A stretch of DNA of 64,000 bases, taken from positions 248,001 to 312,000 of the forward strand of contig NZ_AP025285.1 in assembly GCF_023168405.1 (NCBI RefSeq), in the 5' to 3' direction. The notes beneath the pieces are model-generated. The model ran no database searches, had not been told where the DNA came from, and saw only the letters and a program-made list of their open reading frames with translations. This document shows positions 1-64,000 of this stretch, piece after piece (positions within the stretch are counted from its first letter, which is position 1; every line of letters starts with the position of its first letter). The position numbers were made by a program, and so were the translations under genes. This DNA comes from Leptogranulimonas caecicola. Lineage in GTDB: Bacteria; Actinomycetota; Coriobacteriia; Coriobacteriales; Atopobiaceae.

Positions 1-2
1 AT

Positions 3-257
3 GGCCTCTCTGTCATGGTGCATGCGGGCGTCGATACGGTCGAGCTGGAAGGCGCGGGCTTCGAGGTGAAGGCTGCTCAGGGCGACTCGGTCGCTGCTGG
101 CGACGCCGTCATCCTTATGAACCCGGCCACCATCAAAGAGGCTGGTTTTGACCCTACCGTCATAGTCGTGGTGCTTGAAGCCCCTGAGGGCAAGACGCTC
201 TCCAAGCGCGATCTTGGTCCTGTCAAGGCTGGCGAACCCATCCTCTGGTTCGACTAA
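3..257 (+). CDS. PTS glucose-family EIIA domain, C-terminal part (gene starts before the window)
   Basis: This is the end of a phosphotransferase EIIA of the glucose family, which accepts phosphate from HPr on a histidine and passes it to EIIB. The reading frame is open from base 3 and ends with TAA at 255-257. The visible residues include HAGVDTVELEGAGFEV, matching the family signature around the second histidine (H-x-G-x-D-T), then the final beta strands (GDAVILMNPATI, GEPILWFD). The active-site histidine and any EIIB or EIIC domains lie upstream, so I cannot say whether it is a single-domain protein or the tail of a fused transporter. A strong hairpin follows directly. Confidence 0.85.
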   Translation, partial: GLSVMVHAGVDTVELEGAGFEVKAAQGDSVAAGDAVILMNPATIKEAGFDPTVIVVVLEAPEGKTLSKRDLGPVKAGEPILWFD

Positions 258-275
258 GGGCTTGTCCGATCTCCT

Positions 276-314
276 CAAAGCGCCCCTAGCTTTACTGAGC
301 TAGGGGGCGCTTTG
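276..314. terminator. Rho-independent terminator after the EIIA gene
   Basis: A 16-base stem (CAAAGCGCCCCTAGCT) pairs with its complement ending at 314, with one bulged G and a short loop. It lies 18 bases after the EIIA stop and could also serve the minus-strand gene that ends at 391. Confidence 0.75.
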
Positions 315-351
315 CCTATTAAGGGCACATTGAATATCTGTGCAGCTAGGA

Positions 352-379
352 GCCCTTCTCGGCTGCTGCCGAGAAGCCC
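352..379. repeat. Inverted pair of the TGCCGAGAA element (hairpin)
   Basis: CTTCTCGGC at 355-363 faces GCCGAGAAG at 368-376 across a TGCT loop, giving a perfect 9-bp stem flanked by AGCCC/CCCGCT. It lies between the EIIA terminator and the convergent FUSC-like gene, and is the first copy of the element scattered through the window. Confidence 0.7.
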
Positions 380-390
380 GCTCATCGCAA

Positions 391-1482
391 CTAGCGCTCC
401 TTTTGGGCTTGGGCGGCGTGCCAACTGTCCATCCAGGACCACAGCAGGGCGCAGGCGAGAGCAAAGAGGATGCCTAAGAGGTTGTCGCCTACGCGTAGCA
501 AGGCGCTTCCGGCAGCGCCGTAGAGGGCGCTGGCCAAAAGCAAGGCGCCAAAGCAGTTGAGCACGTTGTTCCAAAAGTAGTGGGCAGAAAAGCCAATGCA
601 CAGGCCGGCGATGGGGCCAAAGAGGTTGTGGGCCTCAGGAGGCACGATGGCGGCCAGCAGCCAATAGAGGGCGCTTCCTGCCAGCACGCCACCTGCCCGC
701 TGCAAGCCGCGACGGAGGGTGGTGGTGGCTTTGTTGCCCTCGGGATCGTAGGGCAGAAGCACCGACATGCAGGCGTAGCCCATCCAGAGGCTTCGGGGCA
801 CCTGCAAAAGATCGCCTGCCAAAAGCACTAAGGCCACCGCTATAGCCATGCGCAGGCGCCAGCGGGTCTCGGGGTTTTTGAAAGAGGAGGCGCGCAGCAC
901 ATCGCCAAGCCGCACCTGGGCATGGGCATGCAGGTGCTTGTGCAAAAGCACGCCCGCGCATAGCAGCAGCAACACCCCTGCCAGCATCCAGCGCAGGCCC
1001 AGTGCCTGTCCTGTCACCGGCGTCTGGCTCACAAAGACGTAGGCGAATACATAGGTGCCGGCGTTTCCCATGCGGGGATCTTGGGCTACCAGCAGCAAGA
1101 CGATGCCCAGAAACACCAGGTTGGCAGCAAAGGAGAGCCAGGGCATCCCCAGGGCGGTCACTTGTCCGCCGGCCACCGTAAGGGCCAGGACTAGAGCCAA
1201 AGCCAGTACTGAGTCCTTGGCGTTGTAGCCAAAGGACACAAACTTGATGCCCAGCAGCATGCAGAAGCCGCCTACCACCAAACAACTGTTCTCAGCGCCA
1301 AATACCGGCGTGAGCCCGCCTATGAAGAGGATGGCGAAGGCCACCAGCAAGAGCGAGCGCACCGCCATGGCAAAGACCAGACGGGTGCGCTCGCGTCCTT
1401 GGGCGGTGCGGATGGCAGCCCAAAGGGCAGTGGGCGAGAGTTGCAGCAGCTGATAAAAACTGGAATGGGTGGTATGAGCCAT
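391..1482 (-). CDS. FUSC-like multi-pass membrane protein
   Basis: A protein of about 363 residues with two blocks of hydrophobic segments (roughly residues 35-170 and 215-350) separated by a short charged stretch (HKHLHAHAQVRLGDVLRASS). This two-block pattern, with RWRLRMAIAVALVLLAGDLL opening the second block, resembles the FUSC/aromatic-acid exporter family (PF13515 type). The ATG at 1482 has GAGGA just upstream, although the spacing is short; a TTG at 1527 is the alternative. It is the last gene of a minus-strand group with an ABC exporter and may be cotranscribed with it. The substrate is unknown; the FUSC assignment is by overall architecture only. Confidence 0.6.
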   Translation of the reverse strand: MAHTTHSSFYQLLQLSPTALWAAIRTAQGRERTRLVFAMAVRSLLLVAFAILFIGGLTPVFGAENSCLVVGGFCMLLGIKFVSFGYNAKDSVLALALVLALTVAGGQVTALGMPWLSFAANLVFLGIVLLLVAQDPRMGNAGTYVFAYVFVSQTPVTGQALGLRWMLAGVLLLLCAGVLLHKHLHAHAQVRLGDVLRASSFKNPETRWRLRMAIAVALVLLAGDLLQVPRSLWMGYACMSVLLPYDPEGNKATTTLRRGLQRAGGVLAGSALYWLLAAIVPPEAHNLFGPIAGLCIGFSAHYFWNNVLNCFGALLLASALYGAAGSALLRVGDNLLGILFALACALLWSWMDSWHAAQAQKER

Positions 1483-1592
1483 GGGTCCTCGTCCAAAGTC
1501 ATTGGCGGCAGATACGCGATGGTGCAAATGCTTTGGAATTTGTTCCCCCTAGGAGATTCAGGCGAGCATAAGATAGGGCAACAGGCGGGGCG

Positions 1593-2837
1593 CTAACTCT
1601 CCTGAACCGCCCCATTGCCTCCGGCACAAGTCGTTTGCTCTCGGAGCTTCCCTGCGATGAGGGCTATGCAGAAAAGCACGACCGAGAAGAGCGCCACCAC
1701 GCCTACATCGGTGAGAATGGATGATCCCACCGCAGCTGCATGGGAAGATCCAGCCAGCTCTTGAGCGCTCATAAGGGCGTTGGTGTACCACCAGCCCGGT
1801 GTGAAACGGGCCACCGCTTGGATCTCAGAGCCTAGAAGCGTCATGGAGATCCACGCTCCTCCCATAAAGGAGATGGCCATGCCCAAAAGATTCCCCAACG
1901 CATTGGCGCCTTGAGAGCTCACGCCAAACTGGCCGGCCAAGAACGACACTGAAAGCGGGAAGAGCATGAAGGCCAGCGAAGCCAGAAGCGTGAAGGCAAG
2001 GCCGATGGTCCCCAGTGCCAGCGCATCCTGCCAAAAGACCAAAAGGCCGATGGCGGTGGAGACAAACCAACAGGCCAGCGTGACCGCCAGGGCAGCCAAG
2101 GCTACCTGGAGGGTGAAGGAGCGATAGGTGAGAGGGCTCGCCAGGTCGCGGCGACGAACGTCGGTGCGGTTGAAGGTGGTGAAGAGCGCTGCCGTGCAGG
2201 CGATGATGGAGGCGACGGTGGTGTAGATGGACCATTCCAAATAAAACGTGAAGGTATTGGCGGAGCCGGCCTCAGCGGCATCCGGGGTGGCCATAAGCTC
2301 CACAGAGGCTGTCTTTCGAGCAGCGCGCGCGGCCTCTTCTGCCACCTGAGCCGCTGAGGCTTCCGGATGAGCGGCAGCGGCCAAGGCAGCAGAGGCCAGC
2401 CAGCGCTCGGCTGCGGCAGAAGCGAGGGCCCCTCCGGCTCCGGTAAAGCCATAGGCGGCATCCACAGAGGGGAGGCTTTCTCCAGCGCGGGCGGCCGTCA
2501 AAAAGGCCCCCTCAAAGCCGGCAGGTACTATGAACAGGCAGTCCACGCTGCCCTGGGCCACGGCTTCTTCCTGGGCCAGGCGATCCTGCGCCACCTCTAC
2601 GCGCGGCCCCAGCTCGCCCAGGCTGTCTATGAGGCCTGCCACCAGCTCCGAGCGGTCCTCGTCTACAAGACCCCATTCCAGCTGGGGGCGCACTAGGTCC
2701 TGCAGGCTGCCGGCAGGCTCGGCCCCGGTCACTGCCAGCGCCATGACTACGCCCATGACGCTTAAGCCCACGGCATAGATGAGAAAGAACAGCGGCCTTC
2801 GGGCGGCCATCTTCAGGGCGTACTTACACACTCTCAC
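1593..2837 (-). CDS. ABC-2 type exporter permease, second subunit
   Basis: About 414 residues: one N-terminal membrane segment (PLFFLIYAVGLSVMGVVMAL), a large extracellular domain of about 180 residues, then five or six C-terminal membrane segments, the standard shape of ABC-2 permeases with an external domain. The GTG start at 2837 is preceded by AGGAGG at good spacing, and the gene overlaps the preceding permease by 14 bases, which indicates translational coupling. The partner subunit at 2824-4038 has the same layout, so the exporter is probably a heterodimer driven by the ATPase at 4049-5005. Substrate not evident; drugs, peptides or lipids are all possible for this family. Confidence 0.8.
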   Translation of the reverse strand: MRVCKYALKMAARRPLFFLIYAVGLSVMGVVMALAVTGAEPAGSLQDLVRPQLEWGLVDEDRSELVAGLIDSLGELGPRVEVAQDRLAQEEAVAQGSVDCLFIVPAGFEGAFLTAARAGESLPSVDAAYGFTGAGGALASAAAERWLASAALAAAAHPEASAAQVAEEAARAARKTASVELMATPDAAEAGSANTFTFYLEWSIYTTVASIIACTAALFTTFNRTDVRRRDLASPLTYRSFTLQVALAALAVTLACWFVSTAIGLLVFWQDALALGTIGLAFTLLASLAFMLFPLSVSFLAGQFGVSSQGANALGNLLGMAISFMGGAWISMTLLGSEIQAVARFTPGWWYTNALMSAQELAGSSHAAAVGSSILTDVGVVALFSVVLFCIALIAGKLREQTTCAGGNGAVQES

Positions 2838-4038
2838 GGCGCAGCCTCCTTAGACGCAGCACTCCTACCGTGCAACAAATGGCTCCTGCGGCGGCCACCA
2901 AGCCCAGATGCATCCAGAAGGGGGCCAGGCTGTCGTAATAGATCAACGCCGATAAGGACTCCATCACCTGGCGCACGGGGTTGATCCAGGCAGTGACCGG
3001 CGCGGCTTCGGCCAGGTTGTTGGCCATCTCCATGACCGGTTCGCCGTAGAGGCCTGCAAAGAGCGCGCCTACGCAAGTGACGGTGGTGAGGACGCCCTCC
3101 TTGGCGCCCGTTTCACGAGGGCCGGCTACCGCGACGAGGCCGCCTAGGCCCGTGGCCATGAAGGAAGCTGCTGCCAGTGCCAGCACCACCAAGCCGGTGC
3201 GGGCGCCAAAGTCGATGGAAGCGGCCCAGCACACATAGGCGAGGCAGATGACAAGGCCTGCGAAAGAAGCGGTCCAAGAGGCCATGAGCCAAATGAGCAT
3301 CTGGCGGCCTCGGGGCTGGCCCGAGGCGGTGATGCGCGATCCGCAGGCCGAGGCGCCCGGCACCAGCGTCAGCGCAGCCAGGAGGCTGTTTTGGGCACAC
3401 ATCAGGGCGGTAAATCCTAGCAGGGCAAAGTAAAAAGCGCAGGTCTCACGGGGGCTATTCTCGGTAAGGGAGACTTTCTGCACCAAGTCTGTCGCATCTG
3501 CCAGGGCGGCCTGGACGCTGGTGTGAGCCAGCAGGGCAGGGTCTTGGGCAGCCAGGGTGACGGCGGCATCCATGCGGGCCTGCCAGCTGTCGCAGACAGA
3601 CGCGATGACGGACTGCTCCATCTGGGTCACCGAGTCGTTGGTGGGGGCCGCTTCGAAGGTGAGCTGGGAGTCGGGGCCCAAGCGCACCAAGCCTAGGAGG
3701 GGCTTCTCGGCGCCTTGGGACCCTTGGACTGCCTGGCGGGCCTCCTCGGCACTGTCCTGCCAGTCCACGGTGATGGTAGGCGATCCGGAGGCGCCGTCCG
3801 CGGCGCCTCCTAAGGCTTCCAGGAACTGGGTGTAGGCTTGGCCTTGAGGAGAGGCGGCCTGGGTGGCGTCCAAGCGCACAGCGGCGATGGGCAGCTGGTC
3901 GAGGCCGGCGAGCTTGTCGATGGGCTGGAACATGAAGATGAAGATGGTGGCGAGGCCCAACGGCAGGCCGAGACACCAGATGAGAAAGTTTTTGTCTCGC
4001 ACCAGGGCCAGTAGCGCGAGGCGCCAGTTTTTGCACAT
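2824..4038 (-). CDS. ABC-2 type exporter permease, first subunit
   Basis: About 404 residues with an N-terminal membrane segment (FLIWCLGLPLGLATIFIFMF), an external domain to about residue 190, and six predicted membrane segments in the second half, with WINPVRQVMESLSALIYYD near the end as in ABC-2 permeases. The ATG at 4038 follows a strong AAGGAGG site. It sits 10 bases after the ATPase gene and overlaps the second permease, forming one transcription unit. With the ATPase and the LuxR-type regulator upstream it makes a complete, probably inducible, export system. Confidence 0.85.
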   Translation of the reverse strand: MCKNWRLALLALVRDKNFLIWCLGLPLGLATIFIFMFQPIDKLAGLDQLPIAAVRLDATQAASPQGQAYTQFLEALGGAADGASGSPTITVDWQDSAEEARQAVQGSQGAEKPLLGLVRLGPDSQLTFEAAPTNDSVTQMEQSVIASVCDSWQARMDAAVTLAAQDPALLAHTSVQAALADATDLVQKVSLTENSPRETCAFYFALLGFTALMCAQNSLLAALTLVPGASACGSRITASGQPRGRQMLIWLMASWTASFAGLVICLAYVCWAASIDFGARTGLVVLALAAASFMATGLGGLVAVAGPRETGAKEGVLTTVTCVGALFAGLYGEPVMEMANNLAEAAPVTAWINPVRQVMESLSALIYYDSLAPFWMHLGLVAAAGAICCTVGVLRLRRLRRESV

Positions 4039-4048
4039 GGGAGCCTCC

Positions 4049-5005
4049 TTAATCGCGCAGCTCGCGGCCGGTGAGCTCTAGGAAGACGTCGTTCAAGGTG
4101 GGCGGTTGGCTCCACACGCGGCCGGGCACTCCGTGGCAGTCGCGCACCACGCCCAGCACGTCCAAGAGGTTGTGGGGGCCGTTGGCACAGCGCACCGTCA
4201 GCGTATGGTCCTTATAGGCCGCCTGCAGGCAACGGGGCATGGCCTTGAGCTTTTGGGCAAGGCCATCGGGAAGCTCCGGCAGCTCCACCGAGATGGTCTC
4301 GCCTGCCTTTACCTGGGCCTTAAGCTCGTCTACCGTGCCGGCGGCGATGATGTGGCCGTGGTCCAAGATGGCCACGCGATCGCAGAGCTCCTCTACCTCC
4401 TCCATGTAGTGGGAGGTGTAGACCACCGTGGCGCCCGCCTGGTTCATGGCGCGGATGCCCTCCAGGATCTGGGCTCGGCTCTGAGCGTCTACCGCCACGG
4501 TGGGCTCGTCGAAAAAGGCCAGGTCAGGCTTGTGGGCGATGCCGCAGGCGATATTTAAGCGCCGCAACAGGCCGCCGGAGAGCCTCTTGGGGCGCCAGGC
4601 TGTAAAATCTTCCAGGCCGCAAAACTCGATGGCGGCTTCGACGCACTGGGCGCGACGAGCCTTGTCGGTCACATAGAGGCCGCAAAAGTAGTCGATATTC
4701 TCGCGCACAGTGAGCTCGTCGAAGACGGCGATGTTTTGAGGCACCACGCCCAGACGCCGCTTGAGGTCGTAGCGGGTGGGGGCCATGGGTTGGCCAAAGA
4801 GAGAAATCTCGCCTTTGTCGTAGCTCAGCAGTTGCAGGATGCAATCGATAGTGGTGGTCTTGCCGGAGCCGTTGGGGCCAAGGAGGCCAAAGACTTCCCC
4901 AGGCTCGATCTCAAAGGAGATGTGGTCCACTGCCACAAAGGCGCCGTAGCGCTTCACCAGATTGTCCACCCTCACTGCGGCGGAAGGCGAGGTGCTTTCG
5001 TTCAT
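4049..5005 (-). CDS. ABC transporter ATP-binding protein (exporter type)
   Basis: A 318-residue ATPase. The Walker A motif GPNGSGKTT lies near residue 44, the signature RLSGGLLRRLNIACG near residue 142, and Walker B with DLAFFDEPTVAVDA follows; the signature departs from LSGGQ at its fourth and fifth residues. A roughly 90-residue C-terminal extension after the ATPase core is typical of CcmA/NatA/DrrA-type exporters. The ATG at 5005 has AAAGGA upstream. It supplies energy to the two ABC-2 permeases that follow at once on the same strand. The regulator gene at 5117-5920 lies upstream with a 111-base gap. Confidence 0.93.
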   Translation of the reverse strand: MNESTSPSAAVRVDNLVKRYGAFVAVDHISFEIEPGEVFGLLGPNGSGKTTTIDCILQLLSYDKGEISLFGQPMAPTRYDLKRRLGVVPQNIAVFDELTVRENIDYFCGLYVTDKARRAQCVEAAIEFCGLEDFTAWRPKRLSGGLLRRLNIACGIAHKPDLAFFDEPTVAVDAQSRAQILEGIRAMNQAGATVVYTSHYMEEVEELCDRVAILDHGHIIAAGTVDELKAQVKAGETISVELPELPDGLAQKLKAMPRCLQAAYKDHTLTVRCANGPHNLLDVLGVVRDCHGVPGRVWSQPPTLNDVFLELTGRELRD

Positions 5006-5078
5006 GATGTGTCCTTTTGGTTGGCGAGGCTAAAAACCAGTGCCCACAGCCTGCCTCATCGTGGCCCTGAGGAGGAAG

Positions 5079-5090
5079 TGACTTCTGTCA
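5079..5090. promoter_or_regulatory. Short palindrome upstream of the ABC exporter
   Basis: TGACTTCTGTCA, a 4-bp inverted repeat around TTCT, lies in the 111-base gap between the LuxR-type gene and the ATPase. It is a possible operator for that regulator, but the arms are short and there is only one copy. Confidence 0.2.
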
Positions 5091-5116
5091 TCAGTTGCAA
5101 CGCCGCAGATAAATGG

Positions 5117-5920
5117 CTATGAACTCCCAACGCTTCCATTGGGGCCTCTAAAGTAGAGCGCCACCAGTTGAGTGCGGTTGTGAAGCTGCTTTTTGCGCAA
5201 AATGGCGCTCACGTGGTTTCTCACAGTGCCCTCAGACAGATAGAGGCGTCCGGCCACCTCTTTGTTGTCGAGCCCCTCTGCCACCAGGCTCAAGATGGAC
5301 TGCTCTCGCTCTGTGAGCCCCTCCATCGCCTCCTGAGCCGCCGAAGCCGCCTGCCCCGTATGAGCCTCCCGAACGCTCTTCTCCTCGTCCAGCACCATGA
5401 CGCGCTCTTGCAGCCTGTCTCTCGCGGCCTCCAAGGTGCGTTTCTCGGCCAGAGCGCGCTCGCTTCTGCGAGCCAAGACAAACAGGGCTGCCGAGAAGAT
5501 CTCCAACCCGGAGGCACAGGCCAACTCAAAGAAGCGAGCGTTGAGCAGTGTGGGGGCTATCCAAAGCCAGCGCAAGGGCTGCTTTTGGCTGGCGCAGGCC
5601 AAACAGGCCACCAAAGGCCCAAAGGCCGAGAAGGGCTTCCACAACGCCAGAAGCCCAAAGGATGCCAGCACCAAGGCGGTGCGCGCACGGTGGCCGGTAA
5701 GGTCGAAAAGACAGCAGAGCAAAAGAGCCACGAGCAGAGCCGGGGCGTCGAGGGCGAGCGCCGGGGCCAGCAGGGAGGCTCCGATGCCCACAAGGACGGC
5801 GACCGCCTGTATCACGACTCTCTCTAGAGGCACTTGGGCCACAGGATTGCTCCTCTCGGCAGAATACAGCGGCGCCCCGACCCCTCTCGAGGAGGGCTGG
5901 GGCGCAGATGAGCCTAGCAT
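5117..5920 (-). CDS. Membrane-anchored LuxR-family transcriptional regulator
   Basis: About 267 residues. The first half has four or five hydrophobic segments (for example VVIQAVAVLVGIGASLLAPA and ALLVALLLCCLF), followed by a charged stretch likely to form a coiled coil (RSERALAEKRTLEAARDRLQ) and a C-terminal LuxR/GerE DNA-binding domain (LTEREQSILSLVAEG, NKEVAGRLYLSEGTVRNHVS). No receiver domain is present, so the signal is probably sensed in or at the membrane. The gene precedes the ABC exporter on the same strand and is its likely regulator. The ATG at 5920 has no clear ribosome site; a start about 30 codons further in is possible. Confidence 0.75.
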   Translation of the reverse strand: MLGSSAPQPSSRGVGAPLYSAERSNPVAQVPLERVVIQAVAVLVGIGASLLAPALALDAPALLVALLLCCLFDLTGHRARTALVLASFGLLALWKPFSAFGPLVACLACASQKQPLRWLWIAPTLLNARFFELACASGLEIFSAALFVLARRSERALAEKRTLEAARDRLQERVMVLDEEKSVREAHTGQAASAAQEAMEGLTEREQSILSLVAEGLDNKEVAGRLYLSEGTVRNHVSAILRKKQLHNRTQLVALYFRGPNGSVGSS

Positions 5921-5987
5921 GCTTGGGGTGCAGGCACAAAGGCAAAGGAGGGCCTGGGAGTTCGCGGCTCTGTAAAAACGCGCCGCT

Positions 5988-6911
5988 CTAGGCGAAGGTC
6001 ACCTGCTCTTTGAGGGATTCCACCAGTTCCAGAGGCGCGGGCTGAGTGCCCGACTGCATCGCGTTGGCGGAGCCGGTGGCCATGGCCAGCACCAGCAGGT
6101 CGTCAAGCTCCATGGAAGTGTCGGCGCCCAAAGCCAGCGCAGCCACCACCGAGTCGCCGCAGCCCACCGTGGATGCCACCTTGACCTTGGGCGAGCGGGC
6201 TACCACCACGTGGTCCTTGTCCACATAGACCGCGCCGTCGCCGCCTCGGGAGACCACTACGCAAGAGATGCCGTCCTCCACCAGCGCGCGGGCTGCCTCC
6301 ACCACCTTGTCGTCGGTATCGAGGGCGCGGCCCAGCATGGCGCCTAACTCCACCTCGTTGGGCTTGATGAGGTGGGGCTTGGCCTCAAGGCCCTTCTCGA
6401 AGGCCTCGCCGGAGGCATCCAAAAAGACGCGGGCGCCGGCGGCAGAGCAGGCCTCGATCCAGGTGCGATAGGTGTCGGCAGGGGCGCCGGCAGGCAGGCT
6501 GCCGCTCAAGACCACGATGTCTTGGGGGCAGATGAGGTCCAAGAGCACCTGGAGCATGGAATCGAGGTCGGTCGCAGAGACGGCTGCGCCGGGCTCGTTG
6601 ATGTCGGTGTTGGTGTGGCGCACCTCGTCCACCACCTTGGTGTTGGTGCGGGTCTCGCCAGCCACCTGGAAGGCGTGGAGCTTGATGTGGGCCGCATCAA
6701 GCATCTGCTGGATGCGGGCGCCTACCGAGCCGCCCAAGAGGGCCAAAGCCTCGGAGGAGCCGCCCAGAGCTTCCACCACCTTGGTGACGTTGATGCCCTT
6801 GCCGCCGGGGTCCTCGCGCAGGGTGCGCACGCGGTTGACCTCGTCTAAGGAGAAGTTGTCCACATAAATTGTCTTGTCGAGAGCTGGGTTGAGCGTGACG
6901 GTGTAGATCAT
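5988..6911 (-). CDS. fruK: 1-phosphofructokinase family hexose kinase
   Basis: A 307-residue PfkB-family sugar kinase. It opens with MIYTVTLNPALDKTIYV, has the substrate motif DPGGKGINVTKVV near residue 35 and the catalytic region STVGCGDSVVAALALG near residue 250 (G-x-G-D anion hole and base). These features match 1-phosphofructokinase, which phosphorylates fructose 1-phosphate from the fructose PTS; tagatose-6-phosphate kinase is a close alternative. The ATG at 6911 has GGAAGGA at good spacing, preferred to an in-frame TTG two codons earlier. No fructose PTS gene adjoins it, although PTS genes occur elsewhere in the window. Confidence 0.85.
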   Translation of the reverse strand: MIYTVTLNPALDKTIYVDNFSLDEVNRVRTLREDPGGKGINVTKVVEALGGSSEALALLGGSVGARIQQMLDAAHIKLHAFQVAGETRTNTKVVDEVRHTNTDINEPGAAVSATDLDSMLQVLLDLICPQDIVVLSGSLPAGAPADTYRTWIEACSAAGARVFLDASGEAFEKGLEAKPHLIKPNEVELGAMLGRALDTDDKVVEAARALVEDGISCVVVSRGGDGAVYVDKDHVVVARSPKVKVASTVGCGDSVVAALALGADTSMELDDLLVLAMATGSANAMQSGTQPAPLELVESLKEQVTFA

Positions 6912-7011
6912 GGTCAATCCTTCCTTGAGGGAGTGTTAAGAAGAAGATATCAAAGTTCAGGTTGCTTTCATTACATGCTGGATTCGCCTTAATACTTCCA
7001 ATTTTTAGGTT

Positions 7012-7027
7012 GGGCGTTTCTCGGCAG
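7012..7027 (-). repeat. TGCCGAGAA element, single intergenic copy
   Basis: GGGCGTTTCTCGGCAG, the reverse orientation of the window-wide element, in the divergent gap between the 1-phosphofructokinase and the patatin-like gene. Confidence 0.7.
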
Positions 7028-7128
7028 AAAGGGAAGGGGGCATCTGCGCAAGCTGGTATCCTGTGACGGTTACCCATCCACAACAAGCGGGGACTCAAGA
7101 TCATACTTCCCGCCCCGAAGGGATAGGA

Positions 7129-8037
7129 ATGGAGCCATTGTCAACGCAAAAGGTAGCGCTGGTCCTTGAGGGCGGCGGCCTTCGCGGCATGTTCACCGCC
7201 GGCGTCTTGGACGTGTTTTTGGAACAAGGCCTTGTAGGCTTTAGTCACATCTACGGCGTCTCAGCCGGAGCCATCAACGGCGCCAATTTCAAAGCGGGCC
7301 AGATCGGCAGGTTTTGCCGCGACACCTTGGCCTTCAGAGACAACCCCGAGTTCATGAGCTTGGCTAGCCTGGCGCTCACCGGCAACATCACCGGCCGGGA
7401 ATTTCTCTTCACCAAGGTCAATGCTTCCCTGGATCCTTTTGACTACGCTCATTTCAACGCCAGTCCGGTGCCCTTTACCGCCGTGGCCTCGGATCTCACC
7501 TTTGGCACGGCGGCCTATCTAGAGGTGAGCCGGCTTCCTGAGCAGATGGACATCATCGTGGCCTCCTCCTCGCTGCCCTGTCTCTCAGAGATCGTCACCT
7601 GGGAAGGCCGTCGCCTGCTGGACGGCGGCACCTGCGACTCTGTTCCGGTGGAGCGCGCTTTGGCGGAGGGTGCGCAGCAGCTTATCGTGGTGCTCACCCA
7701 ACACCGGGGCTATCGCAAGTCCCCCACCTACTCGCTCATGCAGGTAGCGCGACGGCTCTATGGTGACTATCCCTACTACCTTGAGGCGTTGGCGAGCCGA
7801 GGAGAACGCTATAACCAGCAGCTGGACCACGTCTTCGAGCTGGAGGCTGCCGGAGTTGCCCACGTGGTGGCGCCTTCGGCGCCGGTGGAGCTGGACCTCC
7901 TGGAAGAGGACGGCTCAAAGCTGCTGGAGCTCTATGTGGACGGGCGTCGCATGGCCATGGGACTCCTTCAGGAGCTGGGAGTAGCGTCGGGAGGCCGTCC
8001 TGTGGTGGTATCTGCGTGTGAAGAAGGCGCGAACTAG
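7129..8037 (+). CDS. Patatin-like phospholipase family protein
   Basis: A 302-residue patatin-fold acyl hydrolase. The oxyanion motif GGGLRGMF is near residue 17, the nucleophile elbow GVSAG (G-x-S-x-G) near residue 44, and the catalytic aspartate in LLDGGTCDSVP near residue 165. Together these form the Ser-Asp dyad, so it is likely active as a lipase or lysophospholipase. The overall layout is close to the bacterial YjjU/RssA-like patatin group. The ATG at 7129 has AGGGATAGG upstream; an earlier GTG at 7063 would add 22 residues unlike the family. It stands alone between the divergent sugar kinase and the ribosomal operon. Confidence 0.88.
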   Translation: MEPLSTQKVALVLEGGGLRGMFTAGVLDVFLEQGLVGFSHIYGVSAGAINGANFKAGQIGRFCRDTLAFRDNPEFMSLASLALTGNITGREFLFTKVNASLDPFDYAHFNASPVPFTAVASDLTFGTAAYLEVSRLPEQMDIIVASSSLPCLSEIVTWEGRRLLDGGTCDSVPVERALAEGAQQLIVVLTQHRGYRKSPTYSLMQVARRLYGDYPYYLEALASRGERYNQQLDHVFELEAAGVAHVVAPSAPVELDLLEEDGSKLLELYVDGRRMAMGLLQELGVASGGRPVVVSACEEGAN

Positions 8038-8069
8038 AGATCTACCGGTGCTTTTGGGCTCAGTTCGTG

Positions 8070-8075
8070 TACAAT
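8070..8075 (+). promoter_or_regulatory. Possible -10 box for the rplM-rpsI operon
   Basis: TACAAT, 75 bases before the rplM start, in the only gap upstream of the operon. No convincing -35 hexamer is visible at the right distance. Confidence 0.3.
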
Positions 8076-8149
8076 CAGTGAGCTTCTTTTGCAGAGCCCC
8101 GTAACCTCGTAAAAGAATCCGCACTACTCAAGTAAGAGGAGTTCTATCC

Positions 8150-8587
8150 ATGAAGTCGACCAAGTACGCCAAGCCCGGCGAGGTCGCCCGCAATTGGGTC
8201 CTCATCGACGCTGACGGCGCCATCCTGGGCCGTCTGGCTACGCAGATTGCCACTATCCTGCGTGGCAAGAACAAGCCGCAGTACACCCCCCACACTGACA
8301 CCGGCGATTACGTCATCGTCATCAATGCCGATAAGGTCCAGCTTACCGGCAACAAGGCTGCTAAGAAGAGCTATTGGCGCTATTCCGGCTGGCTGGGCGG
8401 TCTCAAGACTGAGTCCTTCGAGGAGGCCATGGCCAAGCACCCTGAGCGCGTCATCGAGCACGCTGTCAAGGGCATGCTTCCCAAGACCACTCTCGGTCGT
8501 CAGCAGTTTGGCAAGCTCAAGGTCTACGCTGGCCCCGAGCATCCCCATGCTGCCCAGAACCCCGTCAAGATCGAGCTGGAGGGCTAA
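8150..8587 (+). CDS. rplM: Large ribosomal subunit protein uL13
   Basis: A 145-residue L13 with normal length. It shows the family's [19 protein letters not shown] start, the RGKNKP segment, the [14 protein letters not shown] block and the signature [14 protein letters not shown]13 is an early assembly protein of the 50S subunit. The ATG follows AAGAGGAG. It is followed 3 bases later by rpsI, the near-universal pairing of these genes. Confidence 0.98.
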
Positions 8588-8590
8588 TCC

Positions 8591-8986
<396 letters not shown>

Positions 8987-9026
8987 TCCGCAGGTTTTCT
9001 GCGAACCCAGCGAAGATTCGCATTTC

Positions 9027-9055
9027 AAAGGCCCGTCCTGGCGACGGGCCTTTTT
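9027..9055 (+). terminator. Rho-independent terminator of rplM-rpsI
   Basis: An 11-bp stem, AAAGGCCCGTC with GACGGGCCTTT, a 5-base loop and a run of five T. Confidence 0.92.
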
Positions 9056-9171
9056 ATGTTCGCTAGGATAAGACATGTTTAATAGGATCGGGCATTGTAT
9101 TTATAGGCATCAATAGAAGTGCCCGCCGAGGCGTCCCCGCACGCTCCACATTCGTTCCTAAGGGAGAGCCC

Positions 9172-10509
9172 ATGAAGTACTTTGGCACCGATGGTTTTCG
9201 TGGCCGCGCAAACGAAGGCTTAAATGTCGAGCAGGCCTTCAAGATCGGCCGCTACATTGGCCATCACTATGGCCTTGAGCAGGGCCGCAAGGCCCGCATC
9301 GTCATTGGCAAAGACACCCGTCGCTCCAGCTATATGTTCGAGGCAGCCTTGATCTCGGGTCTTGTGGCCTCCGGCGCCGATGTCTACATGCTCCACGTCA
9401 TCCCCACCCCCGGTGTGTGCTACGAGGTCTGCGACGGCAACTTCGACTGTGGCATTATGATCACCGCTAGCCACAATCCCTTCTATGACAACGGCATCAA
9501 GCTGGTGAACCGCGAGGGCTTCAAGATGGACGAGTCTGTCTTGGAGCGTGTGGAGGCCTACATCGACGGCGAGTTCGAGGTGCCTTTGGCCACCGGCAAT
9601 GAGATTGGCTGCACCGTCGACTACATGCAGGGCCGCAACCGCTACATCGCCCACCTCATCGCCAGCGCCAACTTCTCCCTCCAGGGTGTCAAGGTTGGCT
9701 TGGACTGCGCCAACGGTGCCGCCTCTTCGGTGGCCAAGCCTGTGTTCGACGCTCTGGGTGCAGACGTCCGCGTCATCAACAACGCCCCCGACGGCTTCAA
9801 CATCAACGTGGACTGTGGCTCCACTCACATCGAGCGCCTCCAGCGCCTGGTGGTGGAGCAGGGCCTGGACGTAGGCTTTGCCTACGACGGCGACGCCGAC
9901 CGCTGCTTGGCGGTGGATGAGCGCGGCCACGTGGTGGACGGCGACCTCATCCTCTATGTGTGCGGCAAGTACCTCAACAAGCACGGCCGTCTGGCGGGCG
10001 GCACGGTGGTGCCCACCGTCATGAGCAACTTCGGCTTCCTCAAGGCGCTCGACATCGCCCAGCTCAACTACGAGACCACCGCGGTGGGCGACAAGAACGT
10101 CTTTGCCTGCATGCGCGAGAACGGCTATTCGCTGGGCGGCGAACAGTCTGGCCACATCATCTTCGGCGACATCGAGAAGACCGGCGACGGCATCATGACC
10201 TCTCTGCGCATCATGGAAGTCATCCGCGCCGAGCGCGAGACCCTCTCCGAGCTGGTCCGCCCCGTCAAGCTCTTCCCCCAGCGCCTCATCAATGTCACCG
10301 TGGCCGATAAGGACGCGGCCCTGGAGGCTGCCAGCGTCGCTGAGGCCATCGCCGCAGCAGAGGCTGAGCTTCAAGGCAACGGCCGCATTCTGGTACGTCC
10401 TTCTGGCACCGAGCCGCTCATCCGCGTCATGGTGGAGGCAGAGACCGAGCCGGTGGCCGATCGTTTGGCCTCTGAGGTGGCAGAGGCCGTGAGCGCCGCC
10501 ACTGCCTAG
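9172..10509 (+). CDS. glmM: Phosphoglucosamine mutase
   Basis: A 445-residue enzyme converting glucosamine 6-phosphate to glucosamine 1-phosphate, the step after GlmS on the way to UDP-GlcNAc. The phosphoserine loop TASHNP places the active serine at residue 100, the metal site DGDAD is at 239-243, and the sugar loop GGEQSGHI and phosphate loop RPSGTEPLIRV follow in order. The length is standard. The ATG is preceded by AAGGGAG. It is followed by glmS after a 57-base gap, so two consecutive steps of amino-sugar synthesis are grouped. Confidence 0.97.
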   Translation: MKYFGTDGFRGRANEGLNVEQAFKIGRYIGHHYGLEQGRKARIVIGKDTRRSSYMFEAALISGLVASGADVYMLHVIPTPGVCYEVCDGNFDCGIMITASHNPFYDNGIKLVNREGFKMDESVLERVEAYIDGEFEVPLATGNEIGCTVDYMQGRNRYIAHLIASANFSLQGVKVGLDCANGAASSVAKPVFDALGADVRVINNAPDGFNINVDCGSTHIERLQRLVVEQGLDVGFAYDGDADRCLAVDERGHVVDGDLILYVCGKYLNKHGRLAGGTVVPTVMSNFGFLKALDIAQLNYETTAVGDKNVFACMRENGYSLGGEQSGHIIFGDIEKTGDGIMTSLRIMEVIRAERETLSELVRPVKLFPQRLINVTVADKDAALEAASVAEAIAAAEAELQGNGRILVRPSGTEPLIRVMVEAETEPVADRLASEVAEAVSAATA

Positions 10510-10566
10510 CGTCCCTTCGAGAAACTCGTCTATACGTTCGCTTCTTAGAGCAGAGGAGACCTGCCC

Positions 10567-12411
10567 ATGTGCGGCATTGTTGGCTATACCGGTACCAAGC
10601 AAGTGTTGCCCTTCCTACTCCAAGGCCTCGAGACCCTCGAGTATCGCGGCTACGACTCTGCAGGCGTTGCCCTCGAGCAGGCAGACGGCCGCCTCCTGCA
10701 AATCAAGTGCAAGGGCCGCGTGGCTGCCCTGCGCGAGCTTTGTGGCAGCTATGACACCACCTCCACCTGCGGTATCGCCCATACTCGCTGGGCCACCCAC
10801 GGTGAGCCCTCAGACGTCAACGCCCATCCCCACCAGGACTGCTCTCACAAGATCTCGGTGGTGCACAACGGCATCATCGAGAATTACCAGGCGCTCACCG
10901 CAGAGCTTCAAGAGGCCGGGCACAGCTTTGTGTCTCAAACCGACACCGAGGTCATCGCGCACCTCATCGAAGAGGCCATGGAAGGCCCGGCGAAGGGCGA
11001 CCTTTTGGTGGCCCTGTCTTTGGCGTGCGGCCGCCTCGAGGGTTCCTGGGCCATCGCATGCCTCAGCACAGATGACCCTGGCCGCATCGTGTGCGCGCGA
11101 AAGGGCTCGCCCCTGGTTATCGCTACCACAGCCGATGGCGCCTATGCCGCCTCGGACGTCACCGCCCTGGCAGGCATCGCACAGGAGGTCATCTACCTGG
11201 ACGACGGCCAGCTGGCGCGGCTGGAGCCCACGGGCCAGTGCCAGGTCTTTACTTCAGACCTGGAGCCTGTGGACACTCCTGAGACCTACTCGGTGGACTG
11301 GGACGCCTCTGCCGCTTCCATGGGCGACTATCCCGACTTCATGGCCAAAGAGATCGCCGAGCAGCCAGAGGCCATCGAGCGCCTGCTCAAGGACCGCCTG
11401 GGACGCCAGGGCATCCGTCTAGACGAGCTGGATCTCACCAACGAGGAGATCGCCGCCATCGACCGTATCTACATCGTGGCCTGCGGCACCTCCTACCACG
11501 TAGGCCTCATCGCCCGCACTCTCATCGAGTCCTGGGCCAAAGTGCCCGTGACTGTGGAGCCCGCCAGCGAGTTCAACTACCAAGACGTCCTGGTCACCGA
11601 CCATACCCTCTGCATCATCATCACTCAGTCCGGCGAGACGGCAGACACGCTGGCCTCGGCTCGCAAGATGCATGCCGCCGGCGCCAAGGTCATCGCCATC
11701 ACCAACGTCATTGGCTCTTCGGCCGCCCGCGAGGCAGACGGCGTGGTCTACATCCAGGCCGGCCCCGAGGTGGCAGTGGCGTCCACCAAGGCCTATACCG
11801 CTCAGATGGTGGCCTCCATGCTGGTGGCGCTCTTCTTGGCCCAGCACAATGGCTCTCTGGGCATTCGCGAGGTCCAGCGTCGCTTCCATGACCTGGAGCG
11901 AGTGCCCGACCTTATCCGCACGGTGCTTTCCCGTGCTTGGCAAGACGAGGCTGCATCCCGCGCCTTTGTGAACGCCCACTCGTCGCTCTTCTTAGGCCGC
12001 GGCATTGCTTCCACCACGGCGGCCGAGGGTGCGTTGAAGCTCAAGGAGATCAGCTATCTGCACGCCGAGGCCTATCCTGCCGGCGAGATGAAGCACGGCC
12101 CCATCGCCCTGATCGATCCGGGCTATCCGGTGGTCGTGGTGTGTCCCGACGATCGCGTGCGCTACAAGACCATCTCCAACATTCAGGAGGTCAAAGCCCG
12201 TGGGGCCACTGTGGTCTCAGTGGCTACCGACGGCGATCAAAAAGTAGCCCAGCTCTCCGACTACCTGCTGTTGATCCCCCCTGCACCGGACTTCTGCGTG
12301 CCGGTGATCGCGGTGGTGCATCTGCAAATGCTGGCCCGCTACGTGGCCCTGGCCCGCGGCTGCGACGTGGACAAGCCCCGCAACCTGGCCAAGTCGGTCA
12401 CGGTGGAGTAG
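10567..12411 (+). CDS. glmS: Glutamine-fructose-6-phosphate aminotransferase (isomerising)
   Basis: A 614-residue enzyme making glucosamine 6-phosphate from fructose 6-phosphate and glutamine. The start MCGIVGYTG leaves Cys2 as the N-terminal nucleophile after Met removal. The class II glutaminase domain runs to about residue 230, followed by two SIS domains (VACGTSYHVGLIART and QSGETADTLASARK near 320 and 370; LGRGIASTTAAEGALKLKE near 480). It ends with KPRNLAKSVTVE as in the family. No glmS ribozyme is recognisable in the 57-base leader. The acpS gene begins 5 bases after its stop. Confidence 0.97.
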   Translation: MCGIVGYTGTKQVLPFLLQGLETLEYRGYDSAGVALEQADGRLLQIKCKGRVAALRELCGSYDTTSTCGIAHTRWATHGEPSDVNAHPHQDCSHKISVVHNGIIENYQALTAELQEAGHSFVSQTDTEVIAHLIEEAMEGPAKGDLLVALSLACGRLEGSWAIACLSTDDPGRIVCARKGSPLVIATTADGAYAASDVTALAGIAQEVIYLDDGQLARLEPTGQCQVFTSDLEPVDTPETYSVDWDASAASMGDYPDFMAKEIAEQPEAIERLLKDRLGRQGIRLDELDLTNEEIAAIDRIYIVACGTSYHVGLIARTLIESWAKVPVTVEPASEFNYQDVLVTDHTLCIIITQSGETADTLASARKMHAAGAKVIAITNVIGSSAAREADGVVYIQAGPEVAVASTKAYTAQMVASMLVALFLAQHNGSLGIREVQRRFHDLERVPDLIRTVLSRAWQDEAASRAFVNAHSSLFLGRGIASTTAAEGALKLKEISYLHAEAYPAGEMKHGPIALIDPGYPVVVVCPDDRVRYKTISNIQEVKARGATVVSVATDGDQKVAQLSDYLLLIPPAPDFCVPVIAVVHLQMLARYVALARGCDVDKPRNLAKSVTVE

Positions 12412-12416
12412 CGCCC

Positions 12417-12971
12417 ATGGCATTTGCTGGCGTAGGCGTAGACCTGGTAGAGATCGCGCGCATGGAGGAGGCCATCTGCCGCCGCCCCCGTCTCAAGCGC
12501 CGCCTGTTCACCGACGCCGAGCGCGCCTACTGCGAGCGTCGCGCCCGTCCCGCCGAGCACTATGCGGCTCGCTTCGCCGCCCGCGAGGCGGTGCTCAAGG
12601 CCTTGGGCACAGGTTTTGTCGGCATGGGTTTCAAGGACGTGGAGGTGGTGGTGGACGAGCGCACCGGCGCCCCCTCCGCCCGCCTTTCCGGAGCCGCCGC
12701 GGCACGAGCCCAAGAGCTCGGGGTACAAGAGGTAGCGCTGTCGCTTTCCCACACCCGGGAGGTGGCGGTGGCCAACGCCGTGCTGGTGACGGAGTCTGCG
12801 CGCCCTAAAGCTGCCGAGAAACCCGACCCCAAGCGAGAGATGGCCGCCTCGTTCCGCGAGGCCCGCTCCATCCTGGACGAGCTGGAACGCGTCTCAGAAG
12901 ACGGGCTCCACTCCCTCGAGACCTCCTCTGAGGCCTCCCCATCGCACCCTGCCTCCCCTCCAAAGGAGTGA
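12417..12971 (+). CDS. acpS: Holo-[acyl-carrier-protein] synthase with a C-terminal extension
   Basis: AcpS transfers 4'-phosphopantetheine from CoA to the serine of acyl carrier protein. The Mg-binding motif GVDLVEIARM is near residue 7 and the second signature, FAAREAVLKALGTG with its glutamate, near residue 55; LSLSHTREVAVANAVL ends the catalytic core at about residue 125. The protein is 184 residues, some 55 longer than usual. The extra tail is polar and holds a copy of the window-wide element, reading AAEKPDP at 12811-12830. The tail may dissociate from the fold. It lies in a tight row between glmS and the NAD(P)HX repair gene. Confidence 0.93.
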   Translation: MAFAGVGVDLVEIARMEEAICRRPRLKRRLFTDAERAYCERRARPAEHYAARFAAREAVLKALGTGFVGMGFKDVEVVVDERTGAPSARLSGAAAARAQELGVQEVALSLSHTREVAVANAVLVTESARPKAAEKPDPKREMAASFREARSILDELERVSEDGLHSLETSSEASPSHPASPPKE

Positions 12972-12975
12972 TCCC

Positions 12976-14622
12976 ATGCAACCTGTGCTCAATATCGAGG
13001 ACGTACGTCAGGTGGAGCAGTCGCTCACCTTGGAAGGCGTGAGCTTGGCCGAGCTTATGCGCCGCGCTGGTCATGCCGTGGCCCAGGAGGTGCTGGCGTC
13101 CCGTCCCCAAAGGGTCGCCATCCTCTGCGGCACGGGCAACAACGGCGGCGACGGCTGGGTGGCCGCCGAACGCCTCCATGAGGCCGGGGTGGCCGTGCAG
13201 GTGGTGGCGCCCCAAGACCCCCAGGATCTCAAGAGCTCGCTGGCCCTTATGGTGGCCAAGAGCGCGGTGGCTGCCGGCGTGAGCTATACGGTGGCTCCTA
13301 GCACCGACGAGCTGGCGGCGCTGCTCTCCTCCTCAGACGTCGTGGTGGATGCGCTTTTGGGCACCGGTTTCCACGGCGCCCCCGCGGCCCCCTTCGACCT
13401 TTGGATCCAAGAGGTCAACCGCACTTCTGCCACGGTGGTGGCAGTGGATGTGCCCAGCGGCCTTTCGGCCCAAACCGGCCATGCTCCCGGCCAAGCGGTC
13501 TACGCGGACACCACGGTGACCATGATCTCCCTCAAGCCCGGCCTCATCTCCGGTCGCGGCCGCGACCTTTGCGGCTCCATCGTGCTGGCCCCTCTGGCCT
13601 CGCAAACCGATCGCCTGGTGGTCGAGGCAGACCCCGTGGCGTGGCGCTGCGACGCCCAGGACTATCTGGAGGTGCTGCCCTGCGACACCCAGGATATCGA
13701 CAAGTACTCCCGCGGCTCGGTGCTGGTGGTGGCAGGCTCTTTGCGCTTCCCCGGCGCGGCCATCATGGCAGCCCAGGCGGCAGCTCGTGCGGGCGCCGGC
13801 TACGTGACGCTGGTGGTGCCCGACCGCGTCGCTACCGTCTGCCGCACCCACCTCTTGGAGATCCCCGTGGTAGGCATGCCCTCTACGCCCGAGGGGCAAT
13901 TCTCGGTAGAGGGAAAGGCCCAGATCGTGTCCATGGCAGAGAAGGCCTCGGCCGTGCTTTGCGGCCCCGGTATGGGGGTGAGCGCAGACACGGTGGCGGT
14001 GACCTCAGCGCTTTTGGAGTGCTCGCGCCCCCTGGTGCTCGATGCCGACGCCCTGAACGCCCTGGGTCGCATGACCACCAACCGCCTGGACAACTTCCCC
14101 GAGCTCATCCGCCGAGAAGCCCCCCTGGTGCTCACGCCCCATCGTCGGGAGCTGGGACGCATTGCCGGCACCCCCAACGATCCCCCCGATTCATTGACGG
14201 CGGCCCTGGAAGCGGCGCGCCGGGTGGTCTGGGCCGACGGCGGCACCGACATCTGCGTGGTGGCCAAAGGCGAGGCTACCGGCTGCGTGGGCGTGGAGAT
14301 CGCCCTTCTGCCCAAGCCGGGCCCTGCTGCGCTGGCAACTGCCGGCTCGGGCGACGTGCTGGCGGGCACCATGGCGGCCACGCTGGCCCGCGGCTTGGAG
14401 TCCAACGAGCTTCTGCCCCTTCTGTGCGCCTATGCCTGCGAGGTCCATGGGTTGGCGGGCACGCTGGCCGCCGAGAACTGCGGCAGCCGCGGAGTGATCG
14501 CCTCTGACGTCATCGCCTGTCTGGGGCTGGCCTCAGATGCAATGGAGGAATCGGTGTCCATGGCGGTGTCGGGCGCAGCCCAAGAGGGCGATGCGGCTCA
14601 CCCGCAGGTCTCAGGGAGGTAA
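12976..14622 (+). CDS. nnr: Bifunctional NAD(P)H-hydrate epimerase / ADP-dependent NAD(P)H-hydrate dehydratase
   Basis: A 548-residue fusion that repairs hydrated NADH and NADPH. The N-terminal YjeF domain (about 1-215) carries CGTGNNGGDGWVAAE and the epimerase aspartate segment VVDALLGTGFHG. The C-terminal ribokinase-like dehydratase (about 225-530) carries GPGMG, LDADALNAL and the catalytic GSGDVLAGTMAA. This fused form is common in bacteria. The ATG comes 4 bases after the acpS stop with AAGGAG upstream, so it is part of the same operon. Confidence 0.96.
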   Translation: MQPVLNIEDVRQVEQSLTLEGVSLAELMRRAGHAVAQEVLASRPQRVAILCGTGNNGGDGWVAAERLHEAGVAVQVVAPQDPQDLKSSLALMVAKSAVAAGVSYTVAPSTDELAALLSSSDVVVDALLGTGFHGAPAAPFDLWIQEVNRTSATVVAVDVPSGLSAQTGHAPGQAVYADTTVTMISLKPGLISGRGRDLCGSIVLAPLASQTDRLVVEADPVAWRCDAQDYLEVLPCDTQDIDKYSRGSVLVVAGSLRFPGAAIMAAQAAARAGAGYVTLVVPDRVATVCRTHLLEIPVVGMPSTPEGQFSVEGKAQIVSMAEKASAVLCGPGMGVSADTVAVTSALLECSRPLVLDADALNALGRMTTNRLDNFPELIRREAPLVLTPHRRELGRIAGTPNDPPDSLTAALEAARRVVWADGGTDICVVAKGEATGCVGVEIALLPKPGPAALATAGSGDVLAGTMAATLARGLESNELLPLLCAYACEVHGLAGTLAAENCGSRGVIASDVIACLGLASDAMEESVSMAVSGAAQEGDAAHPQVSGR

Positions 14623-14627
14623 GCCTC

Positions 14628-15836
14628 ATGGCGGCTGGTTATGGCTCTTCTCGGTATGGGGAGGCAGAGGGCGCGCGCCCCTCGGTCGCCCGGTGCCCTG
14701 AGACGCGCTGGAGCTGGGTGGAGATCGACAGAGGCGCGCTGCGCTCCAACGTGCGGGCCTACAAGAAGCTCTTGGGCCGCAACACCAAGATGATGTGCGT
14801 GGTCAAAGCCGACGCCTATGGCCACGGCGCGGCGGTGTGCGCCCCCATCATGGCCTCTGCCGGGGCCGACGCTTTCGCGGTGGCCACGGTGCAAGAGGGC
14901 ATCGAGCTGCGTGAGTATGTGGACAAGCCCATCTTGCTGCTCTCTCAGCCGCCCCAGGAGTCCATCCCAGACCTTTTGGCCTACGACATCATGCCTTCGG
15001 TCTACACCATCGAGTTTGCACTGGCCTTTGGAGAGTACGCCGCCAATGCGGGAGCTCAGGGCCGCTATCATCTGGCACTGGACACTGGCATGACGCGCAT
15101 TGGCGTGCGCTACCAAGACGCCGTGGACTTCAGGCGCGCCGTGGACTTCCACAGCGGCCTGGTGTGTGAGGGCACCTTCACCCACTTCGCCACCGCAGAC
15201 GTGGTAGGCGACTGGGACTGGGAGCTTCAGCGTGCGCACTTTGACGAGGCAGTCGCCAATCTGCGAGAGGCGGGTTTTGATCCGGGGCTGGTGCACTGCG
15301 ACAACACCCCCTCGGTGGTGCTGCACTCAGACACCCACTACGATATGGTGCGCGTGGGAGTGGGGCTCTATGGGCTTCACCCTTGCGACGCCTCTGAGCC
15401 TCTCGTCGATCTGAAGCCGGTGATGAGCGTGCGGGCGCGGGTGACGCGGGCTCAGTATCCGCCGGTAGGGGCCGGGGTGTCCTACGGCATGACCTATCGG
15501 GTGCCCAAGTCTTCCATCCAAATCGCCACGGTGCCCCTGGGCTACGCCGACGGCTATTCGCGCACCCTCTCCAACAAGGCCGACGTCATCGTGGCCGGCC
15601 AGCGCCACCATCAAGTGGGAAACGTGTGCATGGACCAGTTCATGTTTGCCGTGGATGTGAACGAGAACCGCTCCTATGCCCCCTCTGCCCCGGTGGAGGA
15701 GGGCGACCTGGTGACTATTATGGGCGCCGACGGTCGCGAGCGCATCTCGGCAGAGGAGCTGGCAGAGCTTCGCGGCACCATCAACTACGAGGTGGTCTGC
15801 GACTTTGGCCTGCGCCTGGAGAAGGTCTACGTCTAG
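14628..15836 (+). CDS. alr: Alanine racemase
   Basis: A 402-residue PLP enzyme producing D-alanine for peptidoglycan. The PLP lysine lies in [11 protein letters not shown] near residue 64, the second catalytic tyrosine in [14 protein letters not shown] near residue 288, and the cofactor-binding segment [12 protein letters not shown] follows. About 20 residues precede the usual family start. The start follows GGGAGGTAAG; the gap to the preceding gene is 5 bases. Neighbours glmM and glmS also feed cell-wall synthesis. Confidence 0.96.
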
Positions 15837-15848
15837 GAAGGAGCATCC

Positions 15849-16457
15849 ATGCTGGAGATTCCCGGATACCCCTCGCCGGCTCCGGGGCAGGTGCCCTTGG
15901 AGGCTATCCGCGCCGAGCTGGGGGATTGCCATAGGTGCCCTCTGTGGGAGACCCGCACGCATATCGTCTTTGGCGACGGCAACCCCCATGCCCGGGTCAT
16001 GATCATTGGGGAAGCTCCGGGCAAAAACGAGGATCTCCAAGGCGTCCCCTTTGTGGGTGCCGCAGGCAAGAAGCTGGACGCGCTGCTAGAGATCGCGAAC
16101 CTGCGCCGCGACGAGGTCTATATCGCCAACGTGCTCAAATGCCGGCCGCCTTCAAATCGCGACCCGCGCCCCGAGGAGATCGCCGAGTGCAGCCCCTTCC
16201 TGCGTGAGCAGATACGCTCCATCTGGCCCGAGGTGCTGGTGTGCCTAGGCAACTTCGCCACTCGCTTCGTCCTTCATACCGAGAAGGGCATCACCGCGCT
16301 GCGCGGGCGTTTCTATGAGACGGGGCACTTTCGGGTGCTTCCGGTGTTTCACCCGGCTGCCGCCATCTACGACCGCACCAAGCAGGCCTTTTTAGAAGAG
16401 GACTTCGCCCTGTTGGGCCAGTGGCTGGCCACCCACGAGCCGCCCCAAGGAGCTTAA
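15849..16457 (+). CDS. Family 4-type uracil-DNA glycosylase (Fe-S)
   Basis: A 202-residue UDG-superfamily protein that removes uracil from DNA. It has the GEAPGKNED motif near residue 59, [15 protein letters not shown], the [4Fe-4S] cysteines in CHRCPLW and in the NVLKCRPP segment, and the catalytic VFHPAAAI motif near residue 165. These are features of the bacterial and archaeal family 4 enzymes. It lies in the housekeeping operon between alr and tsaE, and the next gene starts directly after its stop. Confidence 0.92.
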
Positions 16458-16976
16458 ATGAGCGATCTTACCCGTCCTAGCGACAGCTGCTACCTGAGCA
16501 CTTCTCCTTTCGTCACCCAAGAGTTAGGGGTCCTCTTGGGCCGGTGTGTGCGCGAGGGCGACCTGGTGATTCTCACGGGGGATCTGGGCGCCGGCAAAAC
16601 CAACCTCACCCAGGGAGTGGCTCGGGCGTTGGGGGTCTCTGAGCCTGTGACCAGCCCCACCTTCAACATCTTGGCCATCCATGAGGGGGACGACCTCACC
16701 CTCTACCACTTTGACCTCTATCGCTTGGAGGATGTAGACCAGCTGGGCGATGCCGGCGTTCTCGATATTGCCGGCGTCGAGGGCGTGAGCCTGGTGGAAT
16801 GGGGCGAGCCCTTCGCACCCCTGTTGGGCGATGACCGTCTGGAGGTCGCCATCTCCCGCGTGGGTCAGGGGGCAGGGGAGCCTGCCCGTCAAATTCAGGT
16901 GACCGGCTGCGGTGAGCGTGGCCGCGCGCTGGCTCAGGCCTGGGACAAGGCCGTGGCAGATGCCCTGTCCTCCTAG
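16458..16976 (+). CDS. tsaE: tRNA t6A biosynthesis ATPase TsaE
   Basis: A 172-residue P-loop protein of the TsaE/YjeE family. Walker A is GDLGAGKTNLTQGVA near residue 39, followed by the family's PVTSPTFNILAIHEG and YHFDLYRLEDVDQL segments and VEWGEPF. TsaE assists the TsaB-TsaD complex in threonylcarbamoylation of tRNA adenosine 37. Its partner subunits are encoded next as a single fused protein, with 129 bases between. Confidence 0.96.
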   Translation: MSDLTRPSDSCYLSTSPFVTQELGVLLGRCVREGDLVILTGDLGAGKTNLTQGVARALGVSEPVTSPTFNILAIHEGDDLTLYHFDLYRLEDVDQLGDAGVLDIAGVEGVSLVEWGEPFAPLLGDDRLEVAISRVGQGAGEPARQIQVTGCGERGRALAQAWDKAVADALSS

Positions 16977-17105
16977 AGGTCAAGCCGGGTAAAATGTGTG
17001 ACGGCTCTGGTGCAGGCATTGCCGCCAGAGCCTGCTAGTCTCAGGCGGGCTGCCTTGTGCGCCTGTCTGGCGCCGTTCTGTCTCTTTGAGCATCCAGGAG
17101 CCCCC

Positions 17106-19562
17106 ATGGATTTCCCCCTTTCTTCCTATGTGCTGGCTTTCGACACCTCCACCGACGAGCTGGCCTGCGCCCTGGGCCGCTTCGACGGCCTCGATCCTCA
17201 CCCAGGAGCTGCAGCTCAGGCGGGGTGTTTCTCGGTAGCGGCGGAGTCTGACTTTGCCTGCCGCCGCCAGGCCAATGTAGAGCTGGTCCCCACGTGCCAA
17301 AAGCTGTTGGACGAGGCCGGCTGTGTCATGGACCAGGTGGCGGGCATCGTGGTGGGCCGAGGCCCCGGCTCCTTTACCGGCGTGCGCATTGGCATTGCCA
17401 CCGCCAAAGGCCTGGGTTGCGGGCGCGATTGTCCCGTGATGGGCGTTTCAACCCTTGATGCAGTGGCATGGCGCGCCTGGGAAGCCGGCGTGCGCGGTTT
17501 GGTGGGCGTGGTGGGAGACGCCATGCGCCATGAGGTTTACCCTGGTCTCTATGGCATCGATGATGTTGGCGTGACCAGGTTGTTCTCGGTGGAGACGGTG
17601 CTCAAGGCCCCCGAGGCCCAAAAGCTCTGGGCTCTCCGTGCCGACGCCCAAGATATCCAGCTCACCGGCGACGGCCTCAAAAAGTACGCCGACCTCTATC
17701 GCGAGGCTGGCCTCACCCGCTTGCTGCCCCAAGAGCTCTGGGCGCCTTCGGGCGCCTCGCTTCTGCTGGCGGCTTCGGCGGCGCTTGAGGCCGCGGCTGC
17801 CGAGAAGCAAGCGCCCTCAGAGCTTACAGCTCCCGGTGAGCTCCCGGGCCATCCGGCGCTGGTGCTGCCGGTCTATACCAGGCTCTCAGATGCCGAGGAA
17901 AACGAGCTCAAGCGCCTGGGGCTTTCTGAGCCTGCCACCGCTGCCACCACCGGCTGCGACGATGCGCTGGCCGATCGTCATCTGCAGCTGCGTCCCATGT
18001 CGGTAAACGACCTGGAGGCGGTCTCGCTTTTGGAGGATGCGGTCTTTGCGGGCAGCGAGCATACCCCCTGGAACCAATCGATGTTTGCAGAAGAGCTGGG
18101 TCAGCCGGGGCGATCCTGGTGGGTGGCTCATGATGAGGGCCAGGTAGTGGGCTTTGCGGGCGGAAGACTGGCCGGCGACGACCTGGAGATCCTGGACGTG
18201 GCGGTGTCTGCCGCGCGCCGCCGCGAGGGTATCGGCGCGCGCCTTTTGGCCCGAGTGGCCTATGACGGCCAGGTGCTGGGGGCGCGCAGCTCCTCGTTGG
18301 AGGTCTTCTCGGCCAATGGCGGGGCCCGGGCGCTCTACGAGTCGCTGGGCTATAGCGAGGCCGGCGTGCGTGCCGACTATTACGGTACCGGTCAAGATGC
18401 GGTTATCATGACGGCGGCGCTCCCGCTTTCGGTAAAGCCTGCCGACGATAGGCCGGATCCCACCTCTCAGGTGGCTCCCTGGCCGATGGAAGATCTGGGC
18501 CGCAGCAGCGAGGCCGCCAAAGCCGTCCTGGCAGCTCAGCCTCTTGTTTTGGCTATCGAGAGCTCCTGCGATGAGACCGCCATGGCCGTCATCGACGGCA
18601 GCGGCACGATCTTGGCCAACGTGGTGTCCACGCAGATCGACTTCCACGCGCGCTTTGGCGGCGTGGTGCCAGAGATCGCCAGCCGCAAACATACCGAGGC
18701 TATCGTGGGCGTCTACCAGGAGGCGCTGGAACAGGCGGGCACGGCGTTGGGCTGCGGCAGCCTTCTGGCTTCAGATCTGGCGGCGGTAGGCGTCACGCAA
18801 GGCCCCGGGCTGGTAGGCGCCTTGGTGGTGGGCGTGGCCTTTGCTAAGGGGCTCTGTGCAGGAGCCGGCCTGCCTCTCATTGGGGTGAATCATCTGGAAG
18901 GCCATCTTTACGCCAACCTCTTTGAGACGCCGGATCTTAAGCCGCCCTTTGTGGCCAGTCTGGTCTCTGGCGGCCATACCATGTTGGTGCATGTGCGTGA
19001 TTGGGGCGACTACCAGGTGTTGGGCGAGACCATCGATGACGCGGTGGGCGAGGCCTTTGACAAGGTGGCCAAGGCGCTAGGCCTGGGCTATCCCGGCGGG
19101 CCGGTCATCAGTCGCTTGGCTGCGCAAGGAAACCCCAAGGCCATCGCCTTTCCCCGGGCCATGCTCCACAGCCACGACTATCGCTTCTCGCTTTCGGGAT
19201 TGAAGACGGCGGTGATCACCTACATCGAGGGCGAAAACGCCGCTGGCAGACCCATCAACCTGCCCGATCTGGCGGCCAGCTTCCAGGCGGCGGTCATCGA
19301 CGTGCAGGTGGCCAAGGCACTCGCCGCCGCAGAAGAGTGCGATGTGGACGACTTTTGCGTGGGTGGCGGAGTGGCTGCCAATCCGGCATTGCGCGAAGCC
19401 TATACTCTGGCGCTGGGCCAGCGAGGGGTGCGTGTCACGCTGCCGCCGCTTTCTGCCTGCACCGACAACGCGGCCATGATCGCCCTGGTGGCCCTGCGGG
19501 AGTACCGAGCGAAGAAGTTCGCCCCGCTCACCATGGACGCCGACCCCAACTGGAGTCTCTAG
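17106..19562 (+). CDS. TsaB-RimI-TsaD triple fusion (t6A synthase subunits and protein N-acetyltransferase)
   Basis: An 818-residue protein with three domains. TsaB (about 1-260) opens with VLAFDTSTDELACALG and has VVGRGPGSFTGVRIGIATAKG. A RimI-like GNAT domain (about 295-440) shows RPMSVNDLEAVSLLEDAVF, ILDVAVSAARRREGIGARLL and the end ALYESLGYSEAGVRADYY. TsaD (about 480-818) shows LAIESSCDETAMAVI, the metal motifs ASRKHTEAI and NHLEGH, and VSGGHTMLV. TsaB and TsaD form the core of threonylcarbamoyl transfer to tRNA. The linker between TsaB and RimI is Ala/Glu/Pro rich and contains one copy of the window-wide element (17797-17815, AAEKQAP). The ATG at 17106 has AGGAG upstream. Confidence 0.95.
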   Translation: MDFPLSSYVLAFDTSTDELACALGRFDGLDPHPGAAAQAGCFSVAAESDFACRRQANVELVPTCQKLLDEAGCVMDQVAGIVVGRGPGSFTGVRIGIATAKGLGCGRDCPVMGVSTLDAVAWRAWEAGVRGLVGVVGDAMRHEVYPGLYGIDDVGVTRLFSVETVLKAPEAQKLWALRADAQDIQLTGDGLKKYADLYREAGLTRLLPQELWAPSGASLLLAASAALEAAAAEKQAPSELTAPGELPGHPALVLPVYTRLSDAEENELKRLGLSEPATAATTGCDDALADRHLQLRPMSVNDLEAVSLLEDAVFAGSEHTPWNQSMFAEELGQPGRSWWVAHDEGQVVGFAGGRLAGDDLEILDVAVSAARRREGIGARLLARVAYDGQVLGARSSSLEVFSANGGARALYESLGYSEAGVRADYYGTGQDAVIMTAALPLSVKPADDRPDPTSQVAPWPMEDLGRSSEAAKAVLAAQPLVLAIESSCDETAMAVIDGSGTILANVVSTQIDFHARFGGVVPEIASRKHTEAIVGVYQEALEQAGTALGCGSLLASDLAAVGVTQGPGLVGALVVGVAFAKGLCAGAGLPLIGVNHLEGHLYANLFETPDLKPPFVASLVSGGHTMLVHVRDWGDYQVLGETIDDAVGEAFDKVAKALGLGYPGGPVISRLAAQGNPKAIAFPRAMLHSHDYRFSLSGLKTAVITYIEGENAAGRPINLPDLAASFQAAVIDVQVAKALAAAEECDVDDFCVGGGVAANPALREAYTLALGQRGVRVTLPPLSACTDNAAMIALVALREYRAKKFAPLTMDADPNWSL

Positions 19563-19823
19563 CCTTAAAAAGCGTGAGGTAAGAGGTGTGCCGGGACTGC
19601 CAAGGGTGCAATTATCGGCAACGGTAGATGCGATGAGCTGGCGCCCCTTAGGCACACCTATGGTTCACAAAGTTGTAAACATTTCTCATTTGAAGCTATG
19701 TGAAGGGGTTTACCCGCATCTTTCGGTTTCGTAAGACGCGCGTAATGAGGGGCCTTTGGCTGTTGCGTGCTTCTACACTTACATTGCTATGTAAAGCTGA
19801 AGCACGACAGAAAGGGGAAGCCA

Positions 19824-20528
19824 ATGTCTCTGGAGCGTCCTCTGGTGTTAGTAGCCGACGATGATGCGGCCATCGTCGAGCTTGTGTGCACCCTCGTGCG
19901 CGCTGACGGCATGGATGCCATTGGTGCCCGCGATGGGCAAGAGGCCCTGCGTCTTTTTGCAGACTGTGGTCCTGACCTGGTGATCCTTGATCTTATGATG
20001 CCCGTCATGGACGGATTTGAGGCCTGCGAGCAAATCAGGCACCTTTCGCCCGGCGTGCCCATTGTGTTCTTGTCGGCCAAAGACGGCGAGTCCGACAAGG
20101 TCGTAGGCCTCACCCTTGGGGCCGACGACTATGTGACCAAGCCCTTCCGTCCTCGAGAGCTTATGGCCAGGATCCATGCCCGCTTGCGTGCGGCTCGCAT
20201 CCAAGACCCCGACCGCCCCGAGCTTTCTGTGGGGGCCTTGGAGCTTGACCCGGTGAGCCACAAGGCCCGTCTGTTGGGCAAAGAGCTGCAGCTCACCCCC
20301 ACCGAGTTCAGGCTGCTGCAAGAGCTTCTGCGTGCTGGCGGCGAGCCGGTCTCGGTGGGGGAGCTCTTTGAGCGCGTGTGGGATGCGCCGGCAGACCAGT
20401 CGGCTAAAAACACCGTTATGGTGCATATCCGCCGCCTGCGCGGCAAGCTGGAGCGGGTGGATGCTTCTGAGGAATACATCCAAACGGTCTGGGGCGTAGG
20501 GTATCGTGTGTTGGGGGATGTCCAATAG
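19824..20528 (+). CDS. OmpR/PhoB-type response regulator
   Basis: A 234-residue two-domain regulator. The receiver has the acidic pocket VADDDAA, phosphoacceptor Asp56 in LVILDLMMP and the lysine in YVTKPF. The C-terminal winged helix contains LTPTEFRLLQELLRAG and NTVMVHIRRLRGKLE. The ATG at 19824 follows AAAGGGG. It is followed 88 bases later by the gene for its likely sensor kinase, with VanR/VanS-like architecture. Targets are unknown; the surface-protein gene downstream is one candidate. Confidence 0.94.
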   Translation: MSLERPLVLVADDDAAIVELVCTLVRADGMDAIGARDGQEALRLFADCGPDLVILDLMMPVMDGFEACEQIRHLSPGVPIVFLSAKDGESDKVVGLTLGADDYVTKPFRPRELMARIHARLRAARIQDPDRPELSVGALELDPVSHKARLLGKELQLTPTEFRLLQELLRAGGEPVSVGELFERVWDAPADQSAKNTVMVHIRRLRGKLERVDASEEYIQTVWGVGYRVLGDVQ

Positions 20529-20616
20529 GCATGGCGATAGGCTCCTGTGGTTGAGGGCGCGCACTATGTCTTGAGGGCTTTTGCCTGTCATCGACCGCGT
20601 AACCAAGGGAGCCCCT

Positions 20617-22017
20617 GTGAACATCCACAACAATCCGCAAACGCGCCAGCTATCTCGCTCGCTTTGGCTCAGGCTGGCCCTGATGGTGGTCGTCTGGTCG
20701 CTCTTCTGTGCGCTCTTTGCCCTCACCACCCAGGACTTTTGGCATACGGTGGGCGAGGCGGTGGCCCGCACTCAGTCCCCTTGGCAGCAGTACCCCACTG
20801 CAGACTATAACGCGCTGGTGGAGCACGGCCTCTTTAACGGCGAGCGCGAGTATCAGGTCCAAATGATCTACGACGCGGCGGGCGAGCCTACCTACTATGT
20901 GCGTGACATTACCATCTACGAGCAGTTGCGCGCCCTCAAAGGGCCGCTGGCGCTGGGTGCCTATCTGCTGGGCCTCTTGGTGATAGCGGGGTTGGTGCTT
21001 CGCCGATCCATTGGGTATTATGCTCAGCTTACGGGCGCAGTGGCGCAGCTGGTGGCAAACCCCGAAGATCCCGTGCGTCTCTCAGACGAGCTCTCCGTCA
21101 CCGAGCAAGAGCTCAACCAAGTGCGCTGCCAGCGTATTGCTGCCGATAAGGCGGCTCACGCCGCCGAGCATCGCAAGGATGAGCTGGTTACCTACTTGGC
21201 CCACGATCTGCGGACGCCTATGACTTCGGTGATAGGCTATCTCGACCTGCTCTGCGAAGTTCCAGAGCTGCCGAATGACGCCAAAGAGCGCTACATCGCC
21301 ATCGCCCGCGATCGCGCGGTGCGCCTGGAGGGCCTGGTAGAGGAGCTTTTCGAGATCACCAGATTCAACTTGCAGACCATCCCCTTGGAGCGCCAAGAGG
21401 TGGATCTGGCCATGTTGGCCGAGCAGGTTGCCGACGAAGCCTACCCCGATGCTTGCGACCACCATCTCACTATCAAAGTGACGGCTCAGGAGGGCGCGAT
21501 CTGCTCGGTAGACCCTGAGCGCATCGCCCGCATGTTGGGGAACCTGCTGCGCAACGCGGTGGCGCATGCCACGCCTCACACAGAAATATCGGTGGCGGTG
21601 ACCTGCACTTCTATGCCTCAAGGACCCAATGTGCCTGCGGTGATGACTCCGGCCCCTGGCGCCCCGACGCCGCCTGCCGAGGCTGAGGCCGCTGCCATGT
21701 CGGCTGCGGCGCCCATGAATGGCCATGACTCGGAGGGCGCCGCTTCCCGGGGCCCCGAAGCGGTGGAGCTTGCGGTGGCAGACCACGGCCCGGACATCCC
21801 GCCCGAGCTCATTCCCCACGTCTTCGAACGCTTTGTGCGCGGTGACGAGTCACGAGGCCAAGAAGGTGGCACGGGCCTGGGCCTCTCCATCGTCCAGGAG
21901 ATCGTGCAAGCCCACGAAGGCCTGGTCTCGGTGGAAAGCGGTGGAGGCACCACGGTGTTCCGCGTCTTTTTGCCTAAGACCCCCATTTCCGCCGGTGATG
22001 TCGGCGCTCTGGCATAG
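20617..22017 (+). CDS. Membrane sensor histidine kinase
   Basis: A 466-residue kinase with two membrane segments (about 20-40 and 110-130) flanking a short extracellular loop, a HAMP-like linker, the H-box YLAHDLRTPMTSVIGYLDLL near residue 193 and a HATPase domain with N-box NLLRNAVAHA, VADHGPDIPPE and GTGLGLSIVQEI. An unusual feature is a roughly 60-residue Pro/Ala-rich insertion (about residues 330-390) between the N-box and the next ATPase motif. GTG at 20617 has AAGGGA upstream and fits better than an earlier TTG. Partner of the regulator just upstream. Confidence 0.92.
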   Translation: MNIHNNPQTRQLSRSLWLRLALMVVVWSLFCALFALTTQDFWHTVGEAVARTQSPWQQYPTADYNALVEHGLFNGEREYQVQMIYDAAGEPTYYVRDITIYEQLRALKGPLALGAYLLGLLVIAGLVLRRSIGYYAQLTGAVAQLVANPEDPVRLSDELSVTEQELNQVRCQRIAADKAAHAAEHRKDELVTYLAHDLRTPMTSVIGYLDLLCEVPELPNDAKERYIAIARDRAVRLEGLVEELFEITRFNLQTIPLERQEVDLAMLAEQVADEAYPDACDHHLTIKVTAQEGAICSVDPERIARMLGNLLRNAVAHATPHTEISVAVTCTSMPQGPNVPAVMTPAPGAPTPPAEAEAAAMSAAAPMNGHDSEGAASRGPEAVELAVADHGPDIPPELIPHVFERFVRGDESRGQEGGTGLGLSIVQEIVQAHEGLVSVESGGGTTVFRVFLPKTPISAGDVGALA

Positions 22018-22287
22018 CCTCTCTTGCCGTTAATCGAAATACATAAATGTAAAAAAGCCTGGAGAGATGCAATAAAATATATAGATAAAGATCGAATACT
22101 AAGCACGGATACTTCAAGAATAAGAGCAAATAGGACCCTGGTTACCAAAATAACGTTCGAGTAACCTCGTAAAATGACAGTTGCATAATGAAGGGACCAA
22201 CTTTAACATCCTTACAGCATAAATTAAGGAACATGGGCAACCTGTGTACCAAAAGAGAGAATATGCAAGGGTGTTAAAGGGGGACCA
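22018..22287. other. AT-rich intergenic region upstream of the broken surface-protein gene
   Basis: A 270-base gap clearly lower in GC than its neighbours, with runs such as AATAAAATATATAGAT. It probably carries the promoter of the surface-protein gene. I see no repeat element, RNA gene or convincing -35/-10 pair in it. Confidence 0.4.
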
Positions 22288-23606
22288 ATGAAGAACCCAC
22301 TCGCACAACGAATGATCACCGGGCTCTTGACTCTCATTCTGGCGCTGGGATCTGGGCCAGGCGTCACTTCGGTGGCTTGGGCGCGCACGCTTACCGAGGC
22401 TTCGGGAGCCGCGTCTCTAACTCAGGAAGCGCCTCTGTCCCAGGAGGCGGAAGAGCCAGAAGACTTGGCTGCCGAGAAACCCGAACCCTCGAACCAGGAA
22501 GATAGTATGGTGGAGAGGCCGCTCAGCTCACCTTTGACGCCGAGGTCCTGAGCACCAAAGAGACCCGCCGCGACCAGGATCCCCAATATCCTGACCGCCC
22601 CCAGGACCTGCCCATCGACGCTTCCACCTATGGCGACACGCCCACGGAGGAATGGCGCAACCAGCATCGCGACGACGATGACGATCCCGGTTCTGAGAAT
22701 CCGGGCGACAACCCCGGCGGCGATAAGAAGCCTTACGAGAAACCTACGCCTGGCCAGCCCTATGATCCTGAGGACCATGGGACCACCTGGGATGAGATGG
22801 ACGAGGACAAAAAGCAGTCCGGCCCCACCTCCGATCCCGACGCCATGCCGGTGCTTCCGGCAAGCCCCCAGGTGGACAAAGACGAGTCCAAGAGCGACAT
22901 CAAGATCTCCAAGGAGGCCCAGAACCTTTCGCGCGACGACGGCGCCACCTATATCGGCGACACCGTGGCCTATACCGTGGTGCTCTCCAACAGCAAGCCC
23001 CATACCGCCTGGTACAACGCGGTCATCCGCGACCCGCTGCCTGAGGGCCTGGAGCCGGTGGCAGGGACCATCAAGCTCGTCGATCCTGCGGGCGCCGCTC
23101 ACGATGTGCCTGACAGCGCCTATAACCCCGAGACTCGCCTGTTGGCGGTAAGCGCAGGCACGCTTTTGGGCGGCACTCAGGCGACGCTCACCTTCCAGTG
23201 CACCATCACCGAGGACGCCCTGGGCGCAGACATCGGCAATGTCGCCGAGGCTTCTGGCGAAAGCCCGGCTGGCGTCACCATCGACGCCAATACCGGCGCC
23301 CCTCAGACCATCGAGCCAGGGCAGCGCTTCGATCCTCCTGGGGGCTGGGATGAGTATCTGGAGAGAAACGGCTCCATCTCCAACGCCTCACTACCCGCCT
23401 ACGCCCCCGGTACCAGCGCTTCCCAAGGGCCACTGACCACCCAAACTGCCGAGAAGCCCGCCCCTGCAAAAACCCAAGTTGTGCCCAAGGGTTCCCACAT
23501 CGTGCCCACCGGCGATCAGGACGCCTATCTGCCTCTGACTCTGGGCGTCATGGCGCTCCTTGGCGTGGCGGCTGCCACCGTCTTGCTGGTAAAAGAGCGT
23601 CGTTAG
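22288..23606 (+). pseudogene. Secreted surface protein with a DUF11-like repeat domain, broken by a frameshift
   Basis: The first frame (22288-22551) encodes a signal peptide (MITGLLTLILALGSGPG) and a Glu/Pro-rich region, then runs into a stop. Adding one base near 22510-22520 joins it to a second frame open to 23606. That frame gives an Asp-rich linker (HRDDDDDPGSENPGDN), a DUF11-like beta domain (YIGDTVAYTVVLSNS, VIRDPLPEGLEPVAG) and a C-terminal anchor: IVPTGD followed by LPLTLGVMALLGVAAATVLLV and KERR, close to a sortase signal. Two copies of the window-wide element lie inside (22468 and 23447, encoding AAEKPEP and TAEKPAP). It may be a true pseudogene or a sequencing error. Confidence 0.75.
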
Positions 23607-23618
23607 GAGCAGCTGAGA

Positions 23619-23643
23619 GGGCTTCTCGGCAACGAGAAGGCCC
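23619..23643. repeat. TGCCGAGAA element forming a small hairpin after the surface protein
   Basis: GGGCTTCTCGGCAACGAGAAGGCCC: CTTCTCG pairs with CGAGAAG across a GCAA loop. It is the element in minus orientation with a partial inverted copy, 13 bases after the stop codon. Confidence 0.6.
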
Positions 23644-23667
23644 AGGTTAACCTGACGCCCACATCCC

Positions 23668-23704
23668 AAAAAGCCCCTGTTGCCCTGTGGCAAGAGGGGC
23701 TTTT
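23668..23704 (+). terminator. Rho-independent terminator after the surface-protein gene
   Basis: Nested perfect stems: AAAAGCCCCT with AGGGGCTTTT, enclosing TTGCC with GGCAA. It is near-symmetric, so it could act in both directions. Confidence 0.85.
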
Positions 23705-23764
23705 GGCGTATAGGGCGTCTATAGAGGTGGGGGAGTACCCAGAGAAGGCCAAGCTTGCTACCAT

Positions 23765-23780
23765 GAGTAACCGATTACAC
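23765..23780. promoter_or_regulatory. LacI-type operator upstream of the repressor gene
   Basis: GAGTAACCGATTACAC, with core GTAACCGATTAC, 18 bases before the repressor start and ahead of its ribosome site. The same core occurs three times before the epimerase gene, so this copy suggests autoregulation. Confidence 0.7.
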
Positions 23781-23798
23781 AACGCCAAAAGGAGACCT

Positions 23799-24818
23799 AT
23801 GGGCCGCACTGTGACTGTCCGCGATATCGCCGAGAAGTGCGGGGTCTCGGTGGCTACGGTTTCGCGGGTCATCAACAACAACGGGCGCTTCTCCCAGGAG
23901 ACCGAGCACCGAGTGCGCGCGGCTATCGAGGAGCTGGGCTATCAGCCCAATCAGATGGCCCGTGCCCTGCGCGCACGCCGTACCGACGCCATCGGCGTCA
24001 TCGTGCCTTCCATTGCCAACGAGTTCTATTCCTCGGTGATCCTGTCGCTTCAAGGAGAGCTCTTTGACGAGGGGTTCTCCATCATCATTTACAACACCAA
24101 CGGCTCGGTGGAGATGGAACGCCAGTGCCATGCCCATCTGGCGGCCCAAAATGTGGCGGGGATCATCTCGGTGAACAGCCATGAGGATGTGCGCCTGGCC
24201 CTAGACCGCCCGGTGCCTACGGTCTACATCGACCGCTTTTTAGACCCAGACGAGATGGGCTCCAACGTGGCCTCGGTCTCCTCAGACAACTTCGCCAGCG
24301 GCAAGTTGGCTGCAGAAGAGCTTTGGGCCAGCGGGAGCCGCCACCCGGTGACCATCACCCCGCGCCCGGACGCCCCTGTCACCGAGATGCGCACCTCCGG
24401 TTTTGTGCGCGGCCTGAAAGACCTGGGCTACGAGCTTCCCGCCGAGTCCATCTTCACGCCCCAGGTCACCGGCTATGAGACCAGCCGCATCATGACCGAG
24501 CGCCTCATCTCCTCCGGCTACCCCTTCGACGGCATCTTCGCCCAAACCGACTGGGAGGCCATCGGCGCCCTGGAGGTGCTGCGATCCCATCACATCCGCG
24601 TGCCCGAGGAAATAGCCGTGGTAGGCCACGACGACATTATGATCGCTCAGTTTGGCCGGCCGCCGCTTACCACCATCCACCAGGACGCCGCCCAGATTGG
24701 CACACGTACCGCACACCTCATCCTCTCCATGGTCCGAGACGAGCCCATCGAGAGCAACTCGATTCTCGTACCGGTGGGCCTCGTACGCCGCGAATCCACC
24801 CGCCGAGCCGATCTCTAA
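23799..24818 (+). CDS. LacI-family transcriptional repressor
   Basis: A 339-residue LacI/GalR protein. The N-terminal HTH reads VTVRDIAEKCGVSVATVSRV, followed by the hinge helix NQMARALRARRTDAIGVI and a periplasmic-binding-protein-like effector domain ending with TTIHQDAAQIGTRTAHLIL. The ATG at 23799 has AAAAGGAGA upstream. Four palindromes with core GTAAMCGWTTAC lie before this gene and before the epimerase gene, so it very likely controls itself and the sugar-phosphate locus that follows. The effector is probably a sugar or sugar phosphate from that pathway, perhaps allose/psicose related, which is inference from the neighbour. Confidence 0.94.
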   Translation: MGRTVTVRDIAEKCGVSVATVSRVINNNGRFSQETEHRVRAAIEELGYQPNQMARALRARRTDAIGVIVPSIANEFYSSVILSLQGELFDEGFSIIIYNTNGSVEMERQCHAHLAAQNVAGIISVNSHEDVRLALDRPVPTVYIDRFLDPDEMGSNVASVSSDNFASGKLAAEELWASGSRHPVTITPRPDAPVTEMRTSGFVRGLKDLGYELPAESIFTPQVTGYETSRIMTERLISSGYPFDGIFAQTDWEAIGALEVLRSHHIRVPEEIAVVGHDDIMIAQFGRPPLTTIHQDAAQIGTRTAHLILSMVRDEPIESNSILVPVGLVRRESTRRADL

Positions 24819-24867
24819 CCGTTCTCCCTCGCGCATATCCCACCCACAGCCTGCAGCCTTTGGAGCG

Positions 24868-24905
24868 CGGGTTTCTTAGCGTCCATGCCGAGAAACCCTT
24901 CCCTC
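24868..24905 (+). repeat. TGCCGAGAA element with a degenerate inverted partner
   Basis: ATGCCGAGAAACCCTTCCC at 24884-24902 is preceded at 24868 by CGGGTTTCTTAGC, an imperfect inverse copy, in the gap after the LacI-type gene. Confidence 0.6.
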
Positions 24906-24982
24906 ACATCCAGTGCTTCTACCTGCACCGATGCCTGCGAGCGGGCGTCTTTGGCCGGTGAGCGGTGGGGCAAAATCGTTTG

Positions 24983-25011
24983 TTGACAGCTCTATGGGTA
25001 ACCGTTTACTC
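24983..25011 (+). promoter_or_regulatory. Promoter overlapped by a LacI-type operator
   Basis: TTGACA at 24983-24988, a 17-base spacer and TTTACT at 25006-25011. The palindrome GTAACCGTTTAC at 24998-25009 covers the spacer end and the -10 box, the classic position for repression. It probably drives the epimerase-PTS locus. Confidence 0.7.
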
Positions 25012-25028
25012 TCAGTATCAACCAAAGA

Positions 25029-25040
25029 GTAAACGATTAC
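25029..25040. promoter_or_regulatory. LacI-type operator
   Basis: GTAAACGATTAC, flanked by GA and TC to give a 16-base palindrome, 31 bases downstream (start to start) of the operator that overlaps the promoter. Confidence 0.7.
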
Positions 25041-25098
25041 TCATTCAGCCTAAACGAAGGGCAGAATGTAAAGGCGGTCTCAGTGGTTTTGCATTTTT

Positions 25099-25125
25099 AG
25101 CGAGGTAGACGCCTCGCTTCTTTTT
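25099..25125 (+). terminator. Terminator-like hairpin in the leader of the epimerase gene
   Basis: AGCGAGG pairs with CCTCGCT across TAGACG and is followed by TCTTTTT. It lies between the promoter at 24983-25011 and the epimerase start, with no open reading frame in between. It could be an attenuator, the end of a short (about 110 nt) transcript, or read-through tolerant. Confidence 0.55.
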
Positions 25126-25136
25126 ACGGCTAGTGA

Positions 25137-25148
25137 GTAAACGATTAC
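25137..25148. promoter_or_regulatory. LacI-type operator near the epimerase start
   Basis: GTAAACGATTAC, identical to the copy at 25029, 30 bases before the ATG. A roadblock or loop-forming auxiliary operator is the likely role. Confidence 0.65.
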
Positions 25149-25177
25149 ACGTACGCTTGACGCGAAAGGACTCTCTC

Positions 25178-25864
25178 ATGGCTCAGCCGCAGATCGCCCC
25201 CTCCCTCATGTGCATGGATGTGAGCCAGGTAGCTCACGACGTGGAATCTATGGATCGCAGCTTCGACCTCTATCACGTGGACATCATGGATGGGCATTTT
25301 TGCCCCAACATGGCGCTGACCCCGCAGTTTGCCAACAGCCTGCGCAAGATCACCAACTTGCCCATAGACGTGCATCTCATGGTGGAAGATCCCGCCATGT
25401 TCGTGGAGATGCTGGAGTTGGGACCTCAAGACTCCATCTCCTTCCAGGCCGAGACCATCGAGCGCAATGCCTTTAGGCTGTCCCAGCGGGTTCACGATAA
25501 GGGCAACAAGTTTGGCGTGGTGTTGAGCCCCTCTACGCCGCTTTCTGCCATCGAAGGCTATAAGGAGCGCATCGATATCCTCACTATCATGACGGTGGAC
25601 ACCGGCTTTGCAGGTCAGCGCTTCATCCCCGAGATGCTGGCCAAGATCGAGGCGGCCAAAAAGATGAGGGACGAGGCGGGCCTAGGCTTCCAGATCCAGC
25701 TGGACGGCCAGTGCAACGAGTACACCTTCCGCACGCTCTACGACACCGGCGCAGACATCCTCATTGTGGGAAGCTCCGGGCTGTTCTCCTTGGCAGAGGA
25801 CATCGACGACGCCATCGTGAGCTTCAAGGAGTCTTTCGAGGCCAAGACTGGGGTGGCTCTTTAG
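25178..25864 (+). CDS. alsE: D-allulose-6-phosphate 3-epimerase-like / ribulose-phosphate 3-epimerase family protein
   Basis: A 228-residue TIM-barrel epimerase. Family motifs are present: SPSLMCMD at the start, the metal site VDIMDGHFCPN, HLMVEDPAMFVE, TIMTVDTGFAGQRFIPEML and VGSSGLF. The opening SPSLMCMD and the QLDGQCNEYTF block (where Rpe enzymes have VDGG) resemble AlsE of the allose pathway, which interconverts allulose 6-phosphate and fructose 6-phosphate, more than Rpe. The ATG at 25178 has GAAAGGA upstream. Three LacI-type operators precede it. Rpe activity cannot be excluded. Confidence 0.82.
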   Translation: MAQPQIAPSLMCMDVSQVAHDVESMDRSFDLYHVDIMDGHFCPNMALTPQFANSLRKITNLPIDVHLMVEDPAMFVEMLELGPQDSISFQAETIERNAFRLSQRVHDKGNKFGVVLSPSTPLSAIEGYKERIDILTIMTVDTGFAGQRFIPEMLAKIEAAKKMRDEAGLGFQIQLDGQCNEYTFRTLYDTGADILIVGSSGLFSLAEDIDDAIVSFKESFEAKTGVAL

Positions 25865-26036
25865 CCCTGATACTTGAGCCACCTAAAGGCGCACCTATCG
25901 CCACAACCTATCGCGTGCATGGGAGCACGGCAGCTTGAGATGCCGGGGCTCGAAGGCACTGCGAACTCAGAATAAATAAAAAAATTATAAATGCAAACAA
26001 CAAGTGCAATCAATCACGAGACGCTTAGGAGACACC

Positions 26037-26351
26037 ATGAACATCGTTGGAATCACTGCCTGCACCGTTGGCATCGCCCACACTTACATCGCTCAGCAAA
26101 AGCTCATCGATGCAGCCCAAGCTGCGGGCGACAATGTGCGCATCGAGACCCAGGGGACCATCGGTATCGAGAACCAGCTTACCGATGAGGAGATCGCTGC
26201 TGCAGACATCGTCATTCTGGCAGTGGACGTGAACGTTTCTGGCCAAGAGCGCTTTGAGGGCAAGCGCGTGGTGAAAGTCCCTACCGAAATGGCCATCAAA
26301 TCGCCCAACAAACAAGACGGTCTACGCCTTTACCCTCACCCTGCAGGCTGA
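26037..26351 (+). pseudogene. Fructose-type PTS EIIB, joined out of frame to an EIIC remnant
   Basis: MNIVGITACTVGIAHTYIA is the start of a fructose-family EIIB, with the phospho-accepting cysteine in GITACTVG; the segment VVKVPTEMAIKSPN is near its normal end. After about 92 genuine residues the frame runs into the coding sequence of a PTS EIIC but in the wrong phase, giving a spurious tail and a stop at 26351. The EIIB core is nearly complete and might fold. The ATG follows TTAGGAGA. The cause is a deletion whose junction lies near 26305-26312. Confidence 0.8.
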
Positions 26352-26841
26352 GGGTATCAATGGTCCGGTGACCGTGCTGCAGCTGGCTAACACCGCAGTG
26401 CCCATTGGCTTTGGCTTTGCCTACCTGGTCTCCAAGGTCATGCGCAAGCACATCTACCGTGAGGGCGAGATCGAGACGCTGAAGTCTGCGGTGCCCATGG
26501 GCGTAGTGAACATTGTGGAAGGCATCATCCCCATCATCATGAACGACCTGGTGCGCGGCATTGCTGCCTCTGCCTGCGGCGGCGCAGCCGGCGGCGCGGT
26601 GCTCATGACTCTCACTCAGGGTGCGGGAGCCACGGTACCCTTTGGCGGTTTTCTGATGCTTCCCACCATGGGCGCCCTCTGGTGGGCCGGTCTTGCCGCC
26701 ATCGCCACCAATGTGGTGGTGACCGGCGTGGTTTACGCCGTCATCAAGAAGCCGGTGCCTGCCGAGGATCTGAACTCCGAGGCCTATGTGGCTGCCGAGG
26801 AGGAAGAGGACCTGGACCTGGACGCGCTGCAGGTGCTCTAA
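26311..26841 (+). pseudogene. Fructose-type PTS EIIC, C-terminal fragment
   Basis: From NKTVYAFTLTLQAEGING onward this frame matches the last 45 percent of the intact EIIC at 32396-33520 (shared TVLQLANT, PMGVVNIVEG, IPIIMNDLVRG, PFGGFLMLPTMG, and similar acidic ends D-x-D-x-LQV). About 200 N-terminal residues, including most membrane segments, are missing, and there is no start codon with a ribosome site. It is a remnant of an EIIB-EIIC pair in which some 600 bases or more were lost. Confidence 0.82.
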
Positions 26842-27010
26842 GAGCTGTGCCTAGGAGGGAAGGCGGCGCGTCTTGCTAAGAGGTGGCGCCTTCCCTACGT
26901 ACCTGGCAATTTAGGGCCTTTTGGCGAGGCGGGAGGCGAAAGCTGAAGTCTTGCCAGCCTCTTACCTCGCCCTTGCATCTAGCTGGGCGCCTGCCCAGAA
27001 AGGAATCACC

Positions 27011-27172
27011 ATGAAGTTCTTCATTGACACTGCCGATCTCGCAGAGATCAAGACCGCCTACTCCTGGGGCTGCATGGCAGGAGTCACCACCAACCCCTCC
27101 CTCTATGCCAAGACCGACCGCGGCCTGGCCGCCTTCGAGGCCGACTGGAAAAAGGTTACCGCCGCCCAGTAA
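27011..27172 (+). pseudogene. Truncated transaldolase/fructose-6-phosphate aldolase
   Basis: [20 protein letters not shown] and [12 protein letters not shown] are the first two strands of the FSA/transaldolase family, whose members are about 215 residues. Here a TAA ends the frame at residue 53, after KKVTAAQ, and nothing downstream resumes the fold; the lysine of the active site is absent. The start has AGAAAGGAAT upstream, so the 53-residue product may still be translated. It was probably part of the same sugar-phosphate operon. Confidence 0.8.
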
Positions 27173-27252
27173 GGCGCACACCTCCTCTGCGCGACGAGCA
27201 TGCGAGCTCTCGCCTTCCTGCGCTTTTGAGCGCCCCAACCTAAGGCATCGCT

Positions 27253-27303
27253 GCTCGCCCCCTTAAGGCCTCCGGCTTTAAGGGGGCGAGCTTTTCTCGG
27301 CAG
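27253..27303 (+). terminator. Rho-independent terminator whose T-tract runs into the TGCCGAGAA element
   Basis: A perfect 14-bp stem, GCTCGCCCCCTTAA with its complement, is followed by TTTTCTCGGCAG. The T-run is therefore the start of a minus-orientation copy of the element (27293-27303). Confidence 0.88.
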
Positions 27304-27325
27304 GGATGTGCCGACAAAGATGCGT

Positions 27326-28555
27326 TTACTGGCCTAGCAGCCAATCGCAGATGTTGGTAATGACGATGCCTTCTGAAGTTGTGCCGGTACCCAAGCGATC
27401 GGTGGTGAGGAGGAGTCGGGGATAGGCATCGGTGAGACGGCGCAGGGGCTCTAGCTCGCGCTGGAGGGTGATCTCATCGGCTACTGACCAGCTCACTTGC
27501 ACATAAAGGCGCTCGTCACCGCGTGTGGCAACAAAATCCACCTCGGCGTTGGGCAGTGCTCCGACTCGTGGTGTCCAGCCATGGCGAAGCAGTTCGTTGA
27601 AGACCACGTTTTCCAGCATGAAGCCGCGATCCTTAGTAGGGTCAAACCCATTGGGTAGATTGCGAAGTCCGGTGTCACAGGGATAAAGCTTTCGCAAAGG
27701 ACGAAGTACTTCTTTGCCCCCCACTCCTGTTTGAGGGCAGGAGGTCACCACATAGGCGTGCTCGAGAGCTCGCAGGTAAGCATCCACTGTTTCAGGGGAT
27801 ACTTTGCGTCCAGTGCTTTTTAATACGTTGCATATATTATTTGCAGAAACTAGATTGCCCGAGGTAGAAAACGTAAACGCGATAAGCCTATTGAGCAGTT
27901 CCAGATCCCGGATGTGTCCATGGGTGGCAACATCATTGAGTACCACAGTGTCAAAGATGGCGCTAAGGAGCGCTCGACGCTCATCAATGCTTGTATGAGT
28001 AAGTCGAGCTAAGCCTGGCATGCCGCCAAAGAGGAGATAGTCGTTGAACAGCTCGTCTGTAGTAGCTTTTTCACCAGCGCTCTGGCGAAACGCCAGATAC
28101 TCTTCGAAGGAAAGCGGCATCATAGAAAGCTCGACATAGCGTCCCGCGATGAGGGTGGCGAGGTCTCCCGAGAGCACGTGAGCATTAGAGCCAGTGAGAA
28201 GGATTTGAGTTTGAGGGAGCGTTTGAAGCCTGCGGATAGCTTCCTGCCAGTGCGAGACTTCCTGGATCTCATCTAATAACAGGTAGAAGGGGTGAGCTTT
28301 GGAGGCCTCTTCAAGCCTGGGGGCCACTATCTCAAGCAGCCACTCGGCGGTGGGGTGTAGAGGCGTCCCGTATTCGTCAAACCCATGTTGATAGATGTTG
28401 GAATCAGGGACGCCCATTTTCCTAAGGCGTTCAGCTGCCAAGTTAAGCAGGGAGGATTTGCCGCAGCGACGCACGCCAGTGATGACTTTGATTTCCTCAA
28501 GCTCCATCAGTTGGGTTAGGCGCTCTTCATACTGGGGACGAGGGACGAGATTCAT
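27326..28555 (-). CDS. AAA-family ATPase with DUF4143 domain
   Basis: A 409-residue protein. The ATPase half has Walker A GVRRCGKSSLL near residue 27 and Walker B FYLLLDEIQEV near residue 92, with sensor region ILLTGSNAHVL. The second half is the DUF4143 domain with a C-terminal PD-(D/E)xK-like core (NAEVDFVATRGDERLYVQV). Such genes are common mobile-like accessory genes in gut bacteria, sometimes discussed as toxin-antitoxin or transposon-linked, but no function is settled. The ATG at 28555 follows CAGGAGAG. It interrupts the sugar locus on the opposite strand and has palindromic repeats at its promoter. Confidence 0.9.
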   Translation of the reverse strand: MNLVPRPQYEERLTQLMELEEIKVITGVRRCGKSSLLNLAAERLRKMGVPDSNIYQHGFDEYGTPLHPTAEWLLEIVAPRLEEASKAHPFYLLLDEIQEVSHWQEAIRRLQTLPQTQILLTGSNAHVLSGDLATLIAGRYVELSMMPLSFEEYLAFRQSAGEKATTDELFNDYLLFGGMPGLARLTHTSIDERRALLSAIFDTVVLNDVATHGHIRDLELLNRLIAFTFSTSGNLVSANNICNVLKSTGRKVSPETVDAYLRALEHAYVVTSCPQTGVGGKEVLRPLRKLYPCDTGLRNLPNGFDPTKDRGFMLENVVFNELLRHGWTPRVGALPNAEVDFVATRGDERLYVQVSWSVADEITLQRELEPLRRLTDAYPRLLLTTDRLGTGTTSEGIVITNICDWLLGQ

Positions 28556-28576
28556 GGGCTCTCCTGAGGTAGGGTT

Positions 28577-28638
28577 TATCGGTTGTAGCCGATAAACCCT
28601 AGTATACTGACTAGATTTACGGTTGTAGCCGATAACTT
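28577..28638. promoter_or_regulatory. Direct repeats of a TTATCGG palindrome upstream of the DUF4143 ATPase
   Basis: TTATCGGTTGTAGCCGATAA at 28577-28596 is a palindrome with 7-bp arms; CGGTTGTAGCCGATAA recurs at about 28621-28636, and a degenerate third copy (CGGGTGTAATCG) follows near 28659. The copies lie just before the ATPase start and look like an operator array or a promoter-linked hairpin. Confidence 0.5.
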
Positions 28639-28639
28639 A

Positions 28640-29004
28640 TCCTATATACATTAAGTCTTCGGGTGTAATCGAAAAGACGACCTACAATCATGGAGTTTGC
28701 GGTTATATCTAAAGACTTTGCTGTCCGCATGTCCCCTTCTTCCGGTCCTCATGTTTAACGCTGGCATAATGGGAGGCGTAGTCGTGCTGCAGGTGCGTGT
28801 GATCAGCCGAGCAGGAGAGCAACGAGATCAAAGCGGCGATGCCCATGGATCTCTTGGCACTGGTGGTCTCGGTGCCGCTGCTTTGACGAGTTGTCCCGCG
28901 AGGGCCGAGTAGTGCGCCGCCGAGGTGCTGTAAGAGGTTGCAGGGTTTATCGGAAAGAAGGTTTATCGACAAGGAAAGCCGTGGCGAGTCGGAACGCCCG
29001 TGGC
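28640..29004. other. Gap without a supportable gene
   Basis: About 365 bases between the repeat array and the C39-like gene. Short open frames exist on both strands, but none has a ribosome site or recognisable family. It may hold the remains of a degraded gene. Confidence 0.35.
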
Positions 29005-29829
29005 TTATCCAGTTGCCGAGAACGACCACAACCCGCGCACCTGGCTCAACGTGCGCTCCAAGTCCCAGGATTGCTGGGAGCGGGGCTCGGAGTTGGGATC
29101 CATGACGCGGAGCTGGCCGGCGTCGTCGATGCTTGCGAACACAATGAAGTGGCCGCTGGAGGTGAAGTCGCCAGGCCCCATGGAGGCGATGAGCGGATGG
29201 CCGCAGGAGAGCTCTTGCTGCACTGCGTGGGGATCGGCGGGGATGGTGTGGGGCGTGAGGCCCAGGGTGGCGGCGCCGGCGTCCATGAGGGTCCAGGCGG
29301 TGAGGCCGTCGATGATGTGTCCGTCGCGGGTGGCGAGCGCGGCAGCGTCCACCGGCGTGAAGTCGGTGTTGCCGGTGAGGGCGATGTAGACGGCCGATAA
29401 GCAGGTAGGTCCGCACCCGGAGGTGCCGATGGTGGCGCCGGCGTAGGGCTTCTGGGACCAGGCGGGATCGGTTTGGTAGAGATGGGGCACTGTTCCTAGC
29501 CGCCATTGGCTGGCTGGATCGCTAATCCAGGCTCCCTGGGAGTCCCTGAGAGCAGAGGTTGCGCAGCTCAGAACCCCCACAGCAAGGAGAAGCACGAGGA
29601 CGGCGGCTATAAGGGGTCGCAGATTTCGGCGCAGGCGGGGTACCAGTGACCAGATGCGGGCTTTGGGATGGGGGTGTTTCTCGGCAGGCTTTTTTGCAAG
29701 GTAGGGATTGGCAGGGAAGTAGGGCGCCCTAGGGAAGTCTGACCCAGCCTGTGGGGAGTGCGGATGAGCCTGGGACTTTTGCCTGGTAGCAAGGGTAGCA
29801 GGGTGAGTGTAGGGCGAGCGCCTCTCCAT
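29005..29829 (-). CDS. C39-like cysteine peptidase family membrane protein
   Basis: A 274-residue protein: a polar, Pro/His-rich N-terminus of about 70 residues, one membrane segment (LIAAVLVLLLAVGVLSC) and an extracytoplasmic domain of the Peptidase_C39_2 type. The catalytic triad candidates are the cysteine in TIGTSGCGPTCLSAVYIALTG (first Cys of CGPT), the histidine in GHFIVFASID and the aspartate in MDPNSE. The ATG at 29829 follows AAGGAGG. The N-terminal tail holds a copy of the window-wide element (PAEKHPHP, 29674-29689), and the last codons use its core TTCTCGGCA (F-S-A). Likely a cell-surface peptidase or amidase; substrate unknown. Confidence 0.8.
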   Translation of the reverse strand: MERRSPYTHPATLATRQKSQAHPHSPQAGSDFPRAPYFPANPYLAKKPAEKHPHPKARIWSLVPRLRRNLRPLIAAVLVLLLAVGVLSCATSALRDSQGAWISDPASQWRLGTVPHLYQTDPAWSQKPYAGATIGTSGCGPTCLSAVYIALTGNTDFTPVDAAALATRDGHIIDGLTAWTLMDAGAATLGLTPHTIPADPHAVQQELSCGHPLIASMGPGDFTSSGHFIVFASIDDAGQLRVMDPNSEPRSQQSWDLERTLSQVRGLWSFSATG

Positions 29830-29960
29830 AGAGGCCTCCTTACGACGTGGTGGCGCTTCTATGGTGGGCGTAAGGCTTGTCCTTGTCCGTGACGGCGGCC
29901 TTACGGTTGCTCACAAGTTCGTAAGGAATGGGGAGCTGGATTATCCGGAGGCTTGTAGGT

Positions 29961-30150
29961 CTGCCAATCTGTCCGGTGTGGAAGATAAAACTGCCAATCT
30001 AGGCAGTTTTATCTTGGGCGCAGCCAAATCCCGGGACAAAACTAAGTAGATTGGCAGGCCAACGGTGGAGAATCACGCGATTTGAGGGCAAAAGCCTGCC
30101 ACTCTACCCACTTTGGCTTGTAGGCCTTCCAATCTGCCTTCTCTGGCAGG
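29961..30150. repeat. Cluster A of a second imperfect palindromic repeat (CTKCCAATCT ... TGGCAG)
   Basis: Copies of CTGCCAATCT occur at 29961 and 29991, an inverse copy AGATTGGCAG at 30048-30057, and a full unit CTTCCAATCTGCCTTCTCTGGCAGG in two halves at 30126-30150. The unit is 24-25 bases with TGCCAA/TTGGCA-like arms. A second cluster lies at 38970-39145. Outside these repeats the 29830-30385 gap has no gene I can support. Confidence 0.6.
29982..30015. terminator. Perfect hairpin within repeat cluster A
   Basis: AAGATAAAACTGCC pairs perfectly with GGCAGTTTTATCTT over 14 bp with a 6-base loop. It has AT-rich outer ends on both sides, so it may terminate transcription from either side. Confidence 0.6.
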
Positions 30151-30385
30151 TTGGAGTGGGGGTGGCAACAAAGCGTGGAGCAGATAGCAGTGGAGCTGGC
30201 AGGCAAATGTGTGGCAGGTCGGTGAGGTGGCAGGCACGCGAGGAGCAGGCGAGGCCCGTGCCGGGGTAAGGCAAATGTACAGAACGCTCAGTAACAAAGG
30301 GCCATTTTTCTAGGGCTGGACGAAGACGCGCTCAGCGGGTCGTATCTTCTAATCGTCCTTAAAATCCCTTCCAGAAAGGAATACC

Positions 30386-31117
30386 ATGGTCCCCACCAAG
30401 CCCGCTTCTGAGATGACCCGTGCCGAGCTCGCTGCCTACATCGATTAGTCTGTCCTCAAGCCCGAGCTCACCGTCGAAGACATCAAGAAGTACACCCAGG
30501 AGGGCATCGATTACGGATGTGCCACCATCTGCATCAACCCCTCCAGCTTGCCCATCGTTGCTCCCATGGTGGGGGGCACCGACACCGGCCTTTGCGTAGT
30601 GTGCGACTTTCCCTTTGGCGCCAGCTCCACTCAGTCCAAGGTGACCCAAGCCCAGGCCATCATGGACGGCTATGACATCCAGGACTTGGATATCGTGGCC
30701 AACTACGGCCGCCTGCGCTCTGGCGACCTGGACTACGTCACCCAGGACATCCGCGCCGTGGTGGATGCCTGCCACGCCAAGGGCGTCGTGGTGAAGGTCA
30801 TCATCGAGACCGACTCCCTCACCCCCGAGCAGATCAAGGGCGGCACCCGCTGCGCCGTAGACGCCGGCGCCGACTTCATCAAGTCTTCCACCGGCCTCTA
30901 CACCGGCGGCGAGCAGAGGGGCGCCACCCACGAGGTAGTGGACCTCATGATGGAAGCGGGGAACGGCGAGATCCAGGTGAAGGGCTTCGGCGCCATCCGC
31001 GACCAGATGCACTTCTTCGAGCTCATCGACCGCGGCATCGACTGCATGGGCATCGGCTATCGCTCCACCCCCACCGTCCTGGGCTTTAGCCAGGACGTCT
31101 CCTGCGACGCCTGCTAG
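30386..31117 (+). pseudogene. deoC: Deoxyribose-phosphate aldolase gene interrupted by an in-frame TAG
   Basis: The frame from ATG 30386 encodes a full-length DeoC (243 codons) except for TAG at 30446-30448, codon 21, where the family has the conserved histidine of Y-I-D-H. Downstream the enzyme is intact: SVLKPELTVEDIKKY, CVVCDFPFG, the lysine region VVVKVIIETDSL, and the Schiff-base lysine in DFIKSSTGLYTGG. A normal ribosome site (AGAAAGGA) precedes the ATG. Either the gene has just been inactivated or the base call is wrong. DeoC splits deoxyribose 5-phosphate into glyceraldehyde 3-phosphate and acetaldehyde. Confidence 0.85.
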
Positions 31118-31176
31118 TGTCTCACCCTCACGCGCCCATCCATCCCACGGCGCGCCTGCAAGCTCTGAGACGGGGT

Positions 31177-31213
31177 CCTTCTCGGCAGCCTGGCCTTGCC
31201 GAGAAACCCGCCT
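31177..31213. repeat. Inverted pair of the TGCCGAGAA element
   Basis: CCTTCTCGGCAG at 31177-31188 faces TTGCCGAGAAACCCGCC at 31197-31213. It is in the gap between deoC and the YdcF-like gene, which carries three copies. Confidence 0.75.
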
Positions 31214-31250
31214 TCCTATCAGGGCTTCCTTGCCTGTCCCATCGCTTATG

Positions 31251-31269
31251 CTGCCGAGAAACCCGCCCC
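31251..31269 (+). repeat. TGCCGAGAA element, consensus copy
   Basis: CTGCCGAGAAACCCGCCCC, a full consensus copy, lies just before the ribosome site of the YdcF-like gene. Confidence 0.75.
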
Positions 31270-31287
31270 TTGTGGAAAGGAACCTTT

Positions 31288-32121
31288 ATGAGTACCACCT
31301 TTGAGGACTGCCAGAGCACCGGTTTTGCTCAGGGCTCTAAGGAGTGCGCGGCCCTGGAGCAAGATGCAAAGGATCTCAACCTTATCGCGAGCTTTGTAGG
31401 TGTGCGCGACGTGCCCGAGCTCACCGCTTGCGCGGTGGAAGATAAGTTGGGTGGACCGGCAGACGTGGCCGTGCTCTTTGGTGGGGGCGGCCCTGCCACC
31501 GCAGATGCTCTGGCCGCTGCCATGAAGGCAGGGGTGGCCACCCGCTATGCCATAGCCGGCGGTCATGGGCATACGACCTCGCGAGTCTACGATGCGCTTT
31601 CGGCTCGCTTGCCAGAGGGTGCCATCTCGCCGGGGGCCAGCGAGGCAGAGATGTTGAATGCCTATCTGGGCCATCGCTACGGGCTCTCTGTAGACCTGCT
31701 AGAAAAAGAATCTACCAACTGCGGTTATAACGTCATCAATCTATTGACGCTTTTGGATGAGCGGTCCATCGACGCTTCGCGCTTCGTGCTCATCCATGAC
31801 ATGCCGTTTCAACGTCGCATCTCGTCCACCATGGAGCTGGAGGCCTCGGAGGCCTGTTGGGTCAACTACGCTGCTTGGCAGGCCCAGGTGGGCGTGAAAG
31901 ATGGGAAGCTGGTCTACCTAGAGGCGCCCGAGGCTATGTGGTCGCTGGATCACTATCGCTCCCTGTTGCTTGGGGAGGTGCAGCGGCTCTGGGACACTCC
32001 GGAGGGCTATGGGCCTCGCGGCAGCTGCTTCTTGGCCCATGTGGAGATGCCTCAGGAAGTTGTTGCCGCCTATCAGCGCCTTTGCGCCCGCTATCCAGAC
32101 GGGCCCCGCCAGGCGGTCTAG
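31288..32121 (+). CDS. YdcF-like (DUF218) family protein
   Basis: A 277-residue protein resembling the E. coli YdcF group of the DUF218/SanA fold. The core has VAVLFGGGGPATADALAAA, a glycine-rich segment AIAGGHGHTTSRVYDAL, then SEAEMLNAYLGHRYGL and ESTNCGYNVINLLTLLDE, matching the family's conserved acidic and Asn/Thr residues. No signal peptide or membrane segment is seen, so it is cytoplasmic like YdcF, which binds S-adenosylmethionine in one structural study; a catalytic function is unknown. The ATG at 31288 follows GGAAAGGAA. It is intact, unlike deoC upstream. Confidence 0.75.
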   Translation: MSTTFEDCQSTGFAQGSKECAALEQDAKDLNLIASFVGVRDVPELTACAVEDKLGGPADVAVLFGGGGPATADALAAAMKAGVATRYAIAGGHGHTTSRVYDALSARLPEGAISPGASEAEMLNAYLGHRYGLSVDLLEKESTNCGYNVINLLTLLDERSIDASRFVLIHDMPFQRRISSTMELEASEACWVNYAAWQAQVGVKDGKLVYLEAPEAMWSLDHYRSLLLGEVQRLWDTPEGYGPRGSCFLAHVEMPQEVVAAYQRLCARYPDGPRQAV

Positions 32122-32395
32122 GTAGCGCGTGCTTCCAAGCGCATTGAGGGTTCCGGCACGAGAGGCTTCGGGTGAGAGGTTTGGGGCCTCCCGTGCTTTT
32201 CATTGAGCGGATGGAAGTTAATAATTAGATTAGTGGGTTTTGGCCGCATCCCTGAAACCTGTAGACTGAAGGCCAGCTGACGTCCCGTAATTGCTAGGAA
32301 ACCCACGCGACCGGGCCGCATCAAAGTGCAGGGTCGCGCCAGAACCTCAGAGCGTCAGCGGTGCCTGCAAGTCTGCCGCCTCAAAGGAGTGCGCC

Positions 32396-33520
32396 GTGAG
32401 AGACCTCTTTAAACCCGCTGCCCTCAAAGAAGCCCTGCTTACCGCCATCTCCTATATGATCCCCATCGTGTGCGGGGCGGGATTCGTCATGGCCATAGGC
32501 ATGGCGCTGGGCGGCACGCAGGCTCAAACCCTCACACCAGGCTCCTACAGCCTCTGGGATGCCATGGCCTCGCTGGGCGGCGCGGCCCTCAACATGCTGC
32601 CCATGATCATCTCCTGCGGTATTGCCTTTGCCGTCGCGGGCAAGCCCGGCATCGCCCCAGGCCTGGTTACAGGTCTTGCGGCCATCACCGTGCAGGCGGG
32701 GTTCATCGGCGGGATCCTGGGCGGCTACGTGGCCGGATGGCTGGCCGCCGCAGCCTTGCGCTATCTCAAGGTGCCCGACTGGGCCCAGGGCCTCATTCCC
32801 ACCCTCATCGTTCCCTTTGTGGCCTGCCTGGGCGCCGGCTTGGTGATGGTCTACGTCTTTGGCGCTCCGGTGGCCTGGTTCACCCATGCCCTCACCGATT
32901 TCCTGCACTCCATGAGCGGCGCGTCCAACACCCTCTTTGGCGCACTGGTGGGCGTGCTGGGCGTGGTGGACTTTGGCGGCCCCATCAACAAGACGGTCTT
33001 CGCCTTCTCCCTCACCCTCCAAGCAGAGGGCATCGACGGCCCTATCACCGTCCTTCAGCTGGCAAACACCGGCGTGCCCATTGGCTTTGGCTGCGCCTAC
33101 CTGGTCTCCAGGCTCTTCCGCAAGCCCATCTACACTGCCGCCGAGGTGGAGACCCTCAAAACCGCCGTCCCTATGGGCGTGGTGAACATCGTCGAAGGTA
33201 CCCTGCCCATCATCATGAACGACCTGGTGCGGGGCGTCATTGCCACCGGATGCGGAGGTGCTGTGGCCGGCGCCGTCATCATGGGCGTCACCCAAGGGGC
33301 TGGGGCCAGCGTTCCCTTTGGCGGGTTCCTCATGCTTCCCACCATGGGCCAATTCTGGTGGGCCGGACTTCTGGGCATCCTGGCCGACGCCGCCACCATC
33401 GCCCTGGTCTACACCCTTCTCAAAAAGCCGATGCCCAAAGAGGCTCAAGACATCGCGGCTTATGTGGCCCAAGAGGAGCAGGAGCCCCAGCTAGACCCCG
33501 ACGACCTCCAGGTCATGTAG
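32396..33520 (+). CDS. PTS fructose-family EIIC transporter subunit
   Basis: A 374-residue EIIC with eight or more membrane segments, starting MRDLFKPAALKEALLTAISY and containing IVCGAGFVMAIGMALGG, GVVDFGGPINKTVFAFS and PMGVVNIVEGTLPIIMNDL. The GTG at 32396 follows AAAGGAG. It transports and phosphorylates a sugar only together with EIIA and EIIB, and neither lies next to it; the closest EIIB is at 26037, ahead of a damaged paralogous EIIC. This EIIC could serve that orphan EIIB. The acidic tail (EEQEPQLDPDDLQVM) is shared with the damaged paralogue. Confidence 0.92.
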   Translation: MRDLFKPAALKEALLTAISYMIPIVCGAGFVMAIGMALGGTQAQTLTPGSYSLWDAMASLGGAALNMLPMIISCGIAFAVAGKPGIAPGLVTGLAAITVQAGFIGGILGGYVAGWLAAAALRYLKVPDWAQGLIPTLIVPFVACLGAGLVMVYVFGAPVAWFTHALTDFLHSMSGASNTLFGALVGVLGVVDFGGPINKTVFAFSLTLQAEGIDGPITVLQLANTGVPIGFGCAYLVSRLFRKPIYTAAEVETLKTAVPMGVVNIVEGTLPIIMNDLVRGVIATGCGGAVAGAVIMGVTQGAGASVPFGGFLMLPTMGQFWWAGLLGILADAATIALVYTLLKKPMPKEAQDIAAYVAQEEQEPQLDPDDLQVM

Positions 33521-33571
33521 CTACCGATAATCCCTTTCATCCCACCCAGCGCTCCTGTCCTAGGCGGCAGG

Positions 33572-33604
33572 GGTTCTCGGTATCGATCCTTGCCGAGAAA
33601 CTCC
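33572..33604. repeat. Inverted pair of the TGCCGAGAA element
   Basis: GGTTCTCGGTA faces TTGCCGAGAAACTCC, with one copy degenerate, 50 bases after the EIIC stop. Confidence 0.65.
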
Positions 33605-33703
33605 GCGGTCTCAGTCGGCGTCCTTGGGTTCCTGGCTGCTTTGGGCAGCGGGACGTTTAGGTAGCCGTCAGGTTACAGGGGCTGTGCGTAGGGGCGCATT
33701 GGG

Positions 33704-33710
33704 TTATACT
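33704..33710 (+). promoter_or_regulatory. Probable -10 region of the leucine operon
   Basis: TTATACT lies about 40 bases before the leader peptide start. A clear -35 box is not visible. Confidence 0.4.
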
Positions 33711-33751
33711 TTCGTTTCAGTTGGCTTGAAGCTTTAGGGAAGGGAGGCCCC

Positions 33752-33862
33752 ATGAGCACCCATCGTGTCGTCTGCGTTGGCACTCGTCGTGCTGCAATCA
33801 TCCTCGGGGCCTGCTGGTCCTCTGAGCTTCTGCTCGCTCTTGCTACCAAGACGCGAGCTTAA
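33752..33862 (+). CDS. Leucine-operon leader peptide
   Basis: A 36-residue open frame, ATG at 33752 with GGGAGG upstream, rich in branched-chain codons: AAIILG in the middle and ELLLALA near the end, with three Val codons early. It is followed 15 bases later by a GC-rich hairpin with a T-run and then leuA. This is the arrangement of ribosome-mediated attenuation: stalling at Leu codons when leucyl-tRNA is scarce would prevent the terminator and allow leuA transcription. I know of no other role for so short a frame here. Confidence 0.85.
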   Translation: MSTHRVVCVGTRRAAIILGACWSSELLLALATKTRA

Positions 33863-33877
33863 CCACTACCTGTCAGA

Positions 33878-33914
33878 AGCGCGCGTCGACCTGGGGCCGC
33901 CGCGCGCTTTTTTG
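33878..33914 (+). terminator. Attenuator of the leucine operon
   Basis: AGCGCGCG pairs with CGCGCGCT, followed by TTTTTT, between the leader peptide and leuA. Confidence 0.85.
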
Positions 33915-33950
33915 TGCATCGGGAGCGGCCCTTTAAGCTAAGGAGGAGCC

Positions 33951-35486
33951 ATGACCCGCAAGATCGCTATTTTCGACACCACGCTGCGCGACGGAGAGCA
34001 GTCGCCGGGCGCGTCCATGAACACCGAGGAGAAGCTCATCGTGGCCCGCGAGCTCATTCGCATGAACGTGGACGTCATCGAGGCGGGCTTCCCCGTGTCG
34101 AGCCCCGGCGATTTTAAGAGCGTGGCAGAGATCGGCAGGCTGGCCGGCGACGCCTGCACGGTCTGTGCGCTCACGCGTGCGGTGGACAAAGACATCCAGG
34201 TGGCCGCCGAGGCCCTGCAAACCGCCAAGCGCCCCCGCATCCATACCGGTCTGGGCGTGTCGCCTTCGCATCTGCGCGACAAGCTGCGCCTCACCGAGGA
34301 CCAGGCGCTGGAGCGCGCCGTCCACGCCGTGCGCTTCGCCAAGTCCTTCGTGGATGACGTGGAGTTCTACGCCGAGGACGCCGGCCGCGCAGACCAGGCC
34401 TTCTTGAACCGCATCATCCAAGCAGTGGTGGACGCCGGCGCAACGGTGGTCAACATTCCGGACACCACCGGCTACAACCTGCCCTGGGACTTTGGCGCGC
34501 GCATCCGCTCGCTTATGGAGAACGTCTCCGGGATCGAGAACGTCACGGTCTCTGTGCACACCCACAACGACCTGGGCATGGCCACGGCTCTGGCCATGGA
34601 GTCCATCCGCAACGGCGCCACCCAGGTGGAGTGCACCATCAACGGCCTGGGCGAGCGCGCCGGCAACACCTCGCTGGAAGAGGTGGTCATGGCCCTGGCC
34701 ATGCACGGCCAAGAGCTGGACGCCCACACCGACATCGTGACCCGCGAGCTCACCCGCGCCAGCCGCCTAGTCTCCTCCATCACCGGCTTGAACGTCCAGG
34801 CCAACAAGGCCATCGTGGGCGCCAACGCCTTCGCGCACTCCTCGGGCATCCATCAAGACGGCGTGCTCAAGGCCCGCGACACCTACGAGATCATCGATCC
34901 CGCCATGGTGGGCGCCGGCGGCTCGCAGATCATCCTCTCGGCCCGCAGCGGCCACGCCGCCCTGCGCCATCGATACCAAGAGCTAGGCTACCGCTTCACC
35001 GACGCCGAGTTCGAGCCCATCTACCAGGCCTTCTTGGAGGTGGCCGACAAAAAGAAAGAGGTCTACGACGAGGATTTGGAGTCCATCGTCAACGAGCGCC
35101 AGCGCACCAGTGCCGCCATCTGGACCTTGGACGCCATCCAGATCTCCTGCGGCCAGCCGCTCACGCCCACAGCCACCCTTACCATGACCGGCGAGGACGG
35201 CGCCCAGACCACGCAGGTGGCCTACGGCACCGGCCCGGTGGACGCTGCCTATAAGGCCATCGACCAGGTGGTGGGCGTAGGCGCCGACCTTGCCGAGTTC
35301 TCCGTCTCCTCCGTCACCCGCGGCATCGACGCTTTGGGCGAGGTCACGGTGCGCGTGGTGGCTGCCGACGGCCGCGTCTACATTGGACGCGGCTCCGACG
35401 GCGACATCATCGTGAGCTCCGCCCTGGCCTATATCAACGCGCTCAACCGCCTCATCGCAGACGCCCGCGACCGCTCCGGCGACTAA
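33951..35486 (+). CDS. leuA: 2-isopropylmalate synthase
   Basis: A 511-residue enzyme that condenses acetyl-CoA and 2-oxoisovalerate, the first committed step to leucine. The TIM barrel opens with IFDTTLRDGEQSPGASMN, has the metal-binding SVHTHNDLGMATALAMES and CTINGLGERAGNTSLEEVV blocks and the GIHQDGVLK region. The C-terminal regulatory domain (about 395-511) is present, so leucine feedback is likely. The ATG follows AAGGAGGAG. It leads leuC, leuD and leuB in pathway-like order under the leader attenuator. Confidence 0.96.
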   Translation: MTRKIAIFDTTLRDGEQSPGASMNTEEKLIVARELIRMNVDVIEAGFPVSSPGDFKSVAEIGRLAGDACTVCALTRAVDKDIQVAAEALQTAKRPRIHTGLGVSPSHLRDKLRLTEDQALERAVHAVRFAKSFVDDVEFYAEDAGRADQAFLNRIIQAVVDAGATVVNIPDTTGYNLPWDFGARIRSLMENVSGIENVTVSVHTHNDLGMATALAMESIRNGATQVECTINGLGERAGNTSLEEVVMALAMHGQELDAHTDIVTRELTRASRLVSSITGLNVQANKAIVGANAFAHSSGIHQDGVLKARDTYEIIDPAMVGAGGSQIILSARSGHAALRHRYQELGYRFTDAEFEPIYQAFLEVADKKKEVYDEDLESIVNERQRTSAAIWTLDAIQISCGQPLTPTATLTMTGEDGAQTTQVAYGTGPVDAAYKAIDQVVGVGADLAEFSVSSVTRGIDALGEVTVRVVAADGRVYIGRGSDGDIIVSSALAYINALNRLIADARDRSGD

Positions 35487-35517
35487 CCTGGCACCTGCTT
35501 TAACCTGGCGCCTGTAA

Positions 35518-35567
35518 TGCCGAGAACCCCTGCCGCCCCTGGTAGGGACGGGCGGGTTTCTCGGCAG
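35518..35567. repeat. Two TGCCGAGAA elements facing outward between leuA and leuC
   Basis: ATGCCGAGAACCCCTGCC at 35518-35535 and GGCGGGTTTCTCGGCAG at 35551-35567 form an inverted pair whose arms can form a long stem. Confidence 0.75.
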
Positions 35568-35624
35568 CTTTTGAGACTGCAGCGTCCCAGCCTGCGATAT
35601 CGACATATCTCGAAGGAGCAATCT

Positions 35625-36890
35625 ATGACCCGACCTATGACCATGGCTGAGAAGATCTTGGCTGCCCACGCCGGACTGCCTGAGGTGCACCCGGGCCAGC
35701 TGGTGGAGTGCGACTTGGATCTGGTGCTGGCCAACGACATCACTGCTCCCATCGCCATCGATGTGGTGGAGGACCTGGGCGGCGGCGTGTGGGATGCAGA
35801 CCGGGTCTGCCTGGTGCCCGACCACTACGCGCCCAACAAAGACATCAAGAGTGCCGAGCAAACCAAGAAGATGCGCGACTTTGCCCACGCCCACTCCATC
35901 ACGCACTTCTGGGAGCAGGGCCGCGCCGGCATCGAGCATGCGCTGCTGCCCGAGCAGGGCGTGGTGGTACCCGGCGACCTGGTCATTGGCGCCGACTCCC
36001 ACACCTGCACCTACGGCGCGCTGGGCGCCTTCTCCACCGGAGTGGGCTCCACCGACGCCGGCGTGGGCATGGCCACCGGCCGCGCCTGGTTCCGCGTGCC
36101 CGAGACCCTGCGCGTCCAGGTGGAGGGCCGGCTGGCCCCCGACGTCTCTGCCAAGGATGTCATCCTGCATATCATCGGCACCATTGGGGTGGACGGCGCC
36201 CTCTACCAGGCCATGGAGTTTGGTGGCTCGGCCATCAGCGATCTCTCGGTGGAAGGCCGCCTCACCATCGCCAACATGGCTATCGAAGCGGGAGCCAAGG
36301 CAGGCCTCTTCGAGGTGGACGAGAAGACCGAAGCCTGGCTTGCCGGTCGCACCCAGCGCCCCTGGACCGCCTATAGCCCAGATCCTGACGCCTCCTATGC
36401 CCGCACCCTGGTGATCGATGCCGCCGACATCGTGCCCACCGTGGCCTGGCCGCACCTGCCCTCGGCGACGCGGCCGGTGTCTGAGTCGCGCCATGTGGCC
36501 GTCGACCAGGTGGTCATCGGCAGCTGCACAAACGGGCGCATCGAGGATATGCGCGAAGCCGCCGACGTCTTGGAAGGCCGCCAGGTAGCCCCCACGGTCC
36601 GCTGCATCGTGATCCCGGCAACCCAAGAGGTCTGGCGCCAGTGCGTGATCGAGGGCTTGATGGACATCTTCCTGGACGCCAACTGCGTCATCTCCACCCC
36701 CACCTGCGGCCCTTGCTTGGGAGGCTACATGGGCATCCTGGCCGAGGGCGAGCGCTGCGTCTCCACTACCAACCGCAACTTCGTGGGCCGCATGGGCGCC
36801 AAGTCTTCGGAGGTCTACCTGGCAAGCCCTGCCGTCGCTGCCGCCAGCGCGGTGGCCGGCAGCATTGCCGCCCCCGCTGACCTGGACTAA
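35625..36890 (+). CDS. leuC: 3-isopropylmalate dehydratase large subunit
   Basis: A 421-residue aconitase-superfamily subunit of the short (about 420) type. It has GADSHTCTYGALGAFSTGVG near residue 122, the cluster cysteines in IGSCTNGRIEDM near 300 and in TPTCGPCLGGYMG near 360, and the VGRMGAKSSEVYLASPAVAA end. It isomerises 2- to 3-isopropylmalate with LeuD, encoded next. The ATG at 35625 follows AAGGAG. Confidence 0.96.
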   Translation: MTRPMTMAEKILAAHAGLPEVHPGQLVECDLDLVLANDITAPIAIDVVEDLGGGVWDADRVCLVPDHYAPNKDIKSAEQTKKMRDFAHAHSITHFWEQGRAGIEHALLPEQGVVVPGDLVIGADSHTCTYGALGAFSTGVGSTDAGVGMATGRAWFRVPETLRVQVEGRLAPDVSAKDVILHIIGTIGVDGALYQAMEFGGSAISDLSVEGRLTIANMAIEAGAKAGLFEVDEKTEAWLAGRTQRPWTAYSPDPDASYARTLVIDAADIVPTVAWPHLPSATRPVSESRHVAVDQVVIGSCTNGRIEDMREAADVLEGRQVAPTVRCIVIPATQEVWRQCVIEGLMDIFLDANCVISTPTCGPCLGGYMGILAEGERCVSTTNRNFVGRMGAKSSEVYLASPAVAAASAVAGSIAAPADLD

Positions 36891-36953
36891 CGCCGCGATT
36901 GGCTGCGCAGCCGCCCTGTGCCCCGGCATCCCAGGGGCATCGACCCTTGGGAG

Positions 36954-36970
36954 CACGGGTTTCTCGGCAG
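36954..36970 (-). repeat. TGCCGAGAA element between leuC and leuD
   Basis: CACGGGTTTCTCGGCAG, a single minus-orientation copy inside the leucine operon. Confidence 0.7.
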
Positions 36971-37047
36971 CTCGCCCCACGCTTCGCCCCAGGTCTCGCT
37001 TTGTCCCACGCCTTCCGACTTCACGCTTTCCGCTCGAAAGGAGCGCC

Positions 37048-37602
37048 ATGTATTTTGAAGGACGCGCGTTTCGCTACGGGCGCGACGTCGACACCGACGT
37101 CATCATTCCCGCCCGCTACCTCAACACTTCGGACCCGGCCGCGCTGGCCGCCCACGCTATGGAGGACCTGGATCCCACGTTCGCTGCCTCGGTAACGCCC
37201 GGCGACCTCATCGTCGCCGACGAGAACTTTGGCTGCGGCTCCTCCCGCGAGCACGCTCCGGTGGCCCTCAAAGCCGCCGGCGTCTCCTGCGTCATCGCCA
37301 AGAGCTTCGCCCGCATCTTCTACCGAAACGCCATCAACATGGGCCTCCCCATTTTGGAATGCCCGCCCGCCGTCGACGCCATCGCGCATGGCCAGACCGT
37401 TGCCGTCGATACCGACAAGGGCCTCATCCGCAACCTGGACACGGGCGAGTCCTTCTCGGCAGAGCCCTTCCCGCCTTTTCTGGTAGAGATCATTGACGCC
37501 GGTGGCCTTGTGGAGCGCACCCGCCGCAAGATGGCAACCGCCCCTGCTGTCACCGCCCCCGCAGCCGATAACCCTGGCGCCGATAACCCCGCAGCTTCCT
37601 GA
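37048..37602 (+). CDS. leuD: 3-isopropylmalate dehydratase small subunit
   Basis: A 184-residue subunit with the family blocks [32 protein letters not shown] and [19 protein letters not shown]. The C-terminus is extended by about 20 Ala/Pro/Asn residues ([18 protein letters not shown]). The ATG at 37048 follows AAAGGAG. The core of the window-wide element also appears inside it at 37452, encoding F-S-A. It works with LeuC. Confidence 0.96.
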
Positions 37603-37648
37603 GCTGCGACGTTCCTATTTACTGCACGCGTTACTTTGGAGGACGCTC

Positions 37649-38761
37649 ATGAGGAGCTATAACATCTGCTGCTTGCCCGGCGACGGCATCGGCCCTGAGA
37701 TCATGGCGGCCGGTCGCCAGGTGCTCGATGCGGCTGCGTCGCGCTTTGGCTTTGAGGTGAACTGCCAGGAGCAGCTCATTGGCGGTGCGGCCATTGATGA
37801 GTGTGGGGACCCGCTTCCTGCGGCTACGCTGGAGGCAGCTCAAGCTGCCGATGCTGTGCTGCTGGCCAGCGTGGGCGGACCCAAGTGGGACTCCACCGAC
37901 CCCTCGCACCCCCGACCTGAGCAGGGGCTTTTGGGTATTCGCAAGGCGTTGGGGCTCTACTGCAACCTGCGGCCGGTGCACGTGTTTGACGCGCTGGTGG
38001 ATGCTTCCAGCTTAAAGCCCGAGCTGGTGCGCGGAGTCGACATGCTCATTGTCCGCGAGCTCACCGGTGGCCTCTACTTTGGTGCGCGCGAGCGCATCGA
38101 GGACGCTCCCGGTGCGGGGATGGATGGCGAGCCGGGCATATGGTGCTCCGATGCCTGCGAGTACGGCGAGGGCGAAATCGAGCGCGTGGTGCGTTACGCC
38201 TTCGAGGCTGCTGCGGGGCGTCCGCAGGGCAAGGTGTGCTCGGTGGACAAGGCCAACGTGCTGGACACCAGCCGCCTCTGGCGCGACGTGTCCCACCGCG
38301 TAGCCGCCGAGTATCCCCAGGTGGCCTTCTCCGACATGCTGGTGGACAACTGCGCCATGCAGCTGGTGGCACGGCCTGCGCAGTTCGACGTCATCGTCAC
38401 CGAGAACACCTTTGGCGACATCCTCTCCGACGAGGCCTCCATGGTTGCCGGCTCCCTGGGCATGCTGGCCAGCGCCAGCTTGGGCGACGGCACGCCGCTC
38501 TTTGAGCCAAGCCACGGCTCGGCACCCGATATCGCAGGTCAGGGCATCGCCAACCCGCTGGCGCAGATCCTCTCCGTGGCGCTGATGTGCCGCCACGGCC
38601 TCGGGGAGTCTGCTGCCGCCGACACCATCGAAGCTGCGGTGGAGTCCGTGCTCAACGCCGGTTGGCGCACCGTCGACATCGTCGATGACGCCACCCCCGC
38701 CGAGTGTGTGCTTTCCACCGATGCCATGGCCGCCAAGGTAGTCGAGGCTTTGGGGGAGTAG
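37649..38761 (+). CDS. leuB: 3-isopropylmalate dehydrogenase
   Basis: A 370-residue NAD-dependent dehydrogenase giving 2-oxoisocaproate. Signatures are [16 protein letters not shown] at the start, [18 protein letters not shown], the metal-binding [28 protein letters not shown] and [18 protein letters not shown]. The ATG at 37649 follows TTGGAGGA. It closes the leuACDB operon, and a strong hairpin follows. Confidence 0.96.
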
Positions 38762-38820
38762 GGGCTGGTTGAGTTGCTTCAGCTAGCTGGTTATGCAACT
38801 CATCCGCTTGTATGTCTTTG

Positions 38821-38853
38821 CAAAGCACCTGGGTTATGTGCCCAGGTGCTTTG
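38821..38853. terminator. Terminator of the leucine operon
   Basis: CAAAGCACCTGGG and CCCAGGTGCTTTG form a perfect 13-bp stem with a 7-base loop; the outer A/T pairs make it symmetric. Confidence 0.85.
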
Positions 38854-38969
38854 CATTTGGTAGCTATTGCCGAGGGCTGAGGCTAGATTTGGTCGCAGTT
38901 ATGATGGCCGAGGTTATTGCTTTAGGACCCGTGTAAGAACGCCCAGCGTGATCTTGGCAAAAAAGGTTT

Positions 38970-39145
38970 GCCAACCTGGTTTCCTTGGCAGCGCAATCTT
39001 CCAATCCAGCATCCTTGGCAGGATGCAAATACCTTAGATCTGCCAATCTATTTACTTTTATCTTGAGGTTTAGCAAAAGCCGCCGCCATTCCTGCCTCTA
39101 TGGCAGAGTTCTGACACCAAAAGCCTTCCAGTCTGACCTGGTTGG
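38970..39145. repeat. Cluster B of the second repeat family
   Basis: Units include TTTGCCAACCTGGTTTCCTTGGCAG near 38968, CTTCCAATCCAGCATCCTTGGCAGG at 38998-39022 and CTTCCAGTCTGACCTGGTTGGC near 39125. CTGCCAATCTA followed by TTTTATCTTG at 39040-39065 closely matches 29991-30016 of cluster A. The rest of the 38862-39392 gap is lower-GC sequence in which I see no gene. Confidence 0.6.
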
Positions 39146-39392
39146 CATTCATATCTTCCAAAGTGCACCAGCTGGCAGACACATACGCTTTCCGTGCAGC
39201 CTCGATAGGCCACAAGTCATGTCAAAGCTTTCGTGCACAAGAGATGCCATCAGAGCTATCTCGACGTACCCAGCAGATCATGGACACTCTATGAAAAGAA
39301 AAAAGCAGTATGAATAAGTTATGGAAAAATCAAAAATACATCCATAGAGCTACCCGCAGGTTTTCTTAATAAGATAAATACATCAATAAGAT

Positions 39393-40493
39393 ATGGTACC
39401 AAATGACAAAAAAGTGACAGATTTGTGTCAGAAAATGGACAGAGTTCCGTTGCACGCTCTGCCCATGAACGCGATTCTTTGTGACATAGTCGCCTGGATG
39501 TATTTTGCATCCAAGCTGCCAGCGACAAGTATCCCAGCGGCAGAGAGCCAAGAGCTTCTTGCTCAGGCGTCCTCAAATGTTGCCTGTGCGAAGGCAGTGA
39601 GATCTCAAGTTTGGTGGGAGTCCCAGCTAGCTTTCGCGCATAGCCTGTTGGGGACACCTCCCACACACGAGGTGCCGCTGCATTTTCTTACATTGCCGGT
39701 CAATCGAGCAGGAAAACAAAACGGTGTGGTAACCCATCAATACACGGCAATGCTGCCGGGCGGGTTTCTCTTTAATGTCAAACCGCCTGTGGGGCTGGAT
39801 TCGCTTCAAGTAGTAGGACCTGCGGGATATCTAGCTCTTCGCGCCCGTGAAGTGGATGAAGTTCATTTAGCAGTACTGATTTCAAACCTCTGCGGCGATT
39901 ACTTCTGTTTGCCTCACAAAGACGCATGTGCTTACTTCAAGCAACCTTTGTGTTCTACTCAGACAATCGCTCAATTGGCACGCTCGTTCTCAGCCAAACC
40001 GTTGGGCATAAAACGGCTTATAACTACCATGTGCTATGTGGCAAATAATGCTCACTCGCCTATGGAAACAGTTGTGCAGCTTGCACTCTCACTGCCCAAA
40101 AAGTTGGGAGGCTGTGGTCTGCCTACTCCAGAGCTCAATGCAACTATAGAGGTAGAGCCCAAATTGTCCTATCTATTGGGTGGATCAAAAGCAATAAAAC
40201 CCGATGGCTTGTGGGCCAATCACCATCTGGTTTATGAATACGATAGCAATCAAGAGCATGATGAGAATAAAAATCAAATCAGGAAAGATCGTCAGCGCCG
40301 CGATGTAATGGAACGATTGGGATATACGGTAGTGACCATGGATAGTACAATATGTAAAGATGAGGTTCGTCGCAATCTTATCTTTGAACGCATTGCCAAT
40401 ATTCTGGGATATTCCTTTGACTGGAGTGGTCAAGCACAAATTCGGCGTCGTAATCTCTGGGCACGCCTTATGCTCACCGGTATGTGTTGGTAA
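39393..40493 (+). CDS. Uncharacterised protein with a C-terminal DUF559/Vsr-like nuclease segment
   Basis: About 366 residues, clearly lower in GC than its surroundings. I do not recognise the first 230 residues. Near the C-terminus IKPDGLWANHHLVYEYDSN followed by a charged stretch and RRDVMERLGYTVVTM resembles the PD-(D/E)xK core found in DUF559 and very-short-patch-repair nucleases (P-D, E-Y-D, then R-x-x-x-L-x-x-x-G-Y). The start at 39393 lacks a good ribosome site, so a later ATG (for example 39435) is possible. Base composition and isolation suggest recent acquisition. It might be a defence or phage-related protein, but no partner genes are seen. Confidence 0.6.
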   Translation: MVPNDKKVTDLCQKMDRVPLHALPMNAILCDIVAWMYFASKLPATSIPAAESQELLAQASSNVACAKAVRSQVWWESQLAFAHSLLGTPPTHEVPLHFLTLPVNRAGKQNGVVTHQYTAMLPGGFLFNVKPPVGLDSLQVVGPAGYLALRAREVDEVHLAVLISNLCGDYFCLPHKDACAYFKQPLCSTQTIAQLARSFSAKPLGIKRLITTMCYVANNAHSPMETVVQLALSLPKKLGGCGLPTPELNATIEVEPKLSYLLGGSKAIKPDGLWANHHLVYEYDSNQEHDENKNQIRKDRQRRDVMERLGYTVVTMDSTICKDEVRRNLIFERIANILGYSFDWSGQAQIRRRNLWARLMLTGMCW

Positions 40494-40499
40494 CCCTCC

Positions 40500-40515
40500 A
40501 TGCCGAGAAACCCTT
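40500..40515 (+). repeat. TGCCGAGAA element after the nuclease-like gene
   Basis: ATGCCGAGAAACCCTT, 6 bases after the stop codon. Confidence 0.7.
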
Positions 40516-40618
40516 CCATCGCAGCTCGCACCCCATCCCTCAGTACAGCCCCCCCAAATCCTGGGCCCCGCATCTATGCCACAATAAATCATGCGGCAGT
40601 CAACTTTCAGGAGGAGCA

Positions 40619-42187
40619 ATGCAGGTCTACGAAGGCACTATTCTCACAGTGGATGCGCAGGATTCCGTGGCTTCCTACCTGGTAGAAGACCAAGGTCGCA
40701 TCCTTTACGTGGGCAACGGGCTGCCTCGGGAGTACTGTTCGGCTCCCCGCATTCATCTGGGAAGCAGCGTGGCCTGCCCCGCCTTCGTAGACACTCACGA
40801 GCATCTGGCATCCTTCGCGACGTTCCATGCAGGGCTCAATGTGATGGACGCCCGCTCCAACAAAGAGATTCAAAGCATGATCCGCGACTTCGCTGCGAAG
40901 TCCCGGGCAAAGACCCTCATTGCCTTTGGCGCCTCCCCTTACTCGGTGGAGGAGGGCTGCCTGCTCTCTCGCCGGGAGCTCGACGAAGCCTGCCCTGACA
41001 GGCCCATCATGATGGTCAAGTATGACGGCCATGCCTGCATCGTCAACTCGGCGCTCCTGGAGCTCGTCGAGCCCAAGGTCAAAGATCTGCGCGGCTATCA
41101 TCCCCAAAGCGGCGAGATGAACCAGGAAGCCTTCTTCGCGGTCTCAGACTTCATCACCGGCAGTCTCTCCCTTCCTGAGCTCGTTTCCAACATCCAGGCG
41201 GCCATGGACTACCTAGCATCCAAGGGCATCGGCATGGTCCACAGTGTAAGCGGGGTGGGCTTCGCGGGAAACCTCGACATCACCCTGGAGACCTGGCTTG
41301 CCAAGAGCGCCCAGGAGGGGTTCGCCATCCGCGTCTTTCCCCAGTCAATGGACATCCAGGTGGCTCAAAAGCGCGGTCTTCCGCGCATCGGCGGCTGCTT
41401 CGAGTGCGCCCTCGACGGCTGTTTTGGCAGCCAGGATGCAGCACTCTTGGAGCCTTACTCCAATGACTCAGCCAACTCGGGCGTCCTCTACTACACCGAC
41501 GAGCAGGTTCTCGCCTTCTGCCGAGCCGCCCACAGCGCCGGGCTGCAAATCGAGATGCACGCCATCGGCGACGCCGCGTTCAACCAGGCTGCCCGGTGCT
41601 TGGCCCAGGTCATCGACGAGAATCCCCGCCCAGACCACCGCCACGGCATCATTCACGCCTGCCTTCCCACACCACAGGGCCTCGAGGTCTGCGCTGCCCA
41701 TCACATCCAGTTCCCCATGCAAACCAGTTTCATCAATTGGCCTCAGGAACCCGATTCCTATCTCCGCGAGATCCTCGGCGATTCACGTGCCGAGAAGCTC
41801 AACCCCCTTCGCAGCTATTGGGATGCGGGCATCGTGCTTTCTGCGGGCAGTGATGCTCCTTGCACCGATCCCGACCCCATTCTTTGGATGGAACGCGCCT
41901 GCAACCACGACATTCCAGAGCAGTCGCTTACGCCTCAGGAAGCCTTGCGTATGTGCACCTATAACGGCGCCTGGACCACATTCGATGAGCAAGAGCGCGG
42001 CTCGCTGGAAGCCGGAAAGATCTGCGATATGGCCATTCTTTCGGGCAATCCCTACGAATGCGGGCGCGAGCGTCTCGGTGAGCTCAAAGTGGAAAGCCTC
42101 ATCCTCTCTGGCAAGCCCTATGGCCGCCAGCGTCAAAGCGTGGTGGCAGCGGTGGCCAAAGGGATGTTCTCGAGGCACCGAGCCTAG
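40619..42187 (+). CDS. YtcJ-like metal-dependent amidohydrolase
   Basis: A 522-residue amidohydrolase-superfamily protein of the PF07969/YtcJ group. The N-terminal beta sandwich is followed by the metal motif ACPAFVDTHEHLASFATFH (H-x-H), a central lysine region MMVKYDGHACIVNSALLEL, the histidines in IEMHAIGDAAFNQAARC and RHGIIHACLPT, and the catalytic aspartate in LSAGSDAPCTDPDPILWME. It ends with EAGKICDMAILSGNPYE. The ATG at 40619 follows AGGAGGAG. The substrate is unknown; an amide or carbamate is likely. It runs convergent with the acetyltransferase gene, 8 bases away. Confidence 0.88.
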   Translation: MQVYEGTILTVDAQDSVASYLVEDQGRILYVGNGLPREYCSAPRIHLGSSVACPAFVDTHEHLASFATFHAGLNVMDARSNKEIQSMIRDFAAKSRAKTLIAFGASPYSVEEGCLLSRRELDEACPDRPIMMVKYDGHACIVNSALLELVEPKVKDLRGYHPQSGEMNQEAFFAVSDFITGSLSLPELVSNIQAAMDYLASKGIGMVHSVSGVGFAGNLDITLETWLAKSAQEGFAIRVFPQSMDIQVAQKRGLPRIGGCFECALDGCFGSQDAALLEPYSNDSANSGVLYYTDEQVLAFCRAAHSAGLQIEMHAIGDAAFNQAARCLAQVIDENPRPDHRHGIIHACLPTPQGLEVCAAHHIQFPMQTSFINWPQEPDSYLREILGDSRAEKLNPLRSYWDAGIVLSAGSDAPCTDPDPILWMERACNHDIPEQSLTPQEALRMCTYNGAWTTFDEQERGSLEAGKICDMAILSGNPYECGRERLGELKVESLILSGKPYGRQRQSVVAAVAKGMFSRHRA

Positions 42188-42195
42188 ACCTCGCC

Positions 42196-42906
42196 TCACA
42201 CTTCAAATCCGTAGCGCTCCTTGATCAGCTCTCGCGCCTGCCGCCAAGCAGCGCGGTTTTCCTCGGCGCTCGCTTTGCAGGTAGCTCCCTCGTAGGGCAC
42301 AAACCCCAGCTTCTCGTAGAGACGTATGGCTGCCCAGGATTGAGCCTCGGTCACCACATAGAGAGGGCGCGGCATCGTGCCGGCTGCAGCAGCCTGGCTG
42401 TGGGCCTCACAGGCAGCCAGGCAGGCGGCTTTGGCGAGCCCGTGCCCCTGGTGTTCGGGAGCGCACATCACCCAATGAAGCCTCCAGCGTGCGGGGTCAA
42501 AGTGCGCTCCTGGCCAAAGGCCGCAGGTGGCAGCGAGGTTATTATCGGCATCAAGAATGAAAAAGAGGTTGGCGGCGAAAGCCGCAGGATCAGCGGTTTC
42601 CATGACATCCCAAAAGCTTTGGGCCTCGTTGGCGGTATAGGGAAAGCCGCAGGCGACCATAAGCTGGGACCACTGGGATCGGTGTTGCTCAGGGTGGGCG
42701 CACCAGCGGTAACCGTCGGGCAACGGGATGCTGGGCAGCGAGGATGTTGCAGTGCAGTTGATATTCATGGTGGCACTGGCGACCGTAGCATTAGCAGTAG
42801 CATCAGCTGCAAGGTTGCTGGCGGCACGGTTGCTCGCCGTATGGGCGGCATCGGGGTAGACGAGCACAAGCTCGTCGTAGGGGAGGGTGCGATCCACCAG
42901 TGGCAT
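42196..42906 (-). CDS. GNAT-family N-acetyltransferase
   Basis: About 236 residues. The acetyl-CoA site is in WVMCAPEHQGHGLAKAACLAA and the family's late block is AIRLYEKLGFVPYEGA. The N-terminal 70 residues are Ala/Thr/Asn rich and not conserved in the fold. The ATG at 42906 follows GAAAGGAA; two earlier ATGs at 42930 and 42951 lack such a site. It diverges from the first lic-like gene across a promoter region rich in palindromes and could share its regulation. Substrate unknown. Confidence 0.85.
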   Translation of the reverse strand: MPLVDRTLPYDELVLVYPDAAHTASNRAASNLAADATANATVASATMNINCTATSSLPSIPLPDGYRWCAHPEQHRSQWSQLMVACGFPYTANEAQSFWDVMETADPAAFAANLFFILDADNNLAATCGLWPGAHFDPARWRLHWVMCAPEHQGHGLAKAACLAACEAHSQAAAAGTMPRPLYVVTEAQSWAAIRLYEKLGFVPYEGATCKASAEENRAAWRQARELIKERYGFEV

Positions 42907-42933
42907 AAGGTTCCTTTCAGGAGTGTTCATGGT

Positions 42934-42972
42934 GATAGTGCTATCGTGCATACATGAACGTTATAGTATGCA
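42934..42972. promoter_or_regulatory. Two palindromes in the divergent promoter of the lic-like locus
   Basis: GATAGTGCTATC at 42934-42945, and TGCATAC at 42947-42953 facing GTATGCA at 42966-42972. They lie between the acetyltransferase start and the first three-domain gene, next to the AT-rich GGTATATATAA. They are candidate operators, possibly for the winged-helix domain encoded just downstream. Confidence 0.5.
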
Positions 42973-43067
42973 GTGGTATATATAAATGTGCAGCGTCCCC
43001 TAGTTCTAGCGAGTGTGAGGACGCGCGAGTAGCAGGGCGCTGTCCCTACTATATAAGGAACTCATTC

Positions 43068-44846
43068 ATGTTGACGCGCTATGAATTCGAGACGCTTCGG
43101 GTGAGGCAGGCCAACCCCCGCGCCTCTCAGCGGGCTATTGCCCAAGAAGCAGGGATTGCGCTGGGCTCGGTGAACAAGGCGGTGCACGAGCTTGAGGCTG
43201 CCGGTCTGCTGAACGAGGCAGGGGAGCCCACGGCTGCGGCCCAGGCCGCCCTGGCCCCCTATCGCGTAGGCAACGCCATTATTTTGGCGGCTGGCGTGGG
43301 CGCGCGCATCGCCCCGTTCTCTTTCGAGCGTCCCAAGGCCATGTTCGAGGTGCACGGCCAAGTGCTCATCGAGCGTCTCATAGAGCAGCTCCATGCGGCC
43401 GGCGTTCAAGAGATCGTGATCGTCGTGGGCTACATGAAAGAGGCGTTCTTTTATCTTGAGGAGCGCTACGGCGTCACCATCGTGGTGAACACAGAGTACG
43501 CTACCCGCAACAACCACTCTTCCCTCTGGGCTGCCAGGCGGTTTTTGGGCAACTCGCTCATCATCTCATCAGACCAGTACTTCACTAAAAACATCTTCCC
43601 CGCGTACTCCTACGAGTCCTGGTGCACGGTGAGCCCGCTCGAGGCTTCTTCCAACGAGGAGACTGTGGTGGCAGATTCTGCAGGCCGCGTGCTCGAAGTG
43701 CGCGAAGACGGCACTGGCGACTACCTCATGCAAGGGCCCTGCTATCTGGACCGAGCGTTCTGCGAGACCTATCTGTCCATCCTTCAGGCCGAGTATGCCA
43801 ACAGCGACACCGCCCCCAAGCTCTGGGAGGCCATCTTTTCTCAGCATGCCCAAGAGCTGTCTATGGCCGTGCGCCTGGTGGAGCCCGGTGTCATTCAAGA
43901 ATTTGACTACCTGGCAGACCTTACGGCCTTTGACCGGGACTTCTTTGCCAATGTGGACTCCCGTATTCTGGACAACATCTGCAAGACGCTTCACTGCCAG
44001 CGCGAGCAGATTTGCGATGTGCGCCCGGTGAAGGCGGGCCTCACCAACCTCTCCACGGTCTTTGCGGTGGAGGGCAAGCGCTACATCTACCGCCACCCCG
44101 GTACAGGTACCGATAAAATCATCAATCGAGAGGCAGAGACCTTTGCCTTGACCGTAGCCCGTGACCTGGGGTTAGACGATACTTTCATCTACGAGGATCC
44201 TGTCGAGGGCTGGAAGATCTCCCGCTTCGTCGACGGCTGTTCGGAGCTGGATTACGCCAGCCGCGACCAGGTGGCCCAAGCTCTCTCCATGGCTCGCACT
44301 CTGCACACTAGCGGCAAGGTCTCGCCTTGGTCCTTCGACTTCTTCTCCGAGGGCGTCAAGATCGCCGGCCTCCTCAGGGGCTGCGGCTATCCGCTGCCCC
44401 GCGACTTCGACGAGCTCATGGCCCGCGTAGAAGCCATCGCCACCCGCATGCGCTCCCTGGTCAAAGAGCCCGTGCTCTGCCACAACGACTTCTATGGCCC
44501 CAACTTCCTGGTGCGCGGCGACGAGATGCGCCTCATCGACTGGGAGTACGCCGCCATGGGCGACCCCATCTGCGACCTGGGAAATTTTGTGGCCCAGGGC
44601 TCGGGTTACTCCGTGGAGGAGACCTTGGATATCCTGCCGCTCTACTATGGCCGCGAGACCACTGCCCAAGAGCAATGGCACGCTCTGGCAGCGGTATGCG
44701 TGGTGGGCTGGTACTGGTATGTGTGGGCCATGTACAAGGAGGCTATGGGAAACCCTGTGGGCCAGTGGCTCTACACCTGGTATAAAGCGGCTGTCACCTT
44801 TGGCAAAGCTGCCGAGAAACGCCTGCAGCAGGCATCCCTGCACTAA
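43068..44846 (+). CDS. Three-domain protein: winged helix + nucleotidyltransferase + choline-kinase-like (LicC-LicA type)
   Basis: A 592-residue fusion. Residues 1-65 form a MarR-like winged helix (QRAIAQEAGIALGSVNKAVH). About 68-300 are a sugar-nucleotidyltransferase fold with IILAAGVGARIAPFSFERPKA. About 310-592 are a LicA/choline-kinase-like domain with VLCHNDFYGPNFLV (H-N-D-x4-N) and MRLIDWEYAAMGDP (metal site). LicA phosphorylates choline and LicC makes CDP-choline in phosphocholine-decorating bacteria; both steps appear joined here. The true substrate could be another amino alcohol. The ATG at 43068 follows AAGGAAC. A copy of the window-wide element lies in its last codons (AAEKRLQ). 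Confidence 0.88.
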   Translation: MLTRYEFETLRVRQANPRASQRAIAQEAGIALGSVNKAVHELEAAGLLNEAGEPTAAAQAALAPYRVGNAIILAAGVGARIAPFSFERPKAMFEVHGQVLIERLIEQLHAAGVQEIVIVVGYMKEAFFYLEERYGVTIVVNTEYATRNNHSSLWAARRFLGNSLIISSDQYFTKNIFPAYSYESWCTVSPLEASSNEETVVADSAGRVLEVREDGTGDYLMQGPCYLDRAFCETYLSILQAEYANSDTAPKLWEAIFSQHAQELSMAVRLVEPGVIQEFDYLADLTAFDRDFFANVDSRILDNICKTLHCQREQICDVRPVKAGLTNLSTVFAVEGKRYIYRHPGTGTDKIINREAETFALTVARDLGLDDTFIYEDPVEGWKISRFVDGCSELDYASRDQVAQALSMARTLHTSGKVSPWSFDFFSEGVKIAGLLRGCGYPLPRDFDELMARVEAIATRMRSLVKEPVLCHNDFYGPNFLVRGDEMRLIDWEYAAMGDPICDLGNFVAQGSGYSVEETLDILPLYYGRETTAQEQWHALAAVCVVGWYWYVWAMYKEAMGNPVGQWLYTWYKAAVTFGKAAEKRLQQASLH

Positions 44847-44876
44847 CATCTGAGCCCTAAAGACACAGGAGGCAAC

Positions 44877-45665
44877 GTGAGCCCATTGACAGAAGAGCGC
44901 TTCGAGGTGCTGGCGAGCAAGGCTATGGCCGGTGAGGCGAGCCCGCAGGAGCTGGAGGAGCTGGAGCCCTATCGGGCCAAGCGCGCCGTGCTATTGGCCA
45001 GCGGCATGGGGAGCCGCCTGCGCCCCATCACCATCAACACCCCCAAGCCGCTGGTAAACGTGAACGGCCGCCGCATCATCGAGACCCTCATAGAGCCCCT
45101 TGTCGCCCTGGGCATCCAAGAGATCTACGTGGTCACCGGCTATCTGGCCTCGGAGTTCGAGCTTTTGCGCCAGGAATACCCCCAGGTGACCCTCATCTAC
45201 AACCCCCTTTACGCCACCACCAACAACATCTCCAGCGCGCTGGCGGCGGGCAACCACTTTGAGAACGCCTTCGTCTTCGAGAGCGACCTCTACCTCAAGA
45301 ACCCCCAGCTGCTTACCCCCTACAGCTTCCATTCCTGGTACCTGGGCGTGCCGGTAGACTCCACCCCCGACTGGTGTTTCGACGCCTACGACGGCATCAT
45401 CCGCGACCTCCACAAGGGCGGAAAAGACTGCTACCACATGTATGGCGTGAGCTATTGGACTGCCGCCGACGGCAAGCAGCTGGCCTCTGACCTCGTCGAA
45501 GCCTTCGATGCCGAGAATAACCGCCAACGCTTCTGGGACGACGTCCCTTGCGTGCTCTTCCGCGACCATTACCAGGTGCATATCAAGCCCTGCACCTTTG
45601 ACGACATCAACGAGATCGACTCTCTGGCAGAGCTCCAAGAGGTCGACCCGCGCTATGAGATGTGA
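44877..45665 (+). CDS. LicC-like nucleotidyltransferase (stand-alone)
   Basis: A 262-residue nucleotidyltransferase with the motif VLLASGMGSRLRPITINTPK near residue 40, ETLIEPLVALGIQEIYVVTGY, and NNISSALAAGNHFENAFVFES with the metal-binding acidic residue. The fold fits CTP:phosphocholine cytidylyltransferase (LicC). The first 35 residues are short and polar (LTEERFEVLASKAMAG), perhaps a remnant of the helical N-terminus of its fused neighbours. The GTG at 44877 follows CAGGAGG. It comes 30 bases after the first three-domain gene and 9 bases before the next gene. Confidence 0.88.
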   Translation: MSPLTEERFEVLASKAMAGEASPQELEELEPYRAKRAVLLASGMGSRLRPITINTPKPLVNVNGRRIIETLIEPLVALGIQEIYVVTGYLASEFELLRQEYPQVTLIYNPLYATTNNISSALAAGNHFENAFVFESDLYLKNPQLLTPYSFHSWYLGVPVDSTPDWCFDAYDGIIRDLHKGGKDCYHMYGVSYWTAADGKQLASDLVEAFDAENNRQRFWDDVPCVLFRDHYQVHIKPCTFDDINEIDSLAELQEVDPRYEM

Positions 45666-45674
45666 GGTGGCCCT

Positions 45675-46628
45675 GTGAAAATCATCTCGTTCGAAGGCAT
45701 CAAGAACTTGGGGATTACCCCGAAGGATTGCCTTGAGTGGACGCGAGAGGCGCTCGAGCGCAAAGCCGATGCCATGCTTCCTCCAAAGATCTCCCTCAAG
45801 CCCCCTCATCTGTCGGGAAGCTTTTACAACGTGATGCCCACCATCGCGCCGGCTCTCAACATCGCCTGCGTCAAGCTGGTGACTCGTCTGCCCCATGCAG
45901 AGCCGGCTCTCGACGGCAACCTATTGCTCTCAGATCTTGCGACCAATAGCGTCTCTGCCTTGATGGATGCCACTTGGATCACCAATGCGCGCACGGGTGC
46001 GGTGGCAGCCCATAGCGCTGCGCTGCTGGGGATCCCCGGGTTTACGCGGGTCGGGTTTATCGGTCTGGGAAACACTGCGCGCGCTACCTTGGATTGTCTG
46101 CGCGCCGCAGTGCCAGAGCGGCATCTTGAAGTCACGTTGTTGGCCTACAAGGGGCAGGAAGAGGGTTTCCAAGAGCGCTTCGCCGCCATGCCCGAGGTTA
46201 CCTTTCACGTGGTAGACGATGTCAAAGAGCTGGTGGCTCAAAGCCAGGTGGTCTTCTCCTGCGTCACTTATACGCCTGAAGACTTTATCGATGACGATTC
46301 TGCTTTCGCGCCAGGCATCACGCTCATTCCCGTTCACACGCGTGGGTTCACCCAGTGCGACCTCACCTTTGACAAGGTCTTTTGCGACGACCGAGGCCAT
46401 CTGCACAACTTCAAGAACTACGCTGCCTTCGAGCCCCGCCTCACCGAGGTGGCAGAGGTAGTCAGCGGCCAGAAGCCTGGCCGCACCTCGGACGAGGAGC
46501 GCATCCTGGTCTACAACATCGGCATCGCGCTCCAAGACCTGGTCTATGCCAAGCATGTCTACGATGCGGCGAAAGACTTGGTGCCCGATGTGGTCTATCC
46601 CAGGCCCCAAGAGAAATTCTGGGCTTAG
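45675..46628 (+). CDS. Ornithine cyclodeaminase / mu-crystallin family protein
   Basis: A 317-residue protein with the family's layout: substrate region MLPPKISLKPPHL, HAEPALDGNLLLSDLATN, MDATWITNARTGAVAAHSAALLG and the Rossmann motif VGFIGLGNTARATLDCLRA. Members include ornithine cyclodeaminase, alanine dehydrogenase and imine reductases using NAD(P). The GTG at 45675 overlaps the ribosome region left by the preceding stop. Its place inside a lic-like cluster is unusual; it might make or recycle the amine that is activated by the neighbours. That role is inference. Confidence 0.85.
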   Translation: MKIISFEGIKNLGITPKDCLEWTREALERKADAMLPPKISLKPPHLSGSFYNVMPTIAPALNIACVKLVTRLPHAEPALDGNLLLSDLATNSVSALMDATWITNARTGAVAAHSAALLGIPGFTRVGFIGLGNTARATLDCLRAAVPERHLEVTLLAYKGQEEGFQERFAAMPEVTFHVVDDVKELVAQSQVVFSCVTYTPEDFIDDDSAFAPGITLIPVHTRGFTQCDLTFDKVFCDDRGHLHNFKNYAAFEPRLTEVAEVVSGQKPGRTSDEERILVYNIGIALQDLVYAKHVYDAAKDLVPDVVYPRPQEKFWA

Positions 46629-46652
46629 GGGCTGCGCAGCCAAGGAGGGCAG

Positions 46653-46723
46653 CGCTTCTCGGCAATAGGGGAGTGTCCGACCACAGGAGCAGGCTTTGAA
46701 GGAGGGGACGGGTTTCTCGGCAG
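46653..46723 (-). repeat. Two TGCCGAGAA elements between the OCD-like and second three-domain gene
   Basis: GCTTCTCGGCAA at 46654-46665 and GACGGGTTTCTCGGCAG at 46707-46723, both in minus orientation. Confidence 0.7.
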
Positions 46724-46751
46724 GGGCGGGTCGTTCGCTTATGCAATGGGG

Positions 46752-46778
46752 TACGTGTTCGCAAACAACGTATTGACA
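46752..46778 (+). promoter_or_regulatory. Inverted repeat and TTGACA upstream of the second three-domain gene
   Basis: TACGTGTTCGCAAACAACGTA is an imperfect palindrome directly before TTGACA at 46773-46778. No convincing -10 lies at the expected distance before the start codon, so the promoter is uncertain. Confidence 0.3.
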
Positions 46779-46826
46779 AGATTTTAGAACAGAGCCATGA
46801 TGGATTCGAGAAGAAAGGATCCCCTT

Positions 46827-48626
46827 ATGGCTCTTGATCATAATGAGTTTCGTGTGGCTCGGGCGCTCTTGGACGGCATGGCTACTCAGCGCACTCTGGC
46901 TGAACGGGCGCACCTGGGCGTGGCCACGGTGAACAAAGCGCTCAAAAGCTTAGATGGGCGCGACCTGATAAATGAGCAGGGACTCACCCCCAAAGGCCAA
47001 GAAGAGCTGGAAGCCTACAAGGTGGACAACGCGGTCATCATGGCGGCGGGGCTCTCCAGCCGCTTCGTGCCGCTGTCCTACGAGCAGCCCAAGGGTCTGC
47101 TCAAAGTGCGCGGCCAGGTGCTCATCGAGCGTCAGATCGAGCAGCTTATCGGCGCCGGCATCCCAAAGATCTATGTGGTGGTGGGCTATAAGCAGGAGCT
47201 CTTCTTCTATCTGGAAGACAAATACCCCCAGGTCACCATCGTGGTGAACCGCGAGTATGCCTCCCGCAACAACAACTCGTCGCTCAAGGCGGTAGAGGAC
47301 AAGCTGGCAAACACGTATATTTGCAGCTCTGACGACTACTTCGAGGAGAACCCCTTCGAGGCCTACGTATGGAAGTCCTACTACGCTGCCCAGTACGCCC
47401 AGGGCGAAACCTCTGAGTGGGTCATGACCTGCGGGCCCCATGGGCGTATCACCAAGGTGAAGATCGGCGGCGAATGTGGCTGGTACATGCTGGGCCAGGT
47501 CTACTTCGACCGCGAGTTCTCGGTCAAGTTCCGCGAGATCCTCGATGAGGAGTACGACCGTCCCGCCACCGCGCCCAAGCTCTGGGAGGAGCTCTACATC
47601 GACCATATCGGCGAGCTTGACATGCGCATCCGCCGCTATGAGACCCCCATCATCCACGAGTTCGACTCCCTGGATGATCTGCGCGAGTTTGACCCGCTCT
47701 TCCTAGACAACATCGACTCCGACATCATCGACAACATCACGGCCGCCCTAGGCTGCTCTCGCACCGAGATCCACGACGTCTACCCCTTGAAGGAAAGCCT
47801 CACCAACCTCTCCTGCCACTTTGCCACCAACGACGGCGAGTACGTCTATCGCCATCCCGGCATAGGTACCGAGAATATCATCAACCGTCAAAGTGAGTTG
47901 GACGCCCTCACGGCCGCTCGCGACAACGGCCTGGACTCCACCTTCATCTGCGCGAACCCTGAGGAAGGCTGGAAGATCTCGCGCTTCGTTCCCCACGCCA
48001 CCACCATCGACGTGCACAGCCACGAGGGCCTCAAGCAGGCTATGGATGTGGCGCGCAAGCTCCACGAGTCGGACATCAAGCTCGAGAGTACCTTCGACTT
48101 CTATCGAGAGGCCAAGCACTACGAGTCGCTGCTGCTCGAAAAAGGCCCCATCCAGGTGCCGGAGTATGCTGTCTGGAACGAGCTGGCAGAGCGCGTGCAT
48201 GCTGCCATGGAGCAAGACGACGCCCCCGTCACCGTCACCCATAACGACTTTTTCTACCTCAACTTCTTGATCGAGCAGGACGGCACCTTCAACCTCATCG
48301 ACTGGGAGTACGCCGGCATGGGCGACTCCACCAACGACCTGGCCACCTTCTCGGTCTGCTGCGAGCTCTCCGACGAAGAGGTGGACGACGCCATCGACCT
48401 CTACTATCAAGGTCGCCCCACGCCCGAGGAGCGCCGCCACAACCTGGCCATGATCGGCATGTGCGGCTGGTGCTGGTACTGCTGGAGCCTGCTCAAGGAG
48501 AGCGACGGCGACTTCATCGGCGAGTGGCTCTACATCTACTACCGCTACGCCAAGAAGTACCTCACCCTGGCAGCCGAGCTCTATGGCCTAGCAGGCGATG
48601 CCGAGAAACCCGCCCCCGCCTGCTAG
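46827..48626 (+). CDS. Second three-domain protein: winged helix + nucleotidyltransferase + choline-kinase-like
   Basis: A 599-residue paralogue of the protein at 43068. The winged helix (residues 1-65) includes QRTLAERAHLGVATVNKAL. The nucleotidyltransferase starts with VIMAAGLSSRFVPLSYEQPK. The kinase domain has VTVTHNDFFYLNFLI and FNLIDWEYAGMGDS. The ATG at 46827 with AGAAAGGA is preferred to one at 46797. The last residues are DAEKPAPAC, encoded by a full copy of the window-wide element. Having two such fusions plus a separate nucleotidyltransferase suggests two activated alcohols or two steps with different specificity. Confidence 0.88.
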   Translation: MALDHNEFRVARALLDGMATQRTLAERAHLGVATVNKALKSLDGRDLINEQGLTPKGQEELEAYKVDNAVIMAAGLSSRFVPLSYEQPKGLLKVRGQVLIERQIEQLIGAGIPKIYVVVGYKQELFFYLEDKYPQVTIVVNREYASRNNNSSLKAVEDKLANTYICSSDDYFEENPFEAYVWKSYYAAQYAQGETSEWVMTCGPHGRITKVKIGGECGWYMLGQVYFDREFSVKFREILDEEYDRPATAPKLWEELYIDHIGELDMRIRRYETPIIHEFDSLDDLREFDPLFLDNIDSDIIDNITAALGCSRTEIHDVYPLKESLTNLSCHFATNDGEYVYRHPGIGTENIINRQSELDALTAARDNGLDSTFICANPEEGWKISRFVPHATTIDVHSHEGLKQAMDVARKLHESDIKLESTFDFYREAKHYESLLLEKGPIQVPEYAVWNELAERVHAAMEQDDAPVTVTHNDFFYLNFLIEQDGTFNLIDWEYAGMGDSTNDLATFSVCCELSDEEVDDAIDLYYQGRPTPEERRHNLAMIGMCGWCWYCWSLLKESDGDFIGEWLYIYYRYAKKYLTLAAELYGLAGDAEKPAPAC

Positions 48627-48702
48627 TCGCTTTTGGTCATCTCGCAGGATCACCCCCACCTGCCTTTGCCGCACGGCTCACCTGACGAAAGAAGGATCAT
48701 CT

Positions 48703-49647
48703 ATGGGATACGGACTTACCAGCGGCTTGCTCTGGGGCCTGGACACCGTCATCTTGGGCATCGCCCTCTCCATGGCACCCTACGTGGGCACCGCTGAGGC
48801 GCTGGCCTTCGCTGCCATTGTGAGCGCCGCCTTTCACGACGTCTTCTGCGCCGTGTGGATGTTTGTGATCATGGCCGTGCGCGGGCGTCTCAAAGACACG
48901 GTGGCCGCCCTCAAAACCCGCAGCGGCAAGGTGGTCGCTGCCGCGGCCCTTCTGGGCGGCCCCTTTGGCATGACCGGCTATGTGGTGGCCATCAACCAGC
49001 TGGGCCCGGGCATCACCGCCATCATCTCCAGCTTCTACCCGGCCTTTGGCGCCTTTTTGGCCGTCTTCGTGCTCAAGGAGAAGATGGAGCTCAAGCGCTG
49101 GATCGCATTAGCTGTCGCTATGGCTGCCATCATCGTGATGGGCGTGGCCGCCAGCGATATGGAGATGCCCGGAGACGCGCTGGTGGGCATTCTGGCCGCT
49201 CTGGCCTGCGTGGTGGGTTGGGGCAGTGAGGCCGTGCTTTTGGCCTGGGGCATGCGCGACGACTCGGTGGACAACGAGACCGCCCTGCAAATCCGCGAGA
49301 CCACCTCTGGCCTGGTCTATCTGGCAGTAATCCTGCCGCTCTTCGCCGCCTGGCCCTTCGCTGTCCAGGTGTTCGCCACCCCTGCCACCGCCGTGATCGC
49401 CGGCGCCGCGTTGGCCGGCACCGTCTCCTACCTCTTCTACTACAAGGGCATCGACAAGATCGGCGCCGCCAAGGCCATGGCGGCCAACATCTCCTACTCG
49501 GCTTGGGCCGTGGTGCTGGGCCTGGTGCTTCTGGGCCACGTTCCCAGCCTTATCGAGATCGTCTGCTGCATCGCCATCCTCTGCGGCACGGTGCTTGCCT
49601 CTGCCGACGACTGGAGCGAGCTCATCCCTGGCAAGAAGAGCGCGTAA
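48703..49647 (+). CDS. LicB-like DMT-superfamily permease
   Basis: A 314-residue protein with ten predicted membrane segments in two EamA-like halves (GYGLTSGLLWGLDTVILGIA at the start, NQLGPGITAIISSFYPAFG and KIGAAKAMAANISYSAWAV near the ends of the halves). In phosphocholine-decorating bacteria LicB is a choline permease of this superfamily, and the position between lic kinase-type and licD genes supports that role. The ATG at 48703 follows GAAAGAAGG. A strong terminator follows its stop. Confidence 0.88.
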   Translation: MGYGLTSGLLWGLDTVILGIALSMAPYVGTAEALAFAAIVSAAFHDVFCAVWMFVIMAVRGRLKDTVAALKTRSGKVVAAAALLGGPFGMTGYVVAINQLGPGITAIISSFYPAFGAFLAVFVLKEKMELKRWIALAVAMAAIIVMGVAASDMEMPGDALVGILAALACVVGWGSEAVLLAWGMRDDSVDNETALQIRETTSGLVYLAVILPLFAAWPFAVQVFATPATAVIAGAALAGTVSYLFYYKGIDKIGAAKAMAANISYSAWAVVLGLVLLGHVPSLIEIVCCIAILCGTVLASADDWSELIPGKKSA

Positions 49648-49682
49648 TCCGAGCGGCAGCGCGCGAGTCGCCATCGCAAGCA

Positions 49683-49721
49683 GGGAAGTCTTTCTCATAG
49701 CCGAGAAAGACTTCCCTTTTT
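49683..49721. terminator. Terminator between the LicB-like and LicD genes
   Basis: GGGAAGTCTTTCTC and GAGAAAGACTTCCC form a perfect 14-bp stem followed by TTTTT; it separates convergent genes. Its loop side reads GCCGAGAAAG, a partial copy of the window-wide element. Confidence 0.9.
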
Positions 49722-49763
49722 CGTGTGCGTTATGGGTGGCCAGGTGCCGATCCGGCGCAGTCG

Positions 49764-50618
49764 CTAGGACTGCTTCTTGGCAGCCTCCACCACGTTGATG
49801 CCGTCGCCAAAATCCAAGACTTCCGGTGCATGGGTGTAGCGTTTGTCGGCAGGGGGAAGCGCCTGCCAGTCGCCATAGGTGGCAGTGAGGTAGGCCTCGA
49901 TGTTGTGGGGGCCCATAAGCTCGACGCCCTCGAACTTGATGGGAACCGGGGGCAGCAGGTCCTGGGCGGGAATGGGCTCGTAGTCGGCATAGGTGGCGTC
50001 CACCATAAGGTCACCGGGGTTCTCCGTGTGGCAGGCACGCTCGAACATCTGGGCGATGTAGGCCATGGACATGTGGCGTACTACGCCGTGAGCTGCCTCG
50101 CAGGCCAGCTCCAGCGCGCGGTTGGGCACGTTGTGGGGATGAGCCAGATACTTGAGGTAGGCCATGCGCTGCCAGAAGAGCAGGCGGCGCCGCTGGCGGG
50201 CGGCGATGCCAGGGTCGCGATCCAGGCGCACCAGGCGGAAGATGTCTAAGAAGATGCCCTGCTCCATGCCGGCCTCTACTGCCACGCTGTCTTGAAAGCG
50301 AGTCCCGTCTTTCCAAAGCGTCGCCCACAGGCGGGTGTAGTGGGGGGTATTTTTCCAGGTATGAAGGGAATAGTCCTCCGGCAAGTAGCGGGGGAGCACT
50401 TCCAGCATGCGGGTGTAGTCATCGGTGGGCATAGACACGTCTACGTCGTCATCCCAGGGGATAAAGCCGCCATGGCGAAGGGCCCCTAGGGCCGTGCCTC
50501 CCTCGATGAAGTAGGTGAGGTGCGCATCTTTGCAGGCCTGGTCAAAGACTTTGAGCATTTCCAGCAACTCATGATGGAGACGATCTAGAGAATCGCCAGG
50601 ATAGGGTGTGGTTTCCAT
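49764..50618 (-). CDS. licD: LicD-family phosphotransferase
   Basis: A 284-residue LicD protein. The diagnostic region is YFIEGGTALGALRHGGFIPW followed by DDDVDVSMPTDDYTRML, the catalytic metal site of the family. LicD transfers phosphocholine from CDP-choline onto a surface glycan such as teichoic acid. It is on the opposite strand to the rest of the locus. The ATG at 50618 lies before a GC-poor divergent promoter region shared with the glycosyltransferase gene. LicD relatives can also move other phospho-alcohols. Confidence 0.9.
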   Translation of the reverse strand: METTPYPGDSLDRLHHELLEMLKVFDQACKDAHLTYFIEGGTALGALRHGGFIPWDDDVDVSMPTDDYTRMLEVLPRYLPEDYSLHTWKNTPHYTRLWATLWKDGTRFQDSVAVEAGMEQGIFLDIFRLVRLDRDPGIAARQRRRLLFWQRMAYLKYLAHPHNVPNRALELACEAAHGVVRHMSMAYIAQMFERACHTENPGDLMVDATYADYEPIPAQDLLPPVPIKFEGVELMGPHNIEAYLTATYGDWQALPPADKRYTHAPEVLDFGDGINVVEAAKKQS

Positions 50619-50765
50619 GGGGTTACTCCAGGGTTTGAGGTCGACATTCTATGATGTGAACGCTTCTATACCTTGTCTATAGAGCCAAAGTGTCCATACC
50701 TCTAGTATCTCTTACACATACGAGGCGGCCACCCTTTTAACCTTTTGACCAGAAAGATTATTTTT

Positions 50766-51908
50766 ATGGCCTCAACCCATGCCTACGTGATCTTTTCGGC
50801 TCAATATCTTCCATCCATGGGAGGTGTCGAGAATTTCACTGCCTCCTTGGCCAAAGAGCTCGCCTCCCAGGGCCACCGAGTGACCGTAGTCACCTCTCAG
50901 GTGCCCAACACGTCGAGCCGCGAAGACACCCAGGGCTTCGAGGTGGTGAGGCTTCCTGCCTATCAACTGCTTAACGGCCGCCTGCCTATCACCCACCGCA
51001 CGGCAGCCTACGAGCGCATTTGGGACTACCTGCTGGAGCTTCCCTGCGATCGCGTGTTGGTGAACACGCGCTTTTACCCCCACTCGCTGGAGGGCCTTCG
51101 CTACGCAGAGGCAAAGGGCGTCCCTGCGGTGGTGCTTGAGCATGGGTCGGCGCCCCTTACCTTGGGAAACCCCCTGGCAGACCACGCTATCTCTGCCTAC
51201 GAGAAGGTTATCACCCGCCTAGGTGCTCGCTATGAGCCTCGTTATGCAGGTATTTCGCTGGCTGCGTGCCGCTGGCTTGCCGCAGAATTTCATATCCGCA
51301 CTCAGCGAGTGATTCCCAACGCCATTGATGCCGTAGCTTTTAGAGCCCAGGCTTCCAGCCGCGACCTTCGTGCCCTGGCATCGGTTGAGCCCCAGGATTT
51401 TGTGGCGGCGTTTATCGGCCGTTTTGTAGCCGAGAAAGGCGTGCTTACCTGCCTGGGTGTGGCTGAGTGCCTGCCGCAGGTCTCCTTTGTGTTTGCGGGA
51501 TCGGGGCCTTTGGACGATGAGGTGCGCGAGCGCTGCAGCAAGCTTTCTAACGCCACCTATGTGGGGCGCCTGGATAAGGCTGACGTGTCGGCCCTGCTCT
51601 TCCAGGCTGACTGCTGGGTGTCGCCTACCCTGTCGGAGGGTATGCCTACCTCGCTTTTGGAGGCGGGAGCCTGGGGAACGCTGCCGGTCATAAGCCCTGT
51701 GGGCGGTGTAGAAGATGTGCTGGGCCCAGATGGCGGCCCTGGGGAGCTTTGCAGCTTGGAAGCAGGCTCTGTGCAGGCGGCTTTGGAGCGTCTGGCGGCA
51801 TTGAGTCCAGAGGATCGTCAAGCCCGTTCTGATGAGTTCCGCCATCGAGTAGAAACCGCGTTTACCTGGGCAGACTCCGCTCGTGCCCTGGATAAAGCCT
51901 TCGAATAA
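50766..51908 (+). CDS. GT4-family glycosyltransferase
   Basis: About 380 residues with the GT-B fold of family 4. The N-terminal half shows FSAQYLPSMGGVENFTASLA and the C-terminal half FIGRFVAEKGVL, YVGRLDKADVSALLFQADCW and SPTLSEGMPTSLLEAGAWG with the E-x7-E nucleotide-sugar site. It uses a retaining mechanism and acts on the cytoplasmic side of a membrane lipid acceptor in most relatives. The ATG at 50766 lacks a strong ribosome site; TTG at 50745 is an alternative. It leads a unit with the YidC/glycerophosphotransferase fusion and the sulfatase-like protein. Confidence 0.85.
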   Translation: MASTHAYVIFSAQYLPSMGGVENFTASLAKELASQGHRVTVVTSQVPNTSSREDTQGFEVVRLPAYQLLNGRLPITHRTAAYERIWDYLLELPCDRVLVNTRFYPHSLEGLRYAEAKGVPAVVLEHGSAPLTLGNPLADHAISAYEKVITRLGARYEPRYAGISLAACRWLAAEFHIRTQRVIPNAIDAVAFRAQASSRDLRALASVEPQDFVAAFIGRFVAEKGVLTCLGVAECLPQVSFVFAGSGPLDDEVRERCSKLSNATYVGRLDKADVSALLFQADCWVSPTLSEGMPTSLLEAGAWGTLPVISPVGGVEDVLGPDGGPGELCSLEAGSVQAALERLAALSPEDRQARSDEFRHRVETAFTWADSARALDKAFE

Positions 51909-51919
51909 GGAATACGTAC

Positions 51920-54070
51920 ATGCTGGAAATGCTGGCTGCTTTCTTTAGCACCATTCTGGATCCGTGCTATACGGTCACCGGTAACTGGTGGTTGGCCATT
52001 GTGCTGTTCACCATTGTCACCAAGATCCTGCTTTTGCCCATCTCGCTCTGGTGCCAAAAGAACTCGCTTTTGGTGGTGAGCCTGATGCCCCAGGTAAATG
52101 CCATCAAAGTGAAGCACTTTGGCGACAAGGAGACCATCGGCGAGGAGCAGAACAAGCTCTATAAGCAGGAGGGCTATCATCCTCTGCTTTCCATGCTGCC
52201 TCTGGCCATCCAGGTGCTCATCCTCTTTGGCTTGGTAGACGTCATTCGTTCCATCGTAGCCTCGGGCGAGCCGGGAACGGCGCTTTTGGGTCTTGTGCCG
52301 GTAACCGACGGCGGCTGGTCATGGATCATGCCGGTGTTGGCAGCGGCCTCCTCGGCCATCTTGGGAGCGGCCCAAAACCACATCAACCCTCTCCAGCGAG
52401 AGCAGGGCAAAGCGGAGAAGGCCTCCACCAACGGCCTCTCCATTGGCCTGTCTGCCATACTGGGGGTCTCGGTGGCCAGCGGCATGGTCTTCTACTGGAT
52501 CTGCTCCAACCTCATGGCTATCGTGGTGCAGCTGGCCTGCAACCTCATCATGAATCCCAAGAAGCACGTGGACTACGACGCGTTGCGCGCCTCCCAAGCA
52601 GAGCTCCAGGCGCTGGAAGACCTCTCGGCCTCAAACAAGAAGTGGTACGAGAAAAACCCGCTGGCCAAGCGCGAGCGCGAGGACATCGCGCGCTTCTACG
52701 ACGTGGTGGACAAATCCATCGTGTTCTATAGCGAGGGCAGCGGCTTTTACAAGTACTTTCGGGGCGCCATCGAGTGGCTGCTGGAGCACTCCGACATCCG
52801 CATCCACTACATCACCAACGACCCCAACGACCAGGTCTTTGAGATTCACCAAAGCCAGCCACGTCTCATTCCCTACTACATGAGTGTCCAAAAGCTCATC
52901 ACCGTCATGATGAAGATGGATTGCGACGTCTTCGTGGCCTCCCTGGCAGACTTGGACAACTACTACCTCAAGCGCTCCTATGTGCGCAAAGACATCGAAT
53001 ACGTGGACATGCTGCACCACACCACCTCTATGCATCTGGTGGGCGCTGCCAACTGCCACGACCACTACGACACCATCTTTTGCGCCGGCCCCCACCAGAT
53101 CGCCGAGACTCGCGCCTCCGAGAAGCTTCGCGGCGTGCCCGCGAAAAATCTTGTGCCCATCGGCTACGACCTGCTCGACCGAGAGCGCCAAGAGTATCGA
53201 GAGCTGCAAGAAACGCTCCCCAAGCACAGTCGCCCGCAAGCCACCCATCGCCCCCAGGCCCTCATCGCCCCCTCCTGGCAAGAGGACAACATCTTGGACC
53301 TCTGTGCCGCCGACACTATCAACTCATTGTTGGAGGCCGGCTTCGACGTGACCGTGCGCCCCCATCCGGAATATGTCAAACGCTATGGCGCCCGTTGGAA
53401 CGCCCTCAAGGAGCGTTTCTCGGCAGTGCCCGAGGGCCAGGTCACCTTTGAGGACGACTTCTCCGGCGAGAGCTCCATCTTTGCGGCAGACGTGCTGCTC
53501 ACCGACTGGTCTTCCATCGCCTGTGAGTTCTCCTTCACCACCGACAAGCCCACCCTCTTCATTGACACGCCCATGAAGGTGGGAAACCCTGACTGGCAAG
53601 AGATCGGCCTCGTGCCCACCGAGATCTCGCTGCGCAACCAGATTGGCCAGTCGGTGGCCGTGGAAGACGTGGCTTCCATCGGGTCTATCGCCTGCTCCAT
53701 GGTGGACGAGGCCTCCCAGTGGCACGACCGCATCGAGGAAGTCTACGACACCTTCATCTTCAACCACGACCATGGCGGCGAGGCTGCAGGTCGCTACTTG
53801 TTAGATGCCGTGCTCAGGGCCCAAGCTCAGAAGGGCAAGAAGGGCGAGGGTCTCACTCCTCCCGTTCCTCGCCGGGCCACACCCGATGCCCCGTACACCC
53901 AGGATCCCCAGGACGCGGCAGATGCCCAAGAAGTCGCTGAGGCCCAGGATGCCAACGACGCCCAGGCTGCCGAGAAGGGCGCGCCGCCTGTTTCCCCAGA
54001 CGTCTCTGAGAAGCCCTACACTCCCAAACATTTTGCAAAGCCTAGCCAGCAGGAGGACTCCCATGAATAA
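51920..54070 (+). CDS. YidC-like membrane domain fused to CDP-glycerol glycerophosphotransferase
   Basis: A 716-residue fusion. Residues 1-215 follow the YidC/Oxa1 pattern: WWLAIVLFTIVTKILLLPIS, a cytoplasmic helical hairpin (MPQVNAIKVKHFGDKETIGE), then HPLLSMLPLAIQVLILFGLV and MVFYWICSNLMAIVVQLACN. The intramembrane Arg of YidC is replaced by Lys35. Residues from about 270 to 620 match teichoic-acid CDP-glycerol glycerophosphotransferases (MLHHTTSMHLVG, VTVRPHPEYVKRYGARW, VLLTDWSSIACEFSF). The tail of about 80 residues is Ala/Asp/Pro rich and includes a copy of the window-wide element (AAEKGAP). The protein may polymerise or cap glycerophosphate on a surface polymer. It overlaps the next gene by 8 bases. 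Confidence 0.9.
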   Translation: MLEMLAAFFSTILDPCYTVTGNWWLAIVLFTIVTKILLLPISLWCQKNSLLVVSLMPQVNAIKVKHFGDKETIGEEQNKLYKQEGYHPLLSMLPLAIQVLILFGLVDVIRSIVASGEPGTALLGLVPVTDGGWSWIMPVLAAASSAILGAAQNHINPLQREQGKAEKASTNGLSIGLSAILGVSVASGMVFYWICSNLMAIVVQLACNLIMNPKKHVDYDALRASQAELQALEDLSASNKKWYEKNPLAKREREDIARFYDVVDKSIVFYSEGSGFYKYFRGAIEWLLEHSDIRIHYITNDPNDQVFEIHQSQPRLIPYYMSVQKLITVMMKMDCDVFVASLADLDNYYLKRSYVRKDIEYVDMLHHTTSMHLVGAANCHDHYDTIFCAGPHQIAETRASEKLRGVPAKNLVPIGYDLLDRERQEYRELQETLPKHSRPQATHRPQALIAPSWQEDNILDLCAADTINSLLEAGFDVTVRPHPEYVKRYGARWNALKERFSAVPEGQVTFEDDFSGESSIFAADVLLTDWSSIACEFSFTTDKPTLFIDTPMKVGNPDWQEIGLVPTEISLRNQIGQSVAVEDVASIGSIACSMVDEASQWHDRIEEVYDTFIFNHDHGGEAAGRYLLDAVLRAQAQKGKKGEGLTPPVPRRATPDAPYTQDPQDAADAQEVAEAQDANDAQAAEKGAPPVSPDVSEKPYTPKHFAKPSQQEDSHE

Positions 54071-56150
54071 GCAGCTAAGGCGTCCTTTTGTCTGGCTCTT
54101 CGACGGCCTCTTTGTGTGTGTGCTGGCCACGCTCTATCTGGCCTGCTTTGCCACGCCGGCCCAAGCCTACGTGGATCCCTCGGTAGTGACCTATACCATC
54201 CAGGCGCTGGCAGGTGTGGCGGTGGCACTCTCTGCGGTGTTGGGCGTGGTATGGCGCCGTCTGCGCAAGCGCCTCTATAAGGCATTGAACATCGACGAGA
54301 ACCGCGACAAGGTCCATGACCCTGTGGTTCATGAGGTGAATCCGGCTTCCGATGAGGGCCAGCAACTGCTGCGCGAAGCCAGCCGCAAAGCCTTGGAGGA
54401 TGAGAAGCTGGTAGGCCCTCATAAGCCTCAGAACCTGCGCTGGGCTCCTCGCTTCGTGCTGTCGCTTTTGGCTTGGGGCTGCCTTATCTATTCGCTGGGC
54501 GTGGTGACTCCGCTTTCCATGATGGCCAGCAGTCTGGACAGCTTCATCTTTGGCCTGGACGTGGTAACCCCTGCGCTGCTGGTGTTTGCCGCGACGCTCT
54601 GGCTAGCCCTCTCTGTTCTGACCTCCCTGGTGAGGGGTAGGGCCTTTACCGTGGTGGCCGCTCTTATCGGCGCTCTTTCGGTGGCAGTGTTTGTCCAAGG
54701 CAGCTTTATGAACGTAGGCTTGCCTGTGGCCGACGGCAAAGAGGTGGTATGGGGAAACTTCCTCCAGATCACCTTGGTAAGCTCGCTGGTATGGGTGGCC
54801 TTGATGGTGGCAGCGGTGGCCTGGGCGCTCTTTAGCGCCAAGACGCTTAAGGCAGCGGTGGTGATTCTCTCTATCGTGCTGGTGGGCGTGCAGTCGGGGG
54901 TGCTGGTGAGCAGCCTGCAGCAAGCCGAGGGCGACCTTGCGTCCATGGGTGCCCCCGACACCCTTTGGACCGGCCGCCCCATGGTCACCACTCAAGATCG
55001 AGACACGGTGTCAGAAGGACACAACGTGGTGATGTTCGTTCTGGACACGGTGGACAACGGCTATTTTGACCAAGTGCTTGCCCAATACCCTGGCATCGTG
55101 GACGACTATACCGGCTTCACTCACTACGCCAACTGCTCCGGTATGATGATCCCTACGCGCTATGCCATGGCAGACCTGGTGACCGGCTATTGCCTTACCG
55201 ACGAGGACGACGCCTACGGCACCAGCGTCATCTCATCCTGGTATGCGGCGGAGAACCTGGTGGATGCCATGAAAGACAACGGCTATAGCGTGGACATCTA
55301 CTCCACCGACATGCCCCAGGGCACCTCCTCGCTGCAGGGGCGCGTGGACAACATCCATGAGCTGGAGACCCAGCCTGGCTTTTGGCCCACAGTGTCCTCC
55401 CTCTGGAAGATGTCGCTTTACCGCTCAGCCCCTTGGGCTCTAAAGCCGCCTTTCTGGTTCTACTCCGGCGACATCGCCAACGACATTTTGGGCAATGCCA
55501 CAGGGGACACCCCCTTTATCCTGGATGATGCGCAATACCTGGAGGACCTCAAAGAGAACGGCCTTGCCTTTGAGGAAAACGAGGACGTCACCTCCCGGGG
55601 CACCTACAAGCTCATCCACATGATGGGTTCCCACTATCCGGTGACCCTCGATGATCAGGGCCGGCGCGTGCCCGAGCAAGACACCGATGTGGTCAAGCAG
55701 ACCCGCGGCGCGTTGCTGGCGGTGGAGCAATACATGGACGAGTTAAAGCGCCTAGACATCTATGATGAAACCACCATCATCGTCACGGCAGATCACGGAT
55801 ACTGGTATCTGGCTGACGAAATCGATGGCCCCACCAGCCCCTTCTTGCTGGTGAAGCCCGCAGAAGATGCGGCCCAAGCCGCCGAGCCCATGAAGACTTC
55901 CTGGGCCCCTGTAAGCCAGCATGACCTGGCAGCCACTCTTCTCAAGGCTATGGGCGATCCCAGCTATCATGAATGGGGCACGCCGGTGGACGAGGTGCCA
56001 GAAGACCAGCCACGCACCCGCTACTACGATGCCACCTCCGTGGCTGACTACCACGATTACTACGCTATCAAAGAGTGGGCTATCGACGGCGATGTACGCG
56101 ACTGGGATGCCTGGACAGAGACGGGCAAAGAGTGGCCCATCGTGGATTAG
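54063..56150 (+). CDS. Membrane sulfatase-family (LTA-synthase-like) protein
   Basis: A 695-residue protein with an N-terminal membrane segment, a roughly 90-residue cytoplasmic part, a block of four or five membrane segments (about 120-290) and a large extracellular alkaline-phosphatase/sulfatase domain. Key motifs are NVVMFVLDTVDNGYFDQVL (metal Asp), the probable nucleophile Thr or Ser in YANCSGMMIPTRYAM, YKLIHMMGSHYPV and IIVTADHGYWYLADE. Lipoteichoic acid synthases and phosphoethanolamine/phosphoglycerol transferases share this layout. It is translationally coupled to the fusion protein upstream, so both probably act on the same glycerophosphate polymer, this one outside the membrane. Confidence 0.85.
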   Translation: MNKQLRRPFVWLFDGLFVCVLATLYLACFATPAQAYVDPSVVTYTIQALAGVAVALSAVLGVVWRRLRKRLYKALNIDENRDKVHDPVVHEVNPASDEGQQLLREASRKALEDEKLVGPHKPQNLRWAPRFVLSLLAWGCLIYSLGVVTPLSMMASSLDSFIFGLDVVTPALLVFAATLWLALSVLTSLVRGRAFTVVAALIGALSVAVFVQGSFMNVGLPVADGKEVVWGNFLQITLVSSLVWVALMVAAVAWALFSAKTLKAAVVILSIVLVGVQSGVLVSSLQQAEGDLASMGAPDTLWTGRPMVTTQDRDTVSEGHNVVMFVLDTVDNGYFDQVLAQYPGIVDDYTGFTHYANCSGMMIPTRYAMADLVTGYCLTDEDDAYGTSVISSWYAAENLVDAMKDNGYSVDIYSTDMPQGTSSLQGRVDNIHELETQPGFWPTVSSLWKMSLYRSAPWALKPPFWFYSGDIANDILGNATGDTPFILDDAQYLEDLKENGLAFEENEDVTSRGTYKLIHMMGSHYPVTLDDQGRRVPEQDTDVVKQTRGALLAVEQYMDELKRLDIYDETTIIVTADHGYWYLADEIDGPTSPFLLVKPAEDAAQAAEPMKTSWAPVSQHDLAATLLKAMGDPSYHEWGTPVDEVPEDQPRTRYYDATSVADYHDYYAIKEWAIDGDVRDWDAWTETGKEWPIVD

Positions 56151-56182
56151 CGCCTCTGCATCAGGCTGTGTAGACTAAGCAA

Positions 56183-56224
56183 CGGAGGCTCTTCTCGGTA
56201 AGGTTATGCCGAGAAGAGCCTCCG
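56183..56224. terminator. Terminator built from an inverted pair of the TGCCGAGAA element
   Basis: CGGAGGCTCTTCTCGG and CCGAGAAGAGCCTCCG form a perfect 16-bp stem around TAAGGTTATG, with TCTTTA after it. The element supplies the upper stem. It separates convergent genes. Confidence 0.88.
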
Positions 56225-56266
56225 TCTTTAGGTGCGAGTGTGGGGCGGGGAAGTGCTGGCGACGAC

Positions 56267-56857
56267 CTAGAAGGCTTCGCCTAGGCGCTCTACTACCTGG
56301 TCGAAGTTGGCGGGGCCCAGAAGCGAGAGCATGAAGAGGGCGAAGAGGCCGCCTACAGGGTCGGCGTCAGCGAAGCGCTCATAGAAGTTGGCTGCCTTGC
56401 GCACGGAGGCGTTGTCCAGGTTCTCCACTGAGAGCATGTGGATGATGTAGTTGGCGTTCCAGTGGAAGACCACCGTGTTGGCGCCGGTCATGAGGCGCTC
56501 GCAGCGGGCGTAGACCTCCTCGCAGGCCTCGCCGCTTTCTGCGCAGAACTGCTGGGTGACGTGCTGCAGGAGAGGCGCGGGCCACTCGCCGTCGCGCACA
56601 TGGTCGATGACCGACTCGTCAGCCGTAAGCTCCACCAGGATCTGCGGGGGCAAAAGGGCGGCCAAGATGTCGTCACCGGCGTTGCCCAGAGATTCGCGGA
56701 GGGTGGGGATAGTGGCATTTTCGAAGACCTCGTTATCGCCGATCTCGGCGAATTTGGCGGCCCAATTGATGCCCATCACGCTGCTGCCGGTGAGCATGCC
56801 GGCCAAAATGCGGGGTGTGAGGGCGATCCCCGTGCTTACGTAGGCGGTATCTGACAT
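56267..56857 (-). CDS. Hypothetical cytoplasmic protein
   Basis: About 196 residues, acidic, with no membrane segment or signal peptide. Recognisable only in composition: helical stretches such as TIPTLRESLGNAGDDILAAL and VRKAANFYERFADADPVGGL. I do not recognise the family. The ATG at 56857 follows AAAGGAGA, preferred to a frame extending upstream to 57043 that lacks a site. It stands alone, convergent with the sulfatase-like gene. Confidence 0.7.
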   Translation of the reverse strand: MSDTAYVSTGIALTPRILAGMLTGSSVMGINWAAKFAEIGDNEVFENATIPTLRESLGNAGDDILAALLPPQILVELTADESVIDHVRDGEWPAPLLQHVTQQFCAESGEACEEVYARCERLMTGANTVVFHWNANYIIHMLSVENLDNASVRKAANFYERFADADPVGGLFALFMLSLLGPANFDQVVERLGEAF

Positions 56858-57119
56858 GTGTCTCCTTTGAACAGAGGTAAACGTCCAAGCGTCAGGCTGT
56901 AGAAATACCAAAAACTGAGAGATGGCTGCCTGGGCCAAAATAGAGGGACAGGCAGACGCAACCTTCACCATCTTAGACCATGCCGTAAGGTACTCTGGCG
57001 AGGCTTGTCCCTGGGAAAAATTGCACGTCAGTAGTTTTCCCAATGGCGAGCAGGGGGCCTGCAGACAGGTGCCAGGCGAGCTTGTGGCCTCTTAGGTAGC
57101 GGAGTTACGTAGCTGGCAT

Positions 57120-58052
57120 CTAGCAGTTGCCGGTATAGACCCACCGAAGGTGCGCATGGGCGATGTCTCTGAGCCTATAGATGTCCTCACACGGCGTGGG
57201 TTCCAACTGAGTGCAGCGAAACGCCGGGAAGAACCTCGTGATGTGGAGCACGATGGAAGGGTCTATTTGGGCCAGCCAACGGCACTGAGCCTCCATCTCT
57301 TCTGGCGAGTCATTGAACCCCGGAACAATGAGGCTGGTGATCTCCACATGGCAGCTGGGTGTGGCCGCAAAGGCGGCAATGGCAGCTTTGACGCACTCCA
57401 AGTCGCCGCCAATCTGCGCGTAGCCCTGGGCATTGAAGCATTTAAGGTCGATGTTCACGGCGTCCATAAGAGGGGCTACGGCGTCGATGACAGGCGCCTC
57501 AAAGCACCCGTTGGACACCAGCACATTGCAGAGGCCTGCGCCGTGGACCAGCTCGGCGCAGGAGCGCACGTATTCGAAACCGCAGAGGGGCTCGTTGTAG
57601 GTGTAGGCCACGCCGGCAACCTCGGGATCGGAGGCGGCCATGTCTGCTGCGGTGGCTGCCAAATCCTGGGGCGACAGATAACGCCAGGGCGCCCGAGCGG
57701 CTCCCGCCTGGGCGATGCAGTGGTTCTGGCACCAGGGGCATCGCAGGTTGCAGCCGTAGGATCCCACCGAAAGCACCAGTGTGCCCGGCCTAAACCTGGC
57801 CAGGGGCTTCTTCTCTATGGGATCCACCGCCACCGAGGTCACGCGCCCAAAGTTCTCGTCGACCACCCGGCCGCCCACGTTGGTGCGCGCCCGACATGCC
57901 CCGGTGGCGCCGGGAGCCATCGAGCACCTATGAGGGCAGCACTCGCAGGTGGCGCGGAGGGGTTTCTGGGTATCCTGGGGCGCTGCTGAGGCGGGAGCGG
58001 CTTGGGGGTTGAGCGGCGTGTTGGCCGAGAAGGACGCAGCCTCCCTAAACAT
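57120..58052 (-). CDS. AmmeMemoRadiSam system radical SAM enzyme
   Basis: A 310-residue radical SAM protein. The cluster motif is SYGCNLRCPWCQNHCIAQAG (C-x3-C-x2-C), with a preceding Cys-rich stretch (CECCPHRCSMAPG, GACRAR) that is characteristic of this family, then GVAYTYNEPLCGFEYV and VNIDLKCFNAQGYAQIGG. This group is encoded beside AMMECR1 and Memo-domain proteins across bacteria and archaea; the joint function is unknown, with a proposed role in modification chemistry. The ATG at 58052 overlaps the preceding stop by 8 bases, so the two are translated together. Confidence 0.93.
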   Translation of the reverse strand: MFREAASFSANTPLNPQAAPASAAPQDTQKPLRATCECCPHRCSMAPGATGACRARTNVGGRVVDENFGRVTSVAVDPIEKKPLARFRPGTLVLSVGSYGCNLRCPWCQNHCIAQAGAARAPWRYLSPQDLAATAADMAASDPEVAGVAYTYNEPLCGFEYVRSCAELVHGAGLCNVLVSNGCFEAPVIDAVAPLMDAVNIDLKCFNAQGYAQIGGDLECVKAAIAAFAATPSCHVEITSLIVPGFNDSPEEMEAQCRWLAQIDPSIVLHITRFFPAFRCTQLEPTPCEDIYRLRDIAHAHLRWVYTGNC

Positions 58053-59490
58053 GGCGCACCACCTGGAAGCGCTGGATGGAGACGCGGTCGCGAGACAGGT
58101 CGATGCCTCCCTTGGAGGCGGCGATGGAGAGTTGCTCGTCCACGGAGTCGACGCCGGCCAGGTCAGGGAGCAGGACGCCGCGGCGGCCGTCGGAGGTGGA
58201 GACGATGACGCCGTAACGAGTGCAGTCCAGCTCCAAGGTGGAGGAGACGGGCTCGGGCTGAGAAAGGACGTCTACGTCGTAGATCAGCTCGGGCAGCTCC
58301 TCTGGGGTGACCGGCGAGAAGCGGGGGTCGTGGAGGGCGGCAGAGATGGCATTGGCCATGATCTCGGCGGCCAGGTTGGGTTGAACGGGGGAGAGGGTAC
58401 CTATGCAGCCGCGCAACCGGCCATCCTTTTTAAGGGATACAAAGCAAGCGCCGGGGAGCTCAAGGGCTTCCAGGCTTGCCTGAGAAGCGTCCTTGGCGGC
58501 GACGATGGCCTGGGCTGCGGCGTCGGACGGAGCGCCCTGGCCGCGCACCGCGCTCTCCAGCGACAGGCGCGCCAGCGCGCAGTAGGTGTCTTCATGGGCG
58601 GCGATGTCTTCGAGCTCGGCACGGCGGGCGGTGTCGTAGTCCTTCCCAAAAGCGCGCTCGGGGGCGGAGCCTGCGGAGCCATCAGGGGTGAAGGAAGCCA
58701 CTGCATAACCCACGCCGTAGGGTCCCTCGTAGGACATGAGACTGGCGTCTAGGGGCGTGGCGTCCAGAGCGCCTGCCATGATTTGGAAGGAGCGCAGGCC
58801 GCATTCGCCGGCGCGCTCGGCAAAGTCGGGGCTCACCAAGAGCAGGCGCAAGAAGTCCGCCGACTCAAAGGACTCGCACACCAGGGCGTCGAACTCCGGG
58901 CCCTCGGGAGCAAAGCCGTAGGGCCCCTCGTCTGCCAGCTTGTGGGAGAGGTCGCCGCTGGCCACAAAAACCATGGAGCGGTCAAGCTCCTGGGCTGCCT
59001 GGCGCACCAGCTCGCCCAGGCGGTAGTGGTCTTTGGGCGAGAGCCCGGAGAGGGAGAGGCGCACGTAGCGAGGGGCGGGTTTGTTGGCAGGCCAATGCTT
59101 CTGAATGAAGTAGACCGGGATGAGCGTAGCGTGGTCGAGCTCGGGATTCTGGCGCCCTAGCGGCCCTGCGGCAAGGCCGGCCGCCTGGGCGGCGTCGCAG
59201 AGGGTTGAGACCATCTCTTGGTCGTAGTCGATGGAGGCAGTCACCTGAGGGGCGCCAAAGGAGGCAAAGGAGCCGTATGCGCCCTCTCCGGTAGATATCT
59301 GCAGGTAGTCGCCGTAGAGCGGGGCGTGGGGACTGGAGATGACAACGGTGTCAGGGGCGTCCTGGGCGATGGCTTTGCCTACGGCGTCGTATGCGTCGAT
59401 GGTGGCTTGGATGGCCTTTTCTCGGCCTTGGCCAACCTGAGGGATGATGAGAGGGGGATGGGGCACGGCAAACGCTTGAGTCAACGGCAT
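58045..59490 (-). CDS. Memo-AMMECR1 fusion protein (AmmeMemoRadiSam proteins B and A)
   Basis: A 481-residue fusion. Residues 1-265 form a Memo-like domain (FAVPHPPLIIPQVGQG, VISSPHAPLYGDYLQIS, VASGDLSHKL), related to LigB-type dioxygenases and with conserved histidines that can bind metal. Residues about 300-481 form an AMMECR1 domain with GACFVSLKKDGRLRGCIGTL and SAALHDPRFSPVTPEELPEL. The ATG at 59490 follows GGGAGG. The radical SAM partner is encoded next, so the three components appear as two proteins. Confidence 0.93.
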   Translation of the reverse strand: MPLTQAFAVPHPPLIIPQVGQGREKAIQATIDAYDAVGKAIAQDAPDTVVISSPHAPLYGDYLQISTGEGAYGSFASFGAPQVTASIDYDQEMVSTLCDAAQAAGLAAGPLGRQNPELDHATLIPVYFIQKHWPANKPAPRYVRLSLSGLSPKDHYRLGELVRQAAQELDRSMVFVASGDLSHKLADEGPYGFAPEGPEFDALVCESFESADFLRLLLVSPDFAERAGECGLRSFQIMAGALDATPLDASLMSYEGPYGVGYAVASFTPDGSAGSAPERAFGKDYDTARRAELEDIAAHEDTYCALARLSLESAVRGQGAPSDAAAQAIVAAKDASQASLEALELPGACFVSLKKDGRLRGCIGTLSPVQPNLAAEIMANAISAALHDPRFSPVTPEELPELIYDVDVLSQPEPVSSTLELDCTRYGVIVSTSDGRRGVLLPDLAGVDSVDEQLSIAASKGGIDLSRDRVSIQRFQVVRHV

Positions 59491-59586
59491 AAAGGGAGCC
59501 TCCCTAAAAAATGTGATGTGGGGGAGGCTCTTAGAAGCGGTGCGGATAGGCGCCATGAAACTTGCTGGGCCTTTTGTGCCGAGCGG

Positions 59587-60291
59587 TTAGGCGCGATGAC
59601 CCAGCTTGCGCTCGAGATAATCCTTGAGTTGGGCCGGGGTGCCTCCCTGTAGGTGGTTTTTATCCCAGATCATGTCTTCGAGATCGGCGCGCTGCTCAAG
59701 CTTTTGCGCATAGTCCGAAGAAACCATATTGTGCAAGAGGTTGCCTACCTCCACCTCTCCGTTGACGAGCACCACCAAGTGCTCGGTTTCCTCCAGGTGG
59801 GAGAAGGCGCTGTAGGGCTTGGAGATGGTGCCGGACACCTTGCCGTCTACAAGGACGCTGGTGCGCACCTCGGTGGTGCACGCAGAGGTGCGGATCGTGC
59901 AGCGGGGGTTGTCTGACACGGGGGCTCCGTGGCGGGAGAACCAGTGGCTCCAGGTCTTGCGCCAGCTGCGGGCAGGCCAGAAGACTGTGAAGCCCTTGAT
60001 GGCAAGTAGCACGCTGTAGCCTAGCAAGAAGATGATGATGAGCCCCAAGAAGATGCCCCAGGGGGTGATGTCCCACACCGAGACGGTGCCCCAAATGTAG
60101 GCTGCCAGCACGATGAGGAAGACGGCGGCGAAGATGAGGCCGTCGCGTTTGTTCAAGGAGCGGTCGCGGGCGCTGATGACCTCGCGCAGCAGCGGCTCGT
60201 CCATCTCAAAGGTGGACTCGAAGCGCACATCGCCGGCGGAGAAATCGCAGGCGGCCTTGGCAGGGGTGGAATCAAGGATGGGGGAGCTCAT
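59587..60291 (-). CDS. YcxB-like membrane protein 1
   Basis: About 234 residues with two adjacent membrane segments (about 52-70 and 80-102: LIFAAVFLIVLAAYIWGTV, IFLGLIIIFLLGYSVLLAI) followed by a beta-rich cytoplasmic domain (VLVDGKVSGTISKPYSAFSH, EHLVVLVNGEVEVGNLL). This layout matches YcxB-like proteins of unknown function. Two more proteins of the same build follow upstream on the same strand (60395 and 61130), so the three are probably an ancient tandem duplication. Confidence 0.7.
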   Translation of the reverse strand: MSSPILDSTPAKAACDFSAGDVRFESTFEMDEPLLREVISARDRSLNKRDGLIFAAVFLIVLAAYIWGTVSVWDITPWGIFLGLIIIFLLGYSVLLAIKGFTVFWPARSWRKTWSHWFSRHGAPVSDNPRCTIRTSACTTEVRTSVLVDGKVSGTISKPYSAFSHLEETEHLVVLVNGEVEVGNLLHNMVSSDYAQKLEQRADLEDMIWDKNHLQGGTPAQLKDYLERKLGHRA

Positions 60292-60394
60292 AGGGCGGGG
60301 CTTTCTGGATGGAGGGTCAGATAAAGGGCGGGCCGGCGCCGATGCGCGGCCAGGACGGCAGAGGCTTGCGGCGCAGGCGCTGGGGTGCGGAGGG

Positions 60395-61111
60395 TTAGGA
60401 GGCGTCCTTTTTGGAGCCTTCTCTGCGCTGGGCTTTGCGGGCTTGGCGCGCCTGCTTTTTGGCGGCGTCGCGTTCTTTTTGAGCAGCCTGGACGGTGCTC
60501 CAAGAATCCAGCGTAGAGCAGATCTTGTCGCAGGCGCGAGCCACTGCGTTTCGAGGGGGCTCGCTCACATGGGTGGCCAAAAACTGAATGAACCCTGCGG
60601 CGTCGCCTTTGGTAAAGCCCTGGGTGTCCAACATGAAGATGAGCGACCCTTTGGCCAGAGTGAGGCAGATGAGGCGAGGGGTGGCCACCGCGCGGCTGAA
60701 CTCGCTCCACCCAAAGGTGCGACGAGTGCCGTCGCTCAAGATGACACCCAATTCCTTCTCGGTGGCATAGGTGGTGCGCTGGCGGGCTTTTTCGCCGGCA
60801 CGATCCAGCGCGGCGATCATGCGGCGGGCGTTGTCTAGAGGAAGCCGGTTGCCCTGCCACACTGTCATGAGGCCCACGAGCAGCACCAGCGCGCAGGTCA
60901 GCCCCGAGATATGCCAAAAGACGCGGGCCAGCACCGCAGCAACGCCTATAAGGATGCCGCAGCCAAAGTAGAACACTCGGAGCGTGGGGGAGACCGTGAG
61001 CCTGCAGGCTTCCTTGACCTGGTCGTTGGTGAGGGTGGTCTCGTTCACAAAGAGGGAGCCTGCCGGCACGCCGGCTGGCAGCGGATGAGAAGGATGCTTC
61101 TTTTTTGCCAT
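60395..61111 (-). CDS. YcxB-like membrane protein 2
   Basis: About 238 residues. An N-terminal strand, two membrane segments around residues 50-90 (VFYFGCGILIGVAAVLARVF and SGLTCALVLLVGLMTV), then a YcxB-like domain (LGVILSDGTRRTFGWSEFS, RLICLTLAKGSLIFMLDTQG) and a highly basic C-terminal tail (KKQARQARKAQRREGSKK). The ATG at 61111 follows the AATAGGG/TGGAGTG region with a modest site. Function unknown. Confidence 0.72.
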   Translation of the reverse strand: MAKKKHPSHPLPAGVPAGSLFVNETTLTNDQVKEACRLTVSPTLRVFYFGCGILIGVAAVLARVFWHISGLTCALVLLVGLMTVWQGNRLPLDNARRMIAALDRAGEKARQRTTYATEKELGVILSDGTRRTFGWSEFSRAVATPRLICLTLAKGSLIFMLDTQGFTKGDAAGFIQFLATHVSEPPRNAVARACDKICSTLDSWSTVQAAQKERDAAKKQARQARKAQRREGSKKDAS

Positions 61112-61129
61112 GGAGTCACTCCAATAGGG

Positions 61130-61669
61130 TTACTTTTGGGCGGAAAGCAAAGCGCGCACTGACTCGTAGCGGCTGGTGGAGAGCGCCTTGGCAGGGATGA
61201 GTGCCAGCTCGCCGGTATTCATGTCCACCAGGATGAGTCGAGACGTGCTGTAGACATGCTTGATGTCGTTGAAGGGGTAGACCCCCATCTCGCCGGAGGG
61301 CTGAGTCACCTCCAGCCTGTCATCCCACACGTCCACGATATAGCGGCGACCGTCTTCTGGCAGCTGCACCGCATTGAGCCCGGAGCGCTGAAGCCTCGCC
61401 AGCATGTAAGTGGACCAGCGGCCGCCAACGACCATGAGGCCTGCGCAGAGGGTGGCCATCACTACCATCACCACCGTTTGAGGCTCGAGCACAAACCCGT
61501 AGATGAGCATGGCTGCCAGCAACAGCGCGCAGGCGATATAAGCCGGGTTGGAGGCGCCGGTGGGCGTAAGCACCGAGAGCGCATCTTGCGTCATCAGGCT
61601 GGTGAGCTCGTAGGTGGCGTGATAGAGCGGCTTGGGTGACGCCGCAGATGAAGAAGACGTGGCAGCCAT
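61130..61669 (-). CDS. YcxB-like membrane protein 3
   Basis: About 179 residues, with two membrane segments (about 40-85: YIACALLLAAMLIYGFVLEP, TVVMVVMATLCAGLMVVGG) and a short YcxB-like domain (RYIVDVWDDRLEVTQPSGEM, FNDIKHVYSTSRLILVDMNT). The ATG at 61669 follows GGAGCC; a longer upstream frame would include sequence of poor quality and the repeat elements. It is first of the three-gene row on this strand. Confidence 0.72.
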   Translation of the reverse strand: MAATSSSSAASPKPLYHATYELTSLMTQDALSVLTPTGASNPAYIACALLLAAMLIYGFVLEPQTVVMVVMATLCAGLMVVGGRWSTYMLARLQRSGLNAVQLPEDGRRYIVDVWDDRLEVTQPSGEMGVYPFNDIKHVYSTSRLILVDMNTGELALIPAKALSTSRYESVRALLSAQK

Positions 61670-61748
61670 GACTTCAGGCTCCCTTCGTAAACCGTGCGAT
61701 ATCGCTAACAGAATGATTCTAGCCAATGGGGACCTCTCTGGCACCCAG

Positions 61749-61821
61749 GGGCGTTTCTCGGCAGCGAAGCTTTCCTGGGCCTCAGGGCGCCCCCGTCTCC
61801 CCTCCCTGCCGAGAAACCCCC
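61749..61821. repeat. Inverted pair of TGCCGAGAA elements
   Basis: GGGCGTTTCTCGGCAG at 61749-61764 and CTGCCGAGAAACCCCC at 61806-61821 lie 41 bases apart in the divergent gap before the T-box. Confidence 0.72.
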
Positions 61822-61919
61822 ACCGTCCTCGCCTGCAACTTCGAGGTGGGATGGGTGAGAGACGAGACTCGGAACTTTTCCATTGGGTAACAGGGGAGCC
61901 TGAGAGAGGCCTCAAGGCG

Positions 61920-61949
61920 TTGACAGGGGCGGCTAAAGCGTCGTAGCAT
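61920..61949 (+). promoter_or_regulatory. Promoter of the T-box-controlled ABC operon
   Basis: TTGACA at 61920-61925, an 18-base spacer and TAGCAT at 61944-61949, directly before the T-box leader. Confidence 0.6.
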
Positions 61950-61979
61950 GCCCACATAACCGACATTCGGTACACCAAA

Positions 61980-62250
61980 CCGGCGAAGCGGAAGTAAAAC
62001 CGTCCCAAGCGCCTACAGAGAGCCCGTGCAGCTGAGATGCGGGCGGTAGCAGGACGGCATAATGGACCCGCTGAGGGCGCGGAGAAGCCTTTAAGGTGGA
62101 AGCCGCGACGGGAGCTCCCGTGACAGAGCAGGGCGTGTAAGCGCCTCAAAGGGGGCAGGGAGACCTGCCAATCAAGGTGGCACCGCAGGTGTTTCGAGAT
62201 GAGACGCTTGTCCTTGAGTCCAAATAGACTGGGGGGCGAGCGCTTTTTGT
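61980..62250 (+). ncRNA. T-box riboswitch, predicted tRNA-Trp specific
   Basis: The conserved T-box AAGGTGGCACCGC is at 62174-62186. Stem I is visible: CCGTCC pairs with GGACGG, AGUA lies on the 5' side of the specifier loop, and the 3' side reads ATAATGGACC, giving UGG (62063-62065) as specifier, the Trp codon. The antiterminator competes with a terminator formed by CGCTTGTCC (62205-62213) and GGGCGAGCG (62234-62242), followed by CTTTTT. Uncharged tRNA-Trp would allow expression of the ABC uptake genes that follow. Confidence 0.88.
62205..62248 (+). terminator. T-box terminator
   Basis: CGCTTGTCC pairs with GGGCGAGCG, including G-U pairs, over an inner AGTC/GACT stem, and is followed by TTTTT. 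Confidence 0.8.
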
Positions 62251-62300
62251 GTCGCTCCCCAAAGCCTCAACGGCGCGAGGCTTCTCGAAAGGAGCGCAGG

Positions 62301-63338
62301 ATGAACTTCACTTCTCAGGTACACAAGCACGTTTTGGGCAAGCTGGGCGCACTTATGGCGTGCCTTCTGGCGGTAGTGGTGCTGGTGGGCTGCTCGGGCG
62401 GCGGGGGCACAGATGCCTCCCAGGCTTCCGGCTCGCTGGACAAGAACACCGAAGTCAGGGTGTGCTTTGTGGAGGTAGTGGAAAACGACGCCTTCGTCAC
62501 CATGATGAACGGCTTCAAAGACGAGATGGCAGACCAGGGCTTCACCAACGTGGTTTACGACGTGAAGAACGCCCAAGGCGACGTGGCCACCTTGAACTCC
62601 ATCGCAGCGCAGCTCAAGAGCGCCGACTACGACGTCATCGTGCCCATTGCCACCCCGGCTGCCCAGGCCTGCGCCAATGCGGGCATCGACAAGCCCATGA
62701 TCTTCATAAGCGTCACCGATCCTGTGGCTGCCGGCATCACCTCCTCGCTGGAGAAGCCTGACAAGGGCATCACCGGCACCTCCAACGTGTCCGACGTCAA
62801 GGCCATCTTCGAGTTCGCCGAGGAGCTGGACCCGGCGGCGCTCTCGGGCAAGGTGGGTATCCTTTACTGCTCCGGTGAGAAGAACGCCGAGGTCACCGCT
62901 AAGGCTGCCCAGGAGTACCTGGAGGGCCGCCAGATCGAGGTGGACGTGCGCACCGTCACCAACAGCTCCGAGGTGCAGCAGACCGCAGCTACTTTGGCCT
63001 CGGGCGTCTCTTGCATCTACGTGCCGGTAGACTCGGTGGTTCAGAGCGCCATGTCCCAGCTCACCCAGACCGCTACCAAGGCCAACATCCCTGTGCTTGG
63101 CACCGATCCCGTGATGGTGCAGGACGGAGCCCTGGAATCTGTCTCTTGCTCCAACACCACCCTGGGCGCCAAGTCCGCCGACATGGCCATCAAGGCCCTG
63201 GAGGGCACCAAGATCTCCGATCTGCCCGTGGAGGTGCTGGCTTCTGATGACTACGCCGTCAACGGCGCCACTGCCAAGGCGCTGGGCATCGACCTGGACA
63301 GCCTCTCCATCTCCCAGGACTACCGCGTGATCGATTAG
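62301..63338 (+). CDS. trpX: ABC transporter substrate-binding lipoprotein (tryptophan-type)
   Basis: A 345-residue lipoprotein of the ABC_sub_bind family (PF04392). The signal peptide ends in the lipobox LVGC with Cys31. The mature part has VCFVEVVENDAFVTMMNGFK, VPIATPAAQACANAGIDKPM, FISVTDPVAAGI and SIYVPVDSVV-like and DDYAVNGATAKALGIDL segments of this binding-protein fold. The ATG at 62301 follows GAAAGGAG. The upstream tRNA-Trp T-box and the permease encoded next match the TrpXYZ uptake systems known from Gram-positive bacteria; tryptophan as ligand is inferred from the UGG specifier. Confidence 0.88.
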   Translation: MNFTSQVHKHVLGKLGALMACLLAVVVLVGCSGGGGTDASQASGSLDKNTEVRVCFVEVVENDAFVTMMNGFKDEMADQGFTNVVYDVKNAQGDVATLNSIAAQLKSADYDVIVPIATPAAQACANAGIDKPMIFISVTDPVAAGITSSLEKPDKGITGTSNVSDVKAIFEFAEELDPAALSGKVGILYCSGEKNAEVTAKAAQEYLEGRQIEVDVRTVTNSSEVQQTAATLASGVSCIYVPVDSVVQSAMSQLTQTATKANIPVLGTDPVMVQDGALESVSCSNTTLGAKSADMAIKALEGTKISDLPVEVLASDDYAVNGATAKALGIDLDSLSISQDYRVID

Positions 63339-63451
63339 TCTGCGAAGGGATCTTGGGCGAGGTGGCGGCATCTCTGCCGCCGGTTCCCTGGGAGCCTTTG
63401 GACTGGTCTTTATGTCGCATTGCCCCCCTGTGAACTTATAAGAAGGAATCC

Positions 63452-64000
63452 ATGACGTTCTCCGTCTTTTACGACGCCTTGATGCTGGGCTTTGAGTACT
63501 CTCTTTTGGCCGTGGGCGTCTACATCACCTTTCGCATCCTCGACATGGCCGACCTTACCGTCGACGGTTCTTTTGGCTTTGGCATGGCCTGCTCGGCGGT
63601 GGCCGCGGTAGCCGGTCATCCCTACCTGGGCCTGGTGTTGGGTGCAGTGGCTGGCGCCGTTGCTGGCTGCGTGAGCGGCTTGCTCATCACCAAGGCTCGC
63701 ATCAACCCGCTTTTGGCTGGCATCATCACCATGACAGGGCTCTACTCGGTGAATATCTATGTGTTGGGCGCTCCCAATGTGAGCTTGCTCAATGCCACCC
63801 GCGTCTTCGACCCCCTCTACACCGCCCTAGGCGGCGCCGACGGCCCCCTTACTCTGGATGGCGTCAAGATGGCCTTTGTGGTGGTGTTGGTGTGTGCGGT
63901 GGTGGCGCTTTTGTCGGCCTACTTCAAGACCGAAGCCGGGCTGGCTGTGCGCGCCGTAGGCGACAACGAGGCCATGAGCCGGGCCAGTTCCATCAACACC
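63452..64000 (+). CDS. trpY: ABC transporter permease, cut by the window end (TrpY-like)
   Basis: The first 183 residues of an integral membrane permease: YSLLAVGVYITFRILDMADL and TVDGSFGFGMACSAVAAVAG are typical of the BPD_transp_2 permeases paired with this substrate-binding family, followed by GAVAGAVAGCVSGLLITKAR and INPLLAGIITMTGLYSVNIYV. The ATG at 63452 follows AGAAGGA, 113 bases after the binding-protein stop. The open frame reaches the last base; the rest, and probably the ATPase, are outside. Confidence 0.88.
   Translation, partial: MTFSVFYDALMLGFEYSLLAVGVYITFRILDMADLTVDGSFGFGMACSAVAAVAGHPYLGLVLGAVAGAVAGCVSGLLITKARINPLLAGIITMTGLYSVNIYVLGAPNVSLLNATRVFDPLYTALGGADGPLTLDGVKMAFVVVLVCAVVALLSAYFKTEAGLAVRAVGDNEAMSRASSINT

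Follow-up and report, generated by a model that had tools for sequence, protein, structure and literature searches.

Genes of the locus

The window, the whole 64,000-nucleotide stretch of Leptogranulimonas caecicola DNA that was analysed, contains the gene cluster listed in Table 1. All components of a lic system are found there, namely a LicA-type kinase, a LicC-type transferase, a LicB permease and LicD, and every gene named in the initial annotation is present with its named domains according to Pfam and PDB matches. The span given there, 43068 to 56150, captures the cluster except for the amidohydrolase gene upstream, which belongs to the second activation set described below. Both nucleotidyltransferase-kinase fusions are present as annotated, but an N-terminal winged helix exceeds the Pfam cut-off only in LicCA1, and LicCA2 gave a sub-threshold TrmB match. 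The NTP domain of LicCA2 matches pneumococcal LicC (1jyk, E 9e-37) and its kinase domain matches LicA (4r77, E 1.5e-22). LicC ends 9 bp upstream of the gene for an enzyme of the ornithine cyclodeaminase/mu-crystallin family, hereafter OCD. The best PDB matches of the amidohydrolase are the uncharacterised hydrolases 3icj and 3igh, and it perhaps frees an amine from an amide. LicD likely transfers phosphocholine, or a second unit, from its CDP form onto the polymer. The Glyphos_transf (TagF-like) domain is of the CDP-glycerol glycerophosphotransferase family. The GT4 gene is variable, with 53% identity to the copy in a congener.

Table 1. Genes of the locus, with positions in the window
Feature	Position	Strand	Evidence
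Amidohydrolase (Amidohydro_3, YtcJ-like)	40619-42187	+	PF07969 E 1e-54
LicCA1, winged helix-cytidylyltransferase-choline/ethanolamine-type kinase fusion	43068-44846	+	Pfam HTH_24, NTP_transf_3, APH/Choline_kinase
LicC, stand-alone CTP:phospho-amino-alcohol cytidylyltransferase	44877-45665	+	1jyk E 1e-28, 6pd1 E 4e-13
OCD/mu-crystallin-family enzyme	45675-46628	+	PF02423, 89 bits, cut-off 24
LicCA2, cytidylyltransferase-choline kinase fusion, LicB-linked type	46797-48626	+	Pfam; LicC and LicA structure matches
LicB-like EamA permease, likely choline uptake	48703-49647	+	PF00892 E 5e-19
LicD phosphotransferase	49764-50618	-	PF04991 E 4e-35, 122 bits
GT4 glycosyltransferase	50745-51908	+	
60KD_IMP (YidC) and TagF-like Glyphos_transf fusion	51920-54070	+	PF02096 E 1.5e-28, PF04464 E 3.5e-7
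LTA-synthase-like membrane sulfatase-family polymerase/transferase	54063-56150	+	PF00884 E 3.5e-7

Two activation sets and two kinase types

The genes fall into two activation sets. Set 1 consists of LicCA2 and the LicB (EamA) permease and is of the usual choline type, while set 2 comprises LicCA1, the separate LicC, the OCD-like enzyme and the amidohydrolase. LicCA1 and LicCA2 lie in separate clades of the kinase tree and differ in both pocket residues and partners. The pocket signature of LicCA2, TRDFYCWWW, is common to LicB-linked kinases, and a LicB homologue is found at most 2.5 kb from most LicCA2-type kinases. The signature of LicCA1 is TRDYYGWWW, and the amidohydrolase, which is 62-74% identical between genera and in one other family, adjoins the kinase in 12 of 12 LicCA1-type loci. 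LicC is fused to LicCA1 in three loci (L016, L130 and L132). An ethanolamine permease adjoins LicCA1 orthologues in L016, L021 and L180, and none was found in the window's own cluster.

The initial annotation would have counted loss of the quaternary-amine cage against its reading, but the aromatics of the LicA cage (Y197, W251, W254 and Y268) are kept in both kinases. The cage therefore cannot separate choline from other amines here, and, to judge from its pocket, LicCA1 may also take choline as substrate. The counterpart of LicA E213 is G in LicCA1 and C in LicCA2. The earlier suggestion that duplicate activators point to a second or non-choline alcohol agrees with the two clades, their different pockets and their different partners. 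We propose from these sequence comparisons that the locus decorates a surface polymer via two different activation systems, one of which is probably non-choline.

The OCD subfamily and its replacement in the same slot

The AF2 model of OCD (pLDDT 93.6) is closest in fold to SbnB (Z 37.9; 1.8 A over 306 residues, 24% identity), which is also its best PDB sequence match; archaeal alanine dehydrogenase 1omo (Z 36.8) and ornithine cyclodeaminase are near in fold and sequence. OCD scored far below the cut-offs of the curated NCBIfam cyclodeaminase equivalogs (43 vs 408 and 26 vs 350 bits) and of the SbnB/L-Dap synthase equivalog TIGR03944 (77 vs 327 bits), and no SbnA-like partner gene was recognised in the loci read. 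With at least 40% identity as the criterion, the OCD subfamily comprises 44 loci in four phyla, mostly from animal gut, and it is sharply bounded, the next OCDs showing at most 30% identity. One member (L051) belongs to the gut commensal Bacteroides cellulosilyticus DSM 14838. K67, R106, G130 and G132 are invariant in the subfamily and in 36 of 36 outgroup OCDs; we take K67 and R106 to be the substrate-carboxylate residues and GxG to be the dinucleotide motif. D288 of the OCD family is also kept, and the subfamily has invariant residues of its own (R71, H221, H242, R276 and Y280). In the plasmid and phage collections no close homologue of OCD was found, and two records labelled as Staphylococcus phage match it at 29%.

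The neighbourhoods of the 44 subfamily members were compared with those of 36 other OCDs in the same scan, within 6 kb. A cytidylyltransferase was found near 28 of the 44 and near one of the 36 (Fisher 4e-9), and CobD-like genes (18/44 vs 1/36), LicD (16/44 vs 0/36), TagF (11/44 vs 0/36) and aminoethylphosphonate genes (4/44 vs 0/36) followed the same pattern. All 11 OCD loci with TagF also have an LTA-synthase-like gene, and TagF/LTAS homologues lie immediately beside OCD in L022, L030, L041, L042 and L055. In eight of the 44 loci, some of them on truncated contigs, no gene for activation or transfer was recognised in the vicinity. The amine appears to be supplied in three ways, by an ethanolamine permease (TIGR00908, above cut-off) with a kinase, by a fusion of cytidylyltransferase and CobD-like decarboxylase (NTP-CobD), or by the aminoethylphosphonate genes PepM/Ppd/AepZ, all above cut-off; these independent routes would converge on aminoethyl-phosph(on)ate. 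The window's genome lacks the NTP-CobD fusion; the aminotransferase-like and NTP-transferase frames that matched it there were separate and did so only in part. A PEP mutase route to aminoethylphosphonate as the amine in this genome was considered and rejected, PF13714 giving only a sub-threshold match (E 5e-4).

In a congener (genome G023, locus L128), LicCA1 and LicC are 97% and LicCA2 is 98% identical to those of the window. DNA homology of 94% extends up to window position 45682, eight bases inside the OCD frame, breaks off there and is found again from 46703 on, 75 bases after the OCD stop. The intervening insert encodes an Octopine_DH protein (ODH; L128 positions 8337-9404; PF02317, 89 bits vs a cut-off of 30) with the same ribosome-binding site and start codon as OCD, and its best PDB match is octopine dehydrogenase 3c7a (E 3e-22). 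The His of SFVHP and the Asp of NRYLTED in octopine dehydrogenase, its catalytic residues, are both matched in the alignment. The exchange was surveyed systematically in Coriobacteriia only, where 6 of 121 genomes of the family carry OCD, 9 carry ODH and none carries both. NTP-CobD or a LicCA1-type kinase was present in 14 of the 15 genomes with either gene and in 4 of the 106 others (Fisher 6e-14). ODH occupies the same settings as OCD, either behind the NTP-CobD fusion (L129, L140, L141, L154-L157, L175 and L179) or with LicCA1/LicC (L128, L139, L174, L180 and L181). On the Treponema contig L055, an intact OCD and an intact ODH are adjacent to each other. Neither gene occurs in the LicCA1-type loci L130 and L132 or in the NTP-CobD locus L224, indicating that the step is optional.

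A proposed opine-type modification and comparison with known systems

Tauropine is formed from pyruvate and taurine, which is aminoethyl sulfonate. Strombine and tauropine dehydrogenases of marine sponges are members of pfam02423 (PMC4575208, PMC4113996, PMC3840593). Since the OCD and octopine-dehydrogenase families both contain known opine makers, the swap in one slot points to an opine-type function, and it is from this replacement that we infer an opine dehydrogenase activity for OCD. The initial annotation suggested that OCD might help to make an alcohol from an amino acid, a role that does not fit an enzyme that looks opine-type and that gives way to an octopine-dehydrogenase-family gene in the congener; an amino-acid origin holds only for relatives with a CobD-like (phosphoserine/phosphothreonine decarboxylase-like) domain instead of a kinase. 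As an opine-type dehydrogenase, OCD probably adds an N-carboxyalkyl group to phosphoethanolamine, CDP-ethanolamine or aminoethylphosphonate, and LicD or TagF-like enzymes would then transfer the product.

According to this proposal, a teichoic-acid-like surface polymer would receive CDP-activated units of two kinds. Set 1 (LicB, LicCA2 and probably LicD) would import, phosphorylate and activate choline. In set 2, an amino alcohol, most likely ethanolamine, would be phosphorylated, and OCD would then condense a 2-oxo acid (most likely pyruvate) with the amino group of phospho- or CDP-ethanolamine and reduce the resulting imine with NAD(P)H. The product would be an opine-like N-(1-carboxyalkyl)aminoethyl phosphate, the phosphate analogue of tauropine. 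LicC/LicCA1 would convert it to the CDP form for transfer by LicD or by the TagF-like/LTAS machine. Gene content, the two kinase clades, the limits of the subfamily, its neighbourhood association and the exchange of OCD for ODH in one slot are seen in the sequences themselves; the reaction with its amine, 2-oxo acid and stereochemistry, the order of steps, the transferase, the polymer and the final structure are predictions. Points that weigh against the proposal are the lack of an ethanolamine permease in the window's own cluster, the aromatic cage kept by LicCA1, the adjacent OCD and ODH of L055, the eight OCD loci where no activation or transfer gene was recognised, and the three loci with neither dehydrogenase.

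Opine-type reactions are reversible, SbnB runs in the oxidative direction, and kinase-type loci contain uptake and amidohydrolase genes. OCD/ODH might thus instead cleave imported N-carboxyalkyl amino alcohols (opine- or glycation-like) oxidatively, freeing the amine for the kinase and leaving plain phosphoethanolamine or phosphocholine on the polymer. We consider this unlikely, since 18 OCD loci and most loci with ODH have the NTP-CobD fusion as the partner and the aminoethylphosphonate route occurs in four OCD loci; these routes make their own phosphorylated or phosphono amine, so a releaser of free amine would be of no use there. The closeness of OCD to 1omo and ornithine cyclodeaminase would also suit an ordinary amino-acid dehydrogenase or cyclodeaminase that provides an amino acid, for instance to D-alanylate the polymer. 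This too seems improbable given that an octopine-dehydrogenase-family enzyme fills the same slot, that the subfamily is bounded with invariant residues of its own and that the loci read contained no recognisable dlt genes; no octopine-dehydrogenase-family enzyme is known to be an alanine dehydrogenase or a cyclodeaminase. A plain duplicated lic locus, with both fusions activating choline and with OCD and the amidohydrolase as passengers of a variable capsule region, would fit the conserved cage and the replaced GT4 gene but is very improbable, because the two types of kinase group apart and each keeps its own set of partners across dozens of genomes, the OCD association recurs in four phyla and the exchange of OCD for ODH is bounded at one gene's borders.

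The proposed opine-type modification may extend further. We tentatively suggest, with some doubt, that opine-like N-(1-carboxyalkyl)aminoethyl phosphates or phosphonates are widespread on the surface polymers of gut bacteria. They would be made by either of two unrelated families of dehydrogenase, one substituting for the other gene by gene in a shared operon slot, with opposite stereoisomers, and hence different antigens, as a possible outcome. Phosphocholine and phosphoethanolamine are bacterial surface groups that the host immune system recognises, and the modification, if correct, would be a third surface chemistry, an anionic opine-like relative of these two, for which the OCD subfamily, or ODH in its place, would serve as a genetic marker in searches of any genome. 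It would also give a function to an enzyme subfamily that the name ornithine cyclodeaminase would then mislabel, and tie together several loci of unclear product. The natural swap of two unrelated enzymes in one slot suits a direct test of function and stereochemistry. In the open-access literature searched, we found no description linking the OCD subfamily to surface-polymer decoration, no paper joining LicD and ornithine cyclodeaminase or treating phosphocholine and LicD in Coriobacteri-, and nothing usable on N-(2-hydroxyethyl)alanine or AlaEtn.

The lic operons (licA, licB, licC and licD) are known from Streptococcus pneumoniae and Haemophilus influenzae, and a LicCA fusion from Treponema denticola. 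The window locus resembles them in its permease, kinase, CTP-transferase and LicD, in its LicA/LicC sequence matches and in the kinase-transferase fusion, but differs in its second set with an amidohydrolase, an extra LicC and the proposed opine-type dehydrogenase, and in its TagF/LTAS-type machine with a YidC domain. The LPS of Proteus O14 reportedly contains N-(2-hydroxyethyl)alanine phosphate, and rumen protozoa contain phosphatidyl-N-(2-hydroxyethyl)alanine; with pyruvate as the 2-oxo acid, the proposed reaction would yield such N-(2-hydroxyethyl)alanine phosphates. The main text of a study of Proteus O-antigen clusters names no gene for the amino-acid-like substituent of O14 (PMC5560731). 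PntC-type fusions of cytidylyltransferase and aminotransferase (6pd1), which act in the aminoethylphosphonate pathway, have a related NTP domain, and aminoethylphosphonate genes adjoin OCD in four loci, but the fused partner in most OCD loci is CobD-like and not a class V aminotransferase. SbnB of staphyloferrin B/L-Dap biosynthesis has the closest fold and an opine-like secondary amine as its substrate, whereas its low identity to OCD, the lack of an SbnA-like partner in the loci and the distinct invariant residues of the OCD subfamily set the two apart. The sponge tauropine/strombine dehydrogenases (OCD/mu-crystallin) and mollusc-type opine dehydrogenases (octopine-dehydrogenase family) belong to the same two families that exchange here, and taurine, the substrate of tauropine dehydrogenases, is the sulfonate analogue of aminoethyl phosphate/phosphonate. 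Unlike in those animals, the amine here is proposed to be phosphorylated or CDP-linked, and while sponge and mollusc opines are end products of anaerobic energy metabolism, the product here would be a surface-polymer building block.

Neighbourhoods of the OCD subfamily

Every gene that the initial annotation had listed for 43068-56150 was found with the domains stated for it; for the nucleotidyltransferase domains the match is to pneumococcal LicC, for the kinase domain of LicCA2 it is to LicA, and an uncharacterised amidohydrolase is counted as a further member of the set (Table). The genome around the window is complete at 2.0 Mb and shares its family with Atopobiaceae entries such as Olsenella sp. 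SW781 (G086, locus L016). A radical-SAM and MEMO/AMMECR1-like gene pair at 57120-59556, identified by eye only, is unrelated to the polymer-decoration finding.

To place the ornithine-cyclodeaminase/mu-crystallin-family protein (OCD), 84,980 species genomes were scanned with an alignment of six homologues. The OCD subfamily comprised 44 loci at 40% identity or above (one fragment counted), followed by a gap down to 30% or below; these loci came from Actinomycetota, Bacillota, Bacteroidota and Spirochaetota, with the animal gut as the main source. Neighbourhoods were compared with those of 36 more distant OCDs from the same scan, truncated contigs occurring in both sets. Using profiles built in this analysis, which derive partly from the test loci and favour them for close homologues, we found a cytidylyltransferase within 6 kb at 28/44 subfamily loci versus 1/36 controls (Fisher 4e-9), a CobD-like gene at 18 versus 1, LicD at 16 versus 0, TagF-like and LTAS-like genes each at 11 versus 0, aminoethylphosphonate genes at 4 versus 0, a LicCA-type kinase at 3 versus 0 and an ethanolamine permease at 2 versus 0. 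Curated models supported the key partner calls, with TIGR02320 (PepM), TIGR03297 (Ppd), TIGR03301 (AepZ) and TIGR00908 above cut-off; the CobD-like domain matched TIGR01140 (CobD) at E about 1e-54, yet below cut-off. At L048:1785-3788, a tandem pair of 313-aa OCD-subfamily genes lies downstream of a cytidylyltransferase-CobD-like fusion (NTP-CobD).

Coordinates of window genes and fusion loci
Feature	Location	Remark
Amidohydrolase (Amidohydro_3)	window 40619-42187	uncharacterised
LicCA1; LicC; OCD	window 43068-44846; 44877-45665; 45675-46628
LicCA2; LicB-like permease	window 46797-48626; 48703-49647
YidC-domain fusions	window 51920-54070; L022:11022-13829; L025:12293-15070; L041:12220-14988; L055:3439-5484
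CTP_transf_like-GFO_IDH_MocA fusion + aminotransferase	L159:8669-12048	OCD alongside
CTP_transf_like-GFO_IDH_MocA fusion + aminotransferase	L176:9357-13006; L177:7239-9572; L178:8816-12635	ODH alongside
Listed with the preceding fusions	L175:14876-17355

Two kinase types and the supply of an amine

LicCA homologues (cytidylyltransferase-kinase fusions) were gathered from 121 genomes of the family and aligned to the choline pocket of LicA (T29, K45, D176, V178, Y197, E213, W251, W254, Y268; PMC4364537). LicCA1 and 11 of 12 amidohydrolase-linked kinases share the signature TRDYYGWWW, the sole exception being the divergent L035 (TRDYYDWWV), whereas LicB-linked kinases have TRDFYCWWW or near variants. 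In a maximum-likelihood analysis, where LicA and L035 form long branches, a single change was enough to split the two groups in 99% of the bootstrap trees. Signatures and tree thus separate a predicted choline type, LicCA2 with LicB, from a different type represented by LicCA1; an Amidohydro_3 enzyme accompanied all 12 LicCA1-type kinases examined. Because both kinases retain the aromatic cage, the pocket alone does not identify the LicCA1 substrate. Ethanolamine permeases adjoining LicCA1-type kinases, above the TIGR00908 cut-off in L016 and L021 and matched by our own profile in L180, point to ethanolamine.

Ethanolamine uptake with a kinase, the type to which the window is assigned, is one of three supply routes beside OCD. 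The second is the NTP-CobD fusion, whose threonine-phosphate-decarboxylase-like domain best matches PDB 6oux, then CobD 1lc5, and would convert phosphoserine to phosphoethanolamine, or phosphothreonine to its methyl homologue. The third combines PEP mutase, phosphonopyruvate decarboxylase and an aminotransferase, for 2-aminoethylphosphonate. All three routes are predicted to present a primary amine carried by a short phosph(on)ate undergoing CTP activation. Since the second and third proceed without free ethanolamine, alkylation probably takes place on an amine that is already in its phospho/phosphono or CDP form. A fourth setting pairs a CTP_transf-GFO_IDH fusion and an aminotransferase with OCD at L159 and with the octopine-dehydrogenase-family gene ODH (below) at L176, which L177 and L178 resemble; it may make an amino-polyol, possibly through a CDP-amino-polyol pathway that includes this tailoring step.

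Exchange of OCD for ODH and transfer machinery

In the congener G023 (locus L128), LicCA1 and LicC are 97%, LicCA2 98% and LicB 99% identical to those of the window. DNA similarity of 94% extends to window position 45682, eight bases inside the OCD frame, and restarts at 46703, just past the OCD stop. Between these borders lies a 355-aa octopine/nopaline dehydrogenase-family protein (ODH; PF02317 89 bits, cut-off 30; octopine dehydrogenase 3c7a, E 3e-22), with ribosome-binding site and start codon as for OCD. The GT4 gene (window 50669-51917) has no DNA match in L128 and is 53% identical as protein, which makes it a second exchanged gene in a locus whose remainder is about 94% identical.

Among the 121 family genomes, OCD occurred in 6, ODH in 9 and both in none; this zero is not significant by itself (about 0.4 expected), and the weight of the replacement argument lies in the shared slot. 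All ODH loci of the family sample are in OCD-like settings: directly behind NTP-CobD (L129, L140, L141, L154-L157), between LicC and LicCA2 (L128) or beside amidohydrolase-LicCA1-LicC (L139). ODH loci from other families of the Coriobacteriia (L174, L175, L179-L181) follow this pattern too, the systematic survey being confined to Coriobacteriia. NTP-CobD or a LicCA1-type kinase (at least 50% identity) was present in 14/15 genomes with OCD or ODH versus 4/106 without (Fisher 6e-14). Both genes are intact at L055; at L054:9992-12079 a frameshifted OCD adjoins an intact ODH in a single sequence, which may reflect ongoing displacement or a misassembly. L130, L132 and L224 carry activation genes without either, which argues that the step is optional.

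LicD and TagF-like genes (16 and 11 of the 44 OCD loci) never co-occurred within 6 kb (Fisher 0.003), and LTAS-like genes were present in all 11 TagF-containing loci, a pattern pointing to two alternative machines for transfer. Both are encoded in the window, as would fit the presence of two activation sets there. YidC (60KD_IMP) is fused to the TagF-like enzyme in Atopobiaceae and to an LTAS/sulfatase-like enzyme in other lineages, a Rosetta-stone hint that the three parts form one machine.

A proposed opine-type step

Among the open-access papers searched, no description of a link between OCD/ODH and surface polymers was found. Opine formation, in which a 2-oxo acid is condensed reductively with an amine, is the reaction known for both families. 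Tauropine is a product of pyruvate and taurine; the latter, 2-aminoethanesulfonate, is the sulfonate counterpart of aminoethyl phosphate and aminoethylphosphonate. Strombine and tauropine dehydrogenases of sponges are OCD-family members (PMC4575208, PMC4113996, PMC3840593). The predicted OCD model (pLDDT 93.6) has its closest structural match in SbnB (Z 37.9), an enzyme acting on a secondary amine that resembles an opine. The carboxylate-binding Lys and Arg of the family (K67, R106) are retained, and the subfamily-specific invariant residues R71, H221, H242, R276 and Y280 are candidates for holding the phosphate. Taken together, these likenesses lead us to propose that the activated unit is N-(1-carboxyalkyl)aminoethyl phosphate, which the OCD/ODH step would form. 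With an N-(1-carboxyethyl) group this unit would be equivalent to N-(2-hydroxyethyl)alanine phosphate, reported from Proteus O14 LPS and a rumen protozoal lipid.
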